From the IMG/VR virus record IMGVR_UViG_3300020391_000003, positions 62,001-126,000 of that record: a DNA stretch of 64,000 nucleotides. One strand, given 5' to 3'. Positions 1-64,000 of this stretch are shown in pieces. How positions within the stretch are numbered: position 1 is the stretch's first letter; each line of letters begins with the position of its first letter. The translations under genes and the position numbers were made by a program. Source of the stretch: a virus. Below the pieces are notes generated by a model that saw only the letters and a list, made by a program, of their open reading frames with translations, did no database searches and had not been told where the DNA came from.

Positions 1-2
1 CT

Positions 3-1769
3 GCAGGCGCTGCGATACTAGCTGCTGTAAATTGCGGCACTATAACAACCAATGGCATAATTCGAAAAGATGATGATACAAATACATACCTTCAGTTTCA
101 TGAAGCAGATCAATTTCGAGTAGTAACGGGTGGAGCAGAAAGACTTGAAGTTACAAATCAACATACCAAAGCTACTGGAAATCTTATAGTTGAAGGTGAT
201 CTTACAGTAAATGGAGATACGGTTACGCTCAACACCACGAATTTAGAGGTAGAAGACAAACTTGTTACGGTTGCTAAAAATGCCACCAACGCCGTCACAG
301 CCAACAATTGCGGACTTGATTTTGGAGGTCAATACAAATTAACTTTTCGAGACGAATCTACAAATAAACTAGTAATTGAAGATACAGCCGACAACACCGC
401 TTCTCTTGAAATTCAAGGTTTTGGTGGCTCACAACTTATACTTCAAGATACCAATTCAACCAATACCACAAATCAATCGGGAGTTGTAGCGTGGAAGCTT
501 GGCAATGACACGGTTACAGCTGAAGTTGGATTTAGAAACAATGAGGATAGCGATTTTACAATTAGAAATGGTAGTGGCGATGTAGTTCTTTTGGGTCAAG
601 ACACACGGCTCACTGGCACAGGAAATTTAATTCTCGAGCAGGGCAACCTTGTCATCAAATCGAGTAGTCACGACGGAACTTTAAGCACTGCAACTCTTAC
701 AGCAGATAGAACATATACTCTGCCAAATAAAAGCGGTACGGTTGCGATGATCAGCGATATTTCGAACTCACCTTCTCAAACAGACAACAATTTTACAAAC
801 GCTCTAAAAAGCAAACTGGATGGTATAGCTGCAGGCGCAACAAACGTCACTAACAACAATCAGCTTGCAAATGGCGCGGGATACTTAACTGCCCATCCAA
901 GTATTTCTGCAGCTAGCTCTTCAAATAATAGTGGCCGAACATATATTCAAGACATCACCGTAGACTCTAATGGTCATGTAACTGGAATTCAAACTGCAAC
1001 AGAAACAGTAGTCAACACCAACACACAACGCACTGACGCAGAAATAAGAACCGCAGTAGGAGGATCATTTCCAAGTTTTACTGCTGCTCAAAATGGTAAA
1101 GTTTTAAAAGTTAACGCTAGCGGAAATTTAGAATGGGACACCGATAATGCTGGAGCAGGATCAACAAGTCCTGGCGGCTCAGATCATCAAGTACAATTCA
1201 ACAACAATGGATCATTTGGGGGTTCTGCTAATTTAAGATTTGATGGAAATAATTTAGTCTGCGCAAATGCATTAATTGCTCAAGCAAATATCGAAGTTGG
1301 TCCAGGCACAGCAGGATTTGCATTTATTGATTTTAAAAACAATAATTCGCAAGATTCCGACATACGTATATCCCAAGGAGTTGGTTCTGGTCAAGCCGAG
1401 CATGATTTATATATAGCCAAAGGACCAAGTTCTTCTCAAGCTACCAATTTACATGTTGAAGGAGACGTTCTTGCATTCTCTGCATCAGACAAAAGATTAA
1501 AAAATAATATTTCAAATATTTCTTCTCCAATTGAAAAAATCAAACAAATAAATGGAGTAAATTTTGAATGGTCAGACAAGCAATCAACTTATAGCGGAAA
1601 AGACGTTGGAGTTATTGCTCAAGAAGTAGAAAAAGTACTACCTGAAGTAGTCACCGAAAGAGAAGATGGTCATCTTGCAGTAAAATATGAAAAAATTATA
1701 CCACTACTTATAGAAGCAATAAAAGATCAACAAAAAGAGATTGAAGAATTAAAGTCAAAATTGTCTTGA
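3..1769 (+). CDS. Tail fibre / receptor-binding protein with C-terminal S74 chaperone, 5' truncated
   Basis: The reading frame is open from base 3 with no stop, so the gene begins before the window; about 589 residues are visible. The visible part is rich in Asn, Thr, Gly and Ser, with short repeated beta-strand-like stretches typical of trimeric fibres. The last ~95 residues contain SDKRLKNNI and DVGVIAQEVEKVLPEVV, the hallmark of the intramolecular chaperone of endosialidase (peptidase S74) domain, which helps trimerisation and then cleaves itself off. The far C-terminus (KDQQKEIEELKSKLS) is a short coiled coil, as expected. The first ATG that would make a shorter protein (591) lies inside this continuous frame and is not the start. 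Receptor binding is inferred from the family. Confidence 0.88.
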   Translation, partial: AGAAILAAVNCGTITTNGIIRKDDDTNTYLQFHEADQFRVVTGGAERLEVTNQHTKATGNLIVEGDLTVNGDTVTLNTTNLEVEDKLVTVAKNATNAVTANNCGLDFGGQYKLTFRDESTNKLVIEDTADNTASLEIQGFGGSQLILQDTNSTNTTNQSGVVAWKLGNDTVTAEVGFRNNEDSDFTIRNGSGDVVLLGQDTRLTGTGNLILEQGNLVIKSSSHDGTLSTATLTADRTYTLPNKSGTVAMISDISNSPSQTDNNFTNALKSKLDGIAAGATNVTNNNQLANGAGYLTAHPSISAASSSNNSGRTYIQDITVDSNGHVTGIQTATETVVNTNTQRTDAEIRTAVGGSFPSFTAAQNGKVLKVNASGNLEWDTDNAGAGSTSPGGSDHQVQFNNNGSFGGSANLRFDGNNLVCANALIAQANIEVGPGTAGFAFIDFKNNNSQDSDIRISQGVGSGQAEHDLYIAKGPSSSQATNLHVEGDVLAFSASDKRLKNNISNISSPIEKIKQINGVNFEWSDKQSTYSGKDVGVIAQEVEKVLPEVVTEREDGHLAVKYEKIIPLLIEAIKDQQKEIEELKSKLS

Positions 1770-1794
1770 CTATAAAATAAAATGCTGCTATAAT
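1766..1794 (+). promoter_or_regulatory. Sigma70-like promoter, leaderless type
   Basis: TTGACT and a perfect TATAAT are 17 bases apart. The ATG at 1801 begins 6 bases after the -10 box, so transcription would start at or next to the start codon. Confidence 0.8.
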
Positions 1795-1800
1795 AGTAGC

Positions 1801-2355
1801 ATGGTAAAAATAGAAGGTAAAAATCTATTGTTCAAAACCAAATGCTATTTGGTTGGACATATGCAGTATGTCAGCGGCAGAAACTGGAGAGAAGAAGTCT
1901 CTGAAAAGCTGACCCCATTAAGTATTACTTGTTTTGATCCTTACAAAAAGCCATTTATGAAAGATGTAGAAGAAGATGAAGCCTCGCGTCAGGAAATGGA
2001 AACTTGGATGCAAACCAAGCAATACGATAGAGTTACAGATCGTATGAAAATGGTTAGAGCATATGATCTTAATTTAGTTGATCGAAGCGATTTTATTATT
2101 GCTCACCTTGTTCCTGATGTTGCAAGCTGGGGCAGTGCAGAAGAAATTGTAACTGCTGTGCGAGAAAAGAAACCTGTGTTTGTTAGCATGGAAGGAGGAA
2201 AAGCAAAAACTCCATTATGGATGCTTGGCATGTTTCCACATAAATATATTTATAATAATGTTGACGAAATCATTAAAATGCTGTATGCTATAGATAATGG
2301 CAACAAACCGATTGATTCAGACAGATGGAGATTATTAAGAAAGGAATTTAGATGA
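1801..2355 (+). CDS. Nucleoside 2-deoxyribosyltransferase-like protein
   Basis: This 184-residue protein opens with CYLVGHMQYVSGRNWREEV and continues with ITCFDPYKKPF, then VDRSDFIIAHLVPDVASWGS and a run ending PVFVSMEGG. This layout (hydrophobic strand, G-M, later D-x-x-I-A and S/G-T-x-x-E) matches the nucleoside deoxyribosyltransferase / YtoQ-like fold that moves or hydrolyses the deoxyribose of nucleosides. Related proteins are common in large phages near nucleotide genes, and GMP reductase follows here. The start is fixed by the promoter 6 bases upstream. Exact substrate is unknown; a sensor or NADase-type role in the same fold is possible. Confidence 0.6.
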   Translation: MVKIEGKNLLFKTKCYLVGHMQYVSGRNWREEVSEKLTPLSITCFDPYKKPFMKDVEEDEASRQEMETWMQTKQYDRVTDRMKMVRAYDLNLVDRSDFIIAHLVPDVASWGSAEEIVTAVREKKPVFVSMEGGKAKTPLWMLGMFPHKYIYNNVDEIIKMLYAIDNGNKPIDSDRWRLLRKEFR

Positions 2356-2471
2356 TACAAGTATTAGCATCAAGTTATTTTGAGTTTTTTCCTGGAGACT
2401 TTATAGTTTTTGGTATTTTAGGGGCAATTGTATGGATAAAGCAAGCAAAAGCAGATGAAGACTTTAAGTAA
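2352..2471 (+). CDS. Small single-pass membrane protein
   Basis: The 39-residue product overlaps the previous stop by ATGA and runs 17 bases into the next gene. A hydrophobic stretch (FIVFGILGAIVWI) in the middle is long enough for one membrane pass, followed by a charged tail (KADEDFK). The double overlap suggests translational coupling. Function unknown. Confidence 0.55.
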   Translation: MIQVLASSYFEFFPGDFIVFGILGAIVWIKQAKADEDFK

Positions 2472-3435
2472 AGCATATAAATATTCTGATATTTGCCTTG
2501 TTCCAAACTACAGCGAGGTATACAGTCGAACAGACTGTGACACTTTTTGCGAACTGGGCGGTAAAAATTTCAAATTACCAATTATACCCGCAAACATGAA
2601 ATCAGTTATAAACATGAGGCTTGCAAAATGGATGAGCCAAAATGATTATTTTTACATTATGCATCGATTTGATAATCATTTAGCTGATGATGTTGGGCTT
2701 GCAAACTCGGAAGATTGGAAAACAATATCATTTAGTGTTGGAGTGAAAATGCCAGATAAAATTCATGTAATGAATATTGGGCAATTAAAAAATATTAGAG
2801 TAGACTTTCTAACAATAGATATAGCTCATGGGCATTGTGCACGAATGAAAATGATGATTGAGCATATTAAAAAATGGCTACCTAATACAAAAATTATTGC
2901 AGGAAATGTTGCTACACCCTCTGCTGTAAGAGATTTAGCTGCTTGGGGTGCAGATATAGTAAAAGTTGGCATCGGTCAAGGGTCTCCTTGTACCACAAAA
3001 GACAAAACAGGTTTTACTATGCCGATGTTTAGTTGCACAACATGGTGCTCAAATGTTTTTAAAGATGAAAACTCAGAAAAACCTATCCCAATCATTGCAG
3101 ATGGAGGAATAAAATGCAACGGAGATATCGCGAAAGCTATGGTTGCAGGAGCAAGTATGGTTATGGCAGGTGGACTTTTCGCGGCATGCACTGATAGCCC
3201 TGCAGTCTCAAGTACGGTTAACGATATTCCACATAAAGCTTATTTTGGTTCTGCTAGTGCAGAAAATAAAGGCCATAACAATAACATCGAAGGCAAGCTT
3301 ACCAACATAGTTTCTAATGGCATGACATACGAGTCCAAGTTAAACGAAATAAAGCAAGACATACAGAGTGCAATATCATATTCTGGAGGAGACGATCTTT
3401 CTTATCTAAAAAATTCAGACTATTTTCAAACATGA
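2455..3435 (+). CDS. guaC: GMP reductase (IMPDH/GMPR family)
   Basis: This 326-residue TIM-barrel protein has the family signature IVKVGIGQGSPCTTKDKTG with the catalytic Cys at about residue 179, the phosphate-binding PIIADGGIKCNGDIAKAM, and TIDIAHGH. There is no CBS domain insertion, and the length matches GMP reductase (about 330-350) rather than IMP dehydrogenase (about 480). It would convert GMP to IMP with NADPH and release ammonia, diverting guanine nucleotides to the adenine branch, useful in an AT-rich phage. It sits between the deoxyribosyltransferase-like gene and an acetyltransferase-like gene in one run of overlapping genes. Confidence 0.82.
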   Translation: MKTLSKAYKYSDICLVPNYSEVYSRTDCDTFCELGGKNFKLPIIPANMKSVINMRLAKWMSQNDYFYIMHRFDNHLADDVGLANSEDWKTISFSVGVKMPDKIHVMNIGQLKNIRVDFLTIDIAHGHCARMKMMIEHIKKWLPNTKIIAGNVATPSAVRDLAAWGADIVKVGIGQGSPCTTKDKTGFTMPMFSCTTWCSNVFKDENSEKPIPIIADGGIKCNGDIAKAMVAGASMVMAGGLFAACTDSPAVSSTVNDIPHKAYFGSASAENKGHNNNIEGKLTNIVSNGMTYESKLNEIKQDIQSAISYSGGDDLSYLKNSDYFQT

Positions 3436-3956
3436 TCAAAGAGATTAACGATATTCAACACTTAAACAAAACACTTTCTCAATGGAATTCTATCGAAAAT
3501 AAAACCTATTGGAAAAATTTATCTACATCTATTGACTCAGATCGATTTAATCCACTAATAATAGAAAATTTTATAAGAAATATTTTTCTTTCTACAAATG
3601 AATATCCTGAAGTTATGCCTTACATTAAGTTATGGTCATACGAAGTCAAAAATTTTAGTATAGCTGGGACAGTATTCATTGTAAAAGAAAACATTATGAC
3701 TGGCAAACCAATTCTAGAAGAATGTTTGTGGCAAGTAAATGGAGCTAGGGCAACAAGTTTTTTACAAAAAAAGATATTAATAAAATTATTAAAAACAGCA
3801 GAAGATTACGCAAGGTTAAAACGTATAGATACTATTTGTTTTAATAGAGGTTTAGACTTTCACAAATTATCAAAAGACGCCTCGCCTATAAATAATTATT
3901 ATACCAAAAATGGATTTCAGCCTTCTTCAGTAATGTATTACAAAAATTTAAAATAA
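3432..3956 (+). CDS. GNAT-like acetyltransferase, tentative
   Basis: The 174-residue protein overlaps the GMP reductase stop by ATGA. Its C-terminal half (AEDYARLKRIDTICF, then NNYYTKNGFQPSSVMYYK) resembles the last helix-strand unit of GNAT acetyltransferases, where Y-x-K-x-G-F ends the cofactor domain. The N-terminal half has no clear acetyl-CoA binding Q/R-x-x-G-x-G/A loop that I can see, so the call is weak. No substrate can be named. Confidence 0.35.
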   Translation: MIKEINDIQHLNKTLSQWNSIENKTYWKNLSTSIDSDRFNPLIIENFIRNIFLSTNEYPEVMPYIKLWSYEVKNFSIAGTVFIVKENIMTGKPILEECLWQVNGARATSFLQKKILIKLLKTAEDYARLKRIDTICFNRGLDFHKLSKDASPINNYYTKNGFQPSSVMYYKNLK

Positions 3957-3961
3957 AAGAC

Positions 3962-3990
3962 TTGACATTACTTGAAATATATTATATAAT
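3962..3990 (+). promoter_or_regulatory. Consensus promoter, leaderless type
   Basis: TTGACA and TATAAT are both perfect and 17 bases apart. The ATG at 3998 follows the -10 by 7 bases, which decides the start of the next gene over an upstream in-frame ATG-like codon at 3962. Confidence 0.85.
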
Positions 3991-3997
3991 CAAACTC

Positions 3998-4171
3998 ATG
4001 AACGCTACTAAAGCAAAACAAATTAGAAAAATTTTAAACTTTGATCCGAATTGTTCGGATGAAACTTCAAAAAGAGTATATTCTCGATTGAAGAAACAAT
4101 ACAGCAAACTTAGTAAAGGCGCCAAGCCTATTTTCTTGGCACAATTACAAAAATTACATCAATCAAATTAA
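3998..4171 (+). CDS. Small basic protein
   Basis: The 57-residue product (MNATKAKQIRKILNF...) is Lys/Arg-rich and mostly helical in character. The start is set by the promoter 7 bases upstream; an upstream in-frame start would lie inside the promoter. Basic charge suggests nucleic acid contact, but no family is recognised. Confidence 0.6.
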   Translation: MNATKAKQIRKILNFDPNCSDETSKRVYSRLKKQYSKLSKGAKPIFLAQLQKLHQSN

Positions 4172-4173
4172 TT

Positions 4174-4503
4174 ATGGAAAATCAAACGCAAGAAAAGCAA
4201 CAGTCGGAATGGCGTAACAGAGAGCTTGGCGCTCTTTGGGTTCGCACGGGAAAGAGCCAAAAGTATCTTTCTGGAACTATTAATGTCGAGACCATGCCTG
4301 GAGTTACCGAACCTGTTAAGGTTGTGGTATTTACGAATAAGGGCAAGGAAAAGAACGAAAAGGCTCCAGATTACGTTATTTATCGTTCCGAAGAACTATC
4401 TCAAAAGAGTAACGTCGAAGAAGTAGCAAAAGAAGCCGCACAGGAAGTTAAGTCAACAGCTAAAGTTGCTGTAGATGAAGATATTCCAGAAGAGCTTTTT
4501 TAA
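4174..4503 (+). CDS. DUF736-like protein
   Basis: The 109-residue product has RELGALWVRTGKSQKYLSG near the start, then KVVVFTNKGKEKNEKAPDY. This G-x-x-W-x-x-x-x-G-x-x-Y-L-x-G and later N-K/P-D-Y pattern is that of DUF736, a small beta-rich family found in phages and plasmids. The last 40 residues are acidic and Ala/Val/Glu-rich, probably disordered (EEVAKEAAQEVKSTAKVAV). It is three bases downstream of the previous gene. Function unknown; a single-strand DNA or replication accessory role has been suggested by the acidic tail, which is inference. Confidence 0.5.
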   Translation: MENQTQEKQQSEWRNRELGALWVRTGKSQKYLSGTINVETMPGVTEPVKVVVFTNKGKEKNEKAPDYVIYRSEELSQKSNVEEVAKEAAQEVKSTAKVAVDEDIPEELF

Positions 4504-4521
4504 TTAGTGTAACAAAATATT

Positions 4522-4704
4522 ATGGAAAAGAAATTTTGGCACAGTAAAAAGTTTTGGGCAGCAGTTTTTGCAGCAGCAACACCTCTGTTCAATCATTATT
4601 TTCATTTAGGCTTAACTCCGGAACTGACGATGCAAATCACAGGTCCGATATTGGCCTACATTCTTGGACAAGGTCTCGCAGATCTTGGTAAGAATAAATC
4701 ATAG
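4522..4704 (+). CDS. Small membrane protein, holin-like
   Basis: The 60-residue protein has two hydrophobic stretches: FWAAVFAAATPLFNHYF (about residues 11-27) and ITGPILAYILGQGLADLG (about 39-56), with Lys at both ends. Size and shape fit small phage membrane proteins including holins, but no lysis gene adjoins it, so holin is only a possibility. The tmRNA begins 16 bases after the stop. Confidence 0.5.
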   Translation: MEKKFWHSKKFWAAVFAAATPLFNHYFHLGLTPELTMQITGPILAYILGQGLADLGKNKS

Positions 4705-4720
4705 TTCTTTAAAATTTTAT

Positions 4721-5082
4721 GGGCGTGTTCTGGATTCGATTTTTATTGGATTAGTTCACTGCAAGCCGAAGAGGTGCCTGGCTTCGATAAAAGGCACAAG
4801 CGAATAAATGCTAAAAACATTAATTCTGTTGAATCCTTCTCTCAAGAAGGGCTCGCTCTTGCAGCTTAAGTCTGCAACCTCTCCTCAATTGACGCAGATA
4901 AATTGAATGAGGGGTCATCCATCTGCAAAACAGATAAAAGTTTACTTGTTTCACAAACTGTAAATAATTGAGACAATTAGTTTGATGTTAATATCATAAC
5001 TATAAAAAAAATTAACTAAGCTTGTAGACGTGAATCTCTTGATGATAAAAAGACGCGGGTTCAACTCCCGCCACGTCCACCA
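4721..5082 (+). ncRNA. ssrA: Transfer-messenger RNA (tmRNA)
   Basis: A one-piece tmRNA of 362 bases. The 5' end GGGCGTG pairs with CACGTCC near the 3' end to form the 7-bp acceptor stem (one G-T pair), followed by A and an encoded CCA. The 5' segment has TTCTGGATTCGAT, the conserved tRNA-like start, and the 3' end has a T arm GCGGGTTCAACTCCCGC. The tag frame runs 4810-4869 and reads AKNINSVESFSQEGLALAA then TAA; the resume codon is GCT, and the ALAA end is the classic protease-recognition tail. It would rescue stalled ribosomes and tag the products. Host genes usually provide this; a phage copy is uncommon. Confidence 0.93.
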
Positions 5083-5087
5083 TTTAC

Positions 5088-5213
5088 ATGATTAAAAATA
5101 AAAAGTTAATTAATTATAAAATCAAAAAGCTAGAAAATAAAATTGTTTTTTTACAAAAGAAAAAATCTACTTTAGTTCGTGAAAAGCGCAGAAGTAAATA
5201 TTTACATAGATGA
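5088..5213 (+). CDS. Small basic coiled-coil protein after tmRNA
   Basis: The 41-residue product is very Lys-rich (MIKNKKLINYKIKKLENKI) and likely one amphipathic helix. Its ATG lies 5 bases after the tmRNA CCA, so 3' maturation of the tmRNA would leave a nearly leaderless message. It overlaps the next gene by 35 bases. Function unknown; it could be only a leader peptide. Confidence 0.4.
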   Translation: MIKNKKLINYKIKKLENKIVFLQKKKSTLVREKRRSKYLHR

Positions 5214-5598
5214 AGCTTCTTTAGATTTCTATGAAAAACTAGATTTTTTTCACGAACATTTTATAGATAAAATGCTTATGTGTGGGGTTTCTGACAACGG
5301 AAGTCATGTTGAAGAAATACCATTTACAAAATGCGCTCGAGAATATACTTATGATTTTTATAAAGCTTTAGTTTTCTTAGTTCAAAAATTTAAACCATTC
5401 TGCATATCTAAATTGACTAACAAAAAAAGACTAGAGTTAGAGTGTATGTTTTTTGATTTTTCTGAGCCAGGTTTTAGCGATAATGTGTATATGATACAGA
5501 ACGTTATGGATTGGACATCGAAAAAGAATTTCTCTTGTCAGTTTTGGAAAGTGAAAGATAATATCAAACCTGATATGATACTAGAATTTTGGTTATAA
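5179..5598 (+). CDS. Hypothetical protein
   Basis: The 139-residue product, with a GTG start, is not recognised. It is acidic-aromatic, with clusters such as FYEKLDFFHEHFIDKM and many Cys (five or more), and no signal peptide. It joins a run of overlapping genes (next start overlaps by TAATG). Confidence 0.5.
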   Translation: MKSAEVNIYIDEASLDFYEKLDFFHEHFIDKMLMCGVSDNGSHVEEIPFTKCAREYTYDFYKALVFLVQKFKPFCISKLTNKKRLELECMFFDFSEPGFSDNVYMIQNVMDWTSKKNFSCQFWKVKDNIKPDMILEFWL

Positions 5599-5786
5599 TG
5601 GAACCTCGCAAAGAAAGATCTGAACCATGGAAGCTACCTTATTCTCGAAGAAAAAAAACTTCAAGAAAATATAAAGATACTGAAAAACAAATTAAAGACT
5701 TTAGACTTTTAAAAGATTGGAGTGGCGTTAAAAAGCTGCAAAGACTTTTGCGAATGTGCTGGTGGGGCATCAAAAGATACAAATGA
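5598..5786 (+). CDS. Small basic protein
   Basis: The 62-residue product MEPRKERSEPWKLPYS... is rich in Arg, Lys and Trp. The start ATG shares a base with the previous stop (TAATG). It ends with an ATGA overlap to the next gene. Function unknown; charge suggests nucleic acid binding. Confidence 0.5.
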   Translation: MEPRKERSEPWKLPYSRRKKTSRKYKDTEKQIKDFRLLKDWSGVKKLQRLLRMCWWGIKRYK

Positions 5787-6088
5787 ATTTATTTAAGAAA
5801 ATTTCTAAGGTTTTCAAAAAAAACAAATCAAAACCAAAAGAATTACCTATGCACGTTGAGATATCTAATTTGTTAGAAAGCGGTATAGAAAAAAGAAAAT
5901 TAGATTTAAATAATAAACCCAAAGATCTTTCAAAAGCAGAATGGAATAATATTCTTGTTAAAATTCAATACGCTTTTCGGGCTAGAAAAGATATGCTTCC
6001 ATTTAAATCAAAAGCAAAAAGAATTAGAAGGCAGACAAAAATAGATCAAGGTTTCGAGTATTTAAAAAAATATTATAAGGAACTGTAA
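5783..6088 (+). CDS. Hypothetical basic protein
   Basis: The 101-residue product starts MNLFKKISKVFKKNKSK and stays highly basic throughout, with a central KDLSKAEWNNILVKIQYAFRA helix. The start overlaps the preceding stop by ATGA. The N-terminal amphipathic Lys/Phe helix could contact membrane or nucleic acid. Not recognised. Confidence 0.5.
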   Translation: MNLFKKISKVFKKNKSKPKELPMHVEISNLLESGIEKRKLDLNNKPKDLSKAEWNNILVKIQYAFRARKDMLPFKSKAKRIRRQTKIDQGFEYLKKYYKEL

Positions 6089-6249
6089 TGGACGAAGAAG
6101 ATGAATATGAAATGGTTTTTGAACCTGACGAAGCTTTAATTTTAGCTTTAAATGAAATTAACGATTTAAAAGAACTTATAGAAGAACAAAATTCTTCTAT
6201 CGAAGCGCTTAAAGACCAGTTATCATCTGTAGAAAAGAAAATAAAGTAA
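6088..6249 (+). CDS. Small acidic coiled-coil protein
   Basis: The 53-residue product MDEEDEYEMVFEPDEA... is strongly acidic at the start, then has heptads (ILALNEINDLKELIEEQNSS) fitting a coiled coil. It overlaps the previous stop by one base and closes this overlapping run of genes. Confidence 0.5.
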   Translation: MDEEDEYEMVFEPDEALILALNEINDLKELIEEQNSSIEALKDQLSSVEKKIK

Positions 6250-6256
6250 TATTTTC

Positions 6257-6285
6257 TTGACTTTATAAAGTATTTATGCGATAAT
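6257..6285 (+). promoter_or_regulatory. Promoter, leaderless type
   Basis: TTGACT and GATAAT are 17 bases apart; the ATG at 6294 begins 8 bases after the -10. Confidence 0.75.
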
Positions 6286-6293
6286 ACTTGCAT

Positions 6294-6566
6294 ATGAAAA
6301 AATTGACATTAAACAAAGATGGTACTCCGCGCAGAAGGCGTAATTCTTCTGGTAAAGGCGGTACAGCTATTGTGACCTTGAGTGTTGACGAGATCATGGA
6401 ACTCGCTTCTCAGGACGTTTCTTCTATTCCCGTAAGTGAGGATTGGGTAAAGTCAAGACTCTACACAAATTACTTACAGAGCAAAAAGGTATCTGCTGAT
6501 TTCAGCGAAACGCAAAGCTCGGAAGACAAGATTGAATACGCAATTACATCTTTTGATAATGAATAA
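6294..6566 (+). CDS. Hypothetical protein, probable partner of the RuvB-like ATPase
   Basis: The 90-residue product has a basic, Gly-containing N-terminus (TPRRRRNSSGKGGTAIV) followed by an acidic helical part (VDEIMELASQDVSSIPVSEDWVKS). It overlaps the RuvB-like ATPase gene by 8 bases, so the two are likely cotranslated. The function is unknown; a loader or DNA-binding partner is inference from position alone. Confidence 0.55.
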   Translation: MKKLTLNKDGTPRRRRNSSGKGGTAIVTLSVDEIMELASQDVSSIPVSEDWVKSRLYTNYLQSKKVSADFSETQSSEDKIEYAITSFDNE

Positions 6567-7485
6567 TTATTTTGATCATCTTATAGGGCAAGACAATGTT
6601 AAGAAGAAGTTAAACTTCTACATTAAAGCTTATCACGCTACAAGTGTCTGCCCATTTTTGAATCTTGTTGGAGCAAAAGGACTAGGAAAAACTTTATTTG
6701 CGAAAGAGTTCGCCAAAAATCTTCACAATAAAGATGGAGGCAAAAGACCATTTATTGAGCTTAACTGCTCAACCATCAAGAATAACAGGCAATTCTTTGA
6801 GCAAATTTTCATTCCTTTGGTGATGAACAACGAGATTACTATTTTGTTTGACGAAGCTCATGCTTTGCCAAAAGATCTGACTATGGCTTTTCTTACTATT
6901 TTTAACACAGAAAAAACAAGCAAAAAAGAATTTATATTTGAAGAGCAAACTTTCGAATTTGATTTCACTAAGCAAACATTTATTTTTGCAACCACAGAAA
7001 GTGATAAATTGTTTCCTCCATTGAAAGACAGACTCAGTACAGTTGACTTTGAGCCATACTCAAAAGAGAATCTTGGAGAAATTATAAAACTAAATTGTGA
7101 TGGAATTAATTTTAGTGATGACGCTCTTTCTGCTTTATCTGAAACGGTTCGAGGCAACGCAAGAAATGCAGTGATGCGCTCAAAAGAAATTGTTCTTTAT
7201 TGCGAGTCAGAAAATCAAAACACTTTCGATATGCAAGATCATCTTAATCTTACAGATCTTCTTGGAATATTACCTCATGGTATTACTTGTACCGAGCGTC
7301 AAATCTTAGAGATTTTAGATCAAAGAGGTAGCTGTAAGCTACAAACTTTATCGGCAGTTACAGGCTTAAGCCCAACCAGTCTTAGAAGAGATCATGAGGT
7401 GTATCTTCTTAGAAAAAATTTCATGCAAATTGACGGAGAAAGAAAAATCACTAATTTCGGCAAAAACTTAATAAAATCAATATAA
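6559..7485 (+). CDS. RuvB-like AAA+ ATPase
   Basis: This 308-residue protein has Walker A GAKGLGKT (about 38-45), Walker B ITILFDEAH (about 93-101), sensor-1 TFIFATTE, an arginine-finger-like PPLKDRLST and sensor-2 VRGNARNAV. The C-terminus (RQILEILDQRGSCKLQTLSA, then LSPTSLRRDHEVYLLRKNF) matches the winged-helix domain of RuvB, giving the same order and nearly the same length as bacterial RuvB (about 330-350). RuvB drives Holliday-junction branch migration. No RuvA is seen here, but a Holliday-resolvase-like nuclease gene lies 1.1 kb downstream. A clamp-loader-type ATPase is the alternative. Confidence 0.75.
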   Translation: MNNYFDHLIGQDNVKKKLNFYIKAYHATSVCPFLNLVGAKGLGKTLFAKEFAKNLHNKDGGKRPFIELNCSTIKNNRQFFEQIFIPLVMNNEITILFDEAHALPKDLTMAFLTIFNTEKTSKKEFIFEEQTFEFDFTKQTFIFATTESDKLFPPLKDRLSTVDFEPYSKENLGEIIKLNCDGINFSDDALSALSETVRGNARNAVMRSKEIVLYCESENQNTFDMQDHLNLTDLLGILPHGITCTERQILEILDQRGSCKLQTLSAVTGLSPTSLRRDHEVYLLRKNFMQIDGERKITNFGKNLIKSI

Positions 7486-7490
7486 TATAT

Positions 7491-7685
7491 ATGACCACAC
7501 AAAAACAAAAAACTGTATATGTAGTTACAAGAAACACAAGAAGAATTGAAGAACAAAATTATAATACCAAAGAAAAAGCTGAAGTTCGAGCGGCTCAGCT
7601 TGTAGAAGTTTTAAAAAAGTGGAGAGATCCTGATGTTAAGCGTGTAAGAGTTGTCGAAACAAATACTCCTCGAAAAATTAGATAA
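7491..7685 (+). CDS. Small basic protein
   Basis: The 64-residue product MTTQKQKTVYVVTRNTRR... has alternating strand-like and basic segments and a helix (KEKAEVRAAQLVEVLKKW). It starts 5 bases after the ATPase stop; a TATAAT lies just before its ATG but I see no convincing -35. Not recognised. Confidence 0.5.
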   Translation: MTTQKQKTVYVVTRNTRRIEEQNYNTKEKAEVRAAQLVEVLKKWRDPDVKRVRVVETNTPRKIR

Positions 7686-8175
7686 GTTGCAAAACGAAAA
7701 AAAACAGTCTTTATTTGAAAAAGCCGCAGAATCAAGGGGCTATTCTCCTCGCAAGCCAACTAGAGAAGAAAAGGCAGGATATCATGTTTCTCATATTCTT
7801 ACGGGCAAATCCTCATTAGGCAAAAAAGTTTGCATCAAAGTAGATCTTAAAAAAAATAAAAATAAAAAAAAGTTTGAAGATTGGCTTTGGATAGAATTTA
7901 AAAACTCAAAAGGAAAGCCAGGATGGATACATGGAGATGCGCACTTTTTGGTTTTTGAAAGATCAGAAGATTTTATTTTTGTTAATCGCAAAGAGCTTGT
8001 GGAGTGGTTAAGTAGCGCCAATAAAATTAGATACGATCTTCCATTTGTTGGCTTGGCAAAACAAGCAAAGTACAGAATATATAAGCGGGCAAACATGCCA
8101 GAAGAAATTACGCAAATTGCAGTTAAAGACATAAAATCGTTAAAATCTTTTCAAATTTGGCCAAAAAATGCCTGA
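7651..8175 (+). CDS. Putative nuclease-like protein
   Basis: The 174-residue product starts with TTG inside the previous gene (35-base overlap). The core WLWIEFKNSKGKPGWIHGDA, followed by HFLVFERSEDFIFVNRKEL, looks like a PD-(D/E)xK-type arrangement: E-x-K on one strand, then a D in the GWIHGDA turn. This is pattern reading only. It lies between a branch-migration ATPase and nucleotide genes, which fits a recombination or repair role. Confidence 0.4.
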   Translation: MSKQILLEKLDKLQNEKKQSLFEKAAESRGYSPRKPTREEKAGYHVSHILTGKSSLGKKVCIKVDLKKNKNKKKFEDWLWIEFKNSKGKPGWIHGDAHFLVFERSEDFIFVNRKELVEWLSSANKIRYDLPFVGLAKQAKYRIYKRANMPEEITQIAVKDIKSLKSFQIWPKNA

Positions 8176-8620
8176 CGTAATATCTTTAGATAAAACTTAC
8201 CTTCGCATGGCAAGAGAGTGGTCAAAGCTGTCTAAAGCTCATCGCAAACAAGTAGGCTGTCTTATAGTCAAAGATGGCATGATTATTTCTGATGGCTACA
8301 ATGGCACACCAAGAGGCTTTGATAATAGATGTGAAGATTACATTGATTCTTATGCAATGCTTGCTTCTAGAGCGTATAAAATTGTAACCAAGCCTGAAGT
8401 TTTACATGCAGAAAGTAATGCAATCACAAAGCTTGCAAAGTCAACACAATCCAGCAAAGATTCCACTTTATATACCACAGTTTCTCCTTGTGTAGATTGC
8501 GCAAAACTTATTATACAGTCTGATATTTGTAGGGTTGTATATGGAGAATTATATAAAAATTCTGATGGAATTGATTTATTAAAAAAAGCTAAAATACAGG
8601 TTGAACACTGTGCAATTTAA
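8168..8620 (+). CDS. dcd: dCMP deaminase
   Basis: This 150-residue cytidine-deaminase-fold protein has the zinc motifs H-A-E (about residues 80-82) and S-P-C-V-D-C (Cys 108 and 111), plus the substrate-side GYNGTPRGFDN loop typical of dCMP deaminases such as T4 gene cd. It would convert dCMP to dUMP, feeding dTMP synthesis together with the dUTPase 0.5 kb downstream. It overlaps the preceding gene by 8 bases. Confidence 0.9.
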   Translation: MPDVISLDKTYLRMAREWSKLSKAHRKQVGCLIVKDGMIISDGYNGTPRGFDNRCEDYIDSYAMLASRAYKIVTKPEVLHAESNAITKLAKSTQSSKDSTLYTTVSPCVDCAKLIIQSDICRVVYGELYKNSDGIDLLKKAKIQVEHCAI

Positions 8621-8628
8621 ATTATAAT
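8601..8628 (+). promoter_or_regulatory. Promoter inside the end of the dCMP deaminase gene
   Basis: TTGAAC and a perfect TATAAT are 16 bases apart; the ATG at 8634 begins 5 bases after the -10. Confidence 0.6.
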
Positions 8629-8633
8629 CTCTC

Positions 8634-9173
8634 ATGTTAGAGGGAATATTTTTCGTTATAATTTTATGTCTTTTGTTTTATATAAAAGATCTTAAAAAAA
8701 GAGAAGATCCTAGAATTAGCGAGTTACAAGAAAAAGCTTGGACTTTAGAAGTTTCAGTTGAACAAGAGCGAGCCAATAAACAAGATTCAGAAAATCATGC
8801 AAAAATTAGCAGGCAATTTCTTGAAGACGAACGAGTTCACCGAAAGAATATCGAGAAACAACTTTTTGAAACTCAAGATAAATTAGAACAAGAAACAGAA
8901 CAGCGCAAAAAAGTTTTATCGCAAAAGAAAAGTGGCGAAGTTAGGCTAGGTCATATTGCTGAAACCTTAGCTCCATTTTTAGATCAGTTTGACTTTGATC
9001 CAGAAAATTGTTGCTTTATGGGCAAGCCCATAGATTATGTTTCTTTCGGGGATGATGAGATTACATTTATAGAGGTCAAGAGCGGTAATGCTCAACTTAG
9101 CAGCAAACAAAGACACATTAGAGATTTAGTTAAACAAAAATTAGTATCATGGAAAGAAGTAAGAATCAAGTAA
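8634..9173 (+). CDS. Holliday junction resolvase-related endonuclease (Endonuc_Holl family)
   Basis: The 179-residue product has an N-terminal membrane segment (IFFVIILCLLFYI), a long coiled coil (about residues 25-105), then a nuclease domain: GEVRLGHIAETLAPFL, YVSFGDDEITFIEVKSG and SSKQRHIRDLV. The D-E/I-x-F-I-E-V-K core is the PD-(D/E)xK active site of predicted endonucleases distantly related to archaeal Holliday junction resolvases. The membrane anchor plus coiled coil is usual for this family. It may act with the RuvB-like ATPase. It overlaps the dUTPase gene by 25 bases. Confidence 0.75.
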   Translation: MLEGIFFVIILCLLFYIKDLKKREDPRISELQEKAWTLEVSVEQERANKQDSENHAKISRQFLEDERVHRKNIEKQLFETQDKLEQETEQRKKVLSQKKSGEVRLGHIAETLAPFLDQFDFDPENCCFMGKPIDYVSFGDDEITFIEVKSGNAQLSSKQRHIRDLVKQKLVSWKEVRIK

Positions 9174-9589
9174 ACTTAAAAGTAAAAAAAATTTTTTCGA
9201 ACGCAGTAATTCCCACCTACACAAAACTTGGAGATGCGGGAATGGACTTAACAGCTATTTCGGTAGAAAAAAGTGGTGCATACTATGAATACGGTACAGG
9301 TTTAGCCATAGAGCTTCCATTAGGCTATGTAGGACTTGTTTTTCCTCGCTCTAGTATATCCAAGACAGATCATTATCTACGCAACTCTGTGGGCGTTATA
9401 GATGCTGGGTACAGAGGCGAAGTTAAAATCAGAATGAGCGTACCGCTTCTTGGTGCGACAGAATACAAAGAAGGCGACAGAGTTGCTCAGCTTGTTATAA
9501 TGAAACTTCCTTGGGTTAATATCGAACAAGTAGATGAGTTGTCGGAAACTGATCGAGGTAAAGGTGGATTTGGAAGCACAGGAAATTAA
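9149..9589 (+). CDS. dut: dUTPase
   Basis: The 146-residue protein shows the trimeric dUTPase motifs in order: DAGMDL (motif 1), PRSSISK (motif 2), GVIDAGYRGEVKIRM (motif 3, with the catalytic Asp), GDRVAQLVI (motif 4) and GKGGFGSTG (motif 5, the nucleotide-covering C-terminal arm). It hydrolyses dUTP to dUMP and pyrophosphate, preventing uracil incorporation and supplying dUMP. Confidence 0.93.
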   Translation: MERSKNQVNLKVKKIFSNAVIPTYTKLGDAGMDLTAISVEKSGAYYEYGTGLAIELPLGYVGLVFPRSSISKTDHYLRNSVGVIDAGYRGEVKIRMSVPLLGATEYKEGDRVAQLVIMKLPWVNIEQVDELSETDRGKGGFGSTGN

Positions 9590-9598
9590 ATTTAAGCC

Positions 9599-9627
9599 TT
9601 GACAATAGACTCAATATATGAGATAAT
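9599..9627 (+). promoter_or_regulatory. Promoter, leaderless type
   Basis: A perfect TTGACA and GATAAT are 17 bases apart; the ATG at 9634 begins 6 bases after the -10. Confidence 0.8.
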
Positions 9628-9633
9628 ACTAGC

Positions 9634-9882
9634 ATGTTCAATATTAAATCAAAGTTAAAAAATAAAGTTATGAAAAATGAAGATCAACGTTATTTCTTGG
9701 TTTACCAAAATCAAGAAAATGAAGTAAAGACCTACGAAATTGGTCGCCCAGACCTTAGTGAATCTTTTGGCAACAAGGGAGAAGAAAGAAACAATATTGG
9801 ATTCAAGGCTTACTGCTTTGGTCGTCAAGAAGTTCGTTCTTTTCGCCATGACCGAATCGTTTCCTTGACTCGCGCTTCGTGA
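9634..9882 (+). CDS. Hypothetical protein
   Basis: The 82-residue product has RYFLVYQNQENEVKTYEIG followed by a KAYCFGRQEVRSFRHDRIV stretch. This resembles the WYL-type strand pattern (aromatic, then R-x-F-x-x-D-R-I) seen in ligand-sensing domains, but it is too short for a full WYL domain. Start fixed by the promoter. The next gene overlaps by GTGA. Confidence 0.55.
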   Translation: MFNIKSKLKNKVMKNEDQRYFLVYQNQENEVKTYEIGRPDLSESFGNKGEERNNIGFKAYCFGRQEVRSFRHDRIVSLTRAS

Positions 9883-10091
9883 ACTCAATGGTTTTAAACT
9901 ACGTAGCAAACAAGTTCGCACCCTTCTTGATTATAGGATTTCTTTTATTCTATAGTCTAGGGTACGAAACTTGGGAGCCGTATGTAGTTCTTGGGTTGAC
10001 AATCTTTATAGAAAGATTTAGTTTTAAAACAGGTTATGCAGTTTGCTATTGCGAACAAAAAGGTATAGAAATTGATTATGACAAAGGATGA
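9879..10091 (+). CDS. Small membrane protein
   Basis: The 70-residue product has two hydrophobic segments (FLIIGFLLFYSLGY and YVVLGLTIFIERF). A GTG start overlaps the previous stop; an ATG at 9888 is an alternative. Function unknown. Confidence 0.5.
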   Translation: MNSMVLNYVANKFAPFLIIGFLLFYSLGYETWEPYVVLGLTIFIERFSFKTGYAVCYCEQKGIEIDYDKG

Positions 10092-10251
10092 CCTCATTAA
10101 GCTTCGACAAGAAGTTTATGCAATGTGGTATTATTCTAAAAACAAAGACAAGAAAAAAACCTACAAAAAAATTCTCAAACTCATAGATTACGCAGGAGAT
10201 TTAAAATGTTCGCTCAAAAGTATATCTCGAATAGGACGATCACATCTATGA
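10078..10251 (+). CDS. Small basic protein
   Basis: The 57-residue product MTKDDLIKLRQEVYAMWYY... is Lys-rich with a probable helical hairpin. It overlaps the preceding gene by 14 bases. Not recognised. Confidence 0.45.
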   Translation: MTKDDLIKLRQEVYAMWYYSKNKDKKKTYKKILKLIDYAGDLKCSLKSISRIGRSHL

Positions 10252-10299
10252 ATTATCATAAGAAATTGAATTTAATTTACTAAAAAATATAATTTAATT

Positions 10300-10470
10300 A
10301 TGCACACAGATACCACACCAGAACATAAATATATTCTTATCAATTACGATAAACCCGCACCAATCATCAAACCAAAGCCAGTAACTTTAACCGAATACGA
10401 AGCTCATACACTCAATAGAGGGTTCGCATTTAATAAACTTACAAAAAGATATATAAAGAGCGAGGATTAG
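10300..10470 (+). CDS. Small hypothetical protein
   Basis: The 56-residue product contains a Pro/Lys segment (KPAPIIKPKPVTL) and ends basic. A TATAAT-like box (TATAAT at about 10288) lies near its ATG, but the -35 is unclear. Not recognised. Confidence 0.4.
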   Translation: MHTDTTPEHKYILINYDKPAPIIKPKPVTLTEYEAHTLNRGFAFNKLTKRYIKSED

Positions 10471-10489
10471 TCATAGTGTACAAGACTAT

Positions 10490-10726
10490 GTGCGAATATT
10501 ATTACTATTATATTTTCTTTCTGGTTGTACAGCGCAAAAATTGCCTCAACCTTCTGATACTGTATTTAAACCTGAAAATAGAAACTGGCTTTTAATATAT
10601 GAACTAGAGCTAGAAGCAGCATTAAAAAATGACGACACCGAAGCCTTCTATTTTTTTTGGTCAGAGTACATTAAAGAACTAGATAAACAAAAGCAAAATA
10701 GTGTAGATAATATCAATGAACTTTAA
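10490..10726 (+). CDS. Lipoprotein, paralogue of the one at 22818
   Basis: The 78-residue product has a short signal sequence ending in the lipobox FLSGC (Cys about residue 13), so it should be lipid-anchored after export. The C-terminal part NDDTEAFYFFWSEYI closely matches NNDTEAFEFFFQEYI in the lipoprotein at 22818-23156, so the two are paralogues. Start is GTG. Phage lipoproteins often act in superinfection exclusion or lysis; which one applies here is unknown. Confidence 0.6.
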   Translation: MRILLLLYFLSGCTAQKLPQPSDTVFKPENRNWLLIYELELEAALKNDDTEAFYFFWSEYIKELDKQKQNSVDNINEL

Positions 10727-12431
10727 GATATTTTTTATTAATTTAAAAGACAACCCTGAACCATGGATAAAAGCTCAAAATATTTTCTCCCTTTTACCTG
10801 ATACCCTCAAGGTTGAGCGAATTGATGCGGTAGATACTAGAAAAGATCTATCTGCATTAGAAAAATTTAATTTAAAACTAGATCCCGTTGGATTAGTAAA
10901 CAAGCTGTATTTCTCTGAAAGTCCAGGCGCCGCAGGTTATTACCTAAACCACTTTTCAGCGTGGCAGCAAATCATAGAACAAAAACTGGATTTTGCGTTG
11001 ATTCTTGAAGATGATGTAGTTTTAACTGATGTTGTTCAATTTTTGCTTGAAAATCCAGACTTACACGACGGAATTGAACTTATGCATCTTGCCAAAAAAA
11101 GTCGCGATAGACTTCATGCCTATATTTTGAGCTATAACGGGGCAGCCAAGTTAATTGAATTAACACTTGATCACAGTCCGCTATCTAAGATTGATCCGTC
11201 ACGCAGTTTATTTTTTAATGAAAAATTAAATTTAAAAAATATAATAAGCAAAAATACTGAATTTGACTGGTCAACTAAAAGAGCTATATCTTCGCCAGTT
11301 GATAAGTTTGTGATGTATTGCTGCTCAGAATTGGTAGATGATTGGCATAGGTTGAATCGTATAATGATGCCGATTATAGACTTGTGTTTAAGCTCTGCCA
11401 ATAATTATCCTGATGCCCCCAAAAAAGAAAATGAAATTATAAAATTGATGGATTCGTGGAGATTTGAGCATTGGAAGAAAAATCCTTCAATTACAGTTTG
11501 CATTTGTACATACAATAATTATGAACTTTTAGAACAAGCTTTCCTTTCTTGCCAAAATCAATTAGGTGATTACGAATATAAAATCATTATATTAGATAAT
11601 TCTCCACACGATCTCAGGGATAACTCTAAAATAATTAAACTTGTAGAAAATTATAATAAAAATTTTTGGCAAGAAAATATTTCTAAAAACCAATTAAGTC
11701 TCGCTAACTTTGGGGCAGAATATTATCATAAAATTACTCATGGCCTTTCTGGAGCTAGAAATGAATGCATAAAATTATGCACTACGGATTTAATCTACTT
11801 TATAGATGATGATGCTACATTGAAACCCAATGCTGTAGCAAACATGGTTTCCAAGTTTAAATCGCCTCAGATTGGGGTTGTTGGTGGAAAAGTTACTCCT
11901 GATTGGGGGGAGCTAATTCGCCCTAGCTGGCTTAGCGATCAAGAACTCGGCAATCTCTCAATGTGCGATTTTTCTGAAAAAGATTTATTCCTTGAAGATA
12001 GTGAATTTCCAATATGGCTTGTAGGTGCAAATATTTGCTTTAGAACTGAGTATGTGAGAGATGTTGGTGGATTTAATACTTCTCTTGGAAGAAAAGGTGG
12101 GGGCTCTAATCTATTAAGCGGTGAAGAAGATGATCTAGTCAGAAAAATTAGGCAAAATTATTATGCTCTTTATACCCCTGATTGTGAAATTTTACATAGG
12201 GTTGATGAATCCAGATTGAATCAAAGCTGGTTTGTTAAGCGAAATGCATGGCAGGCAGTATCAAATATGATTGGCGGGGTGCTATGGATAGATGAAAAAA
12301 AGGGCGTCAGCGAAATTGTTAAAAACAATATACATTTAATATTTGAAGAGCCAAAGTCTGACACTGATTTTGATTTAAAATGTAAAATTATTGCATACTT
12401 AACTCATCTGCTTCTCGATGGAGATATATAA
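10716..12431 (+). CDS. Two-domain glycosyltransferase (GT25-like plus GT2)
   Basis: The 571-residue protein is a fusion. The N-terminal third (IFFINLKDNPEPWIKAQN, then HFSAWQQIIEQKLDFALILEDDV) has the features of GT25 / LPS galactosyltransferase-like enzymes, including the E-D-D metal site. From about residue 253 a GT2 (GT-A) domain starts: ITVCICTYNNYELLEQAF, LIYFIDDDATLKPNA with the D-D-D metal motif, and GGFNTSLGRKGGGSNLLSGE. It overlaps the previous and next genes by 11 and 1 bases. It would add sugars to a phage or host surface glycan; the acceptor is unknown. Confidence 0.75.
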   Translation: MNFKIFFINLKDNPEPWIKAQNIFSLLPDTLKVERIDAVDTRKDLSALEKFNLKLDPVGLVNKLYFSESPGAAGYYLNHFSAWQQIIEQKLDFALILEDDVVLTDVVQFLLENPDLHDGIELMHLAKKSRDRLHAYILSYNGAAKLIELTLDHSPLSKIDPSRSLFFNEKLNLKNIISKNTEFDWSTKRAISSPVDKFVMYCCSELVDDWHRLNRIMMPIIDLCLSSANNYPDAPKKENEIIKLMDSWRFEHWKKNPSITVCICTYNNYELLEQAFLSCQNQLGDYEYKIIILDNSPHDLRDNSKIIKLVENYNKNFWQENISKNQLSLANFGAEYYHKITHGLSGARNECIKLCTTDLIYFIDDDATLKPNAVANMVSKFKSPQIGVVGGKVTPDWGELIRPSWLSDQELGNLSMCDFSEKDLFLEDSEFPIWLVGANICFRTEYVRDVGGFNTSLGRKGGGSNLLSGEEDDLVRKIRQNYYALYTPDCEILHRVDESRLNQSWFVKRNAWQAVSNMIGGVLWIDEKKGVSEIVKNNIHLIFEEPKSDTDFDLKCKIIAYLTHLLLDGDI

Positions 12432-13003
12432 TGATATGCGATAACAGAAATTTTATATTCGTTAGAGTTGCAAAGACTGGTTCTAGCAGTATCATTAAAG
12501 CACTTTTTCCAAAAAAAACTTGGCGGCAAAGAACAAAAGTCAATGATTGGGAAAAGTTTGATCCAAATCATTATCCTTTATTTAAAATTAAAGAAGTAAT
12601 TTCTAAAGAAAAATATGAATCATATTTTAAGTTTGCTTTTACTAGAAATCCATATGACAGATGCGTATCCGCATGGAAATATTCATTAAAAATGGGGTTT
12701 ACGAATCCAGAAAAAAAATTCCTGAATTACGTCAAGCAATTAAATCAAAATAATACGGACGCTAAGTATTTTAGCCAATATAAATTCGTGAAAGGATGCG
12801 ACTTTGTGGGCAAGCTTGAAAACCTTCAAGAAGACTTCGATATCATATGCGACAAAATTGGAATTCCACGTCAACAACTTCCACACGAAAATTCCACAAA
12901 ACACAAACACTACACCGAATACTACGATGGTGAAACTCGTAAGATTGTTGCGGAAAAATACGCAAAAGACATTGAGCATTTCAGATATGAATTTGGAGAG
13001 TAA
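12431..13003 (+). CDS. Sulfotransferase (family 2-like)
   Basis: The 190-residue protein begins NFIFVRVAKTGSSSIIKALF, matching the 5'-phosphosulfate-binding loop (V-x-K-T/C-G-S/T-S), and has FAFTRNPYDRCVSAWKY, the 3'-phosphate-binding motif, at about residues 73-89. Together these mark PAPS-dependent sulfotransferases that modify carbohydrates. Its place between glycosyltransferases suggests sulfation of the same glycan. The kinase domain of the protein at 18510-19331 resembles APS kinase and might supply PAPS, an inference. Confidence 0.75.
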   Translation: MICDNRNFIFVRVAKTGSSSIIKALFPKKTWRQRTKVNDWEKFDPNHYPLFKIKEVISKEKYESYFKFAFTRNPYDRCVSAWKYSLKMGFTNPEKKFLNYVKQLNQNNTDAKYFSQYKFVKGCDFVGKLENLQEDFDIICDKIGIPRQQLPHENSTKHKHYTEYYDGETRKIVAEKYAKDIEHFRYEFGE

Positions 13004-13013
13004 AGAACTAGTT

Positions 13014-13859
13014 ATGGGCTACAATTCAATATCTTTTGGAACAAGCTGCATGGGCAGATTAAATCATTTAAGCCAAACTTATATCCACAATATAGAAACT
13101 GCATTAAGCGTAGATCGTAATTCAAAATTTGTTTTGTTAAATTATAATTCTCAAGATGGAATGCATGAGTGGGTGCAAGAAAATTTATCTAGCTACATTC
13201 AAAAAGGGACGCTTAAATATTTGCGCACATCTACTCCGCAAGAATTTTCGCAGTCTCACACTAAAAATATAACAAGTAAGCATGCAGATGCAGATATTGT
13301 TTGCCTACTAGATGCAGATCATTTTTTAACCAAGCGCTATGTTCAGCAAAATTTACTTTTCTTTAACCAAGAGTTCGACTCACACAAAATATCTAGACCA
13401 AAAGCAGAAGGAGGAAAAGGAGGAAGAATTGCTTTTCAAAAAAAAGATTTTTTAGAAATTGGAGGATTTGACGAACGCATGAAATGCTGGGGACACGAAG
13501 ATACAGACTTTCATTATAGATTCACGCATTACTTTGATAATGTATCAGAAATTACACCCGATATAGAAGAAGAATCAATCATACAGCATGATGACGATTC
13601 TAGAAATTCAAACTCAAAACTTACTGCGGCTCCCGCGATTCATTCAAAAGAAGAGTTTCAAAAATTTTGCAATACAATGAAATGGCATAGAACAAAAGCT
13701 CAGACTTTAGGAATAGATTTTGAGGAATATTTTAAACTTCATGGGCCAAGAATTATCAACAGAGAGTTTTCTGTAAGAATAGAAGAAGAATTTAACAAAA
13801 CTAAAGATTTTTCACTTATGATATCGAACAAAAATTTAGATTGGGGCAACCTTTCATGA
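13014..13859 (+). CDS. GT-A glycosyltransferase with galactosyltransferase-type C-terminal domain
   Basis: About 281 residues. DADIVCLLDADHFLTKRYVQ holds the D-x-D metal site; KKDFLEIGGFDERMKCWGHE followed by DTDFHYR matches the Glyco_transf_7C / chondroitin-synthase type acceptor loop (G-G-F-D-E-x-x-x-x-W-G-x-E-D-x-D). The ATG at 13014 follows a GGAGAG 13 bases upstream; ATG 12987 inside the previous gene is an alternative. It ends in an ATGA overlap with the next gene. Confidence 0.72.
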   Translation: MGYNSISFGTSCMGRLNHLSQTYIHNIETALSVDRNSKFVLLNYNSQDGMHEWVQENLSSYIQKGTLKYLRTSTPQEFSQSHTKNITSKHADADIVCLLDADHFLTKRYVQQNLLFFNQEFDSHKISRPKAEGGKGGRIAFQKKDFLEIGGFDERMKCWGHEDTDFHYRFTHYFDNVSEITPDIEEESIIQHDDDSRNSNSKLTAAPAIHSKEEFQKFCNTMKWHRTKAQTLGIDFEEYFKLHGPRIINREFSVRIEEEFNKTKDFSLMISNKNLDWGNLS

Positions 13860-15568
13860 AAGAAAATTTAATTTTCAGTTCAATTGGAGATTTCGCCCAA
13901 CTGCCAAACTGGATTGGGTCAGATCAAAATTATGATATCTGGATAACTTATTATGGTGATGATGAAAACAAATACAATTACTATAAGCAGTATGTTCAGT
14001 TCATAAAAAAGTCCAAGGGCTCTAAGTTTCAGAATTTTAATCTCATATGGAAAGAGTTCCATTCAGAGTTAAACAAATATGAAAGATTTTTTATTTTAGA
14101 CGATGATATAATCTTTGATTCTTATAAAGATATTAATAAAATGTTTAATTTCGCCAAAGATCAGTCAACCTGGATTTGCGGCCCGACATTTAAATCTTCT
14201 GGAAAAATTTCACACAAAATCACCCAAACCGATGAAGGGGCATCTTTTAGATATGTAAATTTTGTTGAAATTAACACTCCTCTATTTTCTAATTTTGCTA
14301 TAAATAAATTTATGAAACACTATGATGACTCGCTTATTGGATGGGGCATAGATTTTTGCTACATTCAAATACTGGGTCACTCAGCCAAAAATAGATACGC
14401 TCTTGTTGATGAAGTTTCTGTAATAAATCCATTGCCCCAGAAAGCCTTAGATTTATGCAAGATTAATAATATAGACTTTTCATCTCAGGATTTTACGAGT
14501 AGCGAAAAGAGAATCGAACTTCAAGAATTCCTAGAGCAACCAACAGAGACAAGCGGAAGGGAACTCATGAATATAGAAGGCGCAGAAAACAGAAGCCTTA
14601 CATGGAAAAGTTTTTGTCAAAAAAATCAAATACGTCAACGTTTTGAATTAAAAAACTGGGAAGTAATTAAAAAAATAAAAAAAATCTTAATAACCAGAAT
14701 GCTCGGTAATGACCTGAGCGGACTTCATGGAGAAGAACAGACATTACGAAATTTAGAGTTTACCCTTAAAGAAGAACCGCATTTTGATAATGTAGATAAA
14801 CTTTTTATTTTAAACAGAATTGCCTGTAATTATAAAAAGCAAAAAATAATAAACCTGCTAAATGAATATGATGCAAGTTATGCGGAGATACCCTTTTGCT
14901 TTGAATCGTTTCAACAACTTACAAATGTAAGCTCAGAACTAAAACTAGAGCATTTTGACGAAAACAAAAACATAGACTTTATACTTCGACAACTTTTTGA
15001 GCATAATTTATATTTAGTCAACAATAATGCTTGTAGAAATTTCGCAATAGAATATGGAAAAAAAAGAGAATATGGCTGGACTTTTGTTTTAGACTCAAAT
15101 AATTTTTTTACAGAACAATTATTTAGCGATATTATAACAAATATCAATTTTAGCTCCGAGTATTTAGCGATACCACAAAAAAGACTTCAAGATGGTTATT
15201 TGCCAAATCAAATTTTACGTTGTGAAGGCTTTGAAAGATTGCTGGAATACCTACCCAATCAAGAGCCTCAGTTGGCATTTAAGCACACTTCAAATATCAC
15301 CTTTAATCAATTTATTCCTTACGGATTATCTCCAAAAGCAGAGCTTCTGAATGCGTTGAATATTCAAGGTAAATGGAATAATTGGCAAGAATATATTAGA
15401 CTTGGAATAAAACCAAGAAATTTTCCCGCAGCACGAACACAAACTCTTTCTTCGGTAATTAGACTTAATCCTCACTGCGAGGAAAACAATATTAATCAAA
15501 ATTGGATTTCTAGATGGAAAGGAATATATCTTTTATCTGAACAGTTAAGTAATAAGAAATATTTATAA
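13856..15568 (+). CDS. Large two-part protein of the glycan cluster, N-terminal glycosyltransferase-like
   Basis: The 570-residue product starts at an ATGA overlap. Residues 1-200 include ERFFILDDDIIFDSYKDIN and GWGIDFCYIQILG, which fit a GT-A type domain with D-D-D metal site, resembling DUF707 proteins. From about residue 270 a second region begins (KKILITRMLGNDLSGLHGEE), with FILNRIACNYKKQK and later GWTFVLDSNNF, again a D-x-N/D-type pattern. The C-terminal part contains no motif I can name. Role in glycan synthesis is inferred from position and the metal motif. Confidence 0.5.
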   Translation: MKENLIFSSIGDFAQLPNWIGSDQNYDIWITYYGDDENKYNYYKQYVQFIKKSKGSKFQNFNLIWKEFHSELNKYERFFILDDDIIFDSYKDINKMFNFAKDQSTWICGPTFKSSGKISHKITQTDEGASFRYVNFVEINTPLFSNFAINKFMKHYDDSLIGWGIDFCYIQILGHSAKNRYALVDEVSVINPLPQKALDLCKINNIDFSSQDFTSSEKRIELQEFLEQPTETSGRELMNIEGAENRSLTWKSFCQKNQIRQRFELKNWEVIKKIKKILITRMLGNDLSGLHGEEQTLRNLEFTLKEEPHFDNVDKLFILNRIACNYKKQKIINLLNEYDASYAEIPFCFESFQQLTNVSSELKLEHFDENKNIDFILRQLFEHNLYLVNNNACRNFAIEYGKKREYGWTFVLDSNNFFTEQLFSDIITNINFSSEYLAIPQKRLQDGYLPNQILRCEGFERLLEYLPNQEPQLAFKHTSNITFNQFIPYGLSPKAELLNALNIQGKWNNWQEYIRLGIKPRNFPAARTQTLSSVIRLNPHCEENNINQNWISRWKGIYLLSEQLSNKKYL

Positions 15569-15570
15569 TT

Positions 15571-16455
15571 ATGATATTATTAATTGGTGGTACTGGATAT
15601 GTCGGACTTAAATTTCAAGAGATTTTATCTTCACGCAATATTGAGTTTAGAAATCTTTCCCGTAATCAGGTGGATTATTATGATTTCAAAACATTGAACG
15701 ATGTTATTTCAAATGCAAAACCTGAGTTTGTATTAAACGCAGGCGGTTTTACAGGAAAACCAAACGTCGATCAATGTGAAATCAATAAAAGTGAAACAAT
15801 CATCGGAAACGTTCTTCTTCCTCAAATTCTTGGTCAAGTATGCGAACTTAACGATGTTCCATTGGTTCACGTATCAAGTGGTTGCATTTATGCAGGTGAC
15901 AAAGGAGAGAATACCGATGGAAGCAAAATCGGATTTACTGAAGAAGATACTCCGAACTTTTCATACGATCAACCTCCTTGTAGTTTTTATAGTGGAAGTA
16001 AAGCACTTGGCGAAGAAGTTTTAAGCAAGTTTGAAAAAGTATATACTTGCCGACTTCGTATTCCGTTTGACGAATTTGATTCAAACAGAAACTATCTTTC
16101 AAAGATTCAAAGATACGACAAAGTGTATAACGCAGTAAACTCAATTTCACATCGTGAAGAATTTGTAAATGCTTGTCTTGATTTACCATTGAATAAATGC
16201 GACTATGGAATCTACAATGTAACCAACGGAGGATATGTAACAACCAAGCAAGTAGTTGAGTGTATGAAGAAAAAATTTAAGTTGGAAAAAGAATTTGAGT
16301 ATTGGAAAGATGATTCAGAGTTTTATAGCAAAGGAGCAACTACACCAAGATCAAACTGCGTTATGGATAATAGCAAATTATTAAACACAGGAATCAAAAT
16401 ACGTTACTGCATGGATGCAATTGAAGATTCTTTTAACAAATGGAAGAAAGAGTAA
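15571..16455 (+). CDS. NAD(P)-dependent sugar epimerase/reductase, RmlD-like (extended SDR)
   Basis: The 294-residue protein has the Rossmann motif GGTGYVG at residues 6-12, a LNAGGFTGKPNVD loop after strand 4, HVSSGCIYAGD, and the catalytic Y-x-x-x-K as YSGSK. Length and the VDQCE segment fit dTDP-4-dehydrorhamnose reductase-like enzymes. It would make or modify a nucleotide sugar for the upstream glycosyltransferases. It starts 2 bases after the preceding stop, so it belongs to the same operon. Base composition here is slightly less AT-rich than its neighbours. Confidence 0.75.
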   Translation: MILLIGGTGYVGLKFQEILSSRNIEFRNLSRNQVDYYDFKTLNDVISNAKPEFVLNAGGFTGKPNVDQCEINKSETIIGNVLLPQILGQVCELNDVPLVHVSSGCIYAGDKGENTDGSKIGFTEEDTPNFSYDQPPCSFYSGSKALGEEVLSKFEKVYTCRLRIPFDEFDSNRNYLSKIQRYDKVYNAVNSISHREEFVNACLDLPLNKCDYGIYNVTNGGYVTTKQVVECMKKKFKLEKEFEYWKDDSEFYSKGATTPRSNCVMDNSKLLNTGIKIRYCMDAIEDSFNKWKKE

Positions 16456-16490
16456 ATGCAAATCAACATAATTGATTATGAATTCGGAGA

Positions 16491-16703
16491 TTAATTTTTT
16501 ATTTTTTTATAAATCTTTTTTCTTTGTGAATCTGTAAGATTTTCGTATTGCATTTGAGCTTTTAATTTGGCAGTCATCTTTGCCCTGATTACAAATCGAT
16601 CTTTATTTTCTTGCATATATTTTTGGTACAAATAATCAAGCACGTCTTTACGCTCTTGTGGACTTAGCATATCATGATATACACTTTTTTGCAAAAATTT
16701 CAT
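16491..16703 (-). CDS. Small basic protein
   Basis: The 70-residue product MKFLQKSVYHDMLSPQERKD... is Lys/Arg-rich and helical. It is divergent from the gene at 16746, and its upstream region contains a TATAAT on the minus strand. Not recognised. Confidence 0.5.
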   Translation of the reverse strand: MKFLQKSVYHDMLSPQERKDVLDYLYQKYMQENKDRFVIRAKMTAKLKAQMQYENLTDSQRKKIYKKIKN

Positions 16704-16710
16704 TTATTGC

Positions 16711-16739
16711 TTTACATTATAAGTAAAATATGTTAAGAT
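16711..16739 (+). promoter_or_regulatory. Promoter with GTG leaderless start
   Basis: TTTACA and TAAGAT are 17 bases apart; the GTG at 16746 begins 6 bases after the -10, the same geometry as the ATG cases. Confidence 0.6.
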
Positions 16740-16745
16740 CATAAA

Positions 16746-16997
16746 GTGTCAAAAATAACCAAAGAATTAAAAAACGCCACCTTTATCTATGACGAAGAAA
16801 AGAAAACGTTCACAATTATGGAAGCGGATGGATTCAATGGACATATTGAGTTAAACAAAGTTTACGCTTTTGCTTTTATGCGTTTTGTTGTTCGAATGGC
16901 TCAAAGAAATTGGCTTAGATCAAATAAAAGTATTTCCAAAATAATTGAAGAAGAAGAACTTGAAGAAAATGATTCAAATCAATTAAATTTATTTTAA
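16746..16997 (+). CDS. Hypothetical protein
   Basis: The 83-residue product starts with GTG. A beta-like N-terminal half (NATFIYDEEKKTFTIMEADG) is followed by a helix and an acidic tail ending SNQLNLF, which resembles the sliding-clamp-binding Q-x-x-L-x-x-F motif (QLNLF). Clamp binding is inference from five residues. Confidence 0.5.
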   Translation: MSKITKELKNATFIYDEEKKTFTIMEADGFNGHIELNKVYAFAFMRFVVRMAQRNWLRSNKSISKIIEEEELEENDSNQLNLF

Positions 16998-17137
16998 TGA
17001 GTAAATATACATTAGATGTTTCCAAAGAAGAAATCATAGAAATTTATGTCAAAGAATGGGTACTAAATTGGTGCAAAAAGAACCATCCAGAAGTTTTCGA
17101 TAAAGCTAAAGCTTATATCACAGAAAATTTGAAATAA
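16997..17137 (+). CDS. Small hypothetical protein
   Basis: The 46-residue product MSKYTLDVSKEEIIEIYVKE... begins at a TAATG overlap with the previous stop. It is helical with one Cys. Not recognised. Confidence 0.45.
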   Translation: MSKYTLDVSKEEIIEIYVKEWVLNWCKKNHPEVFDKAKAYITENLK

Positions 17138-17216
17138 TATTTAAACTTGCGGCTAGTATTAATAAAGCCGAAATTTGTTTTATTGTTACACAATGAATCA
17201 TAAATTATTTTTATTT

Positions 17217-17807
17217 TTAGTTTTTTTTCTTTGCATGATATAAATCGTCCTTAATATCTTTAATAACTTTTTCAAGATAAGAAACTCTTTTATCTCTTGA
17301 TACAAAAGGAACAGACCAAAACTGACGAGTACGAAACCAAAGCCTCCAATTCCAGCCAAACACAAAAGAATATACTCCCATTATCAATCGCAACTTTACA
17401 GAGTTTGCATATAAAGTAAGAACTGGTAGCGCAGGAGCTCCGTGAGTTATATATGTTCTAACGATTCTATCTTTTAGCAGAGCGGATGGAAGCCCCATAG
17501 TCTTGGTGATAGACTTAAAATTATATGCAAATCCTGGAGTAAAAACTTCGTCAAAAAATACTTCAAGTTTTGGAGTGCAACGAAACCACCAAACAGGTGA
17601 TACAAAATAAATATGAGTTGACCAAGAAACATAATCTTTATATGTTTTTACTAAATCAGTATTCTCTCGCCTGAAATTTTCTTGGTACAATTCTATTGTT
17701 TTTATTTCAACTTTCTTGTTTTCCAAAATAGTTTTAATTGTTCTAAAAATTCCATCATAGCAGAAGGAATCTGTTTCGGGATGTCCGATTATTATTAGTG
17801 CTTTCAT
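17217..17807 (-). CDS. NAD(P)H:quinone oxidoreductase-like flavoprotein
   Basis: The 196-residue protein has a flavodoxin-like (Flavodoxin_2) fold: strand 1 then GHPETDSFCYDG (FMN/FAD phosphate loop), and YFVSPVWWFRCTPKLEVFFD with a following GFAYNF, a signature of the KefF/MdaB/NQO family (P-x-W/Y-W-x-x-x-P). It would reduce quinones by two electrons from NAD(P)H. The ATG lies 1 base after the SdhC-like stop, so it is the last gene of the minus-strand operon; a longer in-frame start would overlap that gene. The hydrophobic stretch near residue 150 may touch the membrane. Confidence 0.75.
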   Translation of the reverse strand: MKALIIIGHPETDSFCYDGIFRTIKTILENKKVEIKTIELYQENFRRENTDLVKTYKDYVSWSTHIYFVSPVWWFRCTPKLEVFFDEVFTPGFAYNFKSITKTMGLPSALLKDRIVRTYITHGAPALPVLTLYANSVKLRLIMGVYSFVFGWNWRLWFRTRQFWSVPFVSRDKRVSYLEKVIKDIKDDLYHAKKKN

Positions 17808-17808
17808 A

Positions 17809-18513
17809 TTAAAAAAGGTTGTTGTTAAATACTTCAATTAAACCAAATTTTTGTGTGACAACTGCAATAGGAATAATTGCAAAGCCAATAAAAATAATAT
17901 AAGCATACGCATAAGAAACTATTTCAAGTTTTGGTCTCATTGCCTCGGTACGCAATCCAAGAGATTGAAACGTACTTGAAACTCCGTGAACAAGATGCTT
18001 GCAAAGCAAAAACATTGCGAGAACATAAAAAATGCTTATCCATTCTTTTTTGAATCCATAAATCATCATAGCATAAACATCGTGAATTTGCTCACCATTG
18101 GGTGATCCAACTGTTGTCATAAGGTTATCGTATTCAGGATAAATAATGCGAATAGTATAATGAAACAAATGAAAGAAAATGAAAGCAAAAATAATAGAAC
18201 CACTTAGACCCATACGCAATGAATGCCATTTGCTTTTTTTGGTAACTTCTATTTTATTTTTAATTGGTCTTGCTTTTTTGTTTTCACGAATTAATGCCAC
18301 TGCTACGACAATATGAATAAACACACTTGCAAACAATATTAAACGAGAACCCCATAATATAGGCATCGGTAGATTTTGCAAAAAGTATGCGTATGCGTTA
18401 ATGGCATCTTGACCAATAAAAATCTGAAGATTGCCTGTCATATGCACAAATACAAATCCTACGAGAACAAGACCAGTAAGTGCCATTAGATATTTTTTAA
18501 TTAATGAATTCAT
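17809..18513 (-). CDS. sdhC: Succinate dehydrogenase cytochrome b558 subunit (SdhC-like)
   Basis: This 234-residue protein has five or six membrane segments and His at about 24, 67, 115, 118, 173 and 176. FVHMTGNLQIF and CKHLVHGVSSTFQSLG match the di-haem b558 subunit of succinate dehydrogenase / fumarate reductase found in Bacteroidota, Chlamydiae, Verrucomicrobia and relatives. It would bind haem b and anchor SdhA/SdhB, passing electrons to quinone. No SdhA or SdhB genes are in the window, so it would have to work with host subunits or replace the host one. It overlaps the upstream gene by ATGA. Confidence 0.82.
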   Translation of the reverse strand: MNSLIKKYLMALTGLVLVGFVFVHMTGNLQIFIGQDAINAYAYFLQNLPMPILWGSRLILFASVFIHIVVAVALIRENKKARPIKNKIEVTKKSKWHSLRMGLSGSIIFAFIFFHLFHYTIRIIYPEYDNLMTTVGSPNGEQIHDVYAMMIYGFKKEWISIFYVLAMFLLCKHLVHGVSSTFQSLGLRTEAMRPKLEIVSYAYAYIIFIGFAIIPIAVVTQKFGLIEVFNNNLF

Positions 18514-19331
18514 TCTGGTCTTTTGCCCAAAGGCTTGCCGTCTTGACCAATCTCACCCTTTCTTATTTTAGTGGCAGAAACTTCTTGAAGCTCTTTGCTT
18601 AGTTCAAGCTGTTCTATATTATAACCAACACCTCTGCCGTAAAATACGTCAGTAATATTGGGTAATTCTACTACTTTTATTTTATTACCAAATTCCAAAC
18701 AAGCCGCATGAATTTCTTGTTTAACTTTTTCAAAATCATAAGGATTACTTTCATCAGTTCCAGCAACATCCCTTAGAGCTATACAGCATTGACCTGTTCT
18801 TTTAATTGCTTCTGCGACCAAAGTCTTGTGTCCGACATGAAATGGCTGATATCGACCGATTAATAATGCAGTGGGAGCTTGATTATCCCATTTTTCTGTT
18901 TCATAAATATTCTTCAAAGCCTTTTCGCACCACTCTTCAGGAGTCCCCTCTCTAAGAATCAAGTCTTGATCATCCCATCTTTTGTCTTTTGTTGGGTCTT
19001 CAAAAAGTTTGTTTGTATCTGCATATCTACCTTCTTTAATTCTATCAACCCATATTACAAAATCAGCATTAAATGCTTCTCTAGCTTCTTCTGTTGGACA
19101 ACAAAAATCCGAAACAACATATCCTCCACCAAGAGCCGCCCAATCTGCAAGTTTGCCCATTCTTCTTGCATGCTCTATACGATCTTCAGCAGAAAATCCA
19201 AGGTCTTTATGTATTTCTTGTCTGACTGCATCAGCGTTAAACCATACAGCATTTAGTCGTGGCACTAATTTTTCTGCTAAAGTTGTTTTTCCAGAACCTG
19301 GCAACCCCATAATTAAAATCTTTCTTTTCAT
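18510..19331 (-). CDS. Kinase-nucleotidyltransferase fusion (APS-kinase-like plus NMNAT-like)
   Basis: The 273-residue protein has two domains. Residues 1-150 have P-loop GLPGSGKT (9-16), FNADAVRQEIHKDLGFSAED and GYVVSDFCCPTEEARE, strongly resembling adenylylsulfate kinase. Residues 150-273 have LIGRYQPFHVGHKTL (the H-x-G-H nucleotidyltransferase motif of NMN adenylyltransferases) and EVSATKIRKGE (the S-x-T-x-I-R motif). NadR joins the same kinds of domain in the opposite order. Possible jobs are NAD synthesis or PAPS supply; the ATP-sulfurylase motif is not seen, so NMN adenylyltransferase is favoured for the C-terminal half. First gene of a three-gene minus-strand operon. Confidence 0.7.
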   Translation of the reverse strand: MKRKILIMGLPGSGKTTLAEKLVPRLNAVWFNADAVRQEIHKDLGFSAEDRIEHARRMGKLADWAALGGGYVVSDFCCPTEEAREAFNADFVIWVDRIKEGRYADTNKLFEDPTKDKRWDDQDLILREGTPEEWCEKALKNIYETEKWDNQAPTALLIGRYQPFHVGHKTLVAEAIKRTGQCCIALRDVAGTDESNPYDFEKVKQEIHAACLEFGNKIKVVELPNITDVFYGRGVGYNIEQLELSKELQEVSATKIRKGEIGQDGKPLGKRPE

Positions 19332-19336
19332 TGACT

Positions 19337-19365
19337 ATTTTACACTTTGTTGAATACATATTCAA
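19337..19365 (-). promoter_or_regulatory. Promoter of the minus-strand redox operon
   Basis: On the minus strand TTGAAT and TAAAAT are 17 bases apart; the ATG (19331) begins 5 bases after the -10. Its -35 shares the palindrome at 19350-19365 with the divergent tRNA promoter. Confidence 0.65.
19350..19365. promoter_or_regulatory. Palindrome shared by divergent -35 boxes
   Basis: TTGAATACATATTCAA has two 7-base arms (TTGAATA / TATTCAA) around a 2-base centre. Each arm holds one of the two divergent -35 boxes, so any protein bound here would block both promoters. It may also simply be a side effect of two facing TTGAAT boxes. Confidence 0.5.
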
Positions 19366-19377
19366 ATTTATTATTAT
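19350..19377 (+). promoter_or_regulatory. Promoter of tRNA-Thr and pyrophosphatase
   Basis: TTGAAT and TATTAT are 16 bases apart; the tRNA begins 8 bases after the -10. Confidence 0.6.
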
Positions 19378-19385
19378 AAATAATA

Positions 19386-19462
19386 TGCCACCTTAGCTCA
19401 GTTGGTAGAGCACCTCACTTGTAATGAGGATGTCGTCAGTTCGACTCTGACAGGTGGCTCCA
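19386..19462 (+). tRNA. tRNA-Thr (anticodon TGT)
   Basis: The sequence folds as a complete cloverleaf: acceptor stem GCCACCT/AGGTGGC, D loop with AGTTGGTAGA, anticodon stem CCTCA/TGAGG with loop CTTGTAA giving anticodon TGT (reads ACA), T stem with TTCGACT loop, and discriminator T followed by an encoded CCA. ACA is a frequent codon in these AT-rich genes, so it would help translation of phage messages. The pyrophosphatase ATG lies 6 bases after CCA. Confidence 0.96.
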
Positions 19463-19468
19463 TTTTAC

Positions 19469-19981
19469 ATGAACTTATACAATATACCCATACATCAAAA
19501 ATCGCCAAATATAGTTAATGCTATCGTAGAAATACCAAAAGGTACTAGCGTCAAATATGAATACGATAAAGACTTTGGAGTTTTTAAATATGACAGAAGT
19601 CTTACTTCTGCAATGACATATCCATGTAGTTATGGATATATTCCAAGTACATTAGGAGAAGACGGTGATCCTCTTGATTTTTTGGTTTATAATTCTACTC
19701 CTATTGACCGAGCTACTTTAGTTGAATGCAAGGTAATTGGAATTCTTGATATGGAAGATGATGGAGAAAAAGACTATAAAATACTTGGAGTACCTACTTC
19801 TCATGTTCGCAGACATTACAGTTTAAAAAGTATTGATCCAATGTTTCTTAAAATAGCTTCAAACTTTTTTGCACACTATAAAGATTTAAGCAAAAAACAA
19901 GTTAAAGTTTTTGATTGGCATGAAAAAGATCATGCTCAAAAAATAATCAATGAAGCAATACAGAGAACACCCACCGATTAA
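19469..19981 (+). CDS. ppa: Soluble inorganic pyrophosphatase (family I)
   Basis: The 170-residue protein has the family signature EDGDPLDFLVYN (three Asp of the active site), an early NAIVEIPKGTSVKYEYD and YPCSYGYIPSTLG, and KDYKILGVP. Length matches bacterial PpA (about 175). It splits pyrophosphate released by DNA synthesis and by nucleotidyltransferases such as the one encoded divergently. The chosen ATG lies 6 bases after the tRNA CCA; an upstream in-frame start would lie inside the tRNA. Phage copies of this gene are uncommon. Confidence 0.9.
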   Translation: MNLYNIPIHQKSPNIVNAIVEIPKGTSVKYEYDKDFGVFKYDRSLTSAMTYPCSYGYIPSTLGEDGDPLDFLVYNSTPIDRATLVECKVIGILDMEDDGEKDYKILGVPTSHVRRHYSLKSIDPMFLKIASNFFAHYKDLSKKQVKVFDWHEKDHAQKIINEAIQRTPTD

Positions 19982-20061
19982 TCAACAAAATCGGGCAAGT
20001 GAAAAGTATCGTCCTCTTCTTCGTCTATTAAATATAAGCTCATACCAAGATATCGATACAT
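19978..20061 (-). CDS. Very small acidic ORF
   Basis: A 27-codon minus-strand frame with ATG (M-Y-R-Y-L-G-M...) and an acidic C-terminus (LIDEEEDDTFHLPDFVD). It overlaps the pyrophosphatase stop by 4 bases and fills the gap before the next promoter. The ordered composition hints at coding, but the evidence is slight. Confidence 0.25.
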   Translation of the reverse strand: MYRYLGMSLYLIDEEEDDTFHLPDFVD

Positions 20062-20083
20062 TACACAATTTGGATCTTTATTC

Positions 20084-20112
20084 TTGACAAATATAACTTA
20101 TTCTGATAGACT
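20084..20112 (+). promoter_or_regulatory. Promoter, leaderless type
   Basis: TTGACA and TAGACT are 17 bases apart; the ATG at 20119 begins 6 bases after the -10. Confidence 0.75.
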
Positions 20113-20118
20113 ATATCA

Positions 20119-20433
20119 ATGAGTAAAAAATCAGATCCATTTTACGATGAAGAGCTAGATAGTGTTTGCCCTATTACAAATAAAGAGGTAATAGATGATT
20201 GCCACATCACCATTGAGTTTGGATATGGAAGTGATTTAGACATGACCACATATAGCTTCTCTCCTGTTCACGATGAAGTTGGCAAGAAGGTTATTAAATA
20301 TATTGAATCTCTTATGCCAAAAGGTCATGTTGTACAAGAGTTTGCAACAAATGTGATGGATGACCTCTTTGATTCCGATTCAGCTTTTCGTTATTGGTCT
20401 GATGAAGATAAAAAAAATCATGGGCTTGAATGA
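20119..20433 (+). CDS. Hypothetical acidic protein
   Basis: The 104-residue product MSKKSDPFYDEELDSVCPIT... is acidic, with a strand-rich centre (CHITIEFGYGSDLDMTTYSF) followed by a helical C-terminus. It resembles small phage proteins of unknown role. The next gene overlaps by ATGA. Confidence 0.55.
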   Translation: MSKKSDPFYDEELDSVCPITNKEVIDDCHITIEFGYGSDLDMTTYSFSPVHDEVGKKVIKYIESLMPKGHVVQEFATNVMDDLFDSDSAFRYWSDEDKKNHGLE

Positions 20434-20615
20434 GACCTTGGAAGGATTGTAATACATTAGGAAAATGTATGATTATTTGCAGTGTAATAAATGTTATTGT
20501 TGCAATTAAATTAGCTACTATTCCAAGTTATTTTTCTATATTTAGTATTATTATGGGTGCTTATTGTGGAATGATGACATATTCCAAAAAATGCACCAAA
20601 GATGACAAAGCATAA
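20430..20615 (+). CDS. Small two-pass membrane protein
   Basis: The 61-residue product has two hydrophobic segments (MIICSVINVIVAIKLATI and FSIFSIIMGAYCGMMTY). It overlaps both neighbours. Function unknown. Confidence 0.5.
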   Translation: MRPWKDCNTLGKCMIICSVINVIVAIKLATIPSYFSIFSIIMGAYCGMMTYSKKCTKDDKA

Positions 20616-21126
20616 TTCAAATACATTGTTCAGGGGTCATAGCATGATCAATGGCATGATTAAAGATATTCTTGCATACTTTCAATCTCCTGTTTGGACA
20701 GAAGAAGATGAAGATTTAAAGTTGGAAATATTTTCTTCAATTATTGTGCAAAATAAATGTTGGTATTGTGGGGTTGGAGAACTAAAAGATAATGATCATT
20801 TTATACCAACCAATGGGAGATTGTTTGATCCGCCAATGTTTGGGCTTGAGCATGAAGGAAATATCATACCATCTTGCAAAATATGCAATGCAAATAAAAG
20901 CAATAAGCATCCTTTGCTTTGGTTAAAGAAAGGGAGAGTCACAAAAGGTAAAGAATTTCAATTTCCTACCAAAAGAATAGAATGCTTTGAATTATTTTTT
21001 GATATTTTTAAGGATAAATTAATTGCAGATTCTGAATTAACAAATATAATAATAGAACAAGCAATACCAAAGTGTGAAAAACAAACAAAAGAATTAGCAA
21101 ATTTTGAAGAATGGATAAAATTATAA
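20602..21126 (+). CDS. HNH endonuclease
   Basis: The 174-residue protein has an HNH core: KCWYCGVGELKDNDHFIP (zinc Cys pair and catalytic His), then GNIIPSCKICNANKSNKHP (the N and second Cys pair). The arrangement C-x-x-C...D-H...N-x-x-x-x-C-x-x-C-N-x-x-K is typical. It may be a free-standing homing nuclease or a host-DNA-degrading enzyme. It overlaps the previous gene by 14 bases; an internal ATG (20644) is an alternative start. Confidence 0.82.
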   Translation: MTKHNSNTLFRGHSMINGMIKDILAYFQSPVWTEEDEDLKLEIFSSIIVQNKCWYCGVGELKDNDHFIPTNGRLFDPPMFGLEHEGNIIPSCKICNANKSNKHPLLWLKKGRVTKGKEFQFPTKRIECFELFFDIFKDKLIADSELTNIIIEQAIPKCEKQTKELANFEEWIKL

Positions 21127-21127
21127 T

Positions 21128-21457
21128 ATGTGGAATTATAGAATAATCAAAAAAGATGAAGTTTACGAACTTCGTGAAGCATACTACAATGACAATAAAG
21201 AGATTTTCGCTATATGTGAATTTGCGGAAATTACAGGAGAAAGCCCTGAAGATATTATTGAATCTTTAAAATATATGCTTGATGATGCTGTGAAATATAA
21301 AGATATGGTTTTAGAAGATGGAAAAATTGAATTTGCTTCTATGTGTGATGATGAAGATTTAGAAGAAATAACTTTTGAAGAATTACAAGAGTCAATAAGT
21401 GGAATAAATATGCCTCCACTTGACTGGACTGATCCTGATGTTGAAGTCAACGACTGA
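21128..21457 (+). CDS. Hypothetical acidic protein
   Basis: The 109-residue product starts MWNYRIIKKDEVYELREAYY, a pattern common in small phage and plasmid proteins (W-x-Y-R-I/V-x-x-x...Y-x-L/I-x-E-V/A-Y-Y), followed by ESPEDIIESLKYMLDDA and an acidic tail. It starts one base after the HNH stop. Function unknown. Confidence 0.6.
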   Translation: MWNYRIIKKDEVYELREAYYNDNKEIFAICEFAEITGESPEDIIESLKYMLDDAVKYKDMVLEDGKIEFASMCDDEDLEEITFEELQESISGINMPPLDWTDPDVEVND

Positions 21458-21558
21458 GATAATCAAAAGCAAAAATTATTATACCTAAATAAAAGATCAT
21501 TTTTGCCATCTCCCATAATTCCACATAAAAATCCATTAGATTAACTTACACAAAAGAC

Positions 21559-21587
21559 TTGACATCTTTTGTCTTTCGTGCTAAAAT
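21559..21587 (+). promoter_or_regulatory. Promoter of the UV endonuclease gene
   Basis: TTGACA and TAAAAT are 17 bases apart; the ATG at 21595 begins 7 bases after the -10 and excludes an in-frame start at 21559 that lies inside the promoter. Confidence 0.8.
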
Positions 21588-21594
21588 GAACTCT

Positions 21595-22632
21595 ATGAAC
21601 GAAACAATACTAGGCTTAACTTGCATCAGTGAACAACTGAAAGACAAAGACAAGAAAAAATACTCTTTTCAAACTATGACTCGCAAGAGATTTAACGATC
21701 TTTGTGTAAAAGAAAGCAGAGATGAAGCCATTGATCAACTTTCTGAAAGGATTATTCACAATATTCGCACGACTCAGTACATTTTGCGTCATTGCATTAC
21801 AAATAACATTGTTCACTATCGTCTTAGTTCTGCTTTGTTTCCTCTTCTTACTGATTCAACTCTCGATCTCTCTCTTGAGTCTTTGCCGAATTATTCCACG
21901 ATTAAACACGAACTAAGATTTGCGGGGCTTATTGCTTTTTCTTTTAAAATGTCTATCAGTATTCATCCCGATCAGTTTAATGTTCTTGCATCTACAAACG
22001 AAATGTCTGTTGCAAAAAGCATCAAAGAACTTAATTTTCAGTCTGATATTATGGACATGATGGGTCTACCTCAAGATCATACTGCCCCTATGAATATTCA
22101 TATCAATGGTACTCCTCCCGAAATAGAATCAAAAGATGATCCTGATGTAGTGAAAAATGTTAGAATAAAAGAAATGGCAGAAAGATTTTATAATAACCTT
22201 ATGCGTTGTCAGCCAGGAGTATTCAATCGCTTGACCATCGAAAATGAAGATAAAGGTTTTTGGAATGTAGACAACATTATTAAATTTAGTGAATATATTT
22301 TCAAAAAATATGGGTTTAACCTTCCAATCTGTTATGACAACTTACATGACTTTTGCAATCCGTCCGAAGAACTTAGCACTTCATTTCAAGCAGAAAGATG
22401 TGCGTATACATGGGTAAACCCACTCAAGCAAGATGACCACTTTGTTGCTCCTGTGTTTCATTGGTCAGAGGGTAAACCCGAAAAGCCAAGGGCACACGCA
22501 GATTATTTTGCACTAGGAAATTTTCCACCGCATATCGCTATTGATCCTAAAAAACCTGTTAAATGGGAATGCGAAGTTAAGCAAAAAGACAAAGCGATTT
22601 CATTGTTGAAAAAAAATTTACAAAAAGTATGA
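21595..22632 (+). CDS. uvsE: UV damage endonuclease (UvsE/UVDE)
   Basis: The 345-residue TIM-barrel protein shows the UVDE motifs: NIVHYRLSSALFPLLTD, MSISIHPDQFNVLAS, MNIHINGTPPE, LTIENEDKGF and FHWSEGKPEKPRAHADYF, with the conserved metal-binding His, Glu and Asp residues. It nicks DNA 5' of UV photoproducts, starting an alternative excision repair. Length and motif order are as in bacterial UvsE. The phage probably uses it to repair its own genome in sunlit water. The next small gene overlaps by ATGA. Confidence 0.92.
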   Translation: MNETILGLTCISEQLKDKDKKKYSFQTMTRKRFNDLCVKESRDEAIDQLSERIIHNIRTTQYILRHCITNNIVHYRLSSALFPLLTDSTLDLSLESLPNYSTIKHELRFAGLIAFSFKMSISIHPDQFNVLASTNEMSVAKSIKELNFQSDIMDMMGLPQDHTAPMNIHINGTPPEIESKDDPDVVKNVRIKEMAERFYNNLMRCQPGVFNRLTIENEDKGFWNVDNIIKFSEYIFKKYGFNLPICYDNLHDFCNPSEELSTSFQAERCAYTWVNPLKQDDHFVAPVFHWSEGKPEKPRAHADYFALGNFPPHIAIDPKKPVKWECEVKQKDKAISLLKKNLQKV

Positions 22633-22772
22633 GCAAAAAATCCTCAAATAATCAAAACGGAAAAGGTTCATCTCCTAGAAACAATAATTCTAAAAAATTT
22701 CAAGATAATTATTCCAAAATAAAATGGAGCAAAATAAAGAAAAAACTTGATAAAGCTAAAGATAACCCGTAA
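22629..22772 (+). CDS. Small basic, low-complexity protein
   Basis: The 47-residue product MSKKSSNNQNGKGSSPRNNN... is Asn/Ser/Lys-rich, then KIKWSKIKKKLDKAKD. It overlaps the UV endonuclease stop by ATGA. Probably disordered and nucleic-acid-binding; not recognised. Confidence 0.45.
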   Translation: MSKKSSNNQNGKGSSPRNNNSKKFQDNYSKIKWSKIKKKLDKAKDNP

Positions 22773-22817
22773 GATAATTAATTGCGTGTAAATTAAATAT
22801 CACAAACCCCTAAAACA

Positions 22818-23156
22818 ATGAAAAAAATAATAACCATAACATTCCTAGCATTATCGCTTTTTCCTTCCTGTTTGCAATCAAATAAAGATTTAAGCATAGA
22901 AACCGAAGAGCCTATTTCAACTCCCAGAAGTCCGCAACTACAAAAAGAAATAGACGAGCTTTTAGCAAAAGACGCAGAAAATAAAAAGCTAGAAAAAGAA
23001 TATTTAGAACAAATAAGAATCGCACAAGAAAATAATGATACAGAAGCGTTTGAATTTTTCTTTCAAGAATATATTGATGTTGAAAGATTATCCATCCCTG
23101 AAGAATTAAAAAAAGAACCAAATTATGTTGAAGGCGGTGTTAATTTAAAATATTAA
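22818..23156 (+). CDS. Lipoprotein, paralogue of the one at 10490
   Basis: The 112-residue product has a signal sequence (KKIITITFLALSLF) and lipobox FPSC (Cys about residue 18). A long helix (LQKEIDELLAKDAENKKLEK) follows, then NNDTEAFEFFFQEYI, nearly identical in pattern to NDDTEAFYFFWSEYI of the lipoprotein at 10490-10726. Probably anchored in the inner leaflet of the outer membrane or at the cell surface. Role unknown. Confidence 0.65.
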   Translation: MKKIITITFLALSLFPSCLQSNKDLSIETEEPISTPRSPQLQKEIDELLAKDAENKKLEKEYLEQIRIAQENNDTEAFEFFFQEYIDVERLSIPEELKKEPNYVEGGVNLKY

Positions 23157-23698
23157 TGTCAAGAAAGAAGCACGAATTAAAAACCCAAATAATAACAGGT
23201 AAAATTTATAAAGATCATAAACAGGGTAAGGATAAATCTTTTTATGATCAGTTTTTCAATACCAAGCCAACAGAATATACAAGAAAAGATATAGGATTAT
23301 TTTTAGTTTGGATATGGGGCTTTATTCTTGGCTTTCCTTTCGGACTAGGCTTTTTCGCAAGCAAATCAACAGATACTCTTTCTACACTTTTATCAATCTT
23401 TGGAGTAAGCACCATGCTTTTTCTTTGGATTAGTTTGTGGATCATCGGCAAACAAAAACATTACTTTCAACAAATTTTTGATTCATTTGATTATACTTAT
23501 CATCCTTCTACTTTTGATAAGGTTGATGATTTAAGATTCTTTCAAATAGAAGAAAAAATGGCTATGGCTAGAGCAAATAACGACATTGAAAAAGTAACAG
23601 AATACAGATACAATATCAAACAAATTGCACTTAATGGTCAACTTTCAAAAGAAACTAGAGAATATATAAAAGAAAAATATTATTATTTAGTAAAATGA
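23156..23698 (+). CDS. Two-pass membrane protein
   Basis: The 180-residue product has a basic N-terminus, two membrane segments (LFLVWIWGFILGFPFGLGFF and LSIFGVSTMLFLWISLWIIG) and a C-terminal soluble domain of about 75 residues with helices. It overlaps both the lipoprotein gene (1 base) and the next gene (ATGA), so these three form a small membrane cluster. Function unknown. Confidence 0.55.
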   Translation: MSRKKHELKTQIITGKIYKDHKQGKDKSFYDQFFNTKPTEYTRKDIGLFLVWIWGFILGFPFGLGFFASKSTDTLSTLLSIFGVSTMLFLWISLWIIGKQKHYFQQIFDSFDYTYHPSTFDKVDDLRFFQIEEKMAMARANNDIEKVTEYRYNIKQIALNGQLSKETREYIKEKYYYLVK

Positions 23699-23886
23699 AA
23701 AAACTTTGGTTGATATGGGCAAGAACTTTAGATCATCGTGTCGGAAAAAATGATGAAGACCAACCAGATATTCCCATCCTGACATTGAAACAAGCTCAGG
23801 TGAGTTTGTTAATTAGAACAATTATTGTCTTGACAAACATGGCAACCTGTGGTATGATTATGGCTAATATTATTAAAAACTGGTAA
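23695..23886 (+). CDS. Small single-pass membrane protein
   Basis: The 63-residue product has a charged N-terminal half and a hydrophobic segment (SLLIRTIIVLTNMATCGMIM) at the C-terminal end. A TTGACA-TATGAT pair with 17-base spacing (23831-23859) lies inside it and may drive the next gene. Confidence 0.5.
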   Translation: MKKLWLIWARTLDHRVGKNDEDQPDIPILTLKQAQVSLLIRTIIVLTNMATCGMIMANIIKNW

Positions 23887-23888
23887 AT

Positions 23889-24140
23889 ATGCACGAAGCA
23901 ATGACAGAAGAAATTAATTATAACAAAGGTTATGATAAAGGTTGGGCAGATGCCCAAGAACATCTCTCAAAGAAATTTGAAAAGGCAATACTGAAAGCCA
24001 AATTAGATTCCTATGAAAAAGGTTATCGAGCAGGAGCAAATCAACTTTCAAACGATCCCTGCGTTTGTGGATTTTGGGGCAGAAGTCATTCAAATAAAAT
24101 AGTAAGCGATTGGTATGACGATTGCGAAAATGGAAAATGA
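23889..24140 (+). CDS. Hypothetical protein
   Basis: The 83-residue product has two similar units, YNKGYDKGWADAQEHLSKKF and DSYEKGYRAGANQLSND, of the Y-x-K-G-Y-x-x-G-x-x-x-A type. Such repeats (Y-x-x-G-x-x-x-G/A) are seen in small phage helical proteins. The C-terminus has a C-x-C (PCVCGFWG) that might bind metal. Not recognised. Confidence 0.5.
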   Translation: MHEAMTEEINYNKGYDKGWADAQEHLSKKFEKAILKAKLDSYEKGYRAGANQLSNDPCVCGFWGRSHSNKIVSDWYDDCENGK

Positions 24141-24181
24141 TTAACCCCCGAATCAATTCTTGAAGATTTAATAAATTTCTC

Positions 24182-24210
24182 TTGACATCTCAAAGTTAAT
24201 TTGCTATAAT
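24182..24210 (+). promoter_or_regulatory. Perfect consensus promoter, leaderless type
   Basis: TTGACA and TATAAT are both perfect and 17 bases apart; the ATG at 24218 begins 7 bases after the -10. Confidence 0.87.
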
Positions 24211-24217
24211 GCTCGTC

Positions 24218-24604
24218 ATGGAATTATCAGATATATTGCAATTTATAGTTGGCTTTTCTATACTATGGGTATGGTTAATACGATCTCATGTAGCCACCAA
24301 TTATAGAGTTGGTGGAGCGACTACCCTGAGAGAAGAAGTTATAGAAGTGGGTTTTCCTAATTGGGTTTATGATGCTTTAAGAGTGGTGAAACCATTTTTT
24401 GCGTTTTTTCTTATGATAGGACTTCTTTATGATCCATTTACCCTGCCTTGTATGGCGGCGACTACACTTTTTATGTTAGGTGGGCTTGGTATGCACATTT
24501 ATGCTAAGGATAGTATAAAGAAAATGATTCCCGCTTTAATTTTATTATTATTTTGTTTTATAATTTTTACTTGTCCATCAAAGTGGGAGAACTTTAATAG
24601 CTGA
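24218..24604 (+). CDS. DoxX-like integral membrane protein
   Basis: The 128-residue product has four hydrophobic segments, with the DoxX-like pattern ALRVVKPFFAFFLMIGLLYD and TTLFMLGGLGMHIYAKDS. DoxX-family proteins are small membrane proteins linked to quinone or thiol redox. The start is fixed by the promoter. With the SdhC-like and quinone reductase-like genes this would be a third membrane-redox gene; that link is inference. Confidence 0.55.
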   Translation: MELSDILQFIVGFSILWVWLIRSHVATNYRVGGATTLREEVIEVGFPNWVYDALRVVKPFFAFFLMIGLLYDPFTLPCMAATTLFMLGGLGMHIYAKDSIKKMIPALILLLFCFIIFTCPSKWENFNS

Positions 24605-24629
24605 TCCCACTTGCTCTATACCTTTTGAT

Positions 24630-24863
24630 ATGAGAACATATATTAGCACAATTTTTTATTTCTTGGGAGACTTAACATCAAAACTTTTACAATATAGTAT
24701 AACAAGCGTAATTTTTTATCCGATATACAGAAGATTAATGTTAATCAGTATTAGTCTTGACAAAAATAATATTGTATGGGAGAATGCAGAAAAAAAAGAA
24801 AGTGCAAGAGTAGATTTTATTGCTAGATTAAAAAATGAAAATAGAATTAGGTATAAGAGGTAG
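24630..24863 (+). CDS. Small hydrophobic protein
   Basis: The 77-residue product starts with MRTYISTIFYFLGDLTSKLL, hydrophobic stretches follow (SITSVIFYPIYRRLMLISI), then a charged tail. It overlaps the next gene by 29 bases. Not recognised. Confidence 0.4.
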   Translation: MRTYISTIFYFLGDLTSKLLQYSITSVIFYPIYRRLMLISISLDKNNIVWENAEKKESARVDFIARLKNENRIRYKR

Positions 24864-25101
24864 TGAGGATGCAATAAATCATATACTACTTAGAGTAAAC
24901 AATGATTTTATTTTGCAGACTAAAGACAATTTATTTTTTGCGGGAGAAGAAGGTAGAGATAAAACAGGAAAAAATTTAGTTGAGTTATTAGAAACTTTAT
25001 CTAAAGATCACGAAATATCTGTTCGCAAAAATGTTGCGGAAGAAATTGAAAGAGAATTAAATTTAAATGGAGAAATAATTAAATATGAAAACATTACATA
25101 A
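24835..25101 (+). CDS. Hypothetical protein
   Basis: The 88-residue product is mixed alpha/beta and acidic, with KDHEISVRKNVAEEIERELN near the end. It overlaps both neighbours by 17-29 bases. Not recognised. Confidence 0.45.
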   Translation: MKIELGIRGSEDAINHILLRVNNDFILQTKDNLFFAGEEGRDKTGKNLVELLETLSKDHEISVRKNVAEEIERELNLNGEIIKYENIT

Positions 25102-25405
25102 TACTAAAAATTGCAATTACAGAAAATTATTGCATAAAAAATTAAAGCACGGCAAAATAAGTGGCAAGTTCTATAAGTTTCTTTGCAGAAACTTTCCTTA
25201 TCGAGTTACCGCAAGGGAAGTGCAAATTTGCGTCGCAATGGTTCTTGATGGCAGAATGACCGAAAATAAAGCCATTGCCACTTTGCAACGAGCAACTACT
25301 GAACTTAGAAGACAACAAGAGATGTATCAATCAAATATAGATTGCAGAAAGAAAATTTCAAAAACAACCACTCCATATACAAAACCTCTTTATACAAATA
25401 AATGA
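25085..25405 (+). CDS. Hypothetical basic protein
   Basis: The 106-residue product is strongly basic (RKLLHKKLKHGKISGKFYKF, RVTAREVQICVAMVLDGRMT) with helices suited to nucleic acid contact. It overlaps its neighbours. Not recognised. Confidence 0.45.
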   Translation: MKTLHNTKNCNYRKLLHKKLKHGKISGKFYKFLCRNFPYRVTAREVQICVAMVLDGRMTENKAIATLQRATTELRRQQEMYQSNIDCRKKISKTTTPYTKPLYTNK

Positions 25406-25506
25406 AAGAAAAAATTAATCAAATAAAAGAATTATTTGGAGCAATCGGGGTATTTTTTATCTTGACTTGCTTGCAAATATGGTATATAATAACAGGAAAT
25501 GAATAA
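25402..25506 (+). CDS. Tiny membrane protein
   Basis: The 34-residue product has one hydrophobic segment (AIGVFFILTCLQIWYIITG). It begins at an ATGA overlap, and the promoter for the next gene lies within it. Confidence 0.4.
   Translation: MKEKINQIKELFGAIGVFFILTCLQIWYIITGNE
25462..25490 (+). promoter_or_regulatory. Promoter, near-leaderless
   Basis: TTGACT and a perfect TATAAT are 17 bases apart; the ATG at 25499 begins 8 bases after the -10, with AGGA directly before it. Confidence 0.75.
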
Positions 25507-25717
25507 AGAATTATACTTAATGTTAAAATCATCTGCCGAGTCGGATGTCGCAAAAGCCAAGTTGTCTTTAAAATTGCTTGGCAAACACGCAGTTGGAATT
25601 GGAGATCACTCTACCAATGATTTTTATAAAAATGCAGAAGAAGCACTCCATTTGCTTGATAATGCAAATAGTAGATTAGATACTTTGGAAAAATATATTG
25701 CCGAAATAAATGATTAA
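25499..25717 (+). CDS. Hypothetical helical protein
   Basis: The 72-residue product MNKELYLMLKSSAESDVAKA... is helical with heptads toward the C-terminus. It overlaps the previous and next genes by 8 bases each. Not recognised. Confidence 0.5.
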   Translation: MNKELYLMLKSSAESDVAKAKLSLKLLGKHAVGIGDHSTNDFYKNAEEALHLLDNANSRLDTLEKYIAEIND

Positions 25718-25883
25718 TTTATTAGATATTGGAACTACATTTGGCGGTCTTAAAGACTTTGATGTAACAAATATAGTTAAACAATTATTGTGGAAAAATA
25801 ACGCACAAGAATTTACTTTAAAAATATCAAAAGATATTGACGATTATCACATTTATGTAAAAATAGAAGATGTAAAAAAATGA
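25710..25883 (+). CDS. Small hypothetical protein
   Basis: The 57-residue product MINLLDIGTTFGGLKDFDVT... ends in beta-like DDYHIYVKIEDVKK. It overlaps both neighbours (8 bases and ATGA). Not recognised. Confidence 0.4.
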   Translation: MINLLDIGTTFGGLKDFDVTNIVKQLLWKNNAQEFTLKISKDIDDYHIYVKIEDVKK

Positions 25884-26107
25884 ACAGGTTTGATTTAGAA
25901 GAAGACATCAGCAATCTCAACCAAATAGGTGAAGATATAGAAACAATGATATATGCTATTGGGGACTCTGCAAATAAATATAGCGAAGATCAATTACTAA
26001 ATATGTTGATTGGCATAAAACAATTACATGATACTCGTTATGAAAAAATGTGGGCTACATTTGAACACTTAGTTAAAAACGGAACGATTTCAAATAATAA
26101 GGTATGA
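25880..26107 (+). CDS. Hypothetical helical protein
   Basis: The 75-residue product is acidic and helical (LEEDISNLNQIGEDIETMIY). It begins and ends with ATGA overlaps. Not recognised. Confidence 0.45.
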   Translation: MNRFDLEEDISNLNQIGEDIETMIYAIGDSANKYSEDQLLNMLIGIKQLHDTRYEKMWATFEHLVKNGTISNNKV

Positions 26108-26442
26108 GAAAAAAATCTTGGTATCTCTCTTCAGTCAGAAAAGAACAATTGGATCAATTTAAACTTTTAGAAATAAAAGACTTTTTTACAAATAAAGGTA
26201 TTCAATTACGACACACAAAAAAACAAATAAGAAAAAGAATATCTTATAGATTTTGGAGACCGATTGTTGAGCAAGTAAGTTCAAATATCAAATCATCAGA
26301 ACGAAATAATGTTGTACAAAAAATATGGAGAGAGATGGATGATCGTTGTTGTTTTCACACATTAACTCAATCGATTTATGATCTAGAATCACTTGCACTA
26401 TGCACAGAAGATCACGACAATGGACATTGGAACGAGAAGTAA
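26104..26442 (+). CDS. Hypothetical protein
   Basis: The 112-residue product is basic in its first half (RKKSWYLSSVRKEQ, TKKQIRKRISYRFWR), with Cys and His in the second (DRCCFHTLTQ, TEDHDNGHW) that might bind metal. It overlaps both neighbours. Confidence 0.4.
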   Translation: MRKKSWYLSSVRKEQLDQFKLLEIKDFFTNKGIQLRHTKKQIRKRISYRFWRPIVEQVSSNIKSSERNNVVQKIWREMDDRCCFHTLTQSIYDLESLALCTEDHDNGHWNEK

Positions 26443-26647
26443 AAAATATGTTGAATATCATATGTTTAATACATTTCATCCAATCTACGAAACAAAAATA
26501 CAAGTTCATGGTTTATGGCATGAAGCAAATGGTGAAATAAGATACGAGTCTATTTTAGAAGAAGAACCCGACGGAACGCAAATAAGCTACCTGTTCCCCA
26601 TCTTTAATCCCGACTCTGATGAGTTTGACAATTACTCTCGTTTATAA
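26420..26647 (+). CDS. Hypothetical protein
   Basis: The 75-residue product MDIGTRSKKYVEYHMFNTFH... is beta-rich and acidic toward the end. The chosen ATG overlaps the previous gene by 23 bases; an earlier in-frame ATG at 26393 is possible. Confidence 0.4.
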   Translation: MDIGTRSKKYVEYHMFNTFHPIYETKIQVHGLWHEANGEIRYESILEEEPDGTQISYLFPIFNPDSDEFDNYSRL

Positions 26648-26655
26648 TTTTCGGC

Positions 26656-26684
26656 TTGACAAATCAAAATATATATGATATACT
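26656..26684 (+). promoter_or_regulatory. Promoter, leaderless type
   Basis: TTGACA and TATACT are 17 bases apart; the ATG at 26692 begins 7 bases after the -10. Confidence 0.8.
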
Positions 26685-26691
26685 CACGACT

Positions 26692-26862
26692 ATGAATCAA
26701 ATAATACTAGATACCTTGGAAGAGTTTCAAGACTCTCAAATTAATATTGCGAGTTTAACTGCACGACAAATTTTAGCAAATAAACTTGAGGAAAACCTAG
26801 AACAATATGTTACTGACTTGGTAGAAGAAGCAGTTTCAGTAATTGAAGGTTTATCAAAGTGA
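26692..26862 (+). CDS. Small acidic helical protein
   Basis: The 56-residue product MNQIILDTLEEFQDSQINIA... is amphipathic. Its start follows the promoter; an earlier in-frame start would sit on the -35 box. It overlaps the next gene by ATGA-type contact. Confidence 0.5.
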   Translation: MNQIILDTLEEFQDSQINIASLTARQILANKLEENLEQYVTDLVEEAVSVIEGLSK

Positions 26863-27128
26863 ACGATATAGAAAACTTAATTGAATCACGAATGGAAGCA
26901 ATCAAAATAATGATGGAAAATCTTCAAGATGATTTGCTTATTCACGAATTAGAACATATTGCATCAAGACATAATGATTTAATCGCACAATCTAGATTTT
27001 GGCATAAACAAAATAATAAAGAAAGATACTTATATGATCTAACAGATTATGCACAATGGCTTTTCAAATATTTAGGTTGGCAAGACATAGAAATAGAAAA
27101 CAAATTAAATGAAAATAAATATGAATAG
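26859..27128 (+). CDS. Hypothetical helical protein
   Basis: The 89-residue product is helical with acidic N-terminus (NDIENLIESRMEAIKIMMEN) and several His (HELEHIASRHND). The start is GTG. It overlaps the next ATG by 8 bases. Not recognised. Confidence 0.45.
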   Translation: MNDIENLIESRMEAIKIMMENLQDDLLIHELEHIASRHNDLIAQSRFWHKQNNKERYLYDLTDYAQWLFKYLGWQDIEIENKLNENKYE

Positions 27129-27288
27129 TTCACAAATAATTTTTGCTTCAGAAGTAGAAGAATTTTTTTGGGTTGAAGATGATATTTCTGTTCCTCAAGG
27201 TACTCCGATTGGATACGAAGTTGAGCGTGGAAATAATATAGACCTTGTGTTATTTGAAGATATATATTGGTCTGACCAAAACTTATAA
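27121..27288 (+). CDS. Small acidic protein
   Basis: The 55-residue product MNSSQIIFASEVEEFFWVED... is acidic with strand-like segments. It overlaps the previous gene by 8 bases and ends 2 bases before the next ATG. Not recognised. Confidence 0.4.
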   Translation: MNSSQIIFASEVEEFFWVEDDISVPQGTPIGYEVERGNNIDLVLFEDIYWSDQNL

Positions 27289-27290
27289 CA

Positions 27291-27560
27291 ATGAAAGACG
27301 AAGATAGAGTGTATGAATTTCGCTTGGAATATCTTAGTGGTAATTCTGTTGGTCACAACTATCATTACTATCTTGCACAAAATGCAGAAAAAGCATTATC
27401 TTATCAACTTGAAATGATGGATCACAAACATTGGAACATACAAATAATCAAATTAGAAAGAAAATGTCCATACGGAAATAAATGGATTGATGAAAGCGAA
27501 GTGCTTAAAAAAACTAATGAAATTAAAGATATGATTTCTAATCGAGAAAAAAACGCTTGA
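27291..27560 (+). CDS. Hypothetical protein
   Basis: The 89-residue product is mixed (YEFRLEYLSGNSVGHNYHYY), with HKHWNIQIIKLERKCPYGNK in the second half. The next promoter begins inside its last codons. Not recognised. Confidence 0.45.
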   Translation: MKDEDRVYEFRLEYLSGNSVGHNYHYYLAQNAEKALSYQLEMMDHKHWNIQIIKLERKCPYGNKWIDESEVLKKTNEIKDMISNREKNA

Positions 27561-27585
27561 CAAACCCATTGCATTGTGTCATCAT
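27557..27585 (+). promoter_or_regulatory. Promoter, weak -10
   Basis: A perfect TTGACA is followed after 17 bases by CATCAT; the ATG at 27592 begins 6 bases later. The -10 is poor, but the geometry fits the others. Confidence 0.5.
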
Positions 27586-27591
27586 TTAAAA

Positions 27592-28005
27592 ATGAGCGGA
27601 GAAGCACATTCAGTATTTTTTAGAAGGACTAATAAAACAAAAGAGTCCAATAGTCAATTATGTAAAATTTTTGAAAGAATTATCTTGGCATCACCTGTCA
27701 AGAAGCACATGAAGTTCTATCCCGACCATCTAGGTCAAGTTGAACTCTACCAAAAAGGTGGAGAAAATGTACCTAAATGGATGGAAAAAGATTTGCGATT
27801 CAATGGAACTTTCGAGTTGCACATATCAACTTATGAGTCTTGGTATGAAGATGGAGACATCTACGAATCTTTTGATCGAGCAGATAGTTTTGTTTCTTTA
27901 GCCAAAAAATTTGCAGAACAATATAACCTAAATTATTATCCTAGAGGAGTTTACGACTTAGAAAAAGAATCAGAAAAAAAAGACTTGACACTTTTTCAGA
28001 AGTAG
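27592..28005 (+). CDS. Hypothetical protein
   Basis: The 137-residue product (MSGEAHSVFFRRTN...) has WMEKDLRFNGTFELHISTYE and a Tyr/Asp-rich centre, with no family recognised. The start is set by the promoter; a TTG 18 bases upstream is an alternative. Confidence 0.5.
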   Translation: MSGEAHSVFFRRTNKTKESNSQLCKIFERIILASPVKKHMKFYPDHLGQVELYQKGGENVPKWMEKDLRFNGTFELHISTYESWYEDGDIYESFDRADSFVSLAKKFAEQYNLNYYPRGVYDLEKESEKKDLTLFQK

Positions 28006-28013
28006 TTTAAGCT
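27985..28013 (+). promoter_or_regulatory. Promoter, weak -10
   Basis: TTGACA and TAAGCT are 17 bases apart; the ATG at 28020 begins 6 bases after the -10. Confidence 0.55.
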
Positions 28014-28019
28014 TATGGC

Positions 28020-28256
28020 ATGATTGATTTTATTGCAGACATGAACGCTTCGATTGCGAAGCATGAAAAAGAGTTGGCATCACAACCTCGCAAGGGTATG
28101 ATGGTCTATTTAGATAAAAGCACTCCAATTTTAGTGCAGTACGCTAGTGCGGAGAGTTTCAACAAGGCAAAGTCTATGACCTCAAGGAAAGGTCAATCGA
28201 GTTGCTTGCGTAATGTCTTGGATGGTAATGGAAGCCTACAAGCAAAAAAGTTTTAA
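28020..28256 (+). CDS. Hypothetical basic protein
   Basis: The 78-residue product has a helical N-terminus (MIDFIADMNASIAKHEKELA) and a basic, Ser/Gly-rich end. The leaderless promoter fixes its start. Not recognised. Confidence 0.5.
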   Translation: MIDFIADMNASIAKHEKELASQPRKGMMVYLDKSTPILVQYASAESFNKAKSMTSRKGQSSCLRNVLDGNGSLQAKKF

Positions 28257-28263
28257 TTTTTTC

Positions 28264-28292
28264 TTGACAAACTAATTTTTTTATCGTAGAAT
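28264..28292 (+). promoter_or_regulatory. Promoter of the rIIA/rIIB-like pair, with leader
   Basis: TTGACA and TAGAAT are 17 bases apart. Unlike most, the ATG (28324) lies 31 bases after the -10, giving a short A-rich leader with no Shine-Dalgarno. Confidence 0.75.
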
Positions 28293-28323
28293 ATATTCTT
28301 ACTTAACAAAAACCCAAACTAAA

Positions 28324-30612
28324 ATGATTATTGCAGAAAACAAACAAAAGAAAGTTGTAAGCTCACATGACTTTGATTCGGTGAGTTGTACTATTGATGC
28401 AGAAGATATGCGTTATGTTGCATCTCTTCTCAGAAACAATTACTCTAATACGCAACTTGCGGTCATTAGAGAGATTAGTGCGAACGCACTAGACGCAAAC
28501 CTAGAGGCAAATTCAAAGCGTAAAATTGAAGTCTCTCTACCAACTCGTATGCAATCTAATTTTTGCGTTCGTGATTTTGGCGGTGGACTAAGCAAAGAAG
28601 ATGTCTTTGGATTGTACTCCAAGTATGGCAAGTCTACCAAAAGACAATCGAACAATTATATTGGTGCATTTGGAATCGGCAAATTTGCCCCTTTGTCTTA
28701 CGGAGAAAATTTCACTTGCGTTTCATATCATGGTGGAATGAAAACTTCCTACAACATTTTTGTCAACGAAGAAGATGACACTAAGATTGTCGAACTGCAT
28801 CAAGAACCTAGTGCTGAACCAACAGGTTTGTGCATCGAAGTTGCAATTTCTGATTCGGATATTGAAAAGTTTCGAGATACTTGCCAAAAGTTTTTCAAGT
28901 TCTTTCCCGAAAAAGATATGCCCAAGTTTCTTGGTGTTGAATCTAATTTTATAGAAAAACAAAAGATATTACTTTCTAGCAAGAAAGACGATTGGTTTTT
29001 CTTGGAAAGCTCAAATACTCGTTATTATGGATATGGAAATTCTAGTCGTTCTCATGTTATCATGGGCAGAGTTTCATATCCTCTCGATCCTAATGCGATT
29101 GATGTAAAGAATTATGTAAAAGATGATCGACAAATTAATATCATCGAATCTTTATTGCAAGAATCAAATTTTTATTTGCGAGTACCATTGGGTTGCGTAA
29201 AGTTGCATCATAGCAGAGAAGCATTGGAATACAACAAACCAACACAAAAGTTTATTGTGCAACTTATGCTAGAAGTGGTGCAAGAAATTCAAGCAATCGC
29301 AAAAGAAAAACTTGCCGATTCAGCAGATTTATTTCAAGCAAAAGCTAATTATGCTAAAATTATAAATTCTATGCCCGATTCTTTGCAAAGAGCATTTAGA
29401 AATTCTTTTGAATGGAACGGAATAAAGATTGATTCTTTTGGATTTAGTCGTCCATATGGAATGACAGATGATCTTGTTTTGACTCTAACCGAAAAGATTT
29501 CTGATCGTGATGCTCGTAATGGATTCAAAGTTAAAAGTCACAAAGTATCCAATATTAATTGCAGAGATAATGTTATTTTTCTTGTGCAAGATATTGAATC
29601 TTCTCATGGCAATAACCTTAGAGCAAGAACTCTGTTTAATCAAGATTCTAATTTACAAGATATATATTTTATTCATGCAAAAACCGATACTGCACAAAGT
29701 GTTATTGACAACGAATGGAATTTCAATTTGATTGACGATTCTCATATCAAGTATTGCTCTAATGTTGCCAAAGAAAAACCTCAAATTGGAGTCAGAAAAG
29801 GTAGTGGAAGTCGAGCAAACATTCCTTTGTTTGAAATGAAAGATGATAAAGGTGGATATGGTTATCGCAACATTGATTATTGGTCTAATGTTGCGGATGA
29901 TATTTCTGTCTTGCAGTCTCAAAAAAATCCCAAGGGATTGGTCAACGGAAAGTATATTTATGTTCCAATCAAGAATTACAAGATTGACCACAAGAGTTTG
30001 GACTTGGATGCAGTCTACAAAAGAGCAAGTGGTATTCGTAAACTTGCCCAAGATAAATCGCAAGAAAAATCTTTTCGATTATTTGGAGTTAGAAGTGGAG
30101 ATGTATCCAAGTTGGACAAAAGTCTTTGGTTATCATTCTTTGATTTCTATGCAGATTTTGCAAAGACCTATCTCAAGTTAAATTTGAAGTCTGCCAAGAC
30201 ATCTTATGGAAGCATTATGGCATCAAAAGATTCACAACTTCATACGCTTATGAATGAAGTCAGATATGATATTGGTGCAATTTTCAACAACAATAATGTA
30301 AAATTGGATTCTCTAGGTGAAGATCATCTTATATTTCAATCGAAGAAAAAATATAATACAATTATCCATGACAATGAATCTCCAACTTGCAGATCATACA
30401 TTGTATACTTGCTTGCAAACGGACATCAAGATTGGGTTGACTTCAACTTCAACGGATCATTTTCTGCCAAGCAAATGAAGAAAGATATTAATGCAATTAT
30501 TTCTACTTATCCGATGCTCACTTATGTTGGCTCAAGTGTAAATAATTACAGAGGAACTCCCAAGGTATACCAACAAATTATCGACTACATACAAATGGTA
30601 GACAAAAATTAA
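28324..30612 (+). CDS. rIIA: rIIA-like protein with GHKL ATPase domain
   Basis: The 762-residue protein opens with a GHKL ATP-binding domain: IREISANALDANLEAN (N box, Glu50, Asn54, Asp57), VRDFGGGLS (G1, D84-x-G-x-G) and IGAFGIGKFAPLSY (G2). Size (T4 rIIA is about 725) and order fit rIIA. The rest is alpha/beta with no motif I can name. In T4, rIIA and rIIB protect against Rex-mediated exclusion by lambda lysogens and associate with membrane. The rIIB-like gene follows with its own promoter. This pairing strengthens the call. Confidence 0.8.
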   Translation: MIIAENKQKKVVSSHDFDSVSCTIDAEDMRYVASLLRNNYSNTQLAVIREISANALDANLEANSKRKIEVSLPTRMQSNFCVRDFGGGLSKEDVFGLYSKYGKSTKRQSNNYIGAFGIGKFAPLSYGENFTCVSYHGGMKTSYNIFVNEEDDTKIVELHQEPSAEPTGLCIEVAISDSDIEKFRDTCQKFFKFFPEKDMPKFLGVESNFIEKQKILLSSKKDDWFFLESSNTRYYGYGNSSRSHVIMGRVSYPLDPNAIDVKNYVKDDRQINIIESLLQESNFYLRVPLGCVKLHHSREALEYNKPTQKFIVQLMLEVVQEIQAIAKEKLADSADLFQAKANYAKIINSMPDSLQRAFRNSFEWNGIKIDSFGFSRPYGMTDDLVLTLTEKISDRDARNGFKVKSHKVSNINCRDNVIFLVQDIESSHGNNLRARTLFNQDSNLQDIYFIHAKTDTAQSVIDNEWNFNLIDDSHIKYCSNVAKEKPQIGVRKGSGSRANIPLFEMKDDKGGYGYRNIDYWSNVADDISVLQSQKNPKGLVNGKYIYVPIKNYKIDHKSLDLDAVYKRASGIRKLAQDKSQEKSFRLFGVRSGDVSKLDKSLWLSFFDFYADFAKTYLKLNLKSAKTSYGSIMASKDSQLHTLMNEVRYDIGAIFNNNNVKLDSLGEDHLIFQSKKKYNTIIHDNESPTCRSYIVYLLANGHQDWVDFNFNGSFSAKQMKKDINAIISTYPMLTYVGSSVNNYRGTPKVYQQIIDYIQMVDKN

Positions 30613-30613
30613 C

Positions 30614-30642
30614 TTGACAAACTATAAAAAATCAACTATACT
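30614..30642 (+). promoter_or_regulatory. Promoter of the rIIB-like gene, leaderless type
   Basis: TTGACA and TATACT are 17 bases apart; the ATG at 30649 begins 6 bases after the -10, and the -35 lies 1 base after the rIIA-like stop. Confidence 0.82.
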
Positions 30643-30648
30643 ATAATT

Positions 30649-31731
30649 ATGAAAAAAGTACCATATCAATTAAGCGAAAGTTCAATTACTATTTTTTGGG
30701 AAGGCAAACCTTATACCCTTCGCAAAGATCATCCTAATTTTGTGCTTGCTCGTCAAGCAATCTTTGATGCAAGGTATGAAGACCTTGGTAGTCTTCTTGA
30801 CATCAAGAAGTCAGTCGAAAACTTTATCGAAGGAGATATTGAAGTCAAAGATGAAGTTGTTTATTACAAAGGTCATCGTTTGCATGGAGTTGTTGTAGAC
30901 AAGCTCATAGAAATGCTTCGTCTTGGCATGAAAGATTCTGCTCCTTTGGTCAACTTTATTCAAAGGTTGCAGTCGAATCCATCTGCCAATTCAGTAAATG
31001 AACTTTATACTTTTCTAAGTTACAAGTCATTGCCTAATGATGAAGATGGCATGGTGTTGGGCTACAAAGGAGTACAAGGAAACTTTTGGAGTCAAACAGG
31101 AAATAGAGATACCATTGTTGTGCAAGGCAAGACCAATGAAAGACATCAAATCTATAACGGAGTTGGTGAAACCATCGAGGTTGCTCGTAGATGCGTAGAT
31201 GACAACAAAGACAATCATTGTTCCTTTGGACTTCATGTCGGCTCATACGATTATGCAAATAATTGGGCAGGAGAAGATGGAAAATTACTTGTTGTAAAAT
31301 TTGATCCTTCTGATGCAGTTAGTGTTCCTACTGATTGCGATTTTCAAAAGCTGAGAGTCAGCAAATACGAAGTAATCGCAGACATCACAGATAGTCGTAC
31401 AGAGCTTTTTAAACCTGTCTACGAGGCTAATAAGCCTATCTACGGATCAGACGATGATTACGATGCTTGTTGCGATGATAAAGATGAATATGGCGATTGC
31501 GATTGCGATGAAGAAGCTGATCTCGACTCTCTTGCTATTCGCAACTATGTTGAGAACAAACATGAGAATGAACAAAATCCTACTCTCAAGCAAATTCAAA
31601 GCAGAATGAAAGGTTCTGAACTGACTTGCGGAGAAATCCTTGACATTGTTAGAGATTTTGGATATTATGTATGTGAGAATTATGGTTCACCTAGATCATT
31701 GTGGATTGTCGAACCAAACCCTAATCAATAA
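30649..31731 (+). CDS. rIIB: rIIB-like protein
   Basis: The 360-residue protein contains the rIIB core: HGVVVDKLIEMLRLGMKDSA, ELYTFLSYKSLPNDEDGMVL, GVGETIEVARRCVDDN, then CSFGLHVGSYDYANNW and LLVVKFDPSDAVSVPTDCDF with KLRVSKYEVIADI. This C-S-x-G-L-H-x-G-x-x-x-Y-A and P-x-D-x-V-S-V-P-x-D pattern marks rIIB and its relatives. After about residue 260 an acidic Cys-rich linker (DYDACCDDKDEYGDCDCDE) leads to a C-terminal helical domain. It works with rIIA in T4; the target here is unknown. Confidence 0.85.
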   Translation: MKKVPYQLSESSITIFWEGKPYTLRKDHPNFVLARQAIFDARYEDLGSLLDIKKSVENFIEGDIEVKDEVVYYKGHRLHGVVVDKLIEMLRLGMKDSAPLVNFIQRLQSNPSANSVNELYTFLSYKSLPNDEDGMVLGYKGVQGNFWSQTGNRDTIVVQGKTNERHQIYNGVGETIEVARRCVDDNKDNHCSFGLHVGSYDYANNWAGEDGKLLVVKFDPSDAVSVPTDCDFQKLRVSKYEVIADITDSRTELFKPVYEANKPIYGSDDDYDACCDDKDEYGDCDCDEEADLDSLAIRNYVENKHENEQNPTLKQIQSRMKGSELTCGEILDIVRDFGYYVCENYGSPRSLWIVEPNPNQ

Positions 31732-31748
31732 TTTAATTACAAAATAAA

Positions 31749-32000
31749 ATGAATACAACTACAAACAATGCGGTGTTGCTTGATACAATCTCCCAAGCAA
31801 ATGAAGCTCAAGTAGATTCTATTTGGGCTATTCTAAAATACAAAGAAATTGGAATCTATCGAAAGATTGCTTGCATCTGCGAAGTATTAAACCTAGACTT
31901 TCAAGAAAGTCTTAATGATCTTCCTCAAGACGAAGAAGGTAGAATACTAGATTACAAAACAAGACATCTTATTCACGATACTCTTATTGGAGTTTCCTAA
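31749..32000 (+). CDS. Hypothetical helical protein
   Basis: The 83-residue product is helical (LLDTISQANEAQVDSIWAIL) and acidic toward the C-terminus. It follows the rIIB-like stop by 17 bases and ends at a TAATG overlap with the next gene. Not recognised. Confidence 0.5.
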   Translation: MNTTTNNAVLLDTISQANEAQVDSIWAILKYKEIGIYRKIACICEVLNLDFQESLNDLPQDEEGRILDYKTRHLIHDTLIGVS

Positions 32001-32413
32001 TGAGCCTAAAACGAAGTGAAGCCTTGAGCCTTTACTTTGAGTTAGAAAAAAATACCGAAAAATTTATTCAAGCAATACAAGAAAAAGGCTTTAGGCTAAT
32101 TGCGGTAGGAAGTTACAAATCAGTTTATTCAAAAAATAAATCAAGTTATGTTATAAAGGTTGCTACATCATTGAATGATGAAAATTCAGATGTTCCAAAT
32201 AATATAAAAGATTTTTATGTTAAACCATTTTTTATTGATGAACGAATTGTAATACAGAAAAAAGCTAAAACAAATACATCACAACTTAATTTTAAAAAAA
32301 TATGCAGTAAATTAGGAGACAAGGTTTGTCAGCACTTGGACATAACTCCACAAAATTGTGGATCAATTAAAGGCAGACCTGTTATTTTTGATTTTGCGGA
32401 AATGCCATGCTAA
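32000..32413 (+). CDS. Mini protein-kinase-like fold protein
   Basis: The 137-residue product looks like a stripped-down kinase: GSYKSVYSKNKSSYVIKVAT resembles the glycine loop and the beta3 Val-x-Lys, and CQHLDITPQNCGS with GRPVIFDFAEM resembles the catalytic H-x-D-x-x-x-x-N and D-F-G/A. The usual alpha-C and C-lobe are too short for an ordinary kinase (about 250). Small phage proteins of this kind exist, so activity is uncertain. It overlaps the next gene by 7 bases. Confidence 0.45.
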   Translation: MSLKRSEALSLYFELEKNTEKFIQAIQEKGFRLIAVGSYKSVYSKNKSSYVIKVATSLNDENSDVPNNIKDFYVKPFFIDERIVIQKKAKTNTSQLNFKKICSKLGDKVCQHLDITPQNCGSIKGRPVIFDFAEMPC

Positions 32414-32769
32414 TATCATTTGAAGACGAATCCGATGATTTCGGAGATAAGATGAGGAAATCGTTTGAACAACAAACTCTTCTTCACTTTCTTTATAAGA
32501 ATTTCTCTTTGTTTGAAAAAGCAATGGTCATTCACTCAAATAATCATAAAGGTTTATTGTATCACAAAATTCATGCGATTACTGAAGAAGACGATAATGT
32601 GTTAATTGAACTCAAAAATTCTTCCAATAAAGTTGTCGCAACCATCACACAAAATCAGCTTGCAAAAGCAAAACGAAGAGGCAAAGAAATGATTATTCCA
32701 CAATCTAGTGACAATCAACAACTTAAATTAAAATTACTTTTCTTAAAAAATATTCTTGACAATTCTTAA
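32407..32769 (+). CDS. Hypothetical protein
   Basis: The 120-residue product has an acidic N-terminus (SFEDESDDFGDKM) and a basic C-terminal half (QLAKAKRRGKEMIIPQSSDN). The -35 of the next promoter lies in its last codons. Not recognised. Confidence 0.45.
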   Translation: MLISFEDESDDFGDKMRKSFEQQTLLHFLYKNFSLFEKAMVIHSNNHKGLLYHKIHAITEEDDNVLIELKNSSNKVVATITQNQLAKAKRRGKEMIIPQSSDNQQLKLKLLFLKNILDNS

Positions 32770-32783
32770 AATCCTGTCATACT
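32756..32783 (+). promoter_or_regulatory. Promoter of CTGTCATA type
   Basis: TTGACA and CATACT are 16 bases apart and preceded by CTGT, the subclass also seen at 40118, 41791, 45082 and 46065. The ATG at 32791 begins 7 bases after the -10. Confidence 0.75.
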
Positions 32784-32790
32784 TATAACC

Positions 32791-33552
32791 ATGAACATTG
32801 CAAAAGATACATTGAAAGAATCCACACTCGATCTGATCGAGTCTATTAACCCTGTCAACAACCTTATGCGTAACGCAAGAGCAGTTGCCAAGGTAGATCG
32901 TTTTAGAGAGCTAGATCGTTTTTTTGATCGCTTGACTCTCAAGATTGTAAAAACCGAAACTGACTATTGGGATAGCCTAAAGGTTGACTCTCATGCAGAG
33001 TGCTTCAAGCGTTGGGTATTCGCAATCATGTCTGTTCATACCACTTGGGAATCGAATGTGCGTGGATATGAATACGCAACAAGAGATATGTCTTGGACTC
33101 TTGACAAAGATGTTTTAGCCAAGATGGTTACTGATGCAAGAGTTGGCATCAACAAGCGTAGGAACATTGGTCTTTGGCAACTTGTTGAAAAGTTTCGTGA
33201 AAATCCAAATCAGTTTTACAAACAAGATGATGAGACTTGGCAAGAATGTCGCAATCGCTTAATTGGATCAATTTATGGATTAGGTAACGCAAAGACTACT
33301 TATGCCATTTCATTATCAAATCCAACCGATTCGCAACTTTGTTGCTTGGATGTTCACTTGCTTCGCTTCATGGGTCACGATCTCAAGAAGGGTCATGCAA
33401 ACTCGCTTGAATCGTATCAGCAGATGGAAAACGAGTGGCTTGCTCGTTGCAACAAGTATGGAGTTGCTCCGAATGTTGCTAGAGAAATCTATTGGAACAA
33501 AGTTCAAGGCAGAAGAAATTCACGCTATTGGAGTTACTGCTTGGAAAGCTAA
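32791..33552 (+). CDS. HhH-type DNA glycosylase-like protein
   Basis: The 253-residue protein has GSIYGLGNAKTTYAISLSN, an HhH-like hairpin (L/I-x-G-L-G-x-A-K-T), followed by CLDVHLLRFMGHDL. The order hairpin then L/V-D-x-H/N-x-x-R resembles the HhH-GPD glycosylases (MutY/Nth/AlkA), where the Asp is catalytic. No C-terminal iron-sulfur Cys cluster is seen. A base-excision role is plausible but not certain. The gene has its own promoter. Confidence 0.5.
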   Translation: MNIAKDTLKESTLDLIESINPVNNLMRNARAVAKVDRFRELDRFFDRLTLKIVKTETDYWDSLKVDSHAECFKRWVFAIMSVHTTWESNVRGYEYATRDMSWTLDKDVLAKMVTDARVGINKRRNIGLWQLVEKFRENPNQFYKQDDETWQECRNRLIGSIYGLGNAKTTYAISLSNPTDSQLCCLDVHLLRFMGHDLKKGHANSLESYQQMENEWLARCNKYGVAPNVAREIYWNKVQGRRNSRYWSYCLES

Positions 33553-33553
33553 T

Positions 33554-33712
33554 ATGAACAACAAAGAAAAATTGGCATTACAAGACTTGATTGATTGCAC
33601 AGAGCATTATTTGCTTATTGGTCATATACAAGATCAATATGATGATGCAGAGTTAAGATTAATCGAGTATCATGTAACTTTAATGAAAAGATTTTTAACT
33701 AAAATTAAATAA
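33554..33712 (+). CDS. Small helical protein
   Basis: The 52-residue product MNNKEKLALQDLIDCTEHYL... is helical. Its ATG comes 2 bases after the previous stop. Not recognised. Confidence 0.5.
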   Translation: MNNKEKLALQDLIDCTEHYLLIGHIQDQYDDAELRLIEYHVTLMKRFLTKIK

Positions 33713-33716
33713 TAAA

Positions 33717-33923
33717 ATGGAAACTCAATACAATATAAATCTTGGATTAACAGAAACAGACTTTCTTGAGATCAAAGATGGTGGAATAAAATTCCACTTT
33801 CTTCCTAATGAAAGCACCGACTACGATGAGAGAATCACCATTTCAATTAAAAGCGTTGAAGATGATACTCCTTTGGGTGATTGCATGAATTTAAGTGTTG
33901 ACAAGACTGAAGTTGTCGTATAG
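33717..33923 (+). CDS. Small hypothetical protein
   Basis: The 68-residue product METQYNINLGLTETDFLEIK... is acidic and beta-rich (DERITISIKSVEDDT). The promoter for the next gene lies in its last codons. Not recognised. Confidence 0.5.
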   Translation: METQYNINLGLTETDFLEIKDGGIKFHFLPNESTDYDERITISIKSVEDDTPLGDCMNLSVDKTEVVV

Positions 33924-33926
33924 TAT
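33898..33926 (+). promoter_or_regulatory. Promoter, leaderless type
   Basis: TTGACA and TAGTAT are 17 bases apart; the ATG at 33933 begins 6 bases after the -10. Confidence 0.65.
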
Positions 33927-33932
33927 ATAAGC

Positions 33933-34307
33933 ATGATTGACAAAAACTTCATGGATGAATCTAAAAATTTATCAGATGATTGCTTTGAAGAAAAACTAAT
34001 ACATAACCTAATTAAAAATAAAATGGAATTAACACAAGAAGAATATATCTTAGATCAAGTCGCAGAAATTAATCCCGATGCGATTGTGCTTGAACCTCGA
34101 TCCACATTCAATCGTGCGATCATTGGAACTGATCCCGATGGTAGAATTGTTTATTCTGCTAACAAGATCATCAATGCGTTTATGGATGTAGATGGTATGA
34201 CCGAAGAGGAAGCTATTGAATATTTTGAATACAATACTCTTGGAACTATTCAACCTATGGGAAGTCCAAACAAACCATTCTTTGTCTATGATGAGTTTAT
34301 TTTCTAA
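33933..34307 (+). CDS. Hypothetical protein
   Basis: The 124-residue product has PRSTFNRAIIGTDPDGRIVY and KIINAFMDVDGMTEEEAIEY, a pattern seen in small phage proteins: an S/T-x-F-N-x-A-I-x-G-x-D-x-x-G-R-x-x-Y core. It overlaps the next gene by 20 bases. Function unknown. Confidence 0.55.
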   Translation: MIDKNFMDESKNLSDDCFEEKLIHNLIKNKMELTQEEYILDQVAEINPDAIVLEPRSTFNRAIIGTDPDGRIVYSANKIINAFMDVDGMTEEEAIEYFEYNTLGTIQPMGSPNKPFFVYDEFIF

Positions 34308-34554
34308 ATTTTTTAGTTCGTTTAAAAAGACTCCCAAGTTATCGAAAGAGGAAATCGAAGCACTTATCGACAAGCATCAACCTATTCTTGAAAGATTGGG
34401 AGATGAAATGGATTATGATGGTATGGGTGATTACGGAAGATTTCCACCGATTAAAAAACAAAAAGAAATTATCGGAGACGATTATCCAACTTATGAGCAA
34501 TTAATCAAAGAATATGAATTACAAAATTCTAAGCAAAGTGCAAAAAGAAATTGA
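34288..34554 (+). CDS. Hypothetical protein
   Basis: The 88-residue product is helical with a basic N-terminus (SLFSKFFSSFKKTPKLSKEE) that could touch membrane. ATG 34291 is an equal alternative start. It overlaps the next gene by 41 bases. Confidence 0.4.
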   Translation: MMSLFSKFFSSFKKTPKLSKEEIEALIDKHQPILERLGDEMDYDGMGDYGRFPPIKKQKEIIGDDYPTYEQLIKEYELQNSKQSAKRN

Positions 34555-34729
34555 TACAATTAAAGATATGCACAAGCATATTAAAGATTTGGAAATGGAA
34601 CTTGAGTTTTTGTACGCAAGAGAACCTAACGAAATTAATTATATTATTAGCGTAGAAAAACAAGTAGACGAACTATACGAAAAACTAGAAGAACTAGAAA
34701 AATATCAAGATGACAGACTCAAACAATAA
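34514..34729 (+). CDS. Small coiled-coil protein
   Basis: The 71-residue product MNYKILSKVQKEIDTIKDMH... has heptads for most of its length (VDELYEKLEELEKYQDDR). It overlaps both neighbours. Not recognised. Confidence 0.45.
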   Translation: MNYKILSKVQKEIDTIKDMHKHIKDLEMELEFLYAREPNEINYIISVEKQVDELYEKLEELEKYQDDRLKQ

Positions 34730-34931
34730 GCAACGAAAGAATCCTTATCAAAGACCAAAGAGATTAACAGATATTGATGATATGAGATATGATTTAGCAG
34801 AAGCAGAAGCAATGAATATGAATACTGCTGATATTATAAATTTACTTATAGATGGATTTGAAGGATTAGATAATATTTCTGATCTTGAAATTGAAGAAGA
34901 ATGGAATAATTTATTTGGAGATAAAGCTTGA
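34710..34931 (+). CDS. Small acidic helical protein
   Basis: The 73-residue product has a basic start (NNKQRKNPYQRPKRLTDID) and then an acidic helical body. The promoter for the next gene begins at its stop. Not recognised. Confidence 0.45.
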   Translation: MTDSNNKQRKNPYQRPKRLTDIDDMRYDLAEAEAMNMNTADIINLLIDGFEGLDNISDLEIEEEWNNLFGDKA

Positions 34932-34956
34932 CAAGATCAACAATCTAGTTCATACT
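34928..34956 (+). promoter_or_regulatory. Promoter, leaderless type
   Basis: TTGACA and CATACT are 17 bases apart; the ATG at 34964 begins 7 bases after the -10. Confidence 0.75.
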
Positions 34957-34963
34957 TATAGCT

Positions 34964-35194
34964 ATGAAAATAACAAATCAATGGGACGAAAGTTTTGAAA
35001 TCGAGGTTGGCGATTGGGTTGGCTTTAAATGCGATATAGAACAAGAAGGCATTGTCAAGTCGATTCAAAGATCAAGACATACTTTAATTGTTGAAAACCC
35101 TCATGGTTTTCATGGAGATTATATTGGTGGAGATACAGAAGCATTACTTGCTTTTGATGATGTATGGGAAATCGCAGGATTTTTAGGTTCTTAA
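34964..35194 (+). CDS. Small SH3-like beta protein, tentative
   Basis: The 76-residue product has EVGDWVGFKCDIEQEGIVKS followed by HTLIVENPHGFHG, a short beta-barrel layout like KOW/SH3-type domains (V-G-D-x-V-x-x-x...G-x-V). Nucleic-acid or polysaccharide binding is possible. Not recognised. Confidence 0.45.
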   Translation: MKITNQWDESFEIEVGDWVGFKCDIEQEGIVKSIQRSRHTLIVENPHGFHGDYIGGDTEALLAFDDVWEIAGFLGS

Positions 35195-35195
35195 T

Positions 35196-35399
35196 ATGAA
35201 ATTAACGAAATATCAAAAAGATAGACTGCTTGAGCATGATTGGGATTTATATACAACCGATGATGGCGAGCAGAATTGTGCATGGATCAGCATTGCTCCC
35301 GAAGATGGTAGAATCTTTGGAGAAGTAGTCGAACAATTAGGCTTGACAGGAGAAGGTGAAGATGTTAAATTATTAATTGTTGCAACTGCTGAAGATTAA
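35196..35399 (+). CDS. Small hypothetical protein
   Basis: The 67-residue product MKLTKYQKDRLLEHDWDLYT... starts 1 base after the previous stop. It ends in a TAATG overlap. Not recognised. Confidence 0.5.
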   Translation: MKLTKYQKDRLLEHDWDLYTTDDGEQNCAWISIAPEDGRIFGEVVEQLGLTGEGEDVKLLIVATAED

Positions 35400-35713
35400 T
35401 GAAATTAAGAAATGCTATTGACATTGTTTTAAATGAAGCAGAATCTTCTGCTCTTGGAGAGAACAATCAAGAGACAATCAAAGCAGTAACTTTATTGCAT
35501 GATTTTTTAGAGTGGGTTGCAGATGACATCAAGATTTGGGATGAAATGACAAACGATGGATTTATTCTTGAACACTTTTATAATGACGCTAATAAAATGA
35601 AAGATTTTGAGTTATTAAGCAAAGAAGAATTTTTAAAGCAACATCCTTTTGTAAAAGAAAAAGAATATAATTTAACTAGATTGAAACAAAAAGAACAAGG
35701 AGATATAAAATGA
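35399..35713 (+). CDS. Hypothetical protein
   Basis: The 104-residue product is helical with a basic tail (YNLTRLKQKEQGDIK). It overlaps both neighbours by one to four bases. Not recognised. Confidence 0.5.
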   Translation: MKLRNAIDIVLNEAESSALGENNQETIKAVTLLHDFLEWVADDIKIWDEMTNDGFILEHFYNDANKMKDFELLSKEEFLKQHPFVKEKEYNLTRLKQKEQGDIK

Positions 35714-36303
35714 ATAATTATTTTAATAACGCACAAGTAAATTGGAATACATGGACTCCACAAGATATTATTTTCAAAAGCAATAATATTGTAAAGCAGT
35801 TAATTCCACAAGAAAATGTATTAAGTTACAAGAGTAAGAGTGATCGTGATGTGCAAATGTGCAAACTCACTAATGGCAAAGCATATCACAATAACTATTC
35901 AAACGCAACATATTATAGTCGTGACAACTATCGTGCAGTTCATGTATGGCTTAAAGATGTTAAGTCAGAGTATCCAACTGCCAATGTTGATTTTATTGAT
36001 TACACAAATAGAACAGATAGCGTTGGTAATGCAAAAGCTTGTATTGATGTCTTGATATACATTCAATCTTTTCATCAACCTTGGGAATGGAAACGAGATC
36101 AAAACGGCAATTACATCAAAGTAAACAATGCTAATCCTAGTCCACTTGAAGAAGGTTACAGAATTTGTTATGGTGGACAAGGAGACTCAAACCCTCTTAG
36201 TCATTCCGAGTTTCAAGAAGTCTTGGATATAACTGAATCGGTTCGTAGATTTCTATTTGAAATGCTGATTCCATATCGCAACGGAGAACTGCTTGTAGCA
36301 TGA
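35710..36303 (+). CDS. Hypothetical protein
   Basis: The 197-residue product has many Asn and Tyr (MNNYFNNAQVNWNTWTPQD) and a central KDVKSEYPTANVDFIDYTNR. It has no motif I can assign. It overlaps both neighbours by ATGA, and is the largest gene of this cluster of small ones. Confidence 0.5.
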   Translation: MNNYFNNAQVNWNTWTPQDIIFKSNNIVKQLIPQENVLSYKSKSDRDVQMCKLTNGKAYHNNYSNATYYSRDNYRAVHVWLKDVKSEYPTANVDFIDYTNRTDSVGNAKACIDVLIYIQSFHQPWEWKRDQNGNYIKVNNANPSPLEEGYRICYGGQGDSNPLSHSEFQEVLDITESVRRFLFEMLIPYRNGELLVA

Positions 36304-36398
36304 TCGAGGTATTTAATATTATAAATCTTTTGCTTGGATTAACTATGTGCGTTGTTGCATTTGGATTCGTGATTGTTTACTTGAGCGAAGAAGAATAA
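36300..36398 (+). CDS. Tiny single-pass membrane protein
   Basis: The 32-residue product has one long hydrophobic stretch (IINLLLGLTMCVVAFGFVIV) then an acidic end. It starts at an ATGA overlap. Function unknown. Confidence 0.45.
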   Translation: MIEVFNIINLLLGLTMCVVAFGFVIVYLSEEE

Positions 36399-36401
36399 GC
36401 C

Positions 36402-36430
36402 TTGACACATTGAAAAAATTTCAGTATAAT
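36402..36430 (+). promoter_or_regulatory. Perfect consensus promoter with unclear target
   Basis: TTGACA and TATAAT are both perfect and 17 bases apart, but no ATG, GTG or TTG in a good frame lies 5-8 bases downstream. An AGGAGA at 36445-36450 and the ATG at 36488 come next. Confidence 0.75.
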
Positions 36431-36487
36431 ATATCTTATCAATTAGGAGAAGAGAATAAAGAAATTGGATTTCATTCAAAAGCAAAC

Positions 36488-36601
36488 ATGATTGACTACT
36501 TAAATAAAAACAAAAATTATTTAAATAAACTAAATCATGTATATTTGAACTTTAAAACTATCAAACTATCAATTAAACAATCAACATGGAAAACAAAATA
36601 A
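36488..36601 (+). CDS. Small uncertain ORF
   Basis: The frame downstream of the perfect promoter has a longer open reading frame, but the only standard start after the -10 is the ATG at 36488, giving 37 residues (MIDYLNKNKNYLNKLNHVYL...), Asn/Lys/Leu-rich. The true start could be a non-standard codon nearer the promoter. Confidence 0.3.
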   Translation: MIDYLNKNKNYLNKLNHVYLNFKTIKLSIKQSTWKTK

Positions 36602-36807
36602 CTAAAGAAGAATTATTGTTGAATCAAATTATTGATTCTTGTAATCAGATTATTGATAATCTTTCGTTGGGTGCAAGAACAACTCAAGCAGATTACAATT
36701 CTCTTGGATATATTTATAGCGGAATTACCGCATTGCAAAATAGAATTTATACTGACTTGGATAATCAAATTACTCAAGATGTACAGAACTCAAAGTACAA
36801 TGTTTAA
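36586..36807 (+). CDS. Small helical protein
   Basis: The 73-residue product MENKITKEELLLNQIIDSCN... is helical. It overlaps the preceding frame by 16 bases and the lipoprotein start by 8. Not recognised. Confidence 0.5.
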   Translation: MENKITKEELLLNQIIDSCNQIIDNLSLGARTTQADYNSLGYIYSGITALQNRIYTDLDNQITQDVQNSKYNV

Positions 36808-36931
36808 TAAATTATTTTTTTTGATTACTACATTATTACCTTTCGGATGCTCTAGCAAGCAGTTTGCTTTCAACGATTGCTATTGCGTAGAAACATCCAT
36901 CAACTGCGAAATCTGCAAACCCATAAACTAA
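36800..36931 (+). CDS. Small Cys-rich lipoprotein
   Basis: The 43-residue product has a short signal (MFNKLFFLITTLLPF) and lipobox LPFGC, followed by a short Cys-rich tail (NDCYCVETSINCEIC). It would be a tiny lipid-anchored peptide. It is too short to overlap with the other two lipoproteins in sequence. Function unknown. Confidence 0.5.
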   Translation: MFNKLFFLITTLLPFGCSSKQFAFNDCYCVETSINCEICKPIN

Positions 36932-37096
36932 ATGCAAGAAATAATAAATAAAATATACGAAAGAATGGAATTTTGTGCAAATGCACATACAAACGATCAA
37001 GCCGAAGAACAAGCATATATTCTTGAAATAACTTGCTTGAACGAAATCTTAGATCAAATAGAAACTTTTCCTTGGGAAAGCGAAGAAGTTAATTGA
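36932..37096 (+). CDS. Small acidic helical protein
   Basis: The 54-residue product MQEIINKIYERMEFCANAHT... starts directly after the lipoprotein stop. Not recognised. Confidence 0.45.
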   Translation: MQEIINKIYERMEFCANAHTNDQAEEQAYILEITCLNEILDQIETFPWESEEVN

Positions 37097-37118
37097 ATCA
37101 AAAAAACTATAAAATAAC

Positions 37119-37301
37119 ATGAGCAAGAAGGCAACAAAAAAAGGAGTAACAACCAAAGAACAAAGCTACAAACTTCACATGGTTTGCAAGAAGACATCTC
37201 ACACAGGAGCAAAACCACTTGTACCTCACATTAGCAATCCTAATGTTATGGTAACACAAAAGGTTCGGGATGCACAAGAACGCAACAGAAAAACGCAATA
37301 A
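37119..37301 (+). CDS. Small very basic protein
   Basis: The 60-residue product MSKKATKKGVTTKEQSYKLH... is Lys/Thr-rich with few hydrophobic residues. Likely disordered and nucleic-acid-binding. It overlaps the next gene by 32 bases. Confidence 0.5.
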   Translation: MSKKATKKGVTTKEQSYKLHMVCKKTSHTGAKPLVPHISNPNVMVTQKVRDAQERNRKTQ

Positions 37302-37473
37302 TTTTTTTCTGCAATTAACAGAGCGTTGGCAAGATGGTCAGTATTTGGAAGTTGCAGATTATGTTGCTCATCACGAAATATTTAGCGAACGATCTAACCT
37401 CATAGATTTTTGCGTTTACTTATCTAAGCATCTAGGACTCAAAGAGTTAAGAGTGCTACAAAAATTAATTTAA
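37270..37473 (+). CDS. Small helical protein
   Basis: The 67-residue product MHKNATEKRNNFFLQLTERW... is basic to neutral and helical. Not recognised. Confidence 0.45.
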   Translation: MHKNATEKRNNFFLQLTERWQDGQYLEVADYVAHHEIFSERSNLIDFCVYLSKHLGLKELRVLQKLI

Positions 37474-37480
37474 AAAAGCC

Positions 37481-37509
37481 TTGACAGGCAATCCAAAATT
37501 TAGTATTAT
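37481..37509 (+). promoter_or_regulatory. Promoter of the DNA ligase gene
   Basis: TTGACA and TATTAT are 17 bases apart; the ATG at 37516 begins 6 bases after the -10. Confidence 0.82.
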
Positions 37510-37515
37510 ATACTT

Positions 37516-38709
37516 ATGACGAAAAAATTGCAAACACTCTACAAAGTAGATACCAAAGGAAAACTGCGTGAATGGACTATGCACATTGATGGCAATTCAT
37601 TTTATGCAGTCAAGGGTCTTGTCGATGGCAAGAAAACTCAAGACAAAGCTACAACCACAATCGCTAAGAATGTTGGGCGAAGCAATGAAACTACTCCCGA
37701 AGCTCAAGCAGAGTTACAAGCTCAAGCCAAGTTCCAAAAGAAATTGGATAGTGGATATGCTCTTAACGAGATAGATGCACAAGAAAAAAAGTTTTATGAG
37801 CCTATGCTTGCACACAACTTTAAAGATCGTAAGCACGAATTGAAGTATCCTATTTACTCGCAACCAAAACTAGATGGTATTCGTTGCATCGTTCGCAAAG
37901 AAGGTGATACGCTTGTAGGAAGAACTCGCAATGGTAAAGAGATAGAATGTATTCCTCACATTCTTTCAAGCCTAAATAGCTTTTTTCTCGCTCATCCAAA
38001 GGCTATTCTCGATGGAGAATTGTACAACCATGATCTAAGAGACAACTTCAATAAAATTACTTCACTTGTTCGCAAGCAAAAACCTGTTAAATCAGATAAG
38101 ATGACAGACAATGCTTATGCAAAAAAAGTAAAAGAATATCAAGAAAGACTCGCAGAAGCAGAAGAGACAATTCAATATCATGTATATGATGTTCCTTATC
38201 TTCACGATTCATGCACAGAAAAAACTTCATTCGATATGCGTTTTACTGAACTAAAAAATTCATTGAATATTGGTATTGTTATTCACCGCAATGTAACATT
38301 AGTTGAAACTAGTGAAGTGTTTAATGAAAGTGATCTTGACAATTTGTATGGTCAGTATCTTGATCTAGGATACGAAGGTCAAATGGTTCGCAAAGATGAA
38401 GCATACGAAAACAAACGAAGCACAACTTTGCTCAAGCGTAAAGAGTTTATTGATTCCGAATATCGAGTGATTGACATTGATGTAGGCAATGGTAATCGTA
38501 GTGGTACTGCAAAGCATCTTGTATGCTACTGCGACAAGACCAAGCAAACATTCAATTCAAACATCAAAGGTTCATTTGATTACCTCAAAGAAGTTTATGA
38601 TAATCGCAAAGATTATATTGGTCAGTTGGCTACAATCAAGTATTTCCAACTTACTCCCGATGGAATTCCACGCTTTCCGTATGCAATAAGTTTCAGAAAC
38701 TACGAGTAA
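37516..38709 (+). CDS. ATP-dependent DNA ligase with N-terminal WGR-like domain
   Basis: The 397-residue protein starts with a WGR-like stretch (LQTLYKVDTKGKLREWTMHI, KNVGRSNETTPEAQA) and then a ligase core: YSQPKLDGIR with the adenylation Lys at about 118, RTRNGKEIE, AILDGELYNHD, EGQMVRKDEAYENKRS (motif IV) and LLKRKEFIDSEYRVID (motif V). The C-terminal OB-fold part ends PRFPYAISFRNYE. It seals nicks using ATP. The WGR-type extension is known in other phage ligases. It closes with a 266-base ORF-poor, AT-rich stretch. Confidence 0.9.
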   Translation: MTKKLQTLYKVDTKGKLREWTMHIDGNSFYAVKGLVDGKKTQDKATTTIAKNVGRSNETTPEAQAELQAQAKFQKKLDSGYALNEIDAQEKKFYEPMLAHNFKDRKHELKYPIYSQPKLDGIRCIVRKEGDTLVGRTRNGKEIECIPHILSSLNSFFLAHPKAILDGELYNHDLRDNFNKITSLVRKQKPVKSDKMTDNAYAKKVKEYQERLAEAEETIQYHVYDVPYLHDSCTEKTSFDMRFTELKNSLNIGIVIHRNVTLVETSEVFNESDLDNLYGQYLDLGYEGQMVRKDEAYENKRSTTLLKRKEFIDSEYRVIDIDVGNGNRSGTAKHLVCYCDKTKQTFNSNIKGSFDYLKEVYDNRKDYIGQLATIKYFQLTPDGIPRFPYAISFRNYE

Positions 38710-38975
38710 ACATATACTCTAACATACAACACAACATATTAATATCTTTATATTCACTATACAAGACAATACAAAGCAAAATATAAGTAATAACATTGTT
38801 TTCTGTAATAATAAATAAAATATTGTGTGGTTTAATGTGGGTTAAAATGGTGAATAGTGGAGTGCGAGACTTAAATATATAAAATAATTGATTAGATTAT
38901 AAATTAAAAACAAATAATATTTCGAGCTTGAAAATAAAAAAAAATTAAATAAAATAAATAATAAGCACTAATTAA
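38710..38975. other. ORF-poor AT-rich stretch after the ligase gene
   Basis: About 266 bases without a supported gene on either strand. It is rich in A and T with scattered short G-rich patches. I see no promoter, tRNA-like fold or strong hairpin. It may be untranslated or regulatory. Confidence 0.4.
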
Positions 38976-39158
38976 ATGAAAAAATTACTAAAGTTATCGA
39001 CACAAATAACAAGACAATTACAAAAAATTTATTATAAAATACGGCGAATTACAAAAGTTTTTTTGTCAAATAAAAGCGAAAATAAACAAATTGAATTTGA
39101 GTTTAATGAGCATGGTCGAGATTCTTACGGATTTCCAAACTTTTTCAAAAGAAAATAA
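38976..39158 (+). CDS. Small basic protein
   Basis: The 60-residue product MKKLLKLSTQITRQLQKIYY... is very Lys/Arg-rich, with a final IEFEFNEHGRDSYGFPNFFK segment. No promoter is evident upstream. Not recognised. Confidence 0.4.
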   Translation: MKKLLKLSTQITRQLQKIYYKIRRITKVFLSNKSENKQIEFEFNEHGRDSYGFPNFFKRK

Positions 39159-39214
39159 AATAAGTCAATTCTTTACATTAATTTACAAAATTTTTAAGTT
39201 TTTTTAATTTATTC

Positions 39215-39243
39215 TTGACATCGTGTTTAATGTATTGTATACT
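39215..39243 (+). promoter_or_regulatory. Promoter with short leader
   Basis: TTGACA and TATACT are 17 bases apart; the ATG at 39256 follows by 12 bases, giving a leader of only about 5 bases. Confidence 0.75.
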
Positions 39244-39255
39244 ATGTAACATATT

Positions 39256-39423
39256 ATGAGTGAAGAAACACAACAAAATCAAGAAAGCGTATCTGTTCCA
39301 CCGCCACTAACAGACGAACAGAAGATAGAAATGCTTAAAAACATGATCGAAACTGCTCCAAGCGAGGAGATTCGCAAGCAAGTAGAAAAAGCTTTACAAC
39401 AACAACAACAAAATAATACTTGA
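39256..39423 (+). CDS. Small acidic Gln-rich protein
   Basis: The 55-residue product MSEETQQNQESVSVPPPLTD... is acidic with a Gln-rich C-terminus (EKALQQQQQNNT). Not recognised. Confidence 0.5.
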   Translation: MSEETQQNQESVSVPPPLTDEQKIEMLKNMIETAPSEEIRKQVEKALQQQQQNNT

Positions 39424-39434
39424 TACAATAAAAA

Positions 39435-39635
39435 ATGGATGAATTGCAAAAAATAAGTGCCGAAATAATAAATATATTTAATAATAAGGTAGAATCACTA
39501 TCAGAAGAACAAGCAGAAGTATTAAATTTGCACAATAATAGTATGAATTTTTATATTCAATTGGGTGATCGACAAAAAGCCATGTGGGAAGCACAACAAA
39601 CACTAAAATATTTAATCCAAATAACTCATGATTGA
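39435..39635 (+). CDS. Hypothetical helical protein, first of a tandem pair
   Basis: The 66-residue product has NNSMNFYIQLGDRQKAMWEA followed by QQTLKYLIQI. The next protein (39628) carries NESIQFFIEQDDTDRALLEA then RNLKKYLMRL at the same place, so the two are paralogues from a tandem duplication. Function unknown. Confidence 0.55.
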   Translation: MDELQKISAEIINIFNNKVESLSEEQAEVLNLHNNSMNFYIQLGDRQKAMWEAQQTLKYLIQITHD

Positions 39636-39849
39636 TGATCTTGATCCTAGTGCCGAAGAAGTATTACAACTTACTCTTGAAATATTACATTTAATTGAAA
39701 CTAAAGCTAGTTTGATTAGTGATGATGAGATGAATGAAGTGCTTATGTCTAATGAATCAATACAATTCTTTATTGAACAAGATGATACCGACAGGGCACT
39801 GCTTGAAGCCCGCAATCTAAAAAAATATTTAATGCGATTAGGCACATAA
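39628..39849 (+). CDS. Hypothetical helical protein, second of a tandem pair
   Basis: The 73-residue product is acidic, overlaps the preceding paralogue by 8 bases and shares its C-terminal N-x-S-x-x-F-x-I-x-x-x-D pattern. Not recognised. Confidence 0.5.
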   Translation: MIDDLDPSAEEVLQLTLEILHLIETKASLISDDEMNEVLMSNESIQFFIEQDDTDRALLEARNLKKYLMRLGT

Positions 39850-39984
39850 TAATATTGCATCATATAAAAAGCAATAATACAATCTTTTATCTTATACAAT
39901 ACATAATACTAAATAAACAATCTAATTGCAGGATATAAAAAGCAAAATATATCAATTCAAATAAACATTTAATTATAAAAAATT

Positions 39985-40134
39985 ATGAAGCAAATAAACA
40001 CAAATAAGTATTTGGTTGGCAAAAAGAAGTTGGGCAAAGGCAAAGTCGGAGCTAGAGGTGGAGTTGGTGTTCCAACAGGAGCTTTCGGAGGAAAATCCAA
40101 GTTCAACAAGAAAAAGCTTGACAAGTCTGAGTAA
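39985..40134 (+). CDS. Small basic Gly-rich protein
   Basis: The 49-residue product MKQINTNKYLVGKKKLGKGK... is Lys/Gly-rich throughout, with GARGGVGVPTGAFGGKSKF. Likely disordered and nucleic-acid-binding. The -35 of the next promoter is in its last codons. Confidence 0.5.
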   Translation: MKQINTNKYLVGKKKLGKGKVGARGGVGVPTGAFGGKSKFNKKKLDKSE

Positions 40135-40145
40135 TCTGTCATAAT
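40118..40145 (+). promoter_or_regulatory. Promoter of CTGTCATAAT type
   Basis: TTGACA and CATAAT are 16 bases apart, with ATCTGT directly before the -10. The gene starts at 40184, so this one has a leader, with AAGGAAA before ATG. Confidence 0.78.
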
Positions 40146-40183
40146 AGAGTACATCAACCATTAATTGCTAACGAAAGGAAATT

Positions 40184-40405
40184 ATGAGCATTGCAAAAAA
40201 CGCACGAGCAAGTCAAGTTATGAACGACATACAGAGTGGCAAACACACGCCCATCAATAAAAGAGGTAAGTTTGCAAATTTCGGTTCAATCGCAGAAGAT
40301 AGTATTTATTATCACACAATGCTTGCAGATCAAGCTGATGCAAAACAAAAAGCTAAAGCTCAACAAGCTAAAGCAAGACTTAGATTAAAAGGAATTATTG
40401 TTTAA
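40184..40405 (+). CDS. Small basic helical protein
   Basis: The 73-residue product MSIAKNARASQVMNDIQSGK... is basic, ending in an Ala/Lys/Gln helix (AKQKAKAQQAKARLRLKG). AAAGGAAATT before the ATG gives one of the few clear ribosome-binding sites here. Not recognised. Confidence 0.55.
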   Translation: MSIAKNARASQVMNDIQSGKHTPINKRGKFANFGSIAEDSIYYHTMLADQADAKQKAKAQQAKARLRLKGIIV

Positions 40406-40407
40406 TT

Positions 40408-40680
40408 ATGCACCCAAAAGTAGAACAACCTGTTGGTTCGTATACCGAATTTGAAAAGCTTGCCTGGATAAGCACCAAAGCAATTCCTGCCATAGGAAGT
40501 AAGCTGAATGTAAAAATTAATGGAATTGGCGAATCTATTGTTAAGAAGTATTTCGTAGAGTATGGCTTTATTGGGATGCTTGTTACTCCTCAGAATCCAC
40601 CTGCTTGGTACATCAAGCAAAACGGAAAAGGTGCTGATTGCCATGTTTATCCTGCTGAATGTGAAGAGCTAAGAGGATGA
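40408..40680 (+). CDS. Hypothetical protein
   Basis: The 90-residue product has TKAIPAIGSKLNVKINGIGE and AEYGFIG-like turns (VEYGFIGMLVTPQNPPAWYI), suggesting a small beta-barrel. It starts 2 bases after the previous stop. Not recognised. Confidence 0.45.
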   Translation: MHPKVEQPVGSYTEFEKLAWISTKAIPAIGSKLNVKINGIGESIVKKYFVEYGFIGMLVTPQNPPAWYIKQNGKGADCHVYPAECEELRG

Positions 40681-40686
40681 TTAACA

Positions 40687-40893
40687 ATGGACTGGATAGT
40701 TAGAACATACGACGAGCAAGACAATCAAATCTCGTCCTTTATTATACAGAATAGAACAGAGTCTCAGGCAGAGCGTGAGGCGATGCACGATACAGAAGTT
40801 AGATCCGCCGAAGATTGGAGTATGGAGGAATACAATGGAATGATTAACCCATCAGATAAAAGCAAAATAAATAAAAAAACTCTTGACAAATAA
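40687..40893 (+). CDS. Hypothetical protein
   Basis: The 68-residue product starts MDWIVRTYDEQDNQISSFII, a W-x-V-R-x-Y/F-D...I-x-x-x-x-I-x-x-R-T-E-x-x-A-x-x-E-A pattern typical of small phage proteins. The promoter of the RNA gene overlaps its last codons. Confidence 0.5.
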   Translation: MDWIVRTYDEQDNQISSFIIQNRTESQAEREAMHDTEVRSAEDWSMEEYNGMINPSDKSKINKKTLDK

Positions 40894-40911
40894 TAAATAA
40901 TAGAGTATAAT
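40883..40911 (+). promoter_or_regulatory. Perfect consensus promoter of the RNA gene
   Basis: TTGACA and TATAAT are both perfect and 17 bases apart. No ORF follows for about 380 bases, so the transcript beginning near 40918 is best read as non-coding. Confidence 0.85.
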
Positions 40912-40917
40912 AGATAC

Positions 40918-41257
40918 ATAAATTTGAGAACAAAACTCAAATAAATAAAATAAATTGATCTTTAACATTTTAAACACTTTGGAAGGGCTTATAATCCTTC
41001 CTGTGGGTGACTGAGCAAGCCTGTGATGAGCGGGCTAAGGTACGCAGATTCCTTGTGGTGAGGTAGCAGAGTCCAATCGGATGAGCTGATGACGAATACC
41101 AAGTCTAATTTGTGGTGCGAAGTAGGAAACACTTGAACTGATGTTCATCCCGAAAAGTCGAGGGTATACAGTAATCCCTTCCCACACTAATTTTCTTAAT
41201 CATACAATCCCTAACCCTGTCCAAGACAAAGAAGAACCTCTTGGATGGGGTTTTTTT
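40918..41257 (+). ncRNA. Candidate structured non-coding RNA, unassigned
   Basis: An ORF-free transcription unit lies between a perfect promoter and an intrinsic terminator. The middle (about 40981-41186) is far more GC-rich than its surroundings. GGAAGGG at 40981 pairs with CCCTTCC at 41176, closing a ~200-base domain. Inside are AGCCTG/CGGGCT (41018/41031), a TAAGG/CCTTG hairpin (41036/41051), TACCA/TGGTG (41097/41113) and GAAC-TGAT-GTTC (41135-41146). GGAAGG can instead pair with CCTTCC at 40996, and CCCACA at 41181 with TGTGGG at 41002, so two exclusive folds exist. It matches no RNA family I know. Confidence 0.65.
41213..41257 (+). terminator. Intrinsic terminator of the RNA gene
   Basis: The inverted segments AACCC plus TCCAAGA (41213-41226) and TCTTGGA plus GGGTT (41239-41252) pair into an interrupted stem, followed by a run of seven T. 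Confidence 0.75.
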
Positions 41258-41258
41258 G

Positions 41259-41288
41259 TTTGACAGTCGCATCAAAACCTGGCATAAT
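41259..41288 (+). promoter_or_regulatory. Promoter, leaderless type
   Basis: TTGACA and CATAAT are 18 bases apart; the ATG at 41296 begins 7 bases after the -10. Its -35 lies just after the terminator T-run. Confidence 0.7.
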
Positions 41289-41295
41289 TATAATC

Positions 41296-41550
41296 ATGAA
41301 CACATTATTACAAATCTTCACGAATTGGGGTTACATTACCGATTCACAACTCAAAGAACTTGTTGAATACTTTCCGCACACGAAAGTGGTTATTCAATGG
41401 GGCAGAATGAAACGCGAGCGTCTTCCAGCATGGGAAGCAATTGAACGCATGGAAAAAGTAGAAGCAGAGGACATTGATTATGTTCGTTCTGTCTTTTTTA
41501 CTTCTCAGGACATGGACAAGCTCAGAGAAGTATTTCACATTGTTCATTAA
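41296..41550 (+). CDS. Hypothetical protein
   Basis: The 84-residue product MNTLLQIFTNWGYITDSQLK... is helical with acidic segments. The start is set by the promoter rather than an upstream in-frame ATG-like codon at 41245 that lies within the terminator. Not recognised. Confidence 0.5.
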   Translation: MNTLLQIFTNWGYITDSQLKELVEYFPHTKVVIQWGRMKRERLPAWEAIERMEKVEAEDIDYVRSVFFTSQDMDKLREVFHIVH

Positions 41551-41624
41551 TGGAAATCTCAATCATAATAATAATCAGTTTTACAATAGGTATGATAAGA
41601 GCAATAACAGATAATAAACAATAA
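41550..41624 (+). CDS. Tiny membrane peptide
   Basis: The 24-residue product MEISIIIIISFTIGMIRAIT... has one short hydrophobic segment. It starts at a TAATG overlap with the previous gene. Reality uncertain. Confidence 0.3.
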   Translation: MEISIIIIISFTIGMIRAITDNKQ

Positions 41625-41730
41625 AATAATAAAAGACAAATACTTAAATACTAAATAATCAAGTTCAAATAATTAAATAAAAATTTAAAGTAAATTGCGT
41701 TCAATAGAATAAGTTAATTGAACGAAAAGT

Positions 41731-41796
41731 TTTGTGCAGCTCGGCCCCCCCTGCAATCGTATTGTGCAAGAAATTAAATGAATTGTTTTCTTGACA
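41731..41796 (+). repeat. GC-box element A
   Basis: AAAAGTT lies just upstream; then a C-rich core (GGCCCCCCC, 41743-41751) flanked by TGCAG/CTGCA, then TGCAATCGTATTGTGCA (41752-41768) and the CTTGACA promoter of the next gene 23 bases later. The 17-base segment recurs at 52053-52069. One of seven related elements. Confidence 0.7.
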
Positions 41797-41818
41797 TTCA
41801 CATCAATTCTGTCATAAT
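41791..41818 (+). promoter_or_regulatory. Promoter of CTGTCATAAT type after GC-box A
   Basis: TTGACA and CATAAT are 16 bases apart with TTCTGT before the -10; the ATG at 41825 begins 6 bases after. Confidence 0.8.
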
Positions 41819-41824
41819 GAAGTA

Positions 41825-42262
41825 ATGATTAAGCGAGACTCCCGATACAAGATAAACTTCAACAAAAAAGTCTTTGTTTACAAAAACCTTCACAAAAACT
41901 GTTGGAGCGTAAAGCAAAGCGGATTAGTCAAAGCTCACGCTCTCGAATTGAATCTTTATGATTGCGTTCTCAAGGTCAGCAAAGCGGGTCAGCAAAGAGT
42001 GCGTAATGAAAAGTGTAAAAATGTTCATGCAGGTGTTAGCGGTTATCTTGAACCATACCACTTAGGATTGTCACACGAAGCAGAACTGAATGATGAAGCA
42101 AGAACATTTCAACGAGCTTGGGAAGGTTTACCAAATTCGCAGATGAGAGAGATTACTTACAATCCTTACAAGTATGACTCATTCGTTCATGCAGATGATC
42201 AAACTCCTCGTTGGTTTGGGTCTTTTGTAAGATTATTAGAAAATCAAGTATTTATTGCTTGA
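41825..42262 (+). CDS. Hypothetical conserved phage-type protein
   Basis: The 145-residue product has VYKNLHKNCWSVKQSGLVKA and LELNLYDCVLKVSKAGQQRV, which I recall from hypothetical proteins of phages and plasmids. It is basic with several conserved-looking Trp, Cys and His. A later part holds YLEPYHLG and GSFVRLLENQ. No function can be given. Confidence 0.55.
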   Translation: MIKRDSRYKINFNKKVFVYKNLHKNCWSVKQSGLVKAHALELNLYDCVLKVSKAGQQRVRNEKCKNVHAGVSGYLEPYHLGLSHEAELNDEARTFQRAWEGLPNSQMREITYNPYKYDSFVHADDQTPRWFGSFVRLLENQVFIA

Positions 42263-42287
42263 CTCAAACACCCCCAAATGATAGGAT
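42259..42287 (+). promoter_or_regulatory. Promoter, leaderless type
   Basis: TTGACT and TAGGAT are 17 bases apart; the ATG at 42294 begins 6 bases after the -10. It overlaps the end of the previous gene. Confidence 0.65.
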
Positions 42288-42293
42288 ACATTT

Positions 42294-42527
42294 ATGACAC
42301 AATCACAAATTAGAGAAATGATTATTCAACTCACGAAGGGTAATCTCGCATGGGCAGATCCAATGTCTAAAGTTTGCCTTGATCAACACGAACTTCATCC
42401 CAAAAAGTTTCCGCTTGGCAGTACTTTTCAGTCAGCAGAAGAAGTTTTGGATGACATCATTTCAGACTTGACATCTTTCAGAGATGAGCTTAGAATAGAA
42501 TCATCTTTTCAATCAGCACAATTGTAA
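42294..42527 (+). CDS. Hypothetical protein
   Basis: The 77-residue product is helical and acidic (LASEEVLDDIISDL-type, EEVLDDIISDLTSFRDELRI). Not recognised. Confidence 0.5.
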   Translation: MTQSQIREMIIQLTKGNLAWADPMSKVCLDQHELHPKKFPLGSTFQSAEEVLDDIISDLTSFRDELRIESSFQSAQL

Positions 42528-42543
42528 ACAAAAGGAAAAAATT

Positions 42544-42954
42544 ATGGGATTAGATCAATACGGATACGCAGTTCCCAAAGAGGAATCTGAAGCTAGAAAC
42601 GAATTAGCTTATTGGCGAAAGCACAACAGGCTACAAGGTTGGATGGAACAACTTTGGAATGACAAAGGCAGACCAAATGCACAAACAGATGGTAATGCCA
42701 TGGGCGACTTTAATTGTGTTGACCTAGAGCTAGATGCCGATGACATTGATGCTTTGGAAGAAGCAATTGAAAATTTCGCTTTGCCCGAAACACAAGGTTT
42801 CTTTTTTGGAGATGATTCCTACCTATGGGAAAGTGAAGATGGCAATCCTTCTTCGGCAAATTATTTTCACAAAGAGCAGGACTTGCAATTCGTTGAAGAA
42901 GCAAGAAAAGCTCTTGACAAAGGCGACAAAGTTGTTTATCATTGTTGGTATTGA
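42544..42954 (+). CDS. Conserved phage protein with YWRKHN motif
   Basis: The 136-residue product begins MGLDQYGYAVP and has ELAYWRKHNRLQGWMEQLWN, then a D/E-rich centre (VDLELDADDIDALEEAIENF), FFFGDDSYLW and DKVVYHCWY. The M-G-L-D-x-Y...Y-W-R-K-H-N pattern is recurrent in phage genomes, sometimes misannotated; its role is unknown. AAAGGAAAAAATT before ATG is a clear ribosome-binding site. Confidence 0.6.
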   Translation: MGLDQYGYAVPKEESEARNELAYWRKHNRLQGWMEQLWNDKGRPNAQTDGNAMGDFNCVDLELDADDIDALEEAIENFALPETQGFFFGDDSYLWESEDGNPSSANYFHKEQDLQFVEEARKALDKGDKVVYHCWY

Positions 42955-42956
42955 TT

Positions 42957-43157
42957 ATGAAAGAACTACAAGACATTATTAACGATCTGCAAGCTAGACT
43001 AGCAATAGTTGGTGGAGGCAGAATTATTATTACTAGCGATGATGTTTCAATTAGCTTGGGAGAAGAACACGAAAACTTTGAGGTTCAAGAAAAAAGTAGT
43101 TGTGATTCTCTGACCAATCCCGATGTTGAAATGTACAACCAAATGTGGGGACAATAA
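42957..43157 (+). CDS. Small hypothetical protein
   Basis: The 66-residue product MKELQDIINDLQARLAIVGG... has a coiled-coil start and a strand part. It begins 2 bases after the previous stop. Not recognised. Confidence 0.5.
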   Translation: MKELQDIINDLQARLAIVGGGRIIITSDDVSISLGEEHENFEVQEKSSCDSLTNPDVEMYNQMWGQ

Positions 43158-43158
43158 A

Positions 43159-43374
43159 ATGAACAATTACATTGATGCAATTTGCGAAGGACAACCTCTT
43201 GAGTTACCATCTTATGATCAAGACTCCGACATGTGGAGCCTTTGGTTTGAAGAATCAGATACTCCTTGGCATCCTTACTTTCAAAAAGATTTAATCGAGG
43301 TTCATTTCGAATCTCAAGCGGAAGCAGAAAGTGCTTATCACCATTACTCACAACCTAACGAAGGGATTTCATGA
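43159..43374 (+). CDS. Small acidic protein
   Basis: The 71-residue product MNNYIDAICEGQPLELPSYD... is acidic with many Trp and Ser. It ends in an ATGA overlap. Not recognised. Confidence 0.5.
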   Translation: MNNYIDAICEGQPLELPSYDQDSDMWSLWFEESDTPWHPYFQKDLIEVHFESQAEAESAYHHYSQPNEGIS

Positions 43375-43535
43375 ACAAGTCTAGAATCGAAAGATTAAGA
43401 ATGCAAGTTCGCGAAATAGGCCACAAGCTAGCAATCACTGAGAAACGTGGACTGCAAGGCAAGGACCATTTCGCTCAAAAAATTGCGCACGGTTTATTAT
43501 TGGACCAATTGTACAAGTTGGAAAAAAGAGTCTAA
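43371..43535 (+). CDS. Small basic helical protein
   Basis: The 54-residue product MNKSRIERLRMQVREIGHKL... begins at an ATGA overlap. GC-box B follows its stop. Not recognised. Confidence 0.5.
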   Translation: MNKSRIERLRMQVREIGHKLAITEKRGLQGKDHFAQKIAHGLLLDQLYKLEKRV

Positions 43536-43625
43536 AAGTTGACCTATTCGCGGGCGGGGGCCCCCCGCTAACCTATCCGGTTTTATTGTTGCATAATTCA
43601 ACTAAATGCAAAAAAGGTGTTGACA
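43536..43625 (+). repeat. GC-box element B
   Basis: AAAAGTTGACC (43536) is followed by the palindrome GCGGGGG/CCCCCCGC (43554-43568), TTTTATTGTTGCATAATTC (degenerate ATTGTGCAA and TTGAA region) and the TTGACA promoter at 43620. The left AAAAGTTGACC equals that of element D on the other strand. Confidence 0.72.
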
Positions 43626-43648
43626 GGATCGCTCTTTTACTTCATAAT
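43620..43648 (+). promoter_or_regulatory. Promoter after GC-box B
   Basis: TTGACA and CATAAT are 17 bases apart; the ATG at 43656 begins 7 bases after the -10. Confidence 0.8.
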
Positions 43649-43655
43649 TATACTT

Positions 43656-43832
43656 ATGAAAACAATTGATTGCACACCAACATGGAAAACAGCAGTAAGA
43701 ATTTTGACCGAAGTTCTTAAAAACCCAAAAGCCGGACACGCAGACAAGTCCAATGCCACAAACGAATTGCTTAGGCTTGCAGAGATTGTGGACAAACAAA
43801 ATGCACTTAATCGCAAAAAAAAGCTTGACTAA
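43656..43832 (+). CDS. Small helical protein
   Basis: The 58-residue product MKTIDCTPTWKTAVRILTEV... is helical and ends basic. The start is set by the promoter; an upstream in-frame ATG-like start would lie across it. The next promoter overlaps its end. Confidence 0.55.
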   Translation: MKTIDCTPTWKTAVRILTEVLKNPKAGHADKSNATNELLRLAEIVDKQNALNRKKKLD

Positions 43833-43853
43833 CACTAAAAAATTTCGTATAAT
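43825..43853 (+). promoter_or_regulatory. Promoter of the DUF932 gene, with leader
   Basis: TTGACT and a perfect TATAAT are 17 bases apart; the ATG (43893) lies about 40 bases downstream, giving an A-rich leader. Confidence 0.78.
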
Positions 43854-43892
43854 TAAAGCTTCAAAGACAATAACTCAAACCTTAAAAAAAGT

Positions 43893-44645
43893 ATGAATAA
43901 CAGAATTAATCTCTCAGTATGTGCCACAAAAGAATCTTCTTTCGAGGATGTCAAAGCAGTTGCCACTCCTCAAGCAACAGATTCATGGCAACCAATCAGT
44001 CACTCGTTTCTTGTGGATCGAGTTCAAAACCAAATGCAAGACAATGGTTGGGAAATCGTTAACACTTATCATTCTCTTCATCGTTATGGTCAGCGTTACT
44101 TTGGCTTGTTCCATGTTAAGAACACAGGCGTTGACAATGACGAGCGTGGAACTATTGTAGGACTTCGCAACTCGCATGACAAATGCTTTCCTGCAGGTCT
44201 TTGCATGGGCAATGCTCCATTTGTTTGCTCAAACCTTATTTTCACAAACGAGGTTGTTCTTGCTCGCAGACACACCAAAAACATTTTGAATGACTTGTCT
44301 CAAGTTATTGCTCGCACTCTTGGCAAAATGACTGAGACTTGGGCAAGCGATGAGCAACGCATTCAAGCTTACAAGCAGTACGAGCTTGGCAACGAGCAAG
44401 CTCATGACCTTGTGATTCGTGCGTATCAAAATGGTGCAATCAGCAAAGCTAAGATTGCAGATGTTGTTGAGCAATGGCACAAGCCCGAACACGATGACTT
44501 CTCTGAGAGAACCATGCACTCTCTTTACAATGGTTTCACTCACATTCTCAAAGGTGGTATTACCGCATTGCCAAATCGTTCTGTCGCACTTCATGGAGTT
44601 CTTGACTCCGAAGTTGGCTTGACCTCGCAAGTATCAGTTTCTTAA
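43893..44645 (+). CDS. DUF932 protein
   Basis: The 250-residue product has WQPISHSFLVDRVQNQMQDN, RYFGLFHVKN, IVGLRNSHDKCFPAGLCMG, and PFVCSNLIFTNEVVLARRHT. The V-G-L-R-N-S-x-D-K and V-C-S/D-N-L-x-F motifs are typical of DUF932, common in phages and plasmids, often near replication or recombination genes. Function unknown. GC content here is slightly higher than around it. Confidence 0.78.
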   Translation: MNNRINLSVCATKESSFEDVKAVATPQATDSWQPISHSFLVDRVQNQMQDNGWEIVNTYHSLHRYGQRYFGLFHVKNTGVDNDERGTIVGLRNSHDKCFPAGLCMGNAPFVCSNLIFTNEVVLARRHTKNILNDLSQVIARTLGKMTETWASDEQRIQAYKQYELGNEQAHDLVIRAYQNGAISKAKIADVVEQWHKPEHDDFSERTMHSLYNGFTHILKGGITALPNRSVALHGVLDSEVGLTSQVSVS

Positions 44646-44676
44646 TCTCAAACCTAAACCTAAACTTAAAATTATT

Positions 44677-44907
44677 ATGAGCATAGAACCAAAACTCCAA
44701 AATGTAGTTGACTCTCTCAAGGGTCGTTTCGTTTCCCTTCTTGTCAAAAAAGGCGAGCAAAGGAAAGTGTATTCCGCTAAGGTCATTAATGTCACACCTC
44801 GCAATGTGATGTTTCAAGACACCAATGGTGGAAATCGTCGGATCAATCGTCGCCATGTGCTTCGAGCCACTTGCTCAAACAAGACTTTCAAAAGGTCGGT
44901 GAGTTAA
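44677..44907 (+). CDS. Small basic beta-barrel-like protein
   Basis: The 76-residue product has GRFVSLLVKKGEQRKVYSAK and VINVTPRNVMFQD then RRINRRHVLRATC, the layout of a small SH3- or Sm-like barrel. It is positively charged, so nucleic-acid binding is possible. It ends before two tandem hairpins and a strong terminator. Confidence 0.5.
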   Translation: MSIEPKLQNVVDSLKGRFVSLLVKKGEQRKVYSAKVINVTPRNVMFQDTNGGNRRINRRHVLRATCSNKTFKRSVS

Positions 44908-44913
44908 TTGGTT

Positions 44914-44950
44914 GCTCCAAATATGGAGTAAATTGCTCCAAATACGGAGC
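44914..44950 (+). repeat. Tandem imperfect hairpin repeats
   Basis: GCTCCAAATATGGAG (44914-44928) and GCTCCAAATACGGAGC (44935-44950) are near-identical; each can fold into GCTCC/GGAG(C). They precede the terminator and the second is complementary to itself. Confidence 0.65.
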
Positions 44951-44958
44951 CAAATATG

Positions 44959-44984
44959 AGCCTCCCTTCGGGGAGGCTTTTTTT
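44959..44984 (+). terminator. Strong intrinsic terminator
   Basis: AGCCTCCC and GGGAGGCT pair perfectly around the UUCG tetraloop, followed by seven T. A textbook Rho-independent terminator. Confidence 0.92.
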
Positions 44985-45009
44985 GCGGACATCAACTGAC
45001 TGATTCAAT

Positions 45010-45087
45010 TGCATTATAGCACTATCAGGGCAGGGGGCCCCCGGCGATAGAATTGTGCAAAAACTTAGTTGAATTTTAGACTTGACT
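45010..45087 (+). repeat. GC-box element C
   Basis: The perfect palindrome GGGGGCCCCC (45033-45042) is flanked by CTATC/GATAG, then ATTGTGCAA (45052-45060), TTAGTTGAA and the CTTGACT promoter. The left flank has TTGCATTATAGC. Confidence 0.78.
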
Positions 45088-45109
45088 TTGCAAGTTAATC
45101 TGTCATAAT
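45082..45109 (+). promoter_or_regulatory. Promoter of CTGTCATAAT type after GC-box C
   Basis: TTGACT and CATAAT are 16 bases apart with ATCTGT before the -10; the ATG at 45117 begins 7 bases after. Confidence 0.78.
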
Positions 45110-45116
45110 TGTAACC

Positions 45117-45857
45117 ATGATTAAGACAACTCTACTCACATCAGGTAATCAAAAAATTCTCAAAGGCGAGAAGATGGGTTACATCACCAAAGGAATTCAT
45201 CTTGCACCAGCAAATCTTGCAGGCTACGAAGTTTGCCAATGGCGTTCCAAAGGATGCACGGCATCTTGTCTCAACACAGCAGGTCGTGGACAAATGAATT
45301 CTGTTCAGCAATCACGCATTGCCAAGACAAAGTTATTTTTTGAAGAACGCAAAGAGTTTATGATTAAGCTTTGTAAAGAGATTGCAAGCACCATCAAGTC
45401 GGCACAGAAAAAGCGTATGCAAGCTGTTTTTCGTCTTAACCTTACGAGCGACATTAAATGGGAAGATGTGTTCATGAAAGATCCGGATTACAACATTTTC
45501 GAGTATTTTTACGCAATTCAATTTTACGATTACACCAAGTCTTTCAAAAGAATGTGTGCTTTTCTAGACAAGCCTTTTGCCAAGGATGAACCAAAATTTC
45601 CTTCCAATTATCATTTAACTTTTTCTCGCTCAGAACACAACGACAAAAAGTGTGAGATGGTTCTTGCAATGGGTGGTAATGTTGCGGTAGTATTTCGTAA
45701 TCAGTTGCCCAAAACTTGGAAAGGTTACGAAGTTGTTAATGGTGATGAAACTGATTTACGCTTCCTTGACAAGCGTGGCGTTGTTGTCGGGCTTATCGAA
45801 AAAGGCATGGCAAAGAAAGATCAAACAGGTTTTGTTCAGGAAGGAATTGACTCTTGA
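45117..45857 (+). CDS. Gene product 88-like phage protein
   Basis: The 246-residue product has GIHLAPANLAGYEVCQWRSK followed by GCTASCLNTAGRG, then a core with RFNLTSDIKWED-like RLNLTSDIKWEDVF and FYDYTKSFKRM, RSEHNDKKCEMVLAMGGNVA. This G-C-x-x-x-C-L...G and Y-D-Y-T-K pattern is the hallmark of the Gp88 family known from many phages and plasmids. The biochemical role is unknown. It follows GC-box C and a leaderless promoter. Confidence 0.8.
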   Translation: MIKTTLLTSGNQKILKGEKMGYITKGIHLAPANLAGYEVCQWRSKGCTASCLNTAGRGQMNSVQQSRIAKTKLFFEERKEFMIKLCKEIASTIKSAQKKRMQAVFRLNLTSDIKWEDVFMKDPDYNIFEYFYAIQFYDYTKSFKRMCAFLDKPFAKDEPKFPSNYHLTFSRSEHNDKKCEMVLAMGGNVAVVFRNQLPKTWKGYEVVNGDETDLRFLDKRGVVVGLIEKGMAKKDQTGFVQEGIDS

Positions 45858-45882
45858 CATTTGAATTAAACTCAACTATTAT
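45854..45882 (+). promoter_or_regulatory. Promoter, leaderless type
   Basis: TTGACA and TATTAT are 17 bases apart; the ATG at 45889 begins 6 bases after the -10. Confidence 0.8.
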
Positions 45883-45888
45883 TAAAAC

Positions 45889-46050
45889 ATGGATTATTAC
45901 GAATCAGCCGAAGGAGAAATCATTTCAAAAGCTCGTGCCTTGAAAGAATTAGAAGATCATTGTTGCGAAGACATCGAGCAATTTTTTGATGATTTAGGAG
46001 ATCACGAAGAGTATGATGCCCAAAAAGTTTTGGCATGGTTGGGTTATTAA
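45889..46050 (+). CDS. Small acidic protein
   Basis: The 53-residue product MDYYESAEGEIISKARALKE... is acidic with a C-C pair (DHCCEDIEQ). Not recognised. Confidence 0.5.
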   Translation: MDYYESAEGEIISKARALKELEDHCCEDIEQFFDDLGDHEEYDAQKVLAWLGY

Positions 46051-46064
46051 TTTTAATTTAAGTG

Positions 46065-46092
46065 TTGACAAACAAACTCAATCTGTCATAAT
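46065..46092 (+). promoter_or_regulatory. Promoter of CTGTCATAAT type
   Basis: TTGACA and CATAAT are 16 bases apart with ATCTGT before the -10; the ATG at 46099 begins 6 bases after. Confidence 0.8.
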
Positions 46093-46098
46093 TAAATC

Positions 46099-46221
46099 AT
46101 GAAAGCAACCAAAGTCAAAGTAAGAATCCCGATGATTTTTACCAAGTCAAGACCTCACAAAGTCAAAGCTAGAACTTTGCACCGAAAACTAAAACACAAG
46201 GAAAAACTATGCGATTACTAG
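46099..46221 (+). CDS. Small very basic protein
   Basis: The 40-residue product MKATKVKVRIPMIFTKSRPH... is Lys/Arg-rich and likely disordered. It overlaps the next gene by 13 bases. Confidence 0.45.
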   Translation: MKATKVKVRIPMIFTKSRPHKVKARTLHRKLKHKEKLCDY

Positions 46222-46451
46222 AAAACGAAAGCCTCGGCAAGCCCGAACAAAATGCTGATACGATTATGCAAATTTGCCTTGATCTTATTCACGATGTTTT
46301 GATTGCTCCTGCAAGAGCAAACGATACTCTTAGCCAAGAGCAAGAAGAAATTTTGAATGAAACTAGAAGCGTTCTTCTGATCATCGCAGACAAGGCAAGA
46401 ACTTACGAAAGAATATTTGAGGAAGGAGACAATGCAAGCCTCAAAAACTAA
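46209..46451 (+). CDS. Hypothetical helical protein
   Basis: The 80-residue product MRLLENESLGKPEQNADTIM... is helical and acidic. It overlaps both neighbours. Not recognised. Confidence 0.45.
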   Translation: MRLLENESLGKPEQNADTIMQICLDLIHDVLIAPARANDTLSQEQEEILNETRSVLLIIADKARTYERIFEEGDNASLKN

Positions 46452-46641
46452 TAAATTCCTTATCACAAAAAGCAAAGACGGATGCGTAGTCGCAATCTCA
46501 GCAGACAAAAAGACTAGTCCGACAGATGTTTTTATTGGACAAACAACCATGCAAAAGAACATCAAGAATGGCACATTCGTCAAGCACTCAACCTTAACCT
46601 TTAACGACAAACCTCTTTATGTTTATTCTCAAGACCTTTAA
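46432..46641 (+). CDS. Hypothetical basic protein
   Basis: The 69-residue product MQASKTNKFLITKSKDGCVV... has a GAGGAAGGAG ribosome-binding site upstream, favouring ATG 46432 over 46417. Strand-rich with Lys; not recognised. Confidence 0.5.
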   Translation: MQASKTNKFLITKSKDGCVVAISADKKTSPTDVFIGQTTMQKNIKNGTFVKHSTLTFNDKPLYVYSQDL

Positions 46642-46963
46642 TGATTTAAATTTTCAGCCTCACGCTCACGCAAAAGACATGGGCGTTCAAGCATCCATGA
46701 CTTTCGACAATGGGTATTCTATTAGTGTTGTCGCAAATGACGAAGGAGGCGATTGCTTTTACGGCAATCATCCCGACACTTACGAAGTTGCCGTCTTCAA
46801 TCAGCGTGGTGATTTTGTGCCATTACAACCTCACGATGATGTTCTGGGCTGGCAAGACTCTTTGCAAGTATCCAAGTTGATGTCTCAATTTCAGCAAGAT
46901 GGACTGCAACAAGAAAAACTTTTGCGTTCAATTAAAGATGAGGAGCAAAAGTCTCTGTTTTAA
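46619..46963 (+). CDS. Hypothetical protein
   Basis: The 114-residue product has FNDLNFQPHAHAKDMGVQAS and ISVVANDEGGDCFYGNHPDT then EVAVFNQRGDF, a small alpha/beta layout seen in phage proteins, with a Gln-rich helical end. It overlaps the preceding gene by 23 bases. Last plus-strand gene before the strand switch. Confidence 0.5.
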   Translation: MFILKTFNDLNFQPHAHAKDMGVQASMTFDNGYSISVVANDEGGDCFYGNHPDTYEVAVFNQRGDFVPLQPHDDVLGWQDSLQVSKLMSQFQQDGLQQEKLLRSIKDEEQKSLF

Positions 46964-47025
46964 ATACAATAGTCAAATACAATTGCCAAATACACAAATA
47001 CAAATACAGTTATTGACAGCTGTAT

Positions 47026-47090
47026 AATTGACCAATTTTATTGCACAATCCGTCTGCGGGGGGCCCCCCGATCAGATCGGTCAACTTTTT
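47026..47090 (-). repeat. GC-box element D
   Basis: TTGCACAAT (47041-47049), then the perfect palindrome CGGGGGGCCCCCCG (47057-47070), a GATCAGATC dyad and GGTCAACTTTTT. On the minus strand it reads AAAAGTTGACC, palindrome, ATTGTGCAA, the same order as element B. No minus-strand promoter or gene follows it. Confidence 0.78.
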
Positions 47091-47149
47091 GATCGTTTAG
47101 TTAAAAAAGCGGAGCGAGTGCCAAGAACATTAAGGTAGGCGGTAGTATT

Positions 47150-47236
47150 ATGCAACTTATTTCGAAGATTGTCATTGACTTATTCTCCTTTATCTGTGAC
47201 CGCTCTGATCATGCCGATTGTGAACGATACAACTAA
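47150..47236 (+). CDS. Very small uncertain ORF
   Basis: A 28-codon frame MQLISKIVIDLFSFICDRSD... with a GTAGGCGGTA-like G-rich upstream segment. It is the only frame in the strand-switch region. Weak evidence. Confidence 0.2.
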   Translation: MQLISKIVIDLFSFICDRSDHADCERYN

Positions 47237-47256
47237 GATTATGGTTAATTCCACAA

Positions 47257-47547
47257 TTATTGATCTTCGAAGATTTCACGCATCGAACCACTTATGCAAT
47301 TCATGTCTGTGAGGTTTTCGTCATTGTCGAAGTCTTCATCTTCTTCAGCTTCGACTGCATCGAGAGAAACGAATTCGTCCTCGACATCGTTTTGATTTGC
47401 TTCGAGCAAACCATGTTCAATGACCAAGTCCTCGGCAAGCTTTTCAGCTTTGAGGTCTTCCATGTAATTTGCAAGTCTTGGATCGAGCTTGTTGTCGCTT
47501 TGAGCGACTGCGTTTGCGATGATTGCGAGTCTTTGTGATTCTGTCAT
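47257..47547 (-). CDS. Acidic hypothetical protein
   Basis: The 96-residue product MTESQRLAIIANAVAQ... has a helical start and a strongly acidic second half (EAEEDEDFDNDENL). Its promoter is at 47555-47582. The N-terminus follows the same M-T/Q-x-x-E/Q-R style as other genes in this block. Not recognised. Confidence 0.5.
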   Translation of the reverse strand: MTESQRLAIIANAVAQSDNKLDPRLANYMEDLKAEKLAEDLVIEHGLLEANQNDVEDEFVSLDAVEAEEDEDFDNDENLTDMNCISGSMREIFEDQ

Positions 47548-47554
47548 GGTGTTA

Positions 47555-47582
47555 ATTATAAGGATTTTAAGTAATGTGTCAA
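47555..47582 (-). promoter_or_regulatory. Promoter, leaderless type, minus strand
   Basis: TTGACA and a perfect TATAAT are 16 bases apart on the minus strand; ATG (47547) begins 7 bases after the -10. Confidence 0.82.
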
Positions 47583-47585
47583 GCT

Positions 47586-47753
47586 TTAAGATTGAGAAAC
47601 TAGATCGAAAAGCATTTGAGCTTTTTGATTCTCGACAATTTCATCGAGTTCAATTTGAGCAGAGATTACAAGCTGTTGGCTTGAAATGCAACCTGCTTCG
47701 GCAAGTGGAGTGTGAAGGCGAATTATTTCTTTGAGTTCTGTGATTTTTTCCAT
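47586..47753 (-). CDS. Small helical protein
   Basis: The 55-residue product MEKITELKEIIRLHTPLAEA... is helical and acidic. The stop adjoins the -35 of the next gene. Not recognised. Confidence 0.45.
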   Translation of the reverse strand: MEKITELKEIIRLHTPLAEAGCISSQQLVISAQIELDEIVENQKAQMLFDLVSQS

Positions 47754-47759
47754 GATTCT

Positions 47760-47787
47760 ATTCTAAGGATTAAAGGTTAAAGGTCAA
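47760..47787 (-). promoter_or_regulatory. Probable promoter, minus strand
   Basis: TTGACC and TAGAAT are 16 bases apart; ATG (47753) begins 6 bases after the -10. It overlaps the end of the upstream gene. Confidence 0.6.
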
Positions 47788-47996
47788 GAAAAAAGATAAG
47801 GAAATTCTTCTTCATCAAAAAGCCCCAAAGCCTCAAAATCGTGTCTTTGAATCTCTTGCGTGAGCTTTGCGATCTCGTCTTGCAAGTGTTGCACATGAGC
47901 GGCACGAATCGAGCGAGTCGATTCCTTGCGTGAGCGATTGAGTTTATCTTGCCACCAAGCAAGATCTTTTTGGAGTTTTTCTAATTTCTTAATCAT
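47784..47996 (-). CDS. Small coiled-coil protein
   Basis: The 70-residue product MIKKLEKLQKDLAWWQDKLN... is a heptad-rich basic coiled coil with an acidic C-terminal end. Not recognised. Confidence 0.5.
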   Translation of the reverse strand: MIKKLEKLQKDLAWWQDKLNRSRKESTRSIRAAHVQHLQDEIAKLTQEIQRHDFEALGLFDEEEFPYLFS

Positions 47997-48015
47997 ATCT
48001 ACAAAAGGTTAAAGG

Positions 48016-48198
48016 TTAAGCAAAAAAAGGATGGATCTCAATTTGCCAAGGCATGAAGTTAAACCGATATTGAGAGCGGTACAACCTGCAAGTAATTAAC
48101 TTGCCAAGGCTATCTTTGCGGGCAAAGCCCACGACTTGAAAGGTTTTACCCTTGTGAACGCCATACTTGACGCGAACGACATCTTTTAATTTGAACAT
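48016..48198 (-). CDS. Small KOW-like basic protein
   Basis: The 60-residue product has VVRVKYGVHKGKTFQVVGFA, which fits the KOW motif (V-x-V...G-x-x-K-G-x-x-x-x-V-x-x). KOW folds bind RNA or DNA and proteins. Small, basic, beta-rich. Function unknown. Confidence 0.55.
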   Translation of the reverse strand: MFKLKDVVRVKYGVHKGKTFQVVGFARKDSLGKLITCRLYRSQYRFNFMPWQIEIHPFFA

Positions 48199-48233
48199 AA
48201 TTTAAAGTAACATAGTTAAAGAGAAAAAGCAAA

Positions 48234-48422
48234 TTATTTTTTGCAGTTATTTATCATTGCCAAGCTGTCTTGAGCTTTCCATTCGTCAAGCCAAGCTTTA
48301 TTCTTTGCCAAAAGATCCCGGGCAATGCTGACCATTTCGGAATCGGTATCGTAGGCGATGATCTCCCGAAGGATTACCATCTCGGCTTTAACTTTTGAAG
48401 TGAGGCTAACTGATTTATTCAT
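48234..48422 (-). CDS. Small helical protein
   Basis: The 62-residue product MNKSVSLTSKVKAEMVILRE... is helical. A TATGTT box lies 6 bases before the ATG, without a clear -35. Not recognised. Confidence 0.45.
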   Translation of the reverse strand: MNKSVSLTSKVKAEMVILREIIAYDTDSEMVSIARDLLAKNKAWLDEWKAQDSLAMINNCKK

Positions 48423-48529
48423 AAGTATAACATAGCAAAAAAAACCGAAAAAAGCGAGAAAAAAAACGCTATTATTTGCGTTTGTAGCGTAGCTTATAAG
48501 CTTATAAGCCGGACTTAAGATGTACTATT

Positions 48530-48598
48530 CGATTGCCTTATTGCACAATCCGGCCTCCGGGGGGCCCCCGATAGAATCGGGTAACTTTTAAGCTATTT
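48530..48598 (-). repeat. GC-box element E
   Basis: On the plus strand TTGCACAAT (48541-48549) precedes CGGGGGGCCCCCG (48558-48570), followed by CCCGATAGAATCGGG and AACTTTTAAG. On the minus strand it reads the element order, after the stop of the 48588 gene. Confidence 0.75.
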
Positions 48599-49205
48599 GA
48601 GGCAATTCAGACATTCTGGCTCTTAACGAAACTTGTCTTGCCTCCTTCTGCCATCTTTGTTTACTATTGCTCCATCTTTTTTCTCTTGAAGTATTGTTTA
48701 ATGAAAAAGTGCCATGGTGCATTTTATTAATCGAACTGCAAAGCTCTCTCGTTTCGCCTAGTGAAAAGGCTCTATTTTTAACATACTGAGATGCTTGACT
48801 CCAAATTGTTTTCATTTTTTGAATTTCTTTATTTACTTTTATTTTGAAAAATTGAACATCAACCAAATTGTTTGGATCGCCATCATGAAAACCAACAACA
48901 ACAACCAATCCTTTTTTGAAGGATTTTAATTTTCTTTCTACATCTCCAAGACTAATGAAAGCGTTTTTAATGTTGTAGTATTTTACTTCCCAATTTCCTT
49001 GCAGTTCTTCGGGAACATTGCCTTGAGCCACAATCTCGGCAGGAAAATCAACTTCTGCATTATGTTGTTCGTACTTTGGAAAATTGAATTGTTCGGCAAG
49101 GAAGTTCTCGAAAGCTTTTCCGTGCTTACCTTTTTGCTTATTGTGAGCTTTTATATTTCTGATATGTTTTCTGATCTTTGAGTAGTTTTTTTGAAGCAAT
49201 TTCAT
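48588..49205 (-). CDS. Putative PD-(D/E)xK-type nuclease
   Basis: The 205-residue product has KHGKAFENFLAEQFNFPKYE, then NAEVDFPAEIVA and GNWEVKYYN, matching E...D...E-x-K of restriction-endonuclease-like nucleases (F-E-x-x-L, x-D, W-E-V-K). The C-terminal half is basic and helical. It could act on DNA. Not closely recognised; the ATG lies 6 bases before an A/T-rich segment. Confidence 0.45.
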   Translation of the reverse strand: MKLLQKNYSKIRKHIRNIKAHNKQKGKHGKAFENFLAEQFNFPKYEQHNAEVDFPAEIVAQGNVPEELQGNWEVKYYNIKNAFISLGDVERKLKSFKKGLVVVVGFHDGDPNNLVDVQFFKIKVNKEIQKMKTIWSQASQYVKNRAFSLGETRELCSSINKMHHGTFSLNNTSREKRWSNSKQRWQKEARQVSLRARMSELPQIA

Positions 49206-49376
49206 AATTTTTTAGTTTTAGCAATTTTGATTTATAGTTTATAGATTAAATATTTTTTACATAATGTCAATAGTTTTCTTCAGAAAAGATTGATTTCCAC
49301 ATGATGTAAAAAACAAAAGACCAAGGCAGTACAAGAAACAGGATATCATAATTCATGATTTATTTTGGTTGAGTTA

Positions 49377-49637
49377 TTAGTAAACGAATTGCTCGGTTGA
49401 GTCAACAAAGGAATGCTCGACGGAAACCTCTTCGGTGTTCCATGCGTTGCCTTCTAGGCGACGAGCTTCAGACAAAGCCCAAAAGTGATCAAGGTCTTGG
49501 TCAAGATGAGCCGAAACCTTGGTATTGAAAACTCTCGTTTCGGTTGGGTCTTCGACTGAAGACTGCACGATGCGAAGAGTGACATTGAGAAACTCGACTC
49601 TGCGAGTGGGAACATTTCTATTTGAAGTATTTAACAT
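49377..49637 (-). CDS. Hypothetical protein
   Basis: The 86-residue product MLNTSNRNVPTRRVEFLNVT... has an alternating strand pattern. Its promoter is at 49644-49672. Not recognised. Confidence 0.5.
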   Translation of the reverse strand: MLNTSNRNVPTRRVEFLNVTLRIVQSSVEDPTETRVFNTKVSAHLDQDLDHFWALSEARRLEGNAWNTEEVSVEHSFVDSTEQFVY

Positions 49638-49643
49638 AATTTT

Positions 49644-49672
49644 AATCTAACGAATTTTTTTGTGAAAGTCAA
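49644..49672 (-). promoter_or_regulatory. Promoter, leaderless type, minus strand
   Basis: TTGACT and TAGATT are 17 bases apart on the minus strand; ATG (49637) begins 6 bases after the -10. Confidence 0.72.
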
Positions 49673-49684
49673 GAAAAAAGTTTA

Positions 49685-50146
49685 TTATTTTAATTCCCAA
49701 AGTTCGGGATGAGAAGCCCAATGAAAAACGAATCGACCTTGATTTTGTTGGGCAAATTCAATTTCAAACTGAGAAGGCTCCACACCATAACGCAAACGAA
49801 AGTTTGCCTCAGATGCAGAAATGCCAAGCTCTTTTTTAAGCTTAACAACTTCACCCATGCGTGGACGAGCAAGTTTGTTCTTGAAAGTTTTTTCAAGCTT
49901 TGGAGCTTTTGGAGCAAAGGTTGAGGAATCAACTTGAAAACGCTCGGGAGCGGATTCATTCCAAAGGGTAGCAACTTCGGCAGGGTCTTTGCCGTTTACA
50001 ACAAGGTTGTGAGCCATTGACTCAAGAGATTTGCGAGCATCTCTGCCACGACTCCAAACTGAGTGATCATCAGCAAAGTTGAAGAACCAATCATGAGATT
50101 CTAAAGCGTTTATAAAGTTTGTTAGAGCATTATCAATCTTAATCAT
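49685..50146 (-). CDS. Hypothetical protein
   Basis: The 153-residue product MIKIDNALTNFINALESHDW... is helical and mostly polar, ending HWASHPELWELK. Its promoter is at 50153-50181. Not recognised. Confidence 0.5.
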   Translation of the reverse strand: MIKIDNALTNFINALESHDWFFNFADDHSVWSRGRDARKSLESMAHNLVVNGKDPAEVATLWNESAPERFQVDSSTFAPKAPKLEKTFKNKLARPRMGEVVKLKKELGISASEANFRLRYGVEPSQFEIEFAQQNQGRFVFHWASHPELWELK

Positions 50147-50152
50147 AATTAC

Positions 50153-50181
50153 AATGTAGCATAAAAAGTGTTAAAAGTCAA
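50153..50181 (-). promoter_or_regulatory. Promoter, leaderless type, minus strand
   Basis: TTGACT and TACATT are 17 bases apart; ATG (50146) begins 6 bases after the -10. Confidence 0.72.
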
Positions 50182-50194
50182 GAAAAAAATGAAT

Positions 50195-50341
50195 TTATTT
50201 TAGGGCTTCCACGATCATCTCAAGAGTCCAAAGGTGACCACCTGGGCATTCCCAAAGATCAAAAGCCTCAGACATCGGGCTTACTTGAATGCGAACAAGA
50301 TCATTATCTTGTATGAATTGTACTATTTCTTTATCTAACAT
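50195..50341 (-). CDS. Small acidic protein
   Basis: The 48-residue product MLDKEIVQFIQDNDLVRIQV... is acidic and alpha/beta. Its promoter is at 50348-50376, downstream of GC-box F. Not recognised. Confidence 0.55.
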   Translation of the reverse strand: MLDKEIVQFIQDNDLVRIQVSPMSEAFDLWECPGGHLWTLEMIVEALK

Positions 50342-50347
50342 ACCTAC

Positions 50348-50376
50348 AAACTAAACCATAAAACCCGAAAAGTCAA
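50348..50376 (-). promoter_or_regulatory. Promoter, leaderless type, minus strand
   Basis: TTGACT and TAGTTT are 17 bases apart; ATG (50341) begins 6 bases after the -10. Its -35 is in the 39-base repeat. Confidence 0.7.
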
Positions 50377-50406
50377 GAAAAACTTTCAACTATTTTATTG
50401 CACAAT
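50368..50406 (-). repeat. 39-base direct repeat, copy 1
   Basis: Identical over 39 bases to 51968-52006. On the minus strand it runs ATTGTGCAAT, an A/T stretch and AGTTGAAAGTTTTTCTTGAC, ending in the -35 of a promoter. A diverged copy lies at 50688-50726. Confidence 0.85.
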
Positions 50407-50450
50407 CCTGTTGCGGGGGGGCCCTCCAGAGGATAAGATAACTTTTTAAA
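50398..50450 (-). repeat. GC-box element F
   Basis: TTGCACAAT (50398-50406) precedes GGGGGGG/CCC-T-CC (50415-50427) and a downstream AACTTTTTAAAG. On the minus strand it sits directly upstream of ATTGTGCAA and the promoter of the 50195 gene. Confidence 0.75.
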
Positions 50451-50451
50451 G

Positions 50452-50661
50452 CTATCCGTTATACTTGTATTTTTTGTCTTGCTCGTAGGCTTCTGCCCAC
50501 ATTGCAGCTTCGTGATCATCTGCGATCTCGACAATTTCAGCGTCATCGCCATAAGACTTGAGTCTTTCGCTTTTGAATTCTTCGATGTTTGCAATTCCAC
50601 CGAGTTCGAAGATTCTTTCTTTATCTCCGAGATAGTATTTGATTTTAACTTTCTTAAACAT
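50452..50661 (-). CDS. Small acidic protein
   Basis: The 69-residue product MFKKVKIKYYLGDKERIFEL... is beta-rich at the start, then acidic (DDAEIVEIADDHEAAMWAEA). Promoter at 50668-50696. Not recognised. Confidence 0.5.
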   Translation of the reverse strand: MFKKVKIKYYLGDKERIFELGGIANIEEFKSERLKSYGDDAEIVEIADDHEAAMWAEAYEQDKKYKYNG

Positions 50662-50667
50662 ACCTAT

Positions 50668-50696
50668 AACCTAGCACAAGAACTGCAAAAAGTCAA
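50668..50696 (-). promoter_or_regulatory. Promoter, leaderless type, minus strand
   Basis: TTGACT and TAGGTT are 17 bases apart; ATG (50661) begins 6 bases after the -10. Confidence 0.7.
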
Positions 50697-50726
50697 GAAA
50701 AACTTTCAACTATTTTTTTGCACTAT
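50688..50726 (-). repeat. Diverged copy of the 39-base repeat
   Basis: The first ~25 bases (AAAAGTCAAGAAAAACTTTC and the following AACTATTTT) equal copies 1 and 3, then it departs: TTTTGCACTATT replaces TATTGCACAAT. It runs into the end of the next minus-strand gene. Confidence 0.7.
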
Positions 50727-51046
50727 TCAACTGGAGGAAGAACTTGCCTTGTAGTATTGGGTTCGTGAGTCTTAACGAACCAAGCGGATGGGTCAATGAT
50801 TTGACCGTTTAGGCAAGCCTCAAAGTCAACTTGATGAAAGCCTAATCCTGTTATTCCGTTGACTCTTTCTCTTGTGGTTGGTGTATTCCAACCTGCAAGC
50901 GTAGCCATCACCAAACCGCTAGGATCACGGGTTACAATCTTGTTGCCATGCAACCAAACGCTTTCTCCGTCGGTGTGAGTATTGCCAACGGTTTTCGCTT
51001 GGCGGTTTTCAAATGCTTGTTTTATTTGTTCTGTGACTTTTCGCAT
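50723..51046 (-). CDS. Hypothetical protein
   Basis: The 107-residue product MRKVTEQIKQAFENRQ... has RTTRERVN-like TTRERVNGIT and GNKIVTRDPSGLVMATLAGW, suggesting a small alpha/beta fold. The chosen ATG lies 2 bases before the next gene's stop codon; a longer frame would overlap it. Not recognised. Confidence 0.5.
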   Translation of the reverse strand: MRKVTEQIKQAFENRQAKTVGNTHTDGESVWLHGNKIVTRDPSGLVMATLAGWNTPTTRERVNGITGLGFHQVDFEACLNGQIIDPSAWFVKTHEPNTTRQVLPPVE

Positions 51047-51048
51047 AA

Positions 51049-51291
51049 TTATTTTTTGTGTGTTAATTCTATTTGAAGATTTGTTGCTTGTTGCACAAAG
51101 TTGAGAGCATCTAGGATCGCTTGACCCTGAGTAATTGAGCCTTGCCAATCAGAAGAACTTGAGACTTCAGCGAGGAACTGCAGGTTACCTTGAGCTTTGG
51201 AAAGTAGTTGCACAATGTCAAGCTGTTTGGAAGCACGATTGCCGAGCTTGGTCATTGAAAGAATTTTTTCGCGTTCGGTTAAGTTTTGCAT
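51049..51291 (-). CDS. Hypothetical helical protein
   Basis: The 80-residue product MQNLTEREKILSMTKL... is helical and polar. The peptide at 51847-51909 shares L-T-E-R-E-K-I-L and L-T-K at its N-terminus, so it is a shortened relative. Promoter at 51298-51325. Confidence 0.5.
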   Translation of the reverse strand: MQNLTEREKILSMTKLGNRASKQLDIVQLLSKAQGNLQFLAEVSSSSDWQGSITQGQAILDALNFVQQATNLQIELTHKK

Positions 51292-51297
51292 GATTCT

Positions 51298-51325
51298 ATT
51301 CTAGTGATTTGGTTGCTTGTGTCAA
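51298..51325 (-). promoter_or_regulatory. Promoter, leaderless type, minus strand
   Basis: TTGACA and TAGAAT are 16 bases apart; ATG (51291) begins 6 bases after the -10. Confidence 0.75.
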
Positions 51326-51331
51326 GCTTTA

Positions 51332-51532
51332 TTATTGAAAAACGACATTAAAACGAAACTGATTGAGACCTTCGTCTCGCATTATTCGATTGAGATGAGA
51401 TTGACTTGAAGCAGTGCGAACGCGTGGGCGTTCGTTGCCTTCTGCATCGACTCCTTGGTCGAAGATTTTGACAGCCCAATGGGTTGACCATCTTTTAATT
51501 CTTACTTGTATTGTTTTATTATTCTTAATCAT
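51332..51532 (-). CDS. Small basic protein
   Basis: The 66-residue product MIKNNKTIQVRIKRWSTHWA... is Arg/Lys-rich and beta-like. Promoter at 51539-51567. Not recognised. Confidence 0.5.
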   Translation of the reverse strand: MIKNNKTIQVRIKRWSTHWAVKIFDQGVDAEGNERPRVRTASSQSHLNRIMRDEGLNQFRFNVVFQ

Positions 51533-51538
51533 ATTTTT

Positions 51539-51567
51539 AATCTAATCTATTTTTTACTAAAAGTCAA
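51539..51567 (-). promoter_or_regulatory. Promoter, leaderless type, minus strand
   Basis: TTGACT and TAGATT are 17 bases apart; ATG (51532) begins 6 bases after the -10. Confidence 0.72.
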
Positions 51568-51584
51568 GCTTTTTTTTAATTATT

Positions 51585-51770
51585 TTACTCCCATTCGGAG
51601 TGATGACCAAAGTCGATGTCCTCGACTTCTTGGAAGTCAAGGAGTGCAACCTTGTCCTGAAGGTCGCCGATTTCGTTGCGAATTGCAACAAGGTCAGCGG
51701 AAGTGAGAACGGAGTCCGCGAGGACTTCGCGAAGGAGAGAGATTTTGTTGAGCATTTCGGACTTAGTCAT
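51585..51770 (-). CDS. Small helical acidic protein
   Basis: The 61-residue product MTKSEMLNKISLLREVLADS... is helical, then acidic (VEDIDFGHHSEWE). This one has a short leader from the promoter at 51810-51838. Not recognised. Confidence 0.5.
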   Translation of the reverse strand: MTKSEMLNKISLLREVLADSVLTSADLVAIRNEIGDLQDKVALLDFQEVEDIDFGHHSEWE

Positions 51771-51809
51771 AATTTTTTTTGCGTTAGGTTTTCTTAATGT
51801 TATATTTAC

Positions 51810-51838
51810 AATCTATCAGATGAATCGGTAAAAGTCAA
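51810..51838 (-). promoter_or_regulatory. Promoter with leader, minus strand
   Basis: TTGACT and TAGATT are 17 bases apart; the ATG at 51770 lies 39 bases further, an exception to the leaderless pattern. Confidence 0.65.
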
Positions 51839-51846
51839 GTTTTTTT

Positions 51847-51909
51847 TTACTTTTTTTTAATTATTTTAGTGAGGATAAGAATTTTTTCTCTTTCGGTCAA
51901 GTTTGTCAT
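51847..51909 (-). CDS. Tiny basic peptide, possible truncated paralogue
   Basis: A 20-residue frame MTNLTEREKILILTKIIKKK with its own promoter (51948-51976). The N-terminus (N-L-T-E-R-E-K-I-L) matches the gene at 51049-51291, so it may be a shortened copy of that gene. Its C-terminal Lys run coincides with an A-tract, which suggests decay. Confidence 0.4.
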   Translation of the reverse strand: MTNLTEREKILILTKIIKKK

Positions 51910-51947
51910 TTTTATATTTGTTATATTGTTTATCTTATTATGTATAT

Positions 51948-51976
51948 AACATAGCACAGAAACGCACAAAAGTCAA
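51948..51976 (-). promoter_or_regulatory. Promoter, minus strand
   Basis: TTGACT and TATGTT are 17 bases apart; the next ATG (51909) lies about 38 bases further. The -35 is at the end of the 39-base repeat copy 3. Confidence 0.65.
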
Positions 51977-52006
51977 GAAAAACTTTCAACTATTTTATTG
52001 CACAAT
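51968..52006 (-). repeat. 39-base direct repeat, copy 3
   Basis: Identical over 39 bases to 50368-50406 (two copies 1.6 kb apart), and followed on the plus strand by GCTGCTACCCC instead of the GC palindrome. Confidence 0.85.
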
Positions 52007-52093
52007 GCTGCTACCCCACCTACCTAACCCTACCCATTAAATGAATTAATTTTGCAATCGTATTGTGCAGCAACCGCCGGGGGTGGTTTTTTT
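51998..52093. repeat. GC-box element G, a double-ended variant
   Basis: TTGCACAAT (51998-52006) is followed by a C-rich stretch with five C-runs (52014-52035), then ATGAATTAATTTTGC and TGCAATCGTATTGTGCA (52053-52069, also in element A) and the terminator at 52073. The two ATTGTGCA-type boxes face each other, so this element ends both the minus-strand block and the repeat family. Confidence 0.6.
52073..52093 (+). terminator. Intrinsic terminator before the phoH gene
   Basis: ACCGCC and GGTGGT pair (one G-T) around a GGG loop and are followed by seven T. Confidence 0.75.
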
Positions 52094-52126
52094 CAATATG
52101 AAATTCATTTTATAATTTTTATTACA

Positions 52127-52195
52127 TATCTTGAATTAAAAAAATACCAGGCTATACAAAACCAATCTGCGCTATTATCTTGAATTAAAAAAATA
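52127..52195. repeat. Two direct repeats upstream of phoH
   Basis: TATCTTGAATTAAAAAAATA occurs at 52127-52146 and 52176-52195, 49 bases apart. Both lie in the intergenic region before the phoH gene and could be regulator sites. Confidence 0.7.
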
Positions 52196-52228
52196 ATTTG
52201 TGTACTTTATTTTATATTATTCTATATC

Positions 52229-52969
52229 ATGCCTCGACGCAAGAAAAAACCCGAGATCGTGGACGAAGCACAGATCGCAAAGATTAAGGCTTCTCTGACC
52301 AAAACTAACATCAAGCTAAAAAAACTAAAGCTCACAGACAAACAGTTAGAATTATTAAAAATTATATTTGACAAAGATTCAAAAATAATATTTATAAGTG
52401 GACCCGCAGGAACCAGCAAAACATTTGTCGCAATATATGGTGCTCTGCAGTTATTCAACATGAACAATGAGCGCAGCATAACATATGTTCGAACTATTGC
52501 CGAAAGCGGCGAAAAGAGTTTAGGCGCACTTCCTGGAGAAATGGCAGAAAAAATTAATCCGTACATGATGCCCATGAACGAAAAGCTCGAAGAACTTTTG
52601 TTGGCTGGACAAGCTCGAACTGTAAAAGAAGAAGATATAATAAAAGGCATGCCAATTAATTATTTACGCGGAGCAAGTTGGAGAAATGAAATTGTAATTG
52701 CTGATGAATCACAAAATTTTACATTCAAAGAATTAACTACTTTAATGACGCGATTAGGAGAAAACAGTAAATTAATTATTTGTGGTGATCCTATGCAAAG
52801 TGATATCAATGGAAAAAGTGGATTTTCAGATATGTATACATTATTTAATGATACTGAAAGCAAAAACAAAGGCGTTCATACATTTTGCTTTGGGCCTGAA
52901 GATATCAAGCGCAGCGAAATACTAAAATTTATCATCGAAAAGCTCAGAACCACAAAACGACAAAAATAG
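52229..52969 (+). CDS. phoH: PhoH-like ATPase
   Basis: The 246-residue protein has Walker A SGPAGTSKT (about 57-65), NVVIADESQNF-like Walker B EIVIADESQNFTFKELTTLM, and RLGENSKLIICGDPMQSDI, the P-loop ATPase pattern of PhoH. Length agrees with phage PhoH. It may act in RNA metabolism or phosphate stress, unresolved even in known phages. The gene is upstream of the structural cluster and shows no TTGACA promoter. Confidence 0.88.
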   Translation: MPRRKKKPEIVDEAQIAKIKASLTKTNIKLKKLKLTDKQLELLKIIFDKDSKIIFISGPAGTSKTFVAIYGALQLFNMNNERSITYVRTIAESGEKSLGALPGEMAEKINPYMMPMNEKLEELLLAGQARTVKEEDIIKGMPINYLRGASWRNEIVIADESQNFTFKELTTLMTRLGENSKLIICGDPMQSDINGKSGFSDMYTLFNDTESKNKGVHTFCFGPEDIKRSEILKFIIEKLRTTKRQK

Positions 52970-52973
52970 TGTA
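52963..52973 (+). promoter_or_regulatory. Candidate late promoter box
   Basis: AAAATAGTGTA lies exactly 10 bases before the ATG of the structural gene at 52984. The same 11 bases occur at 59302-59312, again 10 bases before ATG. No TTGACA box is present. Confidence 0.5.
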
Positions 52974-52983
52974 GTATATACAT

Positions 52984-55446
52984 ATGAGCGAGATAACACC
53001 CCCAAGCCCAATTATTTCTCTAAATCTTGGGCCCCAAAATCCAGGCAACACTCCAGTGCGTTATTTTTTCGCGCAATTTATGCCTGATTGGGGTGGGCCG
53101 TCTCGCGATTTTGTAATAAATTTTCCATACTACAAACTGCAGTCTGGTCAACGAGTGTTTGATAATAGAATTGCTTTTACCAAAGAATCTTTAACTGCTG
53201 AGTACAGAAGAGTGAATGGTTTGGCCTCTGTGGCATCGGTATCAGATTCTGACCTGCAAACATATTGGAATTCGGTTACAAAAATTAAAGTTAAATTTGC
53301 TTACTTCGGTCATCGAGGTCAGGCATTAGGTACGTCTGGTAGTTATAGTAGCTGGATAGCAAGTTCAAAAACCTATGACCGTACTCCAATAACAGGAACC
53401 ATAACAATTGAGGGAACAAATACAAACGTAAGTGCCCAAGATTTGATCAACGGAAGTACCGCATGGCCTACAGAATCAGAATTCAACGCGATTCAGACGC
53501 ATTTCCGAAAATTTGCAGCGGCGCTTTTTACAGATAATGTTGAGTATGAAATCAATGTGCCTGATGGAGCAAGTGATAATTTTTGGCTAGATGTAGATGC
53601 GGGTGACCCTCGTAATCTTGTAGGCGCTGCAGGTAGTACGCCGCTTGATGGACCATGGAAAGGCGTGATTATGGGAGGCCTAAATATCGATTTTCCTGAA
53701 GCGCGAGGATACGCGTTAATGTCAAACGAAGAAGATTACGAAATCTCTACAGAACAATTTGTACCAATATTGGTTTCATATACTACCCCAATGGCCAGCG
53801 CATCAGCATCTGGGCCAGTTGATGTTATAGTCAGAGGTATGGATGCAAGCCACAATACGCTTGCGACAGATACTGAAGCAACCACATTCGATTCAAGCAA
53901 ATATTATCGAGTAAATGTAAATGCCATCGGAGTTGATCACTGGGGTTGGCGCATCGACAAATATGCGGGTGAAAATAGCACAGAAACCATGATGCCTGCA
54001 GGTTCAACATATTTTACAATAAATGGTGTTGATTATCAAGCAAGTGGCGGCACAACATCTTCAAGTAGTGGTGGAAGTACTAGCGTTCCTTTAGCATATA
54101 CTACAGCTCAACAAGCTTGCGACCCTAATGCGAACTTAGATGGATACCTATATGATGAAAACCATTACGTGATTAGATATGCAGCGGTTCAACGTTTTGG
54201 GTCATTTACTGCCCGCGGTCAGGTTTATGAGTTTTATTGTTATGGTTCTGCCAGCTCGTTTGTAACAAATGCCCCGGATTTTACCCCATTTTATACACTT
54301 CAAGCTGAGACATTAAGTTTATTCAACACATCAATCTGTGTTGGATGGGCCGCTTGGCAATATTCGGCTCAGATTAATACGGAAATGGCAGCATTTGGGC
54401 TTGTATATGACGGGGCGAAGAATTCTATTTTACAACATACTCTCGACACCCCGTATGTAGCCGGTTCTAATTTGGCCTCCTCCCAGAATTATAGAGAATA
54501 CATACATCCCCAGAATTGTTCAACATCAAATAATCTAGACGGTTATGACACGAACTCAGCTGCATCTGGTGGTAATGGGGTTGTTGTTATAAATAACGGA
54601 GGACTAACTTCACATATAGAAGCATTGCAGGTCACTGCTGGTACTGATCTAGAACAAATTAGCATTTACCCAATTAAAAAAATTACATCTTCAACACCTT
54701 CAACATTTGATACCTCAGATCGATCCCTATGGGGTGGCACAAATTATCCAAAATTAGATATATTTTATGCCCACGGTCACGGTGGAACTTACAACGGATA
54801 TGGAACTGGCTATACCAAGACATTTATCAATTGGAAACAGGGTTACGGACCGCACTCAGGACAATTGGATCAATGGTCCTGGATGTGGACTCATACGGGG
54901 CATACGGGGTATATATATGGTTCTCGAAAAATAAAAGGAAGATGGCTTGGCGATGCGGGTGGATCCGGTGACGATGATGGCACTCCAGTCTATCCTGGAT
55001 ACAATTTTGGATATTGGGCGCAGCCTTTTGTGAGCCCTCCGGCAGATGGAATATATCCAGACGGATCAACTCGCCCTCATCCTAATAATATTAGTTCCAG
55101 TTCTCACGCAAACATAACATACGGTTACGACTTATCAAATTACGGGAACCCCGCACCCGTTACAGATAGCAATGGAGTTATGACGTGGGAGCGAGCAATG
55201 ATGGGCCCAATTTCAGATATTATGGAATATGATGTAACAATTGGTAGCCAAACCGTAGCTGGGTACCGTTCTGAATTTCGCGGAATAACTTTCGCTGAAA
55301 ATGTAGGGTTCGGACTAAGAAGCACAAGTTGGGACGAGGGTTCAGACGGAGAAACAGCGGGCACCACGTTTAAGGGCGCGGCATTTTTAGTTGTTGGATT
55401 CCAAGATGATGCAGGAGTCTGGCATTACAAAGACGAATACCTTTAA
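52984..55446 (+). CDS. Large structural protein, probable tail fibre or adhesin
   Basis: The 820-residue protein is Ser/Thr/Gly/Tyr-rich with long beta-like stretches, and no catalytic motif that I can see. The first 260 residues look like a globular domain (PVRYFFAQFMPDWGGPSRDF), then a Ser/Gly linker (GGTTSSSSGGSTS) and a His/Tyr-rich C-terminal part (HGHGGTYNGYGTGYTKTFIN; TGHTGYIYGSRKIKG). Position among tail genes supports a surface role. Exact structure unknown. Confidence 0.6.
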   Translation: MSEITPPSPIISLNLGPQNPGNTPVRYFFAQFMPDWGGPSRDFVINFPYYKLQSGQRVFDNRIAFTKESLTAEYRRVNGLASVASVSDSDLQTYWNSVTKIKVKFAYFGHRGQALGTSGSYSSWIASSKTYDRTPITGTITIEGTNTNVSAQDLINGSTAWPTESEFNAIQTHFRKFAAALFTDNVEYEINVPDGASDNFWLDVDAGDPRNLVGAAGSTPLDGPWKGVIMGGLNIDFPEARGYALMSNEEDYEISTEQFVPILVSYTTPMASASASGPVDVIVRGMDASHNTLATDTEATTFDSSKYYRVNVNAIGVDHWGWRIDKYAGENSTETMMPAGSTYFTINGVDYQASGGTTSSSSGGSTSVPLAYTTAQQACDPNANLDGYLYDENHYVIRYAAVQRFGSFTARGQVYEFYCYGSASSFVTNAPDFTPFYTLQAETLSLFNTSICVGWAAWQYSAQINTEMAAFGLVYDGAKNSILQHTLDTPYVAGSNLASSQNYREYIHPQNCSTSNNLDGYDTNSAASGGNGVVVINNGGLTSHIEALQVTAGTDLEQISIYPIKKITSSTPSTFDTSDRSLWGGTNYPKLDIFYAHGHGGTYNGYGTGYTKTFINWKQGYGPHSGQLDQWSWMWTHTGHTGYIYGSRKIKGRWLGDAGGSGDDDGTPVYPGYNFGYWAQPFVSPPADGIYPDGSTRPHPNNISSSSHANITYGYDLSNYGNPAPVTDSNGVMTWERAMMGPISDIMEYDVTIGSQTVAGYRSEFRGITFAENVGFGLRSTSWDEGSDGETAGTTFKGAAFLVVGFQDDAGVWHYKDEYL

Positions 55447-55451
55447 TAAAA

Positions 55452-56012
55452 ATGATACAAAAAAATAATAGTTTAATACCGCAAATTCAGACCGAACTTG
55501 ATGACATCCTCGCAAGCTGGGACCAACTCACTATAAAAAAAGAAACAAACGATTCAATAGATTTTTCATCCCAAGATTCACTCGCTAATGCAATAAATGA
55601 TCGCAAAAGATACAGTAAAATGATCAGTTATGAATTTGGACAAAAACAAAAAGATCTTGCTTTAAAAATTGAAGATATTATTGAAGAACCTGTTCTAGCT
55701 AGGGGTTGCAGTAAATATCCTGCGGGCGGAGGTTTGGTTTGGCATGATAATTTGGAATGTGTTGGAAAAAGATTGTATCTAAGTTTTGCGGTAGAGTCCG
55801 AAAAGAGTTTTTTTAGATATCAAGACTGGGAAACCAAAGAAATAGTTACTTTATATGATCAAGGAGTTTGGGAAGCAAGAGAATTCGAGGTAACATTTGA
55901 AAAGCCCGTTTGGCACTGTGTTGAAAGTGAAACAGAAAGATACAGCTTGGGGTTTTTTGTTGGAGAAAAAGGGTTAAACTTGATGGAAAGGCAGGCTATC
56001 GGTTTATTATGA
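55452..56012 (+). CDS. 2OG-Fe(II) oxygenase-like protein, first of a pair
   Basis: The 186-residue product has GLVWHDNLECVGKRLYLSFA followed by EKSFFRYQDWE and later EKPVWHCVESETERYSLGFF. The W-H-x-N...G-x-R-L-Y...E-K-S-F-F-R-Y...W-H-C...R-x-S-x-G-F order is shared with the protein at 57525-58085 and matches 2-oxoglutarate/iron oxygenase-like proteins found near tail genes of T4-like cyanophages. The usual H-x-D has N in the third place. Possible role: modifying a virion protein. Confidence 0.55.
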   Translation: MIQKNNSLIPQIQTELDDILASWDQLTIKKETNDSIDFSSQDSLANAINDRKRYSKMISYEFGQKQKDLALKIEDIIEEPVLARGCSKYPAGGGLVWHDNLECVGKRLYLSFAVESEKSFFRYQDWETKEIVTLYDQGVWEAREFEVTFEKPVWHCVESETERYSLGFFVGEKGLNLMERQAIGLL

Positions 56013-56383
56013 TAAAAGGTTGGCACGTTTTGGATGGGGATTGGGCCATCGAGGGATTTGAGGATTTAAAGGTAAGTCCTGCTAAATTTGTTAAAGATGA
56101 TATGCGCATTGTTAAATTTGCAGACTTTTGCCACAAGCCTCTTCCGGATATGAATTGTCCTAATTTTAACGTAAATAGGTATCAGAATGCAGATCCAAGA
56201 TTTCCAGGTATTCTTGCCGAAGGTGTACCAAATCCTGAAAATAAAAAATACAGAATGTGCGATGGCAGATATAGATTATTAAAAATGAAAAATAGTGGAA
56301 TAAAAGAAGCGTTATTTATAATAATAAATAAAAAAACATTTATGAACGCTGCCAAACTACAATTTGAAGAGAATTTAACATGA
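56009..56383 (+). CDS. ParB/sulfiredoxin-fold-like small protein
   Basis: The 124-residue product has KKYRMCDGRYRLLKMKNSGI then KEALFIIINKKTF, resembling the D-G-R-H-R motif of ParB/sulfiredoxin-type domains. The rest (FADFCHKPLPDMNCPNFNVN) has Cys and Pro that may fix a fold. Similar proteins occur near tail genes of cyanophages. Function unknown. Overlaps both neighbours by ATGA. Confidence 0.45.
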   Translation: MIKGWHVLDGDWAIEGFEDLKVSPAKFVKDDMRIVKFADFCHKPLPDMNCPNFNVNRYQNADPRFPGILAEGVPNPENKKYRMCDGRYRLLKMKNSGIKEALFIIINKKTFMNAAKLQFEENLT

Positions 56384-57519
56384 GCAGAAGATACATGCAG
56401 TCAAGTGGCCCAATCAGCCTAAAGAATATAAAGACATTTATAGACCGAGATTATTATCATCCTGGAGCGGTGGCAGTAAACGGATATTATCCGTTATACA
56501 CTAGCGCTTCTGCTGCAAATGCAAATCAATCCGGAGACGGATCTTCTCATACTCATGTATTCGGGTCAACAACATACTATATGCCCAACGGCCTGACCAT
56601 GGGCACAAATCAATTTCATGGAGATCTTCCCACGGTTAGCTATTCGAATATCAGCCTAGCAACGCTTTTTACTGAAGCTCAAAATACTAGTCCTTCTGCT
56701 GCAGTACTTCCAAATGGTAATTTTACTGCTCCTCACTCGATGAGCGAGTTTCATGATGCATATATACAAATGAGCAGCATTCAAATCACAAGTATCGAAG
56801 AACTTCTTTGGGATTTGGTTATAAATGTAAATGCTCCTGCAGGATCTGCAACAGTTGCATCTGGCGCTGGATCGTATGCGCCAGGAACAGTTGTTAATAT
56901 TTCCGTAAGTTTTGATGCTTCGAGTGAACATTTTACAAATTGGACTGGCGGAACTGTTGCAGATTCAAGTTCATCATCAACCACAGTAACCATGGATGGA
57001 GACAAAACTTTAACCGCAAATCTAGCAGAGCACACTGGACCGTCTCAACCACCCGATGCTGTTGGCCCAACTTGTCGTCAGGTTACAATGCTAAATACAG
57101 GCATGGGATTCACAAGCATTGCGGACATTCAGGCTTTGTTTGGTACAAACATATACTGGATAGACTCGGGCAACCATAAATACAGCAGTCGGACAAGTTT
57201 CGGTGGCGGCAACAGCGGGCTTCCTTATGGTACCGCAGGCGAACTAGATTCTGAGGGCAGAATCACCAAGTGGTGCGCAGGTAATTTTAGCTTTGATGTA
57301 GACGAAGATGATGATGGCCCAGACCCACATACAGTTTACATTCTTCAAGATCCTCTCGAACTCTGGGTTCAAGCACCGAATGGGCGATGGAATAAAGGTT
57401 GGACTAGTAATGGCTGGGGCAATAACAACAATCCCAACCCCAACGGAGTTCCTGATTTTACAAACAGAATTTATGCGAAGTGGACGCAAACACCTTACTT
57501 CTCTTATCAATCGGATTAA
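56380..57519 (+). CDS. Structural protein with bacterial repeat domain
   Basis: The 379-residue product has an N-terminal Gly/Asn/Ser/His-rich region and a 60-residue unit GSATVASGAGSYAPGTVVNI, continuing to FTNWTGGTVADSSSS and VTMDGDKTLTANL. This G-x-x-Y-x-x-G-x-x-V-x-x-x-A...F-x-x-W-x-G...M-x-x-x-x-x-x-x-A pattern is the divergent InlB B-repeat / bacterial repeat found in bacterial surface and secreted proteins. The C-terminal 150 residues are Asn/Gly/Trp-rich. Probably a tail or surface protein, with the repeat taken from a host-like source. Confidence 0.6.
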   Translation: MSRRYMQSSGPISLKNIKTFIDRDYYHPGAVAVNGYYPLYTSASAANANQSGDGSSHTHVFGSTTYYMPNGLTMGTNQFHGDLPTVSYSNISLATLFTEAQNTSPSAAVLPNGNFTAPHSMSEFHDAYIQMSSIQITSIEELLWDLVINVNAPAGSATVASGAGSYAPGTVVNISVSFDASSEHFTNWTGGTVADSSSSSTTVTMDGDKTLTANLAEHTGPSQPPDAVGPTCRQVTMLNTGMGFTSIADIQALFGTNIYWIDSGNHKYSSRTSFGGGNSGLPYGTAGELDSEGRITKWCAGNFSFDVDEDDDGPDPHTVYILQDPLELWVQAPNGRWNKGWTSNGWGNNNNPNPNGVPDFTNRIYAKWTQTPYFSYQSD

Positions 57520-57524
57520 AAAAT

Positions 57525-58085
57525 ATGAAAAATTACGTTTCACTAGAACAGTTCATCGAAGAATTCGAGCAATCGATAAACAACATAATCGAAGATATGC
57601 CTTCTGTGCAAGCAACAAAAGAAGAGCTTGAACAAGCGCTCTCCAAAGAAAACTTGATGAATATAATTGATCAAAAAGAAGATCTATGTCACGCACGATT
57701 GATCGACGACAATGATTCAAGAATTATCTATCGAAAAGTAAGCGGAGATGCTTCGCAGTATCCAAATTTGCGCCCCGAAATTGCAGATCTAAGAATTGAG
57801 GGATACAAGCGTAGTGGATTTTTTGCTTATCCTGAAAATACTTTCTGCGGATGGCACACAAATAGCAATAATACAGGAGAAAGGCTTTACATTGTTTACG
57901 CAGATCAAGACGAAAAAAGTTTTTTTAGATATTACGATTCAGAAAAAGACGCAGTCGTCACCAAGTGGGAGAAAAAGGGAATCAATATAAACAAGTTTAC
58001 GTGCTCGCAAGAAAATTTATTCTGGCACTGCGCGGGCAGCTACTGCAACAGAATTAGCGTAGGGTTCAATAAAATCGAAGACTAA
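57525..58085 (+). CDS. 2OG-Fe(II) oxygenase-like protein, second of a pair
   Basis: The 186-residue product has GFFAYPENTFCGWHTNSNNT, GERLYIVYADQDEKSFFRYY and LFWHCAGSYCNRISVGF. The same W-H-x-N...E-K-S-F-F-R-Y...W-H-C...R-I-S-x-G-F motifs as the protein at 55452-56012 make the two paralogues of equal length. The H-x-N motif seen twice suggests the third residue is not Asp in either. It starts 5 bases after the previous stop. Confidence 0.6.
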   Translation: MKNYVSLEQFIEEFEQSINNIIEDMPSVQATKEELEQALSKENLMNIIDQKEDLCHARLIDDNDSRIIYRKVSGDASQYPNLRPEIADLRIEGYKRSGFFAYPENTFCGWHTNSNNTGERLYIVYADQDEKSFFRYYDSEKDAVVTKWEKKGININKFTCSQENLFWHCAGSYCNRISVGFNKIED

Positions 58086-58162
58086 ATCTATACAAGTATA
58101 TTATATAAACTAATTTATAGACACTTTTAAATTAAGCTCTAATCTTGCGTGTATTTATTTCT

Positions 58163-58225
58163 ATGGAAATGCAAGAAATATTGCGAACAGATATAGTTAG
58201 ATTATTAGAAAAATTGGAAAAATGA
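58163..58225 (+). CDS. Tiny helical peptide
   Basis: A 20-residue frame MEMQEILRTDIVRLLEKLEK that ends in an ATGA overlap with the next gene. Too short to identify; it may be a leader. Confidence 0.3.
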   Translation: MEMQEILRTDIVRLLEKLEK

Positions 58226-58533
58226 AATTAATCATCGATTCCTATCTTACTGAGCCACCCAGCGAAATTACTTGTTTTCGCGATATTACATTGTACGCAA
58301 AAACTTTTTGTTTTGAAGATATTTTATTGGAATGTCCTCCAGGTACTCGTAGCATGTACTGGAATTGGCTCAAAAGATACGGCGCGCATGATTTTGTTAG
58401 TTATTTAATTAAGTCCACAGAAATTGAAAGTGGATATACTATAAAAACAACTAAACCTGCCAATATAGTAATCGACAAGTTTGATAACGATAATTTAAAT
58501 TATCTTGTTACTCGCTTTGAGTTTCTTCGCTAG
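58222..58533 (+). CDS. Hypothetical protein
   Basis: The 103-residue product MKLIIDSYLTEPPSEITCFR... has PPGTRSMYWNWLKRYGAHDF in the middle. It converges with and overlaps the end of the minus-strand gene at 58508 by 26 bases. Not recognised. Confidence 0.5.
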   Translation: MKLIIDSYLTEPPSEITCFRDITLYAKTFCFEDILLECPPGTRSMYWNWLKRYGAHDFVSYLIKSTEIESGYTIKTTKPANIVIDKFDNDNLNYLVTRFEFLR

Positions 58534-58804
58534 GCTGCTCTTTGGGTTTAAGAGCTTCTTCAAGAATTTTCTGGAAATCTTCTTCGCTTAAATTTTTAAC
58601 CGTTTCTTTTGCGCGGCTCAAAGCTTGATTTTGTACGATTTGAACTAATGTATCCATAGGAACCGCAGATAATGCGTCTACGAGAGTTGATCTTGCTAAA
58701 AAGTCATTTGCAATGTATTGCGTAACTTTTTGCGTTTCTTCCTCTGAAGGAGCGTTAGATTCTTGAGTTTCCTCAGCGTTTTTTTCTAGAGTTGCATCTG
58801 TCAT
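58508..58804 (-). CDS. Hypothetical acidic helical protein
   Basis: The 98-residue product MTDATLEKNAEETQESNAPS... has a Glu/Thr/Ser-rich disordered start, then helical segments. It is first of a short minus-strand group. Not recognised. Confidence 0.5.
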   Translation of the reverse strand: MTDATLEKNAEETQESNAPSEEETQKVTQYIANDFLARSTLVDALSAVPMDTLVQIVQNQALSRAKETVKNLSEEDFQKILEEALKPKEQPSEETQSE

Positions 58805-58842
58805 ATATATATGATATAATTATTAAAGATAAATTAAAGTGA

Positions 58843-59040
58843 TTAATGTATATTATATAAACCACCTTTTCGCGGTGTATTTATAATCATATTTTGCATC
58901 ATGTTTTGAATTACTATTTGTTGTTTTAATTCTTGTATTTGTAGATTTTGTTTTTGAATTACTTTGTGTTGATCCCACGCAAACCACGACAAGAAAAAGA
59001 TGAGCAACAGCAAACTTATTGTTCCTAAATGATCATTCAC
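58843..59040 (-). CDS. Small membrane-anchored coiled-coil protein
   Basis: The 65-residue product, GTG start, has a membrane segment (ISLLLLIFFLSWFAW) and then a Gln-rich coiled coil (VIQKQNLQIQELKQQIVIQN). The topology fits a spanin-like or holin-accessory protein, but no partner is seen. It overlaps the next gene upstream by GTGA. Confidence 0.5.
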   Translation of the reverse strand: MNDHLGTISLLLLIFFLSWFAWDQHKVIQKQNLQIQELKQQIVIQNMMQNMIINTPRKGGLYNIH

Positions 59041-59216
59041 ATCTTATTGTAGTAACTTTGTTTTATTTTTTCTATAGCCAATTCAAGATCGTAATTGTTT
59101 TCCTTTGCGTATCTTTGAAAAGTTTTAAATTCTATACCTTTATGAATATCATTAAATTCACTTTTTTTGATATAAAATTCATAATACCATGCTGAAATTA
59201 ATTCTGAAGTATTCAT
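59037..59216 (-). CDS. Small hypothetical protein
   Basis: The 59-residue product MNTSELISAWYYEFYIKKSE... is helical and polar. Its stop overlaps the GTG of the next gene. Not recognised. Confidence 0.45.
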   Translation of the reverse strand: MNTSELISAWYYEFYIKKSEFNDIHKGIEFKTFQRYAKENNYDLELAIEKIKQSYYNKM

Positions 59217-59301
59217 TTTATTGTATTTGAATATACAATATACACATTTAATATAAGAATATAATGTGTGCAGAAAGAATCTGCAAACAACTTTAAAGTC
59301 T

Positions 59302-59312
59302 AAAATAGTGTA
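59302..59312 (+). promoter_or_regulatory. Candidate late promoter box, second copy
   Basis: AAAATAGTGTA lies exactly 10 bases before the ATG at 59323, matching the site at 52963. Confidence 0.5.
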
Positions 59313-59322
59313 TATAAATTAG

Positions 59323-60705
59323 ATGGCAAGTTTACCAAAATTTCAATTCACTATGGGGTTGCATGCTCAGGTTGGGGTTAGCCCCAATATATATGTAAAC
59401 ATTTGGACCATAACTAATGTAGAAATGATCGATGCCGGAAGCGGAATTCAAAACAGCGCTTTTGTTCAGCTTGAAAACTTGAGCACTGTGTATCACGCTC
59501 CCGGTACGGGTGGTAGCGCTCAAGTAGGATATCCTAATAATTTTAATTTCAGAAGACCAATCATTGGACAAACAAGTTTAAGTCATTTAACTGGCACCGG
59601 AAGAAACGGAGGCGTTTTTTCTAATTCATTAAAAGATGCCACATTCAATATAACTGTAGATCCATCTACTCAGGCGGTAAGTGGAATATCTCTTCAGAAT
59701 GGAGGATTTTATTATGGAATTGGGCAGTCAAATCAAAGTATTACCACTGACTGGCGCTCTTGGGTCGGAAGGAGCGCTGGAAACTTAAACACAACATTGA
59801 GTGCAGATGGAGGATACTTTCTGGGGCTGCCCGCAGAGCTTAAGATTAATGATGTTGAAACAAGACAAGCTAGCAGCAAACAATCAAGGCCAAATAACCC
59901 TGTCTATGAAAATGTTAGCGATATTTTTACATATAGTTTTCTAGGCAAAGACGCAACAGGTAAAATCAGAAGAGGTGTTGAGCCTTATTATGCGCCTAAA
60001 AACCCAACTCAACTTGGTGGATATACTTTTACAGCAGACTATAATTTACATACCGCAACTGTTTTTGCTGATGCGGGTAGTACCACTACCGAAGGAGTAA
60101 TTCAGGCTAGATTTAACAGTCCCAACGCAACAGTATACGGAATTACAGCTCCAATTTTAGGTTTAAATTCTAGCTCAAAAAATTCTATGTTTGCTCAACC
60201 CTCTGATCCAACCCCGGATCCAGATAAAGGTTTGAAAATCTATGAATTGCCCGAAACAAATGCTGAAGAATTTGACAAAACAAATAGATTTGTAATAGTT
60301 CAACAGCCTAGCGGTGAATTATTTAAAATGAGTGCGTTTCCTTTTTCTTCTGCTCAAGGGGTAGATGGAATAGAATTTTTTGACGAAGAAATTGTGGTTG
60401 AGAACATGAGAATTAATACCTCACAAGTAAAAGAAATAGATATCCCGGCACATGATTTAAGGGGATTTGTGCCAGATTCAGCAAATTTTGTTATTATAAC
60501 AATAGAATTTGGCACCGCATTATATCCGTTTCTATCGTGTACGCTTGGAAACTGCTTTACATATATGGTTTCAAGGGGTGATGGGGACAATGCTCCAAGA
60601 TCAAATCAAGTTTTTGTTCCGATTGTTAATGGAAGATTATTGATAACAAATGTTGAGGTTAGGGCAAGTGGATTTTTAATAATTAAACTTCATGGCTACG
60701 GATAA
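59323..60705 (+). CDS. Structural tail protein
   Basis: The 460-residue product is Ser/Asn/Gly/Thr-rich with short beta-like repeats and no catalytic motif, typical of a virion tail or fibre protein. Near residue 305 a KGLKIYELPETNAEEFDKTN segment with FVIVQQPSG resembles segments near the start of the next two proteins, so the three share a domain. Late-type promoter box upstream. It overlaps the next gene by 14 bases. Confidence 0.55.
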   Translation: MASLPKFQFTMGLHAQVGVSPNIYVNIWTITNVEMIDAGSGIQNSAFVQLENLSTVYHAPGTGGSAQVGYPNNFNFRRPIIGQTSLSHLTGTGRNGGVFSNSLKDATFNITVDPSTQAVSGISLQNGGFYYGIGQSNQSITTDWRSWVGRSAGNLNTTLSADGGYFLGLPAELKINDVETRQASSKQSRPNNPVYENVSDIFTYSFLGKDATGKIRRGVEPYYAPKNPTQLGGYTFTADYNLHTATVFADAGSTTTEGVIQARFNSPNATVYGITAPILGLNSSSKNSMFAQPSDPTPDPDKGLKIYELPETNAEEFDKTNRFVIVQQPSGELFKMSAFPFSSAQGVDGIEFFDEEIVVENMRINTSQVKEIDIPAHDLRGFVPDSANFVIITIEFGTALYPFLSCTLGNCFTYMVSRGDGDNAPRSNQVFVPIVNGRLLITNVEVRASGFLIIKLHGYG

Positions 60706-61273
60706 AGAAATTAAAGACTTTCCGATTATCATCGGTTCGGAATTTGACACATCAAAAGATTTATTTTTGTTGCCAGGAGATGGATCTGTTCATCCGACAA
60801 GCACTGTTGTTGCTGACGCAGTATTAGACAATTTAAAAAAACAGCAAGGTTTAGTTAACCATAAGCAAATTAAAAGTCTAAATTTATTTTCCGAGTGGGA
60901 CGGATTTAAGCTGAGCGCTGCATCTACAAATATAGTAGATGAATGGGCGGGTCTTAGGCAGGAATCGAGTATTAGAACCTATGATTTAAGTAACCTTGGT
61001 ATTCCTGATAATACTAAAGCGGTTTACGTAAAAATATTCATTCATGGAAGTTATCCCGCATTGCATATGACTTACTATAAAAGCTCCACCGCTACCTCTG
61101 GTCATACTATGAATAATCTGCAAAAAGGGAAATCTAGGGGAGCAGCAGAAGCGTGGCAACTGTGGATGCCGGTGAATGAAAAAAAAATATTCATAAAATG
61201 GAGATATACTAGAGCCACCGGAGTGGATGGGGCTCAATCTATCGTACAATTAATGGTATCATCATATATATAA
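60692..61273 (+). CDS. Tail protein, family-related to its neighbours
   Basis: The 193-residue product starts MATDKEIKDFPIIIGSEFDT, then SKDLFLLPGDG. The x-x-P-x-x-x-x-x-x-F-D-x-S-x-D-L-x-L-L pattern recurs at the start of the protein at 61273 and inside the protein at 59323, so the three are related modules. Overlaps both neighbours by 1-14 bases. Confidence 0.55.
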   Translation: MATDKEIKDFPIIIGSEFDTSKDLFLLPGDGSVHPTSTVVADAVLDNLKKQQGLVNHKQIKSLNLFSEWDGFKLSAASTNIVDEWAGLRQESSIRTYDLSNLGIPDNTKAVYVKIFIHGSYPALHMTYYKSSTATSGHTMNNLQKGKSRGAAEAWQLWMPVNEKKIFIKWRYTRATGVDGAQSIVQLMVSSYI

Positions 61274-61878
61274 TGAACAAAAATATAGAAACCTTACCAA
61301 TTTTAAATACAGACGACTTTGATTCTAGTCAAGATTTGCTTTTATTACAAAAGACTCAAGTCGGAGGGGTGGGTGAGCCTTCGATTTTTAGTTTAACAGG
61401 AGATTTAGCTAGTAACCAAGTAGCTATTCGTAATGCAAGCATAAGATTTTTACCGCAAGAGATGCATATTGATAAATTTTTTTATTCTGAAGGAGATCGC
61501 AATAAACAAGAATACGCTCAAAATGTATTTAGATCTCAAAACTTAACATCTTACGGAGTTCCTTCAAGTGCAAACCATGTCTTACTTAGCGTAGTTGATT
61601 CGACTCGAGCGGGGGGAAATGCAGGAAGAACATTTCATATAAGATTTTTTTATGGAAAATATCCAGAAGCGCTTAATGTCAACAATTATCTATTCCAGGA
61701 TTTTGTTAGACATTATACAAGCAAACAATCTCAGGACGAGGGATATCCAATTATGCACACAGATCAGTTTTGGCTTCCTGTTTTCGAAAATACCGGAGAC
61801 GATTCCAAAAAATTAATCTATCATAAAGCTAATTTAGTAAATGTAGACTTAGATTTTTATATTATAGCTTATTCATAA
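61273..61878 (+). CDS. Tail protein, family-related to its neighbours
   Basis: The 201-residue product begins MNKNIETLPILNTDDFDSSQ, then DLLLLQKTQVGG, a second copy of the P-I-x-x-x-x-F-D-x-S-x-D-L-x-L-L pattern. The rest is beta-like and polar. It starts at a single-base overlap with the previous gene. Confidence 0.55.
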   Translation: MNKNIETLPILNTDDFDSSQDLLLLQKTQVGGVGEPSIFSLTGDLASNQVAIRNASIRFLPQEMHIDKFFYSEGDRNKQEYAQNVFRSQNLTSYGVPSSANHVLLSVVDSTRAGGNAGRTFHIRFFYGKYPEALNVNNYLFQDFVRHYTSKQSQDEGYPIMHTDQFWLPVFENTGDDSKKLIYHKANLVNVDLDFYIIAYS

Positions 61879-62036
61879 TGCCATTACCAAAACCAAATAA
61901 AAACGAAAAAAACAGCAAGTTTATGACGCGCTGTATTTCTCAATTAGAATCCAAAAAAGAATTCAAAGATAACAAGCAAAGAATTGCTGTTTGTTACAGC
62001 CAATTGGCTAGAAACAAAAGCAAAAAAAAGTCTTGA
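61878..62036 (+). CDS. Small basic protein
   Basis: The 52-residue product MPLPKPNKNEKNSKFMTRCI... is Lys-rich with QRIAVCYSQL near the end, a motif (F-M-x-R-C...Q-x-x-A-V-C-Y-x-Q) shared with small phage proteins near head or tail genes. It overlaps the previous stop by TAATG. Confidence 0.5.
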   Translation: MPLPKPNKNEKNSKFMTRCISQLESKKEFKDNKQRIAVCYSQLARNKSKKKS

Positions 62037-62061
62037 CATTTTAGCACAAATTTGAGATAAT
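62033..62061 (+). promoter_or_regulatory. Promoter of the peptidase gene, leaderless type
   Basis: TTGACA and GATAAT are 17 bases apart; the ATG at 62068 begins 6 bases after the -10. The gene is therefore switched on by host-type sigma70, unlike the tail genes beside it. Confidence 0.8.
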
Positions 62062-62067
62062 TCCAGT

Positions 62068-63477
62068 ATGAAATATTGGATATTATTTTTAATTAGTTTT
62101 ACTTTATGTGCGAATACCTATGATGAAGTTTTTATCAGTGGAAATTCAGATAATCGATTGGACATTGTTTTTGCTCAGCCAGAAAATGAAAATCCAAATT
62201 TAATACCAGATGTATCGAAAATGTGGAATGATGCCTGCGACTACTATCCATTTTACAAAAGATACAAAAACTTTTTCAATGTTCATGTAATCAGTAGAAA
62301 TGATTTTTTAATGCACGATGAATTATGGAATAGCGGCTATTACCAAAGAAATAATTTTAAATTAATTGATGCTAATTTTTCAAAACGCGATCTGGGTTTT
62401 ATGATGAGATTTCCTTTATCTAATAATGGGTGGGCTGCAGACTCATACTTGGAAGAAGGGCGGCTTGGGGCAATGATGGGCACAAATTTCAAAATTTTCG
62501 CCCACGAAATGGGGCATATGTTGGGAGACTTATATGACACCTATTTAAATTACATAGATAGTCATACTCATTATCCTCAAAACATAATTGTGCCAGAAAA
62601 TCACCCTATTTTTCTTGCAAAATGGTTTTATCCCAAGCTTAAGCCAGGGTTTGATAAATGGAGTAGATGGCAAGATTATGAAGATCCAATTACAGGCATC
62701 AAAATAGATGGCCCTTTTATGGAGCATACAGAGCCTCATTCTAGTGAAGACATTTTTAATTATTGGAGAACAACAAGTGATACCACATTAATGAGATCAT
62801 GGAATGCAGAGGGAGCCTTTTTGTGCCCAGTAGAGCGAGAGCATATGGTTTTGTCTCTTCATAAATACATCGACCCACTAGATTCATATTCAGACAATAA
62901 TTTATCGATCAATGATTTTGATGTTTTAGAAGCAAATGTGGTGGATAAAGATGTGATTGATGTTTTGTGGAGCGTAAATGGAGAGCCCATTTCAAATCAG
63001 CATTTTCTTGCGATCAAAGATTTAAATTTAACTCAAGATACCAACATCACACTCACTGCATGGGACAACACACTCAATCACGATTACGAAACTGACAATC
63101 GTGGCGGCTGGGTACGAACAGAAGATTTTTTAACAACTTATTCTACTGGCCCTGAGGGTGTAATTTCAGAAAGAGACGAAAGCAATAAGCTCACACAAAT
63201 TATTGATTATAATTATGCCAAAAACTCTGAAATTAAAAAATGGCATGATTTGATTCCAAATGTTGTTGGTAATTGGAAGCAATCAAACTGGTTTGGGGTG
63301 TTTGGCGTTTTTCAAAATGATTGGATTTATCACGAAAAATTAGCTTGGATTTATGTTCATCAGGCAGAGAGAGGCTTATGGTTGTATCTTGAGGGTGCAG
63401 GATGGCATTGGACAAATACAACCTCTTATCCTTACCTTTACTCGCAAACCAAAAGCGAGTGGATTTGGGTGTATTAA
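62068..63477 (+). CDS. Secreted M64-like metallopeptidase with C-terminal Trp/Tyr-rich domain
   Basis: The 469-residue protein has a signal peptide (KYWILFLISFTLCA). The zinc motif FAHEMGHMLGDLYDTY (His146, Glu147, His150) has the H-E-x-x-H-x-x-G-x-x-x-D/E-x-Y layout of the IgA-peptidase-like M64 family. The C-terminal ~70 residues contain NWFGVFGVF, WIYHEKLAWIYVHQAE and GWHWTNTTSYPYLYS, a Trp/Tyr repeat that I associate with secreted proteins of Verrucomicrobia and relatives. It would be exported and cut proteins outside the cell. Its own leaderless promoter sets it apart from the tail cluster. It may digest the host surface or adjust it for infection. Confidence 0.72.
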   Translation: MKYWILFLISFTLCANTYDEVFISGNSDNRLDIVFAQPENENPNLIPDVSKMWNDACDYYPFYKRYKNFFNVHVISRNDFLMHDELWNSGYYQRNNFKLIDANFSKRDLGFMMRFPLSNNGWAADSYLEEGRLGAMMGTNFKIFAHEMGHMLGDLYDTYLNYIDSHTHYPQNIIVPENHPIFLAKWFYPKLKPGFDKWSRWQDYEDPITGIKIDGPFMEHTEPHSSEDIFNYWRTTSDTTLMRSWNAEGAFLCPVEREHMVLSLHKYIDPLDSYSDNNLSINDFDVLEANVVDKDVIDVLWSVNGEPISNQHFLAIKDLNLTQDTNITLTAWDNTLNHDYETDNRGGWVRTEDFLTTYSTGPEGVISERDESNKLTQIIDYNYAKNSEIKKWHDLIPNVVGNWKQSNWFGVFGVFQNDWIYHEKLAWIYVHQAERGLWLYLEGAGWHWTNTTSYPYLYSQTKSEWIWVY

Positions 63478-63538
63478 TCCCTCTTTTTTCCTTTAATTCT
63501 TTTGATTTCGTCGGGCCCTATATCATTTAAAAATATAT

Positions 63539-64000
63539 TTATAAAAAATAACCAACAGATGGTTCTGGTTTAACATAAAAATATCCGTATTTTTTCATAA
63601 AAATATCCAATTTTATTTTCAAATCGTGTTTATTAATTTCAGAATCTTTTAAACCATATTGTTTAAATACTTTTACATATGTAGATGATATTTTTGGTTT
63701 ATGTATAACAGCATGATAAATCAAACTATATAAATGCATTTCATTGTTTGGAATATAAAAACCATTCGGATGTTTTATCCTTGTATCTAAGATATCTTTT
63801 TGGAGTTTTTTATCATAATAATTATCACCTATCGATCTAAAATCAAATAAAACTTTTTTATTATTTATAATAACATAATTGAGTATTCTGTGTTTCCCAT
63901 CTTCATATCTATCATTTATTGCAGAAGTACCATCTAGAATATTTTTTACTAAATAATAATCACTAACCAATAAATCTACGTCTAAATGATCATCTATAAT
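63539..64000 (-). CDS. Nucleotidyltransferase-like protein, 5' truncated
   Basis: About 150 residues remain before the window edge; the frame is still open there. IDDHLDVDLLVSDYYLVKNI near the visible start resembles the D-x-D of nucleotidyltransferase-fold proteins. Later parts (EMHLYSLIYHAVIHKPKISS) resemble the helical C-terminal half. No start can be given. Tentative. Confidence 0.35.
   Translation of the reverse strand: MIDDHLDVDLLVSDYYLVKNILDGTSAINDRYEDGKHRILNYVIINNKKVLFDFRSIGDNYYDKKLQKDILDTRIKHPNGFYIPNNEMHLYSLIYHAVIHKPKISSTYVKVFKQYGLKDSEINKHDLKIKLDIFMKKYGYFYVKPEPSVGYFL

Follow-up and report, generated by a model that had tools for sequence, protein, structure and literature searches.

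The DNA window analysed here, 64,000 nucleotides at positions 62001-126000 of a virus record with 184,324 bases, carries a complete one-piece tmRNA gene (ssrA). Comparison with its relatives suggests that this is quite probably a functional, vertically inherited tmRNA of a large marine phage family, which would rescue stalled ribosomes and add a phage tag to the released fragments.

ARAGORN called the tmRNA at exactly 4721-5082 (+) and read its tag as AKNINSVESFSQEGLALAA, with the tag coding part at 90-149 of the gene, stop included. The RF00023 model matched by cmscan from end to end (positions 1-374 of 374) with 153.9 bits and an E value of 1.2e-60, the gathering score being 47. The first-pass annotation had claimed a complete phage-encoded tmRNA and named a covariance scan as its check; the scan was passed and the claim is borne out. 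The tRNA-like domain has a 7-bp acceptor stem with the G3.U70 pair, a T arm and an encoded CCA, and the in-frame tag ORF ends with a stop after a hydrophobic Ala-Ala end. In PK2, GCAGAT (4894-4899) is complementary to ATCTGC (4921-4926); both strands are invariant among the relatives, hence no covariation signal is possible there. The RF00023 model aligns through the pseudoknot region, and its structure line has no pseudoknot pairs. A chance match was ruled out for this locus, which is the sole tmRNA of the whole record. A promoter scan gave unconvincing sites. Directly before the tmRNA, at 4522-4704 (+), we spotted by eye a 60-aa membrane-protein-like ORF of holin-like size.

Features of the tmRNA gene and of the genes discussed in the text (positions are those of the window unless a locus or the record is named)
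Feature	Position	Strand	Basis and remarks
ssrA, one-piece tmRNA, 362 nt	4721..5082	+	ARAGORN; RF00023 full length
Acceptor stem 5' strand GGGCGTG, G3 paired with U70	4721..4727	+	sequence; kept in 26/26 relatives
Tag frame AKNINSVESFSQEGLALAA and stop TAA	4810..4869	+	ARAGORN; relatives keep the frame and the LALAA C-terminus
PK2 signature GACGCAGATA...GGGGTCATCCATCTGC	4891..4926	+	lineage-diagnostic; invariant in 26 relatives
T arm of tRNA-like domain, GCGGG-TTCAACT-CCCGC	5055..5071	+	sequence; compensatory changes in 5/5 stem pairs
Acceptor stem 3' strand CACGTCC, discriminator A, encoded CCA	5072..5082	+	sequence; RF00023; relatives
Nucleoside 2-deoxyribosyltransferase-like (NDT)	1801..2355	+	weak Pfam PF15891/PF05014; near tmRNA in most related loci
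IMP dehydrogenase/GMP reductase (IMPDH)	2455..3435	+	PF00478, 192.5 bits; synteny
109-aa protein of unknown function	4174..4503	+	upstream neighbour in most window-type loci
139-aa protein of unknown function	5179..5598	+	first downstream neighbour in most window-type loci
Clamp-loader/RuvB-like AAA+ ATPase, downstream	6532..7485	+	phrog_168, PF00004; synteny
Flavodoxin-fold oxidoreductase	17217-17837		adjoins SdhC
SdhC, succinate dehydrogenase cytochrome b subunit, b558 family	17809-18513	-	TIGR02046, 167 bits
APS-kinase-like P-loop gene	18510-19331		adjoins SdhC
ClpC-type AAA+ unfoldase, 820 aa, outside the window	record 139758-142220 (L006:14758-17220)	-	beside phage DNA polymerase gene
DUF1501 gene	L007:6391-7656, within record 150391-153725	-	
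DUF1549/DUF1553 gene	L007:7677-9725, within record 150391-153725	-	adjoins DUF1501
HSP20 small heat-shock protein gene	L007:9900-10538	-	upstream of DUF1549/DUF1553 gene

The PK2 DNA pattern matched 61 viral contigs, one of which was already known from the tag pattern, placing at least 60 further IMG/VR contigs in the same tmRNA lineage. Among the five terminase (TerL) relatives longer than 100 kb, all of them fragmentary records, four carry the full tmRNA (G007, G031, G038 and G039) and G037 has none. The rarity asserted by the first-pass annotation holds for phages at large, where tmRNAs were found in 402 of 18,146 genomes (2.3%, PMC9004378), and fails inside the family, in which nearly all long records carry the gene. 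We aligned 26 tmRNAs out of the PK2-pattern contigs; RNAalifold predicted 62 pairs, and compensatory double changes, one or more per pair, occur in 42 of them. G3.U70, the identity pair for alanine, is kept in 26/26, while the adjoining pair exchanges C4-G69 for G4-C69. The compensatory changes together with the constancy of G3.U70 indicate, at the level of sequence, that the tmRNA structure is under selection.

The tag frame is likewise under selection. Readable LALAA-type tags have 19, 20, 21, 31, 32 or 33 codons, so that insertions and deletions respect the frame; pN/pS inside the length classes is 0.38-0.64 (pooled pairwise counts without a tree, indicative only); and the C-terminus is LALAA in 36 of the 39 distinct tags and VAMAA or VALAA in the other three. 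The tags fall into three classes: class A, like AKNINSVESFSQEGLALAA, of 19-21 aa with a net charge of -3 to -1, to which the window's tag (-1) belongs; class B, like GKNKNRVVAFSPKAEKLALAA, of 20-21 aa and +1 to +6; and class C, like GNKNRVRALGFKNRLAAKRFGFKGRKLALAA, of 31-33 aa and +10 to +12. These statistics leave out six loci with no readable tag in the scan and four more (L109, L173, L106, L144) which have the PK2 signature but whose tag region differs, is longer and may be mis-framed. In these four a long open region lies upstream and the tags are odd (EDATALYEAEELPMAA, AREEYDNLVQFEQAEELEMVA), their frame and start being uncertain. In comparison, the tags of 88 Verrucomicrobiota tmRNAs have a median length of 9 aa (range 9-18, mostly 9) and charges of -3 to 0, and are never basic. 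The window's 19-aa tag is thus longer than common, as the first-pass annotation had noted. Longer tags whose start resembles class A exist in a few Verrucomicrobiota (AKNTITFENDNVLALAA, AKNTMSFEGNAVALAA); this likeness is suggestive and does not amount to a donor match.

In a tree built with the tag codons removed, the phage tmRNAs formed one clade (support 0.995), far from 90 Verrucomicrobiota tmRNAs, and about 1.25 substitutions per site separated the window's tmRNA from the nearest genuine Verrucomicrobiota tmRNA. The sole member of the clade outside the phage set is L182, and this is the L173 locus itself. With a covariance model of the block from PK2 to the 3' end, the phage loci scored 106-173 bits and the tested Verrucomicrobiota and Planctomycetota tmRNAs at most 17.5 bits. 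A looser PK2 pattern found 15 matches in 84,980 prokaryote genomes, with a phage-type tmRNA on only two of them, L171 and L173; among the 15, ARAGORN calls a tmRNA in L173 only, and that of L171 was read manually. The other 13 were taken as chance. L171 and L173 lie on 47-49 kb MAG contigs; given the phage-lineage type of their tmRNA, we took these contigs to be phage DNA that binning had placed in MAGs. The pseudoknot-block covariance model retrieved nothing from 387 Verrucomicrobiota and 392 Planctomycetota genomes, in a screen run without a positive control and with about seven candidates scored per genome; our view of the origin rests on the direct comparison of block scores and tree, not on these screens. 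The comparison with Verrucomicrobiota and other hosts, from which the first-pass annotation expected a donor, yielded no cellular tmRNA of the phage type. By these sequence comparisons the lineage is phage-specific, and since the sample holds no cellular tmRNA of its type, we regard it as an old phage lineage, not one acquired recently from any host in the sample.

The order NDT, IMPDH, the gene at 3432, the gene at 4174, tmRNA, the gene at 5179 and clamp-loader ATPase is kept wholly or partly in about 30 related loci. In another branch a ClpC gene lies upstream of the tmRNA, on the same strand and within 1.5 kb, on nine contigs in total: those of L105, L114, L122 (same contig as L095), L133, L136, L145, L150 and L163, and that of L131, the last by coordinates (47 bp). 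A virion structural gene separates ClpC from the tmRNA in L105, L114, L136, L150 and L163, and we therefore do not claim a ClpC-tmRNA operon. Directly downstream of the tmRNA, several linked contigs have DUF1501, alone or behind a DUF1549/1553 gene. In the window's own genome, tmRNA and ClpC are about 73 kb apart. None of 30 Verrucomicrobiota ssrA loci has ClpC within 1.5 kb, suggesting that the phages did not simply inherit this linkage from host gene order.

The phage ClpC has the full architecture of Clp_N, two AAA+ modules, ClpB_D2-small and an [LIV]GF loop. Its best match among solved structures is B. subtilis ClpC (670 bits), with VGF aligned to VGF, which is the ClpP-docking loop of the family. 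It scores below the NCBIfam equivalog cut-offs for ClpB (799.5 against 1232.1) and ClpA (740.4 against 993.2). Of 35 phage records, 23 (the window's own among them) encode a homologue with 41-71% identity; 18 records reach 100 kb or more and 16 of these have the gene, as do all six that reach 175 kb. The [LIVMF]GF loop, both Walker motifs (A and B) and the pore loops are kept in all 23. Neither SmpB nor ClpP was found in the window's record. A search for SmpB was negative in all 35 phage records and positive in 10 of 14 control genomes; with no phage SmpB, that of the host must presumably serve the phage tmRNA.

The record is that of a large tailed phage, marked by genes for terminase, DNA polymerase, RIIA, ribonucleotide reductase and baseplate/tail-fibre proteins. 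IMG/VR holds at least 593 confirmed terminase relatives. An INPHARED megablast for near relatives gave tRNA matches only, and among isolate phages there is no close relative, the best TerL identity being about 26%. The host of this marine phage is likely to belong to Verrucomicrobiota or Planctomycetota, as suggested by the DUF1501 and DUF1549/DUF1553 gene set, presumably typical of the PVC superphylum, together with the b558-type SdhC. DUF1501 was present in 18 of the 35 phage records searched and also in two control genomes outside PVC. A donor search via SdhC across genome contigs retrieved no relative.

We propose that host alanyl-tRNA synthetase probably charges the phage tmRNA with alanine via G3.U70, and that host SmpB and EF-Tu would deliver it to ribosomes that have stalled on broken messages of the phage or the host. 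The tmRNA would then release these ribosomes and add a phage-specific tag ending in LALAA, and the tagged fragments could pass to ClpP via host ClpX, ClpA or ClpC or, more speculatively, reach host ClpP via the docked phage ClpC-type unfoldase. We infer expression, charging, use of host SmpB, tag recognition and the ClpC link from sequence.

Other readings of the locus deserve weighing against ribosome rescue with a phage tag. The gene might be the remnant of an integration site, or a host ssrA picked up recently and by accident: attachment sites often lie at the 3' end of ssrA, and in several prophage records the match is confined to the 3' 31 nt. Such an origin is very improbable for a full-length tmRNA that is kept in dozens of phages, with compensatory evolution and conserved synteny, and with no donor by signature in the 84,980 genomes nor among the Verrucomicrobiota tmRNAs. 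It is also conceivable that the phage tmRNA acts mainly as a competitive decoy which titrates SmpB, displaces the host tmRNA and alters or blocks host trans-translation. Mycobacteriophage DS6A offers a precedent, a tmRNA cut down to the tRNA-like domain (TLD), and a similar molecule inhibits E. coli tmRNA (PMC4131195; PMC11915505); moreover, the lack of a phage SmpB implies that host SmpB must be shared. Across the family, however, selection acts on the tag frame, its stop and the LALAA end, although a decoy could do without a tag, and also on helices beyond the tRNA-like domain; the selected tag in particular makes a decoy unlikely.

Re-routing of host proteins by the phage tag, to destruction or to an altered fate, draws on the tags of related phages (20-33 aa and +1 to +12, against a Verrucomicrobiota median of 9 aa and -3 to 0) and on the phage-encoded ClpC; the basic tags of the relatives may shift the receiving unfoldase, adaptor or cell location. 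We consider this doubtful, as the window's own tag is slightly acidic, all tag classes retain the ordinary LALAA-type degron end, and the argument concerns computed net charge, not recognition. In a dedicated tag-and-destroy route, the diverged tag (up to 33 aa and +12) would be preferred by a phage ClpC working on host ClpP, and the phage would take over trans-translation and proteolysis together. This reading is based on three things: tmRNA and ClpC occur together, they are linked in one branch, and the ClpP loop is intact. We hold it as a tentative possibility because shared ancestry weakens both co-occurrence and linkage: within one viral clade, the co-occurrence of tmRNA and ClpC partly reflects common descent and is not independent evidence.

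Phage tmRNAs are known (list in PMC4131195), and both roles suggested by the first-pass annotation, rescue on phage messages and redirected degradation, have already been proposed for them, including the tagging of host proteins (PMC9004378). Mycobacteriophages Bxz1, Cali and Wildcat, Bacillus phage G, the Streptomyces BE phages and the OM43 phage Melnitz likewise encode a complete tmRNA, in other hosts than that of the present phage. The Melnitz tmRNA is two-piece and SAR11-related (PMC9004378), whereas ours is one-piece and of its own lineage, and in comparison with these named phages the present family has long and, in relatives, strongly basic tags as well as a ClpC gene. With bacterial tmRNA (RF00023; Verrucomicrobiota ssrA as reference) it shares the fold, G3.U70, the CCA and a resume codon before a tag that ends in LALAA or ALAA, and differs from Verrucomicrobiota ssrA in tag length (19-33 against mostly 9 aa) and charge (up to +12 against -3 to 0). 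The DS6A molecule is also a phage-encoded tmRNA relative, presumably working on host SmpB; it has no tag, in contrast to the selected tag kept here. Jumbo phages such as 121Q, K64-1, GAP32 and CBB likewise encode a Clp HSP100 ATPase (also PMC7824862), which is ClpA-like and about 30-37% identical to the present ClpC over the aligned region. None of the literature searched, which excluded most subscription papers, describes this tmRNA family, basic phage tags of 31-33 aa or an association between tmRNA and ClpC, and all three look new relative to known phage tmRNAs.

Rescue, sensing, decoy and redirected degradation have been proposed as roles of phage tmRNA without decisive tests. Here, a phage family combines a near-universal tmRNA, selection on fold and tag, tags that differ from those in the probable host phylum and a co-encoded ClpC, and the three tag classes and 23 ClpCs provide defined sequences for testing whether phages re-route the products of trans-translation. 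Elsewhere in the window we observed a manA RNA motif at 40981-41190 (+) (RF01745, 74 bits, gathering 55.2) and a UV-damage endonuclease gene of the UvdE family at 21559-22632 (+) (PF03851, 109.7 bits).

Follow-up and report, generated by a model that had tools for sequence, protein, structure and literature searches.

The DNA analyzed here, referred to below as the window, is a stretch of 64,000 bases (bases 62001-126000) of the IMG/VR virus record IMGVR_UViG_3300020391_000003, whose full length is 184,324 bases. It carries a cassette of three minus-strand genes, flanked by short phage ORFs on one side and by a tRNA gene on the other (positions are those of the window):

18510-19331, minus strand: kinase (APS-kinase-like) fused to a cytidylyltransferase-like domain, 273 aa, at the head of the cassette (phrog_10255, PF01583, PF01467)
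17809-18513, minus strand: sdhC, b558-type succinate dehydrogenase membrane anchor, 234 aa (TIGR02046, tree, conserved sites, model)
17217-17807, minus strand: Flavodoxin_2 (NAD(P)H:quinone reductase-like) protein, 196 aa from the ATG at 17807 (PF02525, 3lcm)
19387-19462, plus strand: tRNA-Thr (TGT), a flank of the cargo site shared with a relative
17000-17138, plus strand: small phage ORF that borders the cargo site on its opposite side and is conserved in the relative G472 (alignment with locus L248)
16746-16997, plus strand: small phage ORF, a syntenic marker with 60 to 64% identity in two relatives
19454-19981, plus strand: soluble inorganic pyrophosphatase, outside the minus-strand cassette and adjoining the site (PF00719, E 9.7e-49)

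All three minus-strand genes reported by the first-pass annotation are present, with matches to TIGR02046, Flavodoxin_2, and phrog_10255 that lie far above chance. They had been described as overlapping, which is correct for the kinase gene and sdhC (4 bases, ATGA); sdhC and the flavoprotein gene are one base apart (TAA-T-ATG) and overlap only if the latter begins at the TTG from which it was first listed (17217-17837), the ATG at 17807 being the more likely start. Family and database queries with the flavoprotein used 17217-17804, with the first Met left out. A scan of 16900-19700 for promoters and terminators returned a site count not above that of shuffled sequences. Next to the cassette, the pyrophosphatase gene overlaps the end of the tRNA-Thr gene; homologues of it occur in 9 of 33 kinase-bearing loci (39-68%, plus one short match), and a phage pyrophosphatase could help to drive DNA synthesis and nucleotidyl transfer forward.

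The record is a genuine tailed-phage genome, with genes in its remaining part for the large subunit of terminase, a tail sheath, DNA polymerase, replicative helicase, ribonucleotide reductase, RIIA, RIIB, and DNA ligase; a large, uncultured, marine, myovirus-like phage is the best explanation of it. Its terminase has at least 593 relatives in IMG/VR, the best 80 of which are 69-99% identical, whereas the best match among 50,697 phage records reaches about 25% identity, so that the lineage is widespread but without a close relative among those records. The GC content is 0.37-0.41 at 40001-58000 of the window and 0.29-0.36 over most of the remainder. Elsewhere the window encodes a UvdE-type UV endonuclease (21559-22632, PF03851), which has relatives in related phages, and a series of large proteins (10716-16455) that ends in an RmlD/epimerase-like gene (15571-16455) and is possibly a surface-sugar island; PHROG gave no match at 1e-5 for three of these large proteins, nor did Pfam for the one of 575 aa. 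At 14758-17220 of locus L006, an 820-aa ATP-dependent protease of family phrog_4871 adjoins the DNA polymerase gene.

How the cassette sits in this genome can be read from G472 (terminase 90%), which is syntenic with most of the window in reversed orientation. In both genomes the marker ORF (16746-16997) and the small ORF (17000-17138) border the site at one end, and tRNA-Thr (TGT) borders it at the opposite end; the DNA between these flanks encodes kinase, sdhC, and flavoprotein on the minus strand in the window and a few small, unrelated ORFs in G472. Because the syntenic relative holds other small genes there, beside the same tRNA-Thr, we regard the cassette as cargo swapped into phage DNA. 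The marker ORF is present in 2 of 45 terminase-related records, G472 and G503; in G503 different small ORFs follow the marker, whose surrounding 11 kb yielded no tRNA, the cargo-site comparison comprising two relatives and being clean in one. The same flanks bear on whether the operon might be host contamination absent from other contigs, as the first-pass annotation had considered. A chimeric assembly or bacterial contamination within the virus record would fit the finding that no other contig has sdhC or its junction with the kinase gene (a junction pattern gave 0 matches in viral contigs), and to that extent the concern was justified, since this gene pair is missing elsewhere. However, sdhC overlaps a gene of a phage family by four bases, both flanks are syntenic with G472, the third-position GC content (GC3) and base composition are those of the phage, and the cassette ends without sdhA or pyrG, unlike bacterial loci. 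Contamination is unlikely, and we would put the odds of either artifact very low indeed.

The identity of the middle gene is supported by its family profile, its conserved sites, and its fold. Against TIGR02046 (cut-off 96), SdhC reaches 166.9 bits and spans positions 2-211 of the 212 in the profile; against Pfam Sdh_cyt it reaches 23.7, slightly short of the cut-off of 25.8. It has histidines at positions 24, 67, 115, 173, and 176, and also at 118; H24, H67, H115, H173, and H176 are each found in 94 of 94 bacterial rows of our alignment. In Wolinella and Bacillus, four histidines are axial haem ligands; with the pairing taken from Wolinella, H24/H115 and H67/H173 would presumably hold two haems in the phage protein. 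A check of the haem ligands had been proposed from the outset, and it came out in favor of SdhC, with these histidines and other conserved sites kept relative to bacterial homologues, including the conserved cytoplasmic-side residues K6, K7, E77, N78, R82, P83, S180, F182, Q183, and G186. The AlphaFold2 model (mean pLDDT 83.2) has five helices, as in the anchor fold of di-haem complex II. Its best PDB match is 9lay_C, chain C of the Chloroflexus SDH (Foldseek E 4.5e-10; Z 21.5, rmsd 3.3, 214 aligned), followed by the fumarate reductase anchors of Desulfovibrio and Wolinella with Z 12-14; as Z near 13 is about background for helical proteins, only the Chloroflexus match is strong on its own.

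The remark that SdhC comes without SdhA or SdhB holds across the full 184,324 bases of the record, in which, read in pieces, neither partner was found (tblastn, best E 0.5). Such partner genes define the bacterial operon rather than the SdhC subunit family; sdhA adjoins sdhC in 109 of 110 bacterial loci, which marks SdhAB as the normal partner of SdhC. Since the phage appears to encode neither subunit, any succinate:quinone role would need those of the host, as had been argued.

The nearest SdhC proteins come from marine Opitutales (Verrucomicrobiota) genomes (56-64% identity), in which sdhC adjoins pyrG and is the first gene of sdhCAB; in the bacterial genome contigs, the phage SdhC alone as query gave no match, and an alignment query gave matches. 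In a 95-row tree, whose 94 bacterial rows are the 80 best matches of one scan and 30 of another minus 16 duplicates, phage SdhC falls within a 24-row marine Opitutales clade with support of 100/98; its exact sister is less well supported (88/84), and the phage branch measures 0.55. Plasmids gave six SdhC matches, with identities of at most 32%. On sequence comparison, the phage sdhC is thus shown to be of Opitutales origin.

The phage gene is also intact and apparently under selective constraint. Of the positions with a conservation of at least 95% among the 94 bacterial SdhC proteins, the phage keeps all 34, and departures from the clade consensus affect 2 of 48 highly conserved positions versus 77 of 171 others (p 1.5e-8, with conservation measured in the 71 bacterial rows outside the clade); four bacterial control rows put through the same test showed the same pattern (0-1 of 48 versus 44-50 of 171). 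Among the 27 nearest rows, 95 positions are invariant (at least 95%); the phage protein differs at ten of them (A26T, F59I, A68I, T70V, R79K, G95K, L117F, F119Y, W192M, and W205Y), and five of these ten lie at most 3 residues from histidines 24, 67, 115, or 118. Compared segment by segment with the divergence within the clade, the phage protein appears to have changed most, about twofold, in the N terminus, TM1, the cytoplasmic loop 2-3, and TM3, and least in TM4, the C terminus, and the periplasmic loops, all of these being short segments; part of the divergence of loop 2-3 and TM3 may be AT bias.

Such changes are what one might look for if the phage SdhC interfered with the host, displacing or titrating its anchor or its SdhAB and so slowing or redirecting complex II, for instance by holding back succinate oxidation or by diverting SdhAB to the reduction of oxygen or some other acceptor. 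The ten altered clade-invariant residues, half of them near histidines, and the more diverged loop 2-3 agree with this, as does the downregulation of host SDH in other infections described in excerpts of two reports (PMC7354516, PMC6359870). Yet keeping every one of the 34 most conserved sites goes beyond the needs of a mere decoy, and the pattern of change resembles that of functional bacterial controls, so that we consider interference doubtful.

SdhC is very rare in related phages. It was found (as TIGR02046) in 0 of 78 records, most of them partial, that is, in none of 33 kinase-bearing records and none of 45 further terminase-related ones (45 of 80 loci), and with so many partial records its absence from any single one says little; the expectation that related phages might keep the three genes together was therefore not borne out. 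Three differing pattern scans of viral contigs also found none, using short, exact patterns that distant copies can escape; the phage records contained none, and no viral structure matched the SdhC model at E 0.001. As it is known from one record only, sdhC is no stable strategy of the lineage.

The gene at the head of the cassette has a much wider distribution. Its product matches phrog_10255 (E 2e-54) as well as PF01583 and PF01467 and contains Walker-A GLPGSGKT and H-x-G-H motifs; the kinase half resembles APS kinase by sequence and by fold model, the second half of the model being of low confidence. An earlier reading as a kinase-NMNAT-like fusion stands as far as kinase and nucleotidyltransferase are concerned, while the NMNAT part comes down to a weak domain resemblance, with scores below all NMNAT and NadR cut-offs (TIGR01526, 20.1 against 341; NF005988, 19.4 against 201; NF003786, 34 against 397). 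With these scores and an APS-kinase-like kinase half, a function as an NAD enzyme is unproven, and we did not retain it. The gene occurs in 33 other viral contigs, with 71-91% identity in 32 and as a fragment in the 33rd. Among the 32 contigs in which the ORF was found, 15 have a same-strand ORF that starts within about 36 bases of the kinase end, and 8 of the 10 of these that were scanned match differing Pfam families: inositol-phosphatase family, NUDIX, sugar-nucleotide dehydratase, subtilase, HAD, 4Fe-4S ferredoxin, glycosyltransferase, and nucleoside deoxyribosyltransferase. The kinase-nucleotidyltransferase gene is common among phages and stands at the head of a variable cargo slot; it is no dedicated partner of SdhC. 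The proposal of a coherent three-gene unit acting on redox and the NAD pool is not supported, in view of this varied cargo and of the NMNAT/NadR scores. At 8801-9103 of locus L017, a 4Fe-4S ferredoxin lies directly behind the kinase, another electron-transfer cargo in the same slot.

The diversity of genes behind the kinase, together with the presence of sdhC in a single record, is what would be expected if sdhC and the flavoprotein gene were passive or accessory cargo, with a small, condition-dependent benefit or none, while random host genes turn over in this position. Against this stand the long branch (0.55) combined with strong constraint, and a GC3 like that of the phage: phage sdhC has 0.24, nine other genes of the window 0.18-0.30, and eight Opitutales sdhC genes 0.32-0.58, which means that the gene either has long resided in low-GC phage DNA or came from an unsampled low-GC relative. 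Part of the 0.55 branch could accordingly predate the transfer, in an unsampled low-GC bacterium, which would suit passive cargo. On balance we find this distinctly unlikely.

The third gene was called quinone reductase-like, an assignment that its score of 65 bits against PF02525 (gathering cut-off 27, residues 1-124) bears out; the nearest solved structure is 3lcm, a putative oxidoreductase/NADPH quinone oxidoreductase. It stays below the named NCBIfam equivalogs (KefF, 31.6 against 162 bits; KefG, 22.4 against 210; PRK09739, 13.1 against 240), its identity to every relative found is less than 35%, and judged from its sequence it is a divergent Flavodoxin_2 protein. No relatives at E 1e-3 were found in the viral contigs scanned and none in 41 related virus records, the latter in a search without a positive control. 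Weak matches occur in 16 of 288 Verrucomicrobiota genomes (30% identity for the best-scoring one), in plasmids (at most 27% identity among the ten records listed), and in four Listeria fragments (about 27%). A Flavodoxin_2 gene near sdhCAB in two Opitutales genomes was considered as donor and set aside; the L070 copy looks, by eye, like an unrelated FMN-reductase type.

One base separates the flavoprotein gene from sdhC in the same operon, and the record has no SdhA or SdhB; the two proteins might be the halves of a membrane NAD(P)H:quinone oxidoreductase of a new, two-part type, with the flavoprotein in place of SdhAB. We think this very improbable, because the conserved residues facing SdhAB are kept, no close flavoprotein homologue was found beside bacterial sdhC, and Flavodoxin_2 enzymes normally act alone, with soluble or membrane quinones.

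The most likely role of the phage SdhC, to which we assign a probability of about one half (0.52), is to join host SdhA/SdhB and thereby renew or tune the flow of electrons from succinate to quinone. Our reasons for viewing it as an anchor of host complex II are that nothing recognized replaces SdhA/SdhB and that the conserved residues are kept; the tight coupling of sdhC to the kinase and flavoprotein genes points the same way. This suggests that the phage renews or replaces the complex II anchor of its host during infection. In outline, the phage would have acquired sdhC, without its partner genes, from a marine bacterium of the Opitutales (Verrucomicrobiota). In the cargo site beside tRNA-Thr, the gene would then have come to lie behind the phage kinase-nucleotidyltransferase, together with a quinone reductase of flavodoxin fold. 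During infection the protein would enter the membrane, acquire host haem b, and bind pre-existing or new host SdhA-SdhB, putatively yielding a complex II with a phage-made anchor. The flow from succinate to (mena)quinone and the supply of quinol might thus be kept up, or perhaps retuned, as host transcription shuts down, and the flavoprotein may in parallel feed electrons from NAD(P)H to quinone. Host sdh transcripts fall during lytic infection by another phage, YerA41, according to an excerpt of that study (PMC7354516), which makes renewal plausible, if unproven.

A more specific form of this, which we put forward tentatively, is that the phage SdhC swaps into host SdhAB and alters the redox tuning of haem and quinone, the co-transcribed NAD(P)H:quinone reductase being a second input. 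If true, the swap would turn succinate oxidation, or its reverse, to phage needs; it would be a respiratory counterpart of the photosystem subunits of cyanophages, and the lineage may then infect Verrucomicrobiota.

Marine Opitutales are a candidate host, suggested by the origin of sdhC. The window contains a phage tmRNA (4721-5082) with the tag AKNINSVESFSQEGLALAA; this tag is unlike the three Opitutales tags compared and lends that host no support. Phage remnants in 372 Opitutales genomes likewise gave no support: no close terminase relative was found there, and 2 of the genomes have distant matches (best 30-32%). One published lytic phage of Verrucomicrobiota is known to us, P8625 (PMC4642752). 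If our reading is true, the present locus offers a starting point for finding the hosts of this marine phage lineage, which is widespread but lacks close relatives in culture.

Complex II is the meeting point of the TCA cycle and the respiratory chain, and phages supply single subunits of photosynthetic complexes. As a host-derived metabolic gene inside a phage genome, sdhC is a candidate auxiliary metabolic gene, which would boost or redirect host metabolism during infection, and, if its role is as we propose, the control of heterotrophic respiration by phages can be put to a direct test, both the gene and the host complex being defined. In the open-access PMC literature searched, we came across no sdhC within the gene context of a phage, and we found no takeover of complex II by a lone anchor subunit in the collections and literature searched. 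Reads of sdh (or sdhB) are mentioned among marine viromes in excerpts of two studies (PMC4053976, PMC3877843), one of which warns of cellular contamination (PMC3877843); as far as these excerpts go, such signals are at the level of reads or gene families, without phage gene context, whereas here sdhC lies in a defined phage locus.

Compared with its bacterial counterparts, the sdhCAB of Opitutales and the SDH of Chloroflexus (9LAY), the phage SdhC is likewise full length, with five helices and the conserved histidines, but it is encoded alone behind a phage kinase, differs at 10 clade-invariant residues, and has a low GC3. The flavoprotein shares the family fold and the N-terminal half of Flavodoxin_2 reductases (3lcm; KefF- and MdaB-like) but is less than 35% identical to the relatives found and reaches no equivalog cut-off. 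The closest parallel among phages is offered by the electron-transport subunits encoded by cyanophages, which, in an excerpt of one account, comprise psbA/D1, photosystem I with PsaJF, and NDH-I subunits (PMC3903132). As in those phages, which apparently keep up or redirect electron flow, the phage contributes one or a few membrane subunits to an electron-transport complex of its host and depends on the host for their partners; unlike in those phages, the complex concerned is complex II, the host is respiratory and probably heterotrophic, no photosynthesis is involved, and the contribution is a single anchor, known from one record.
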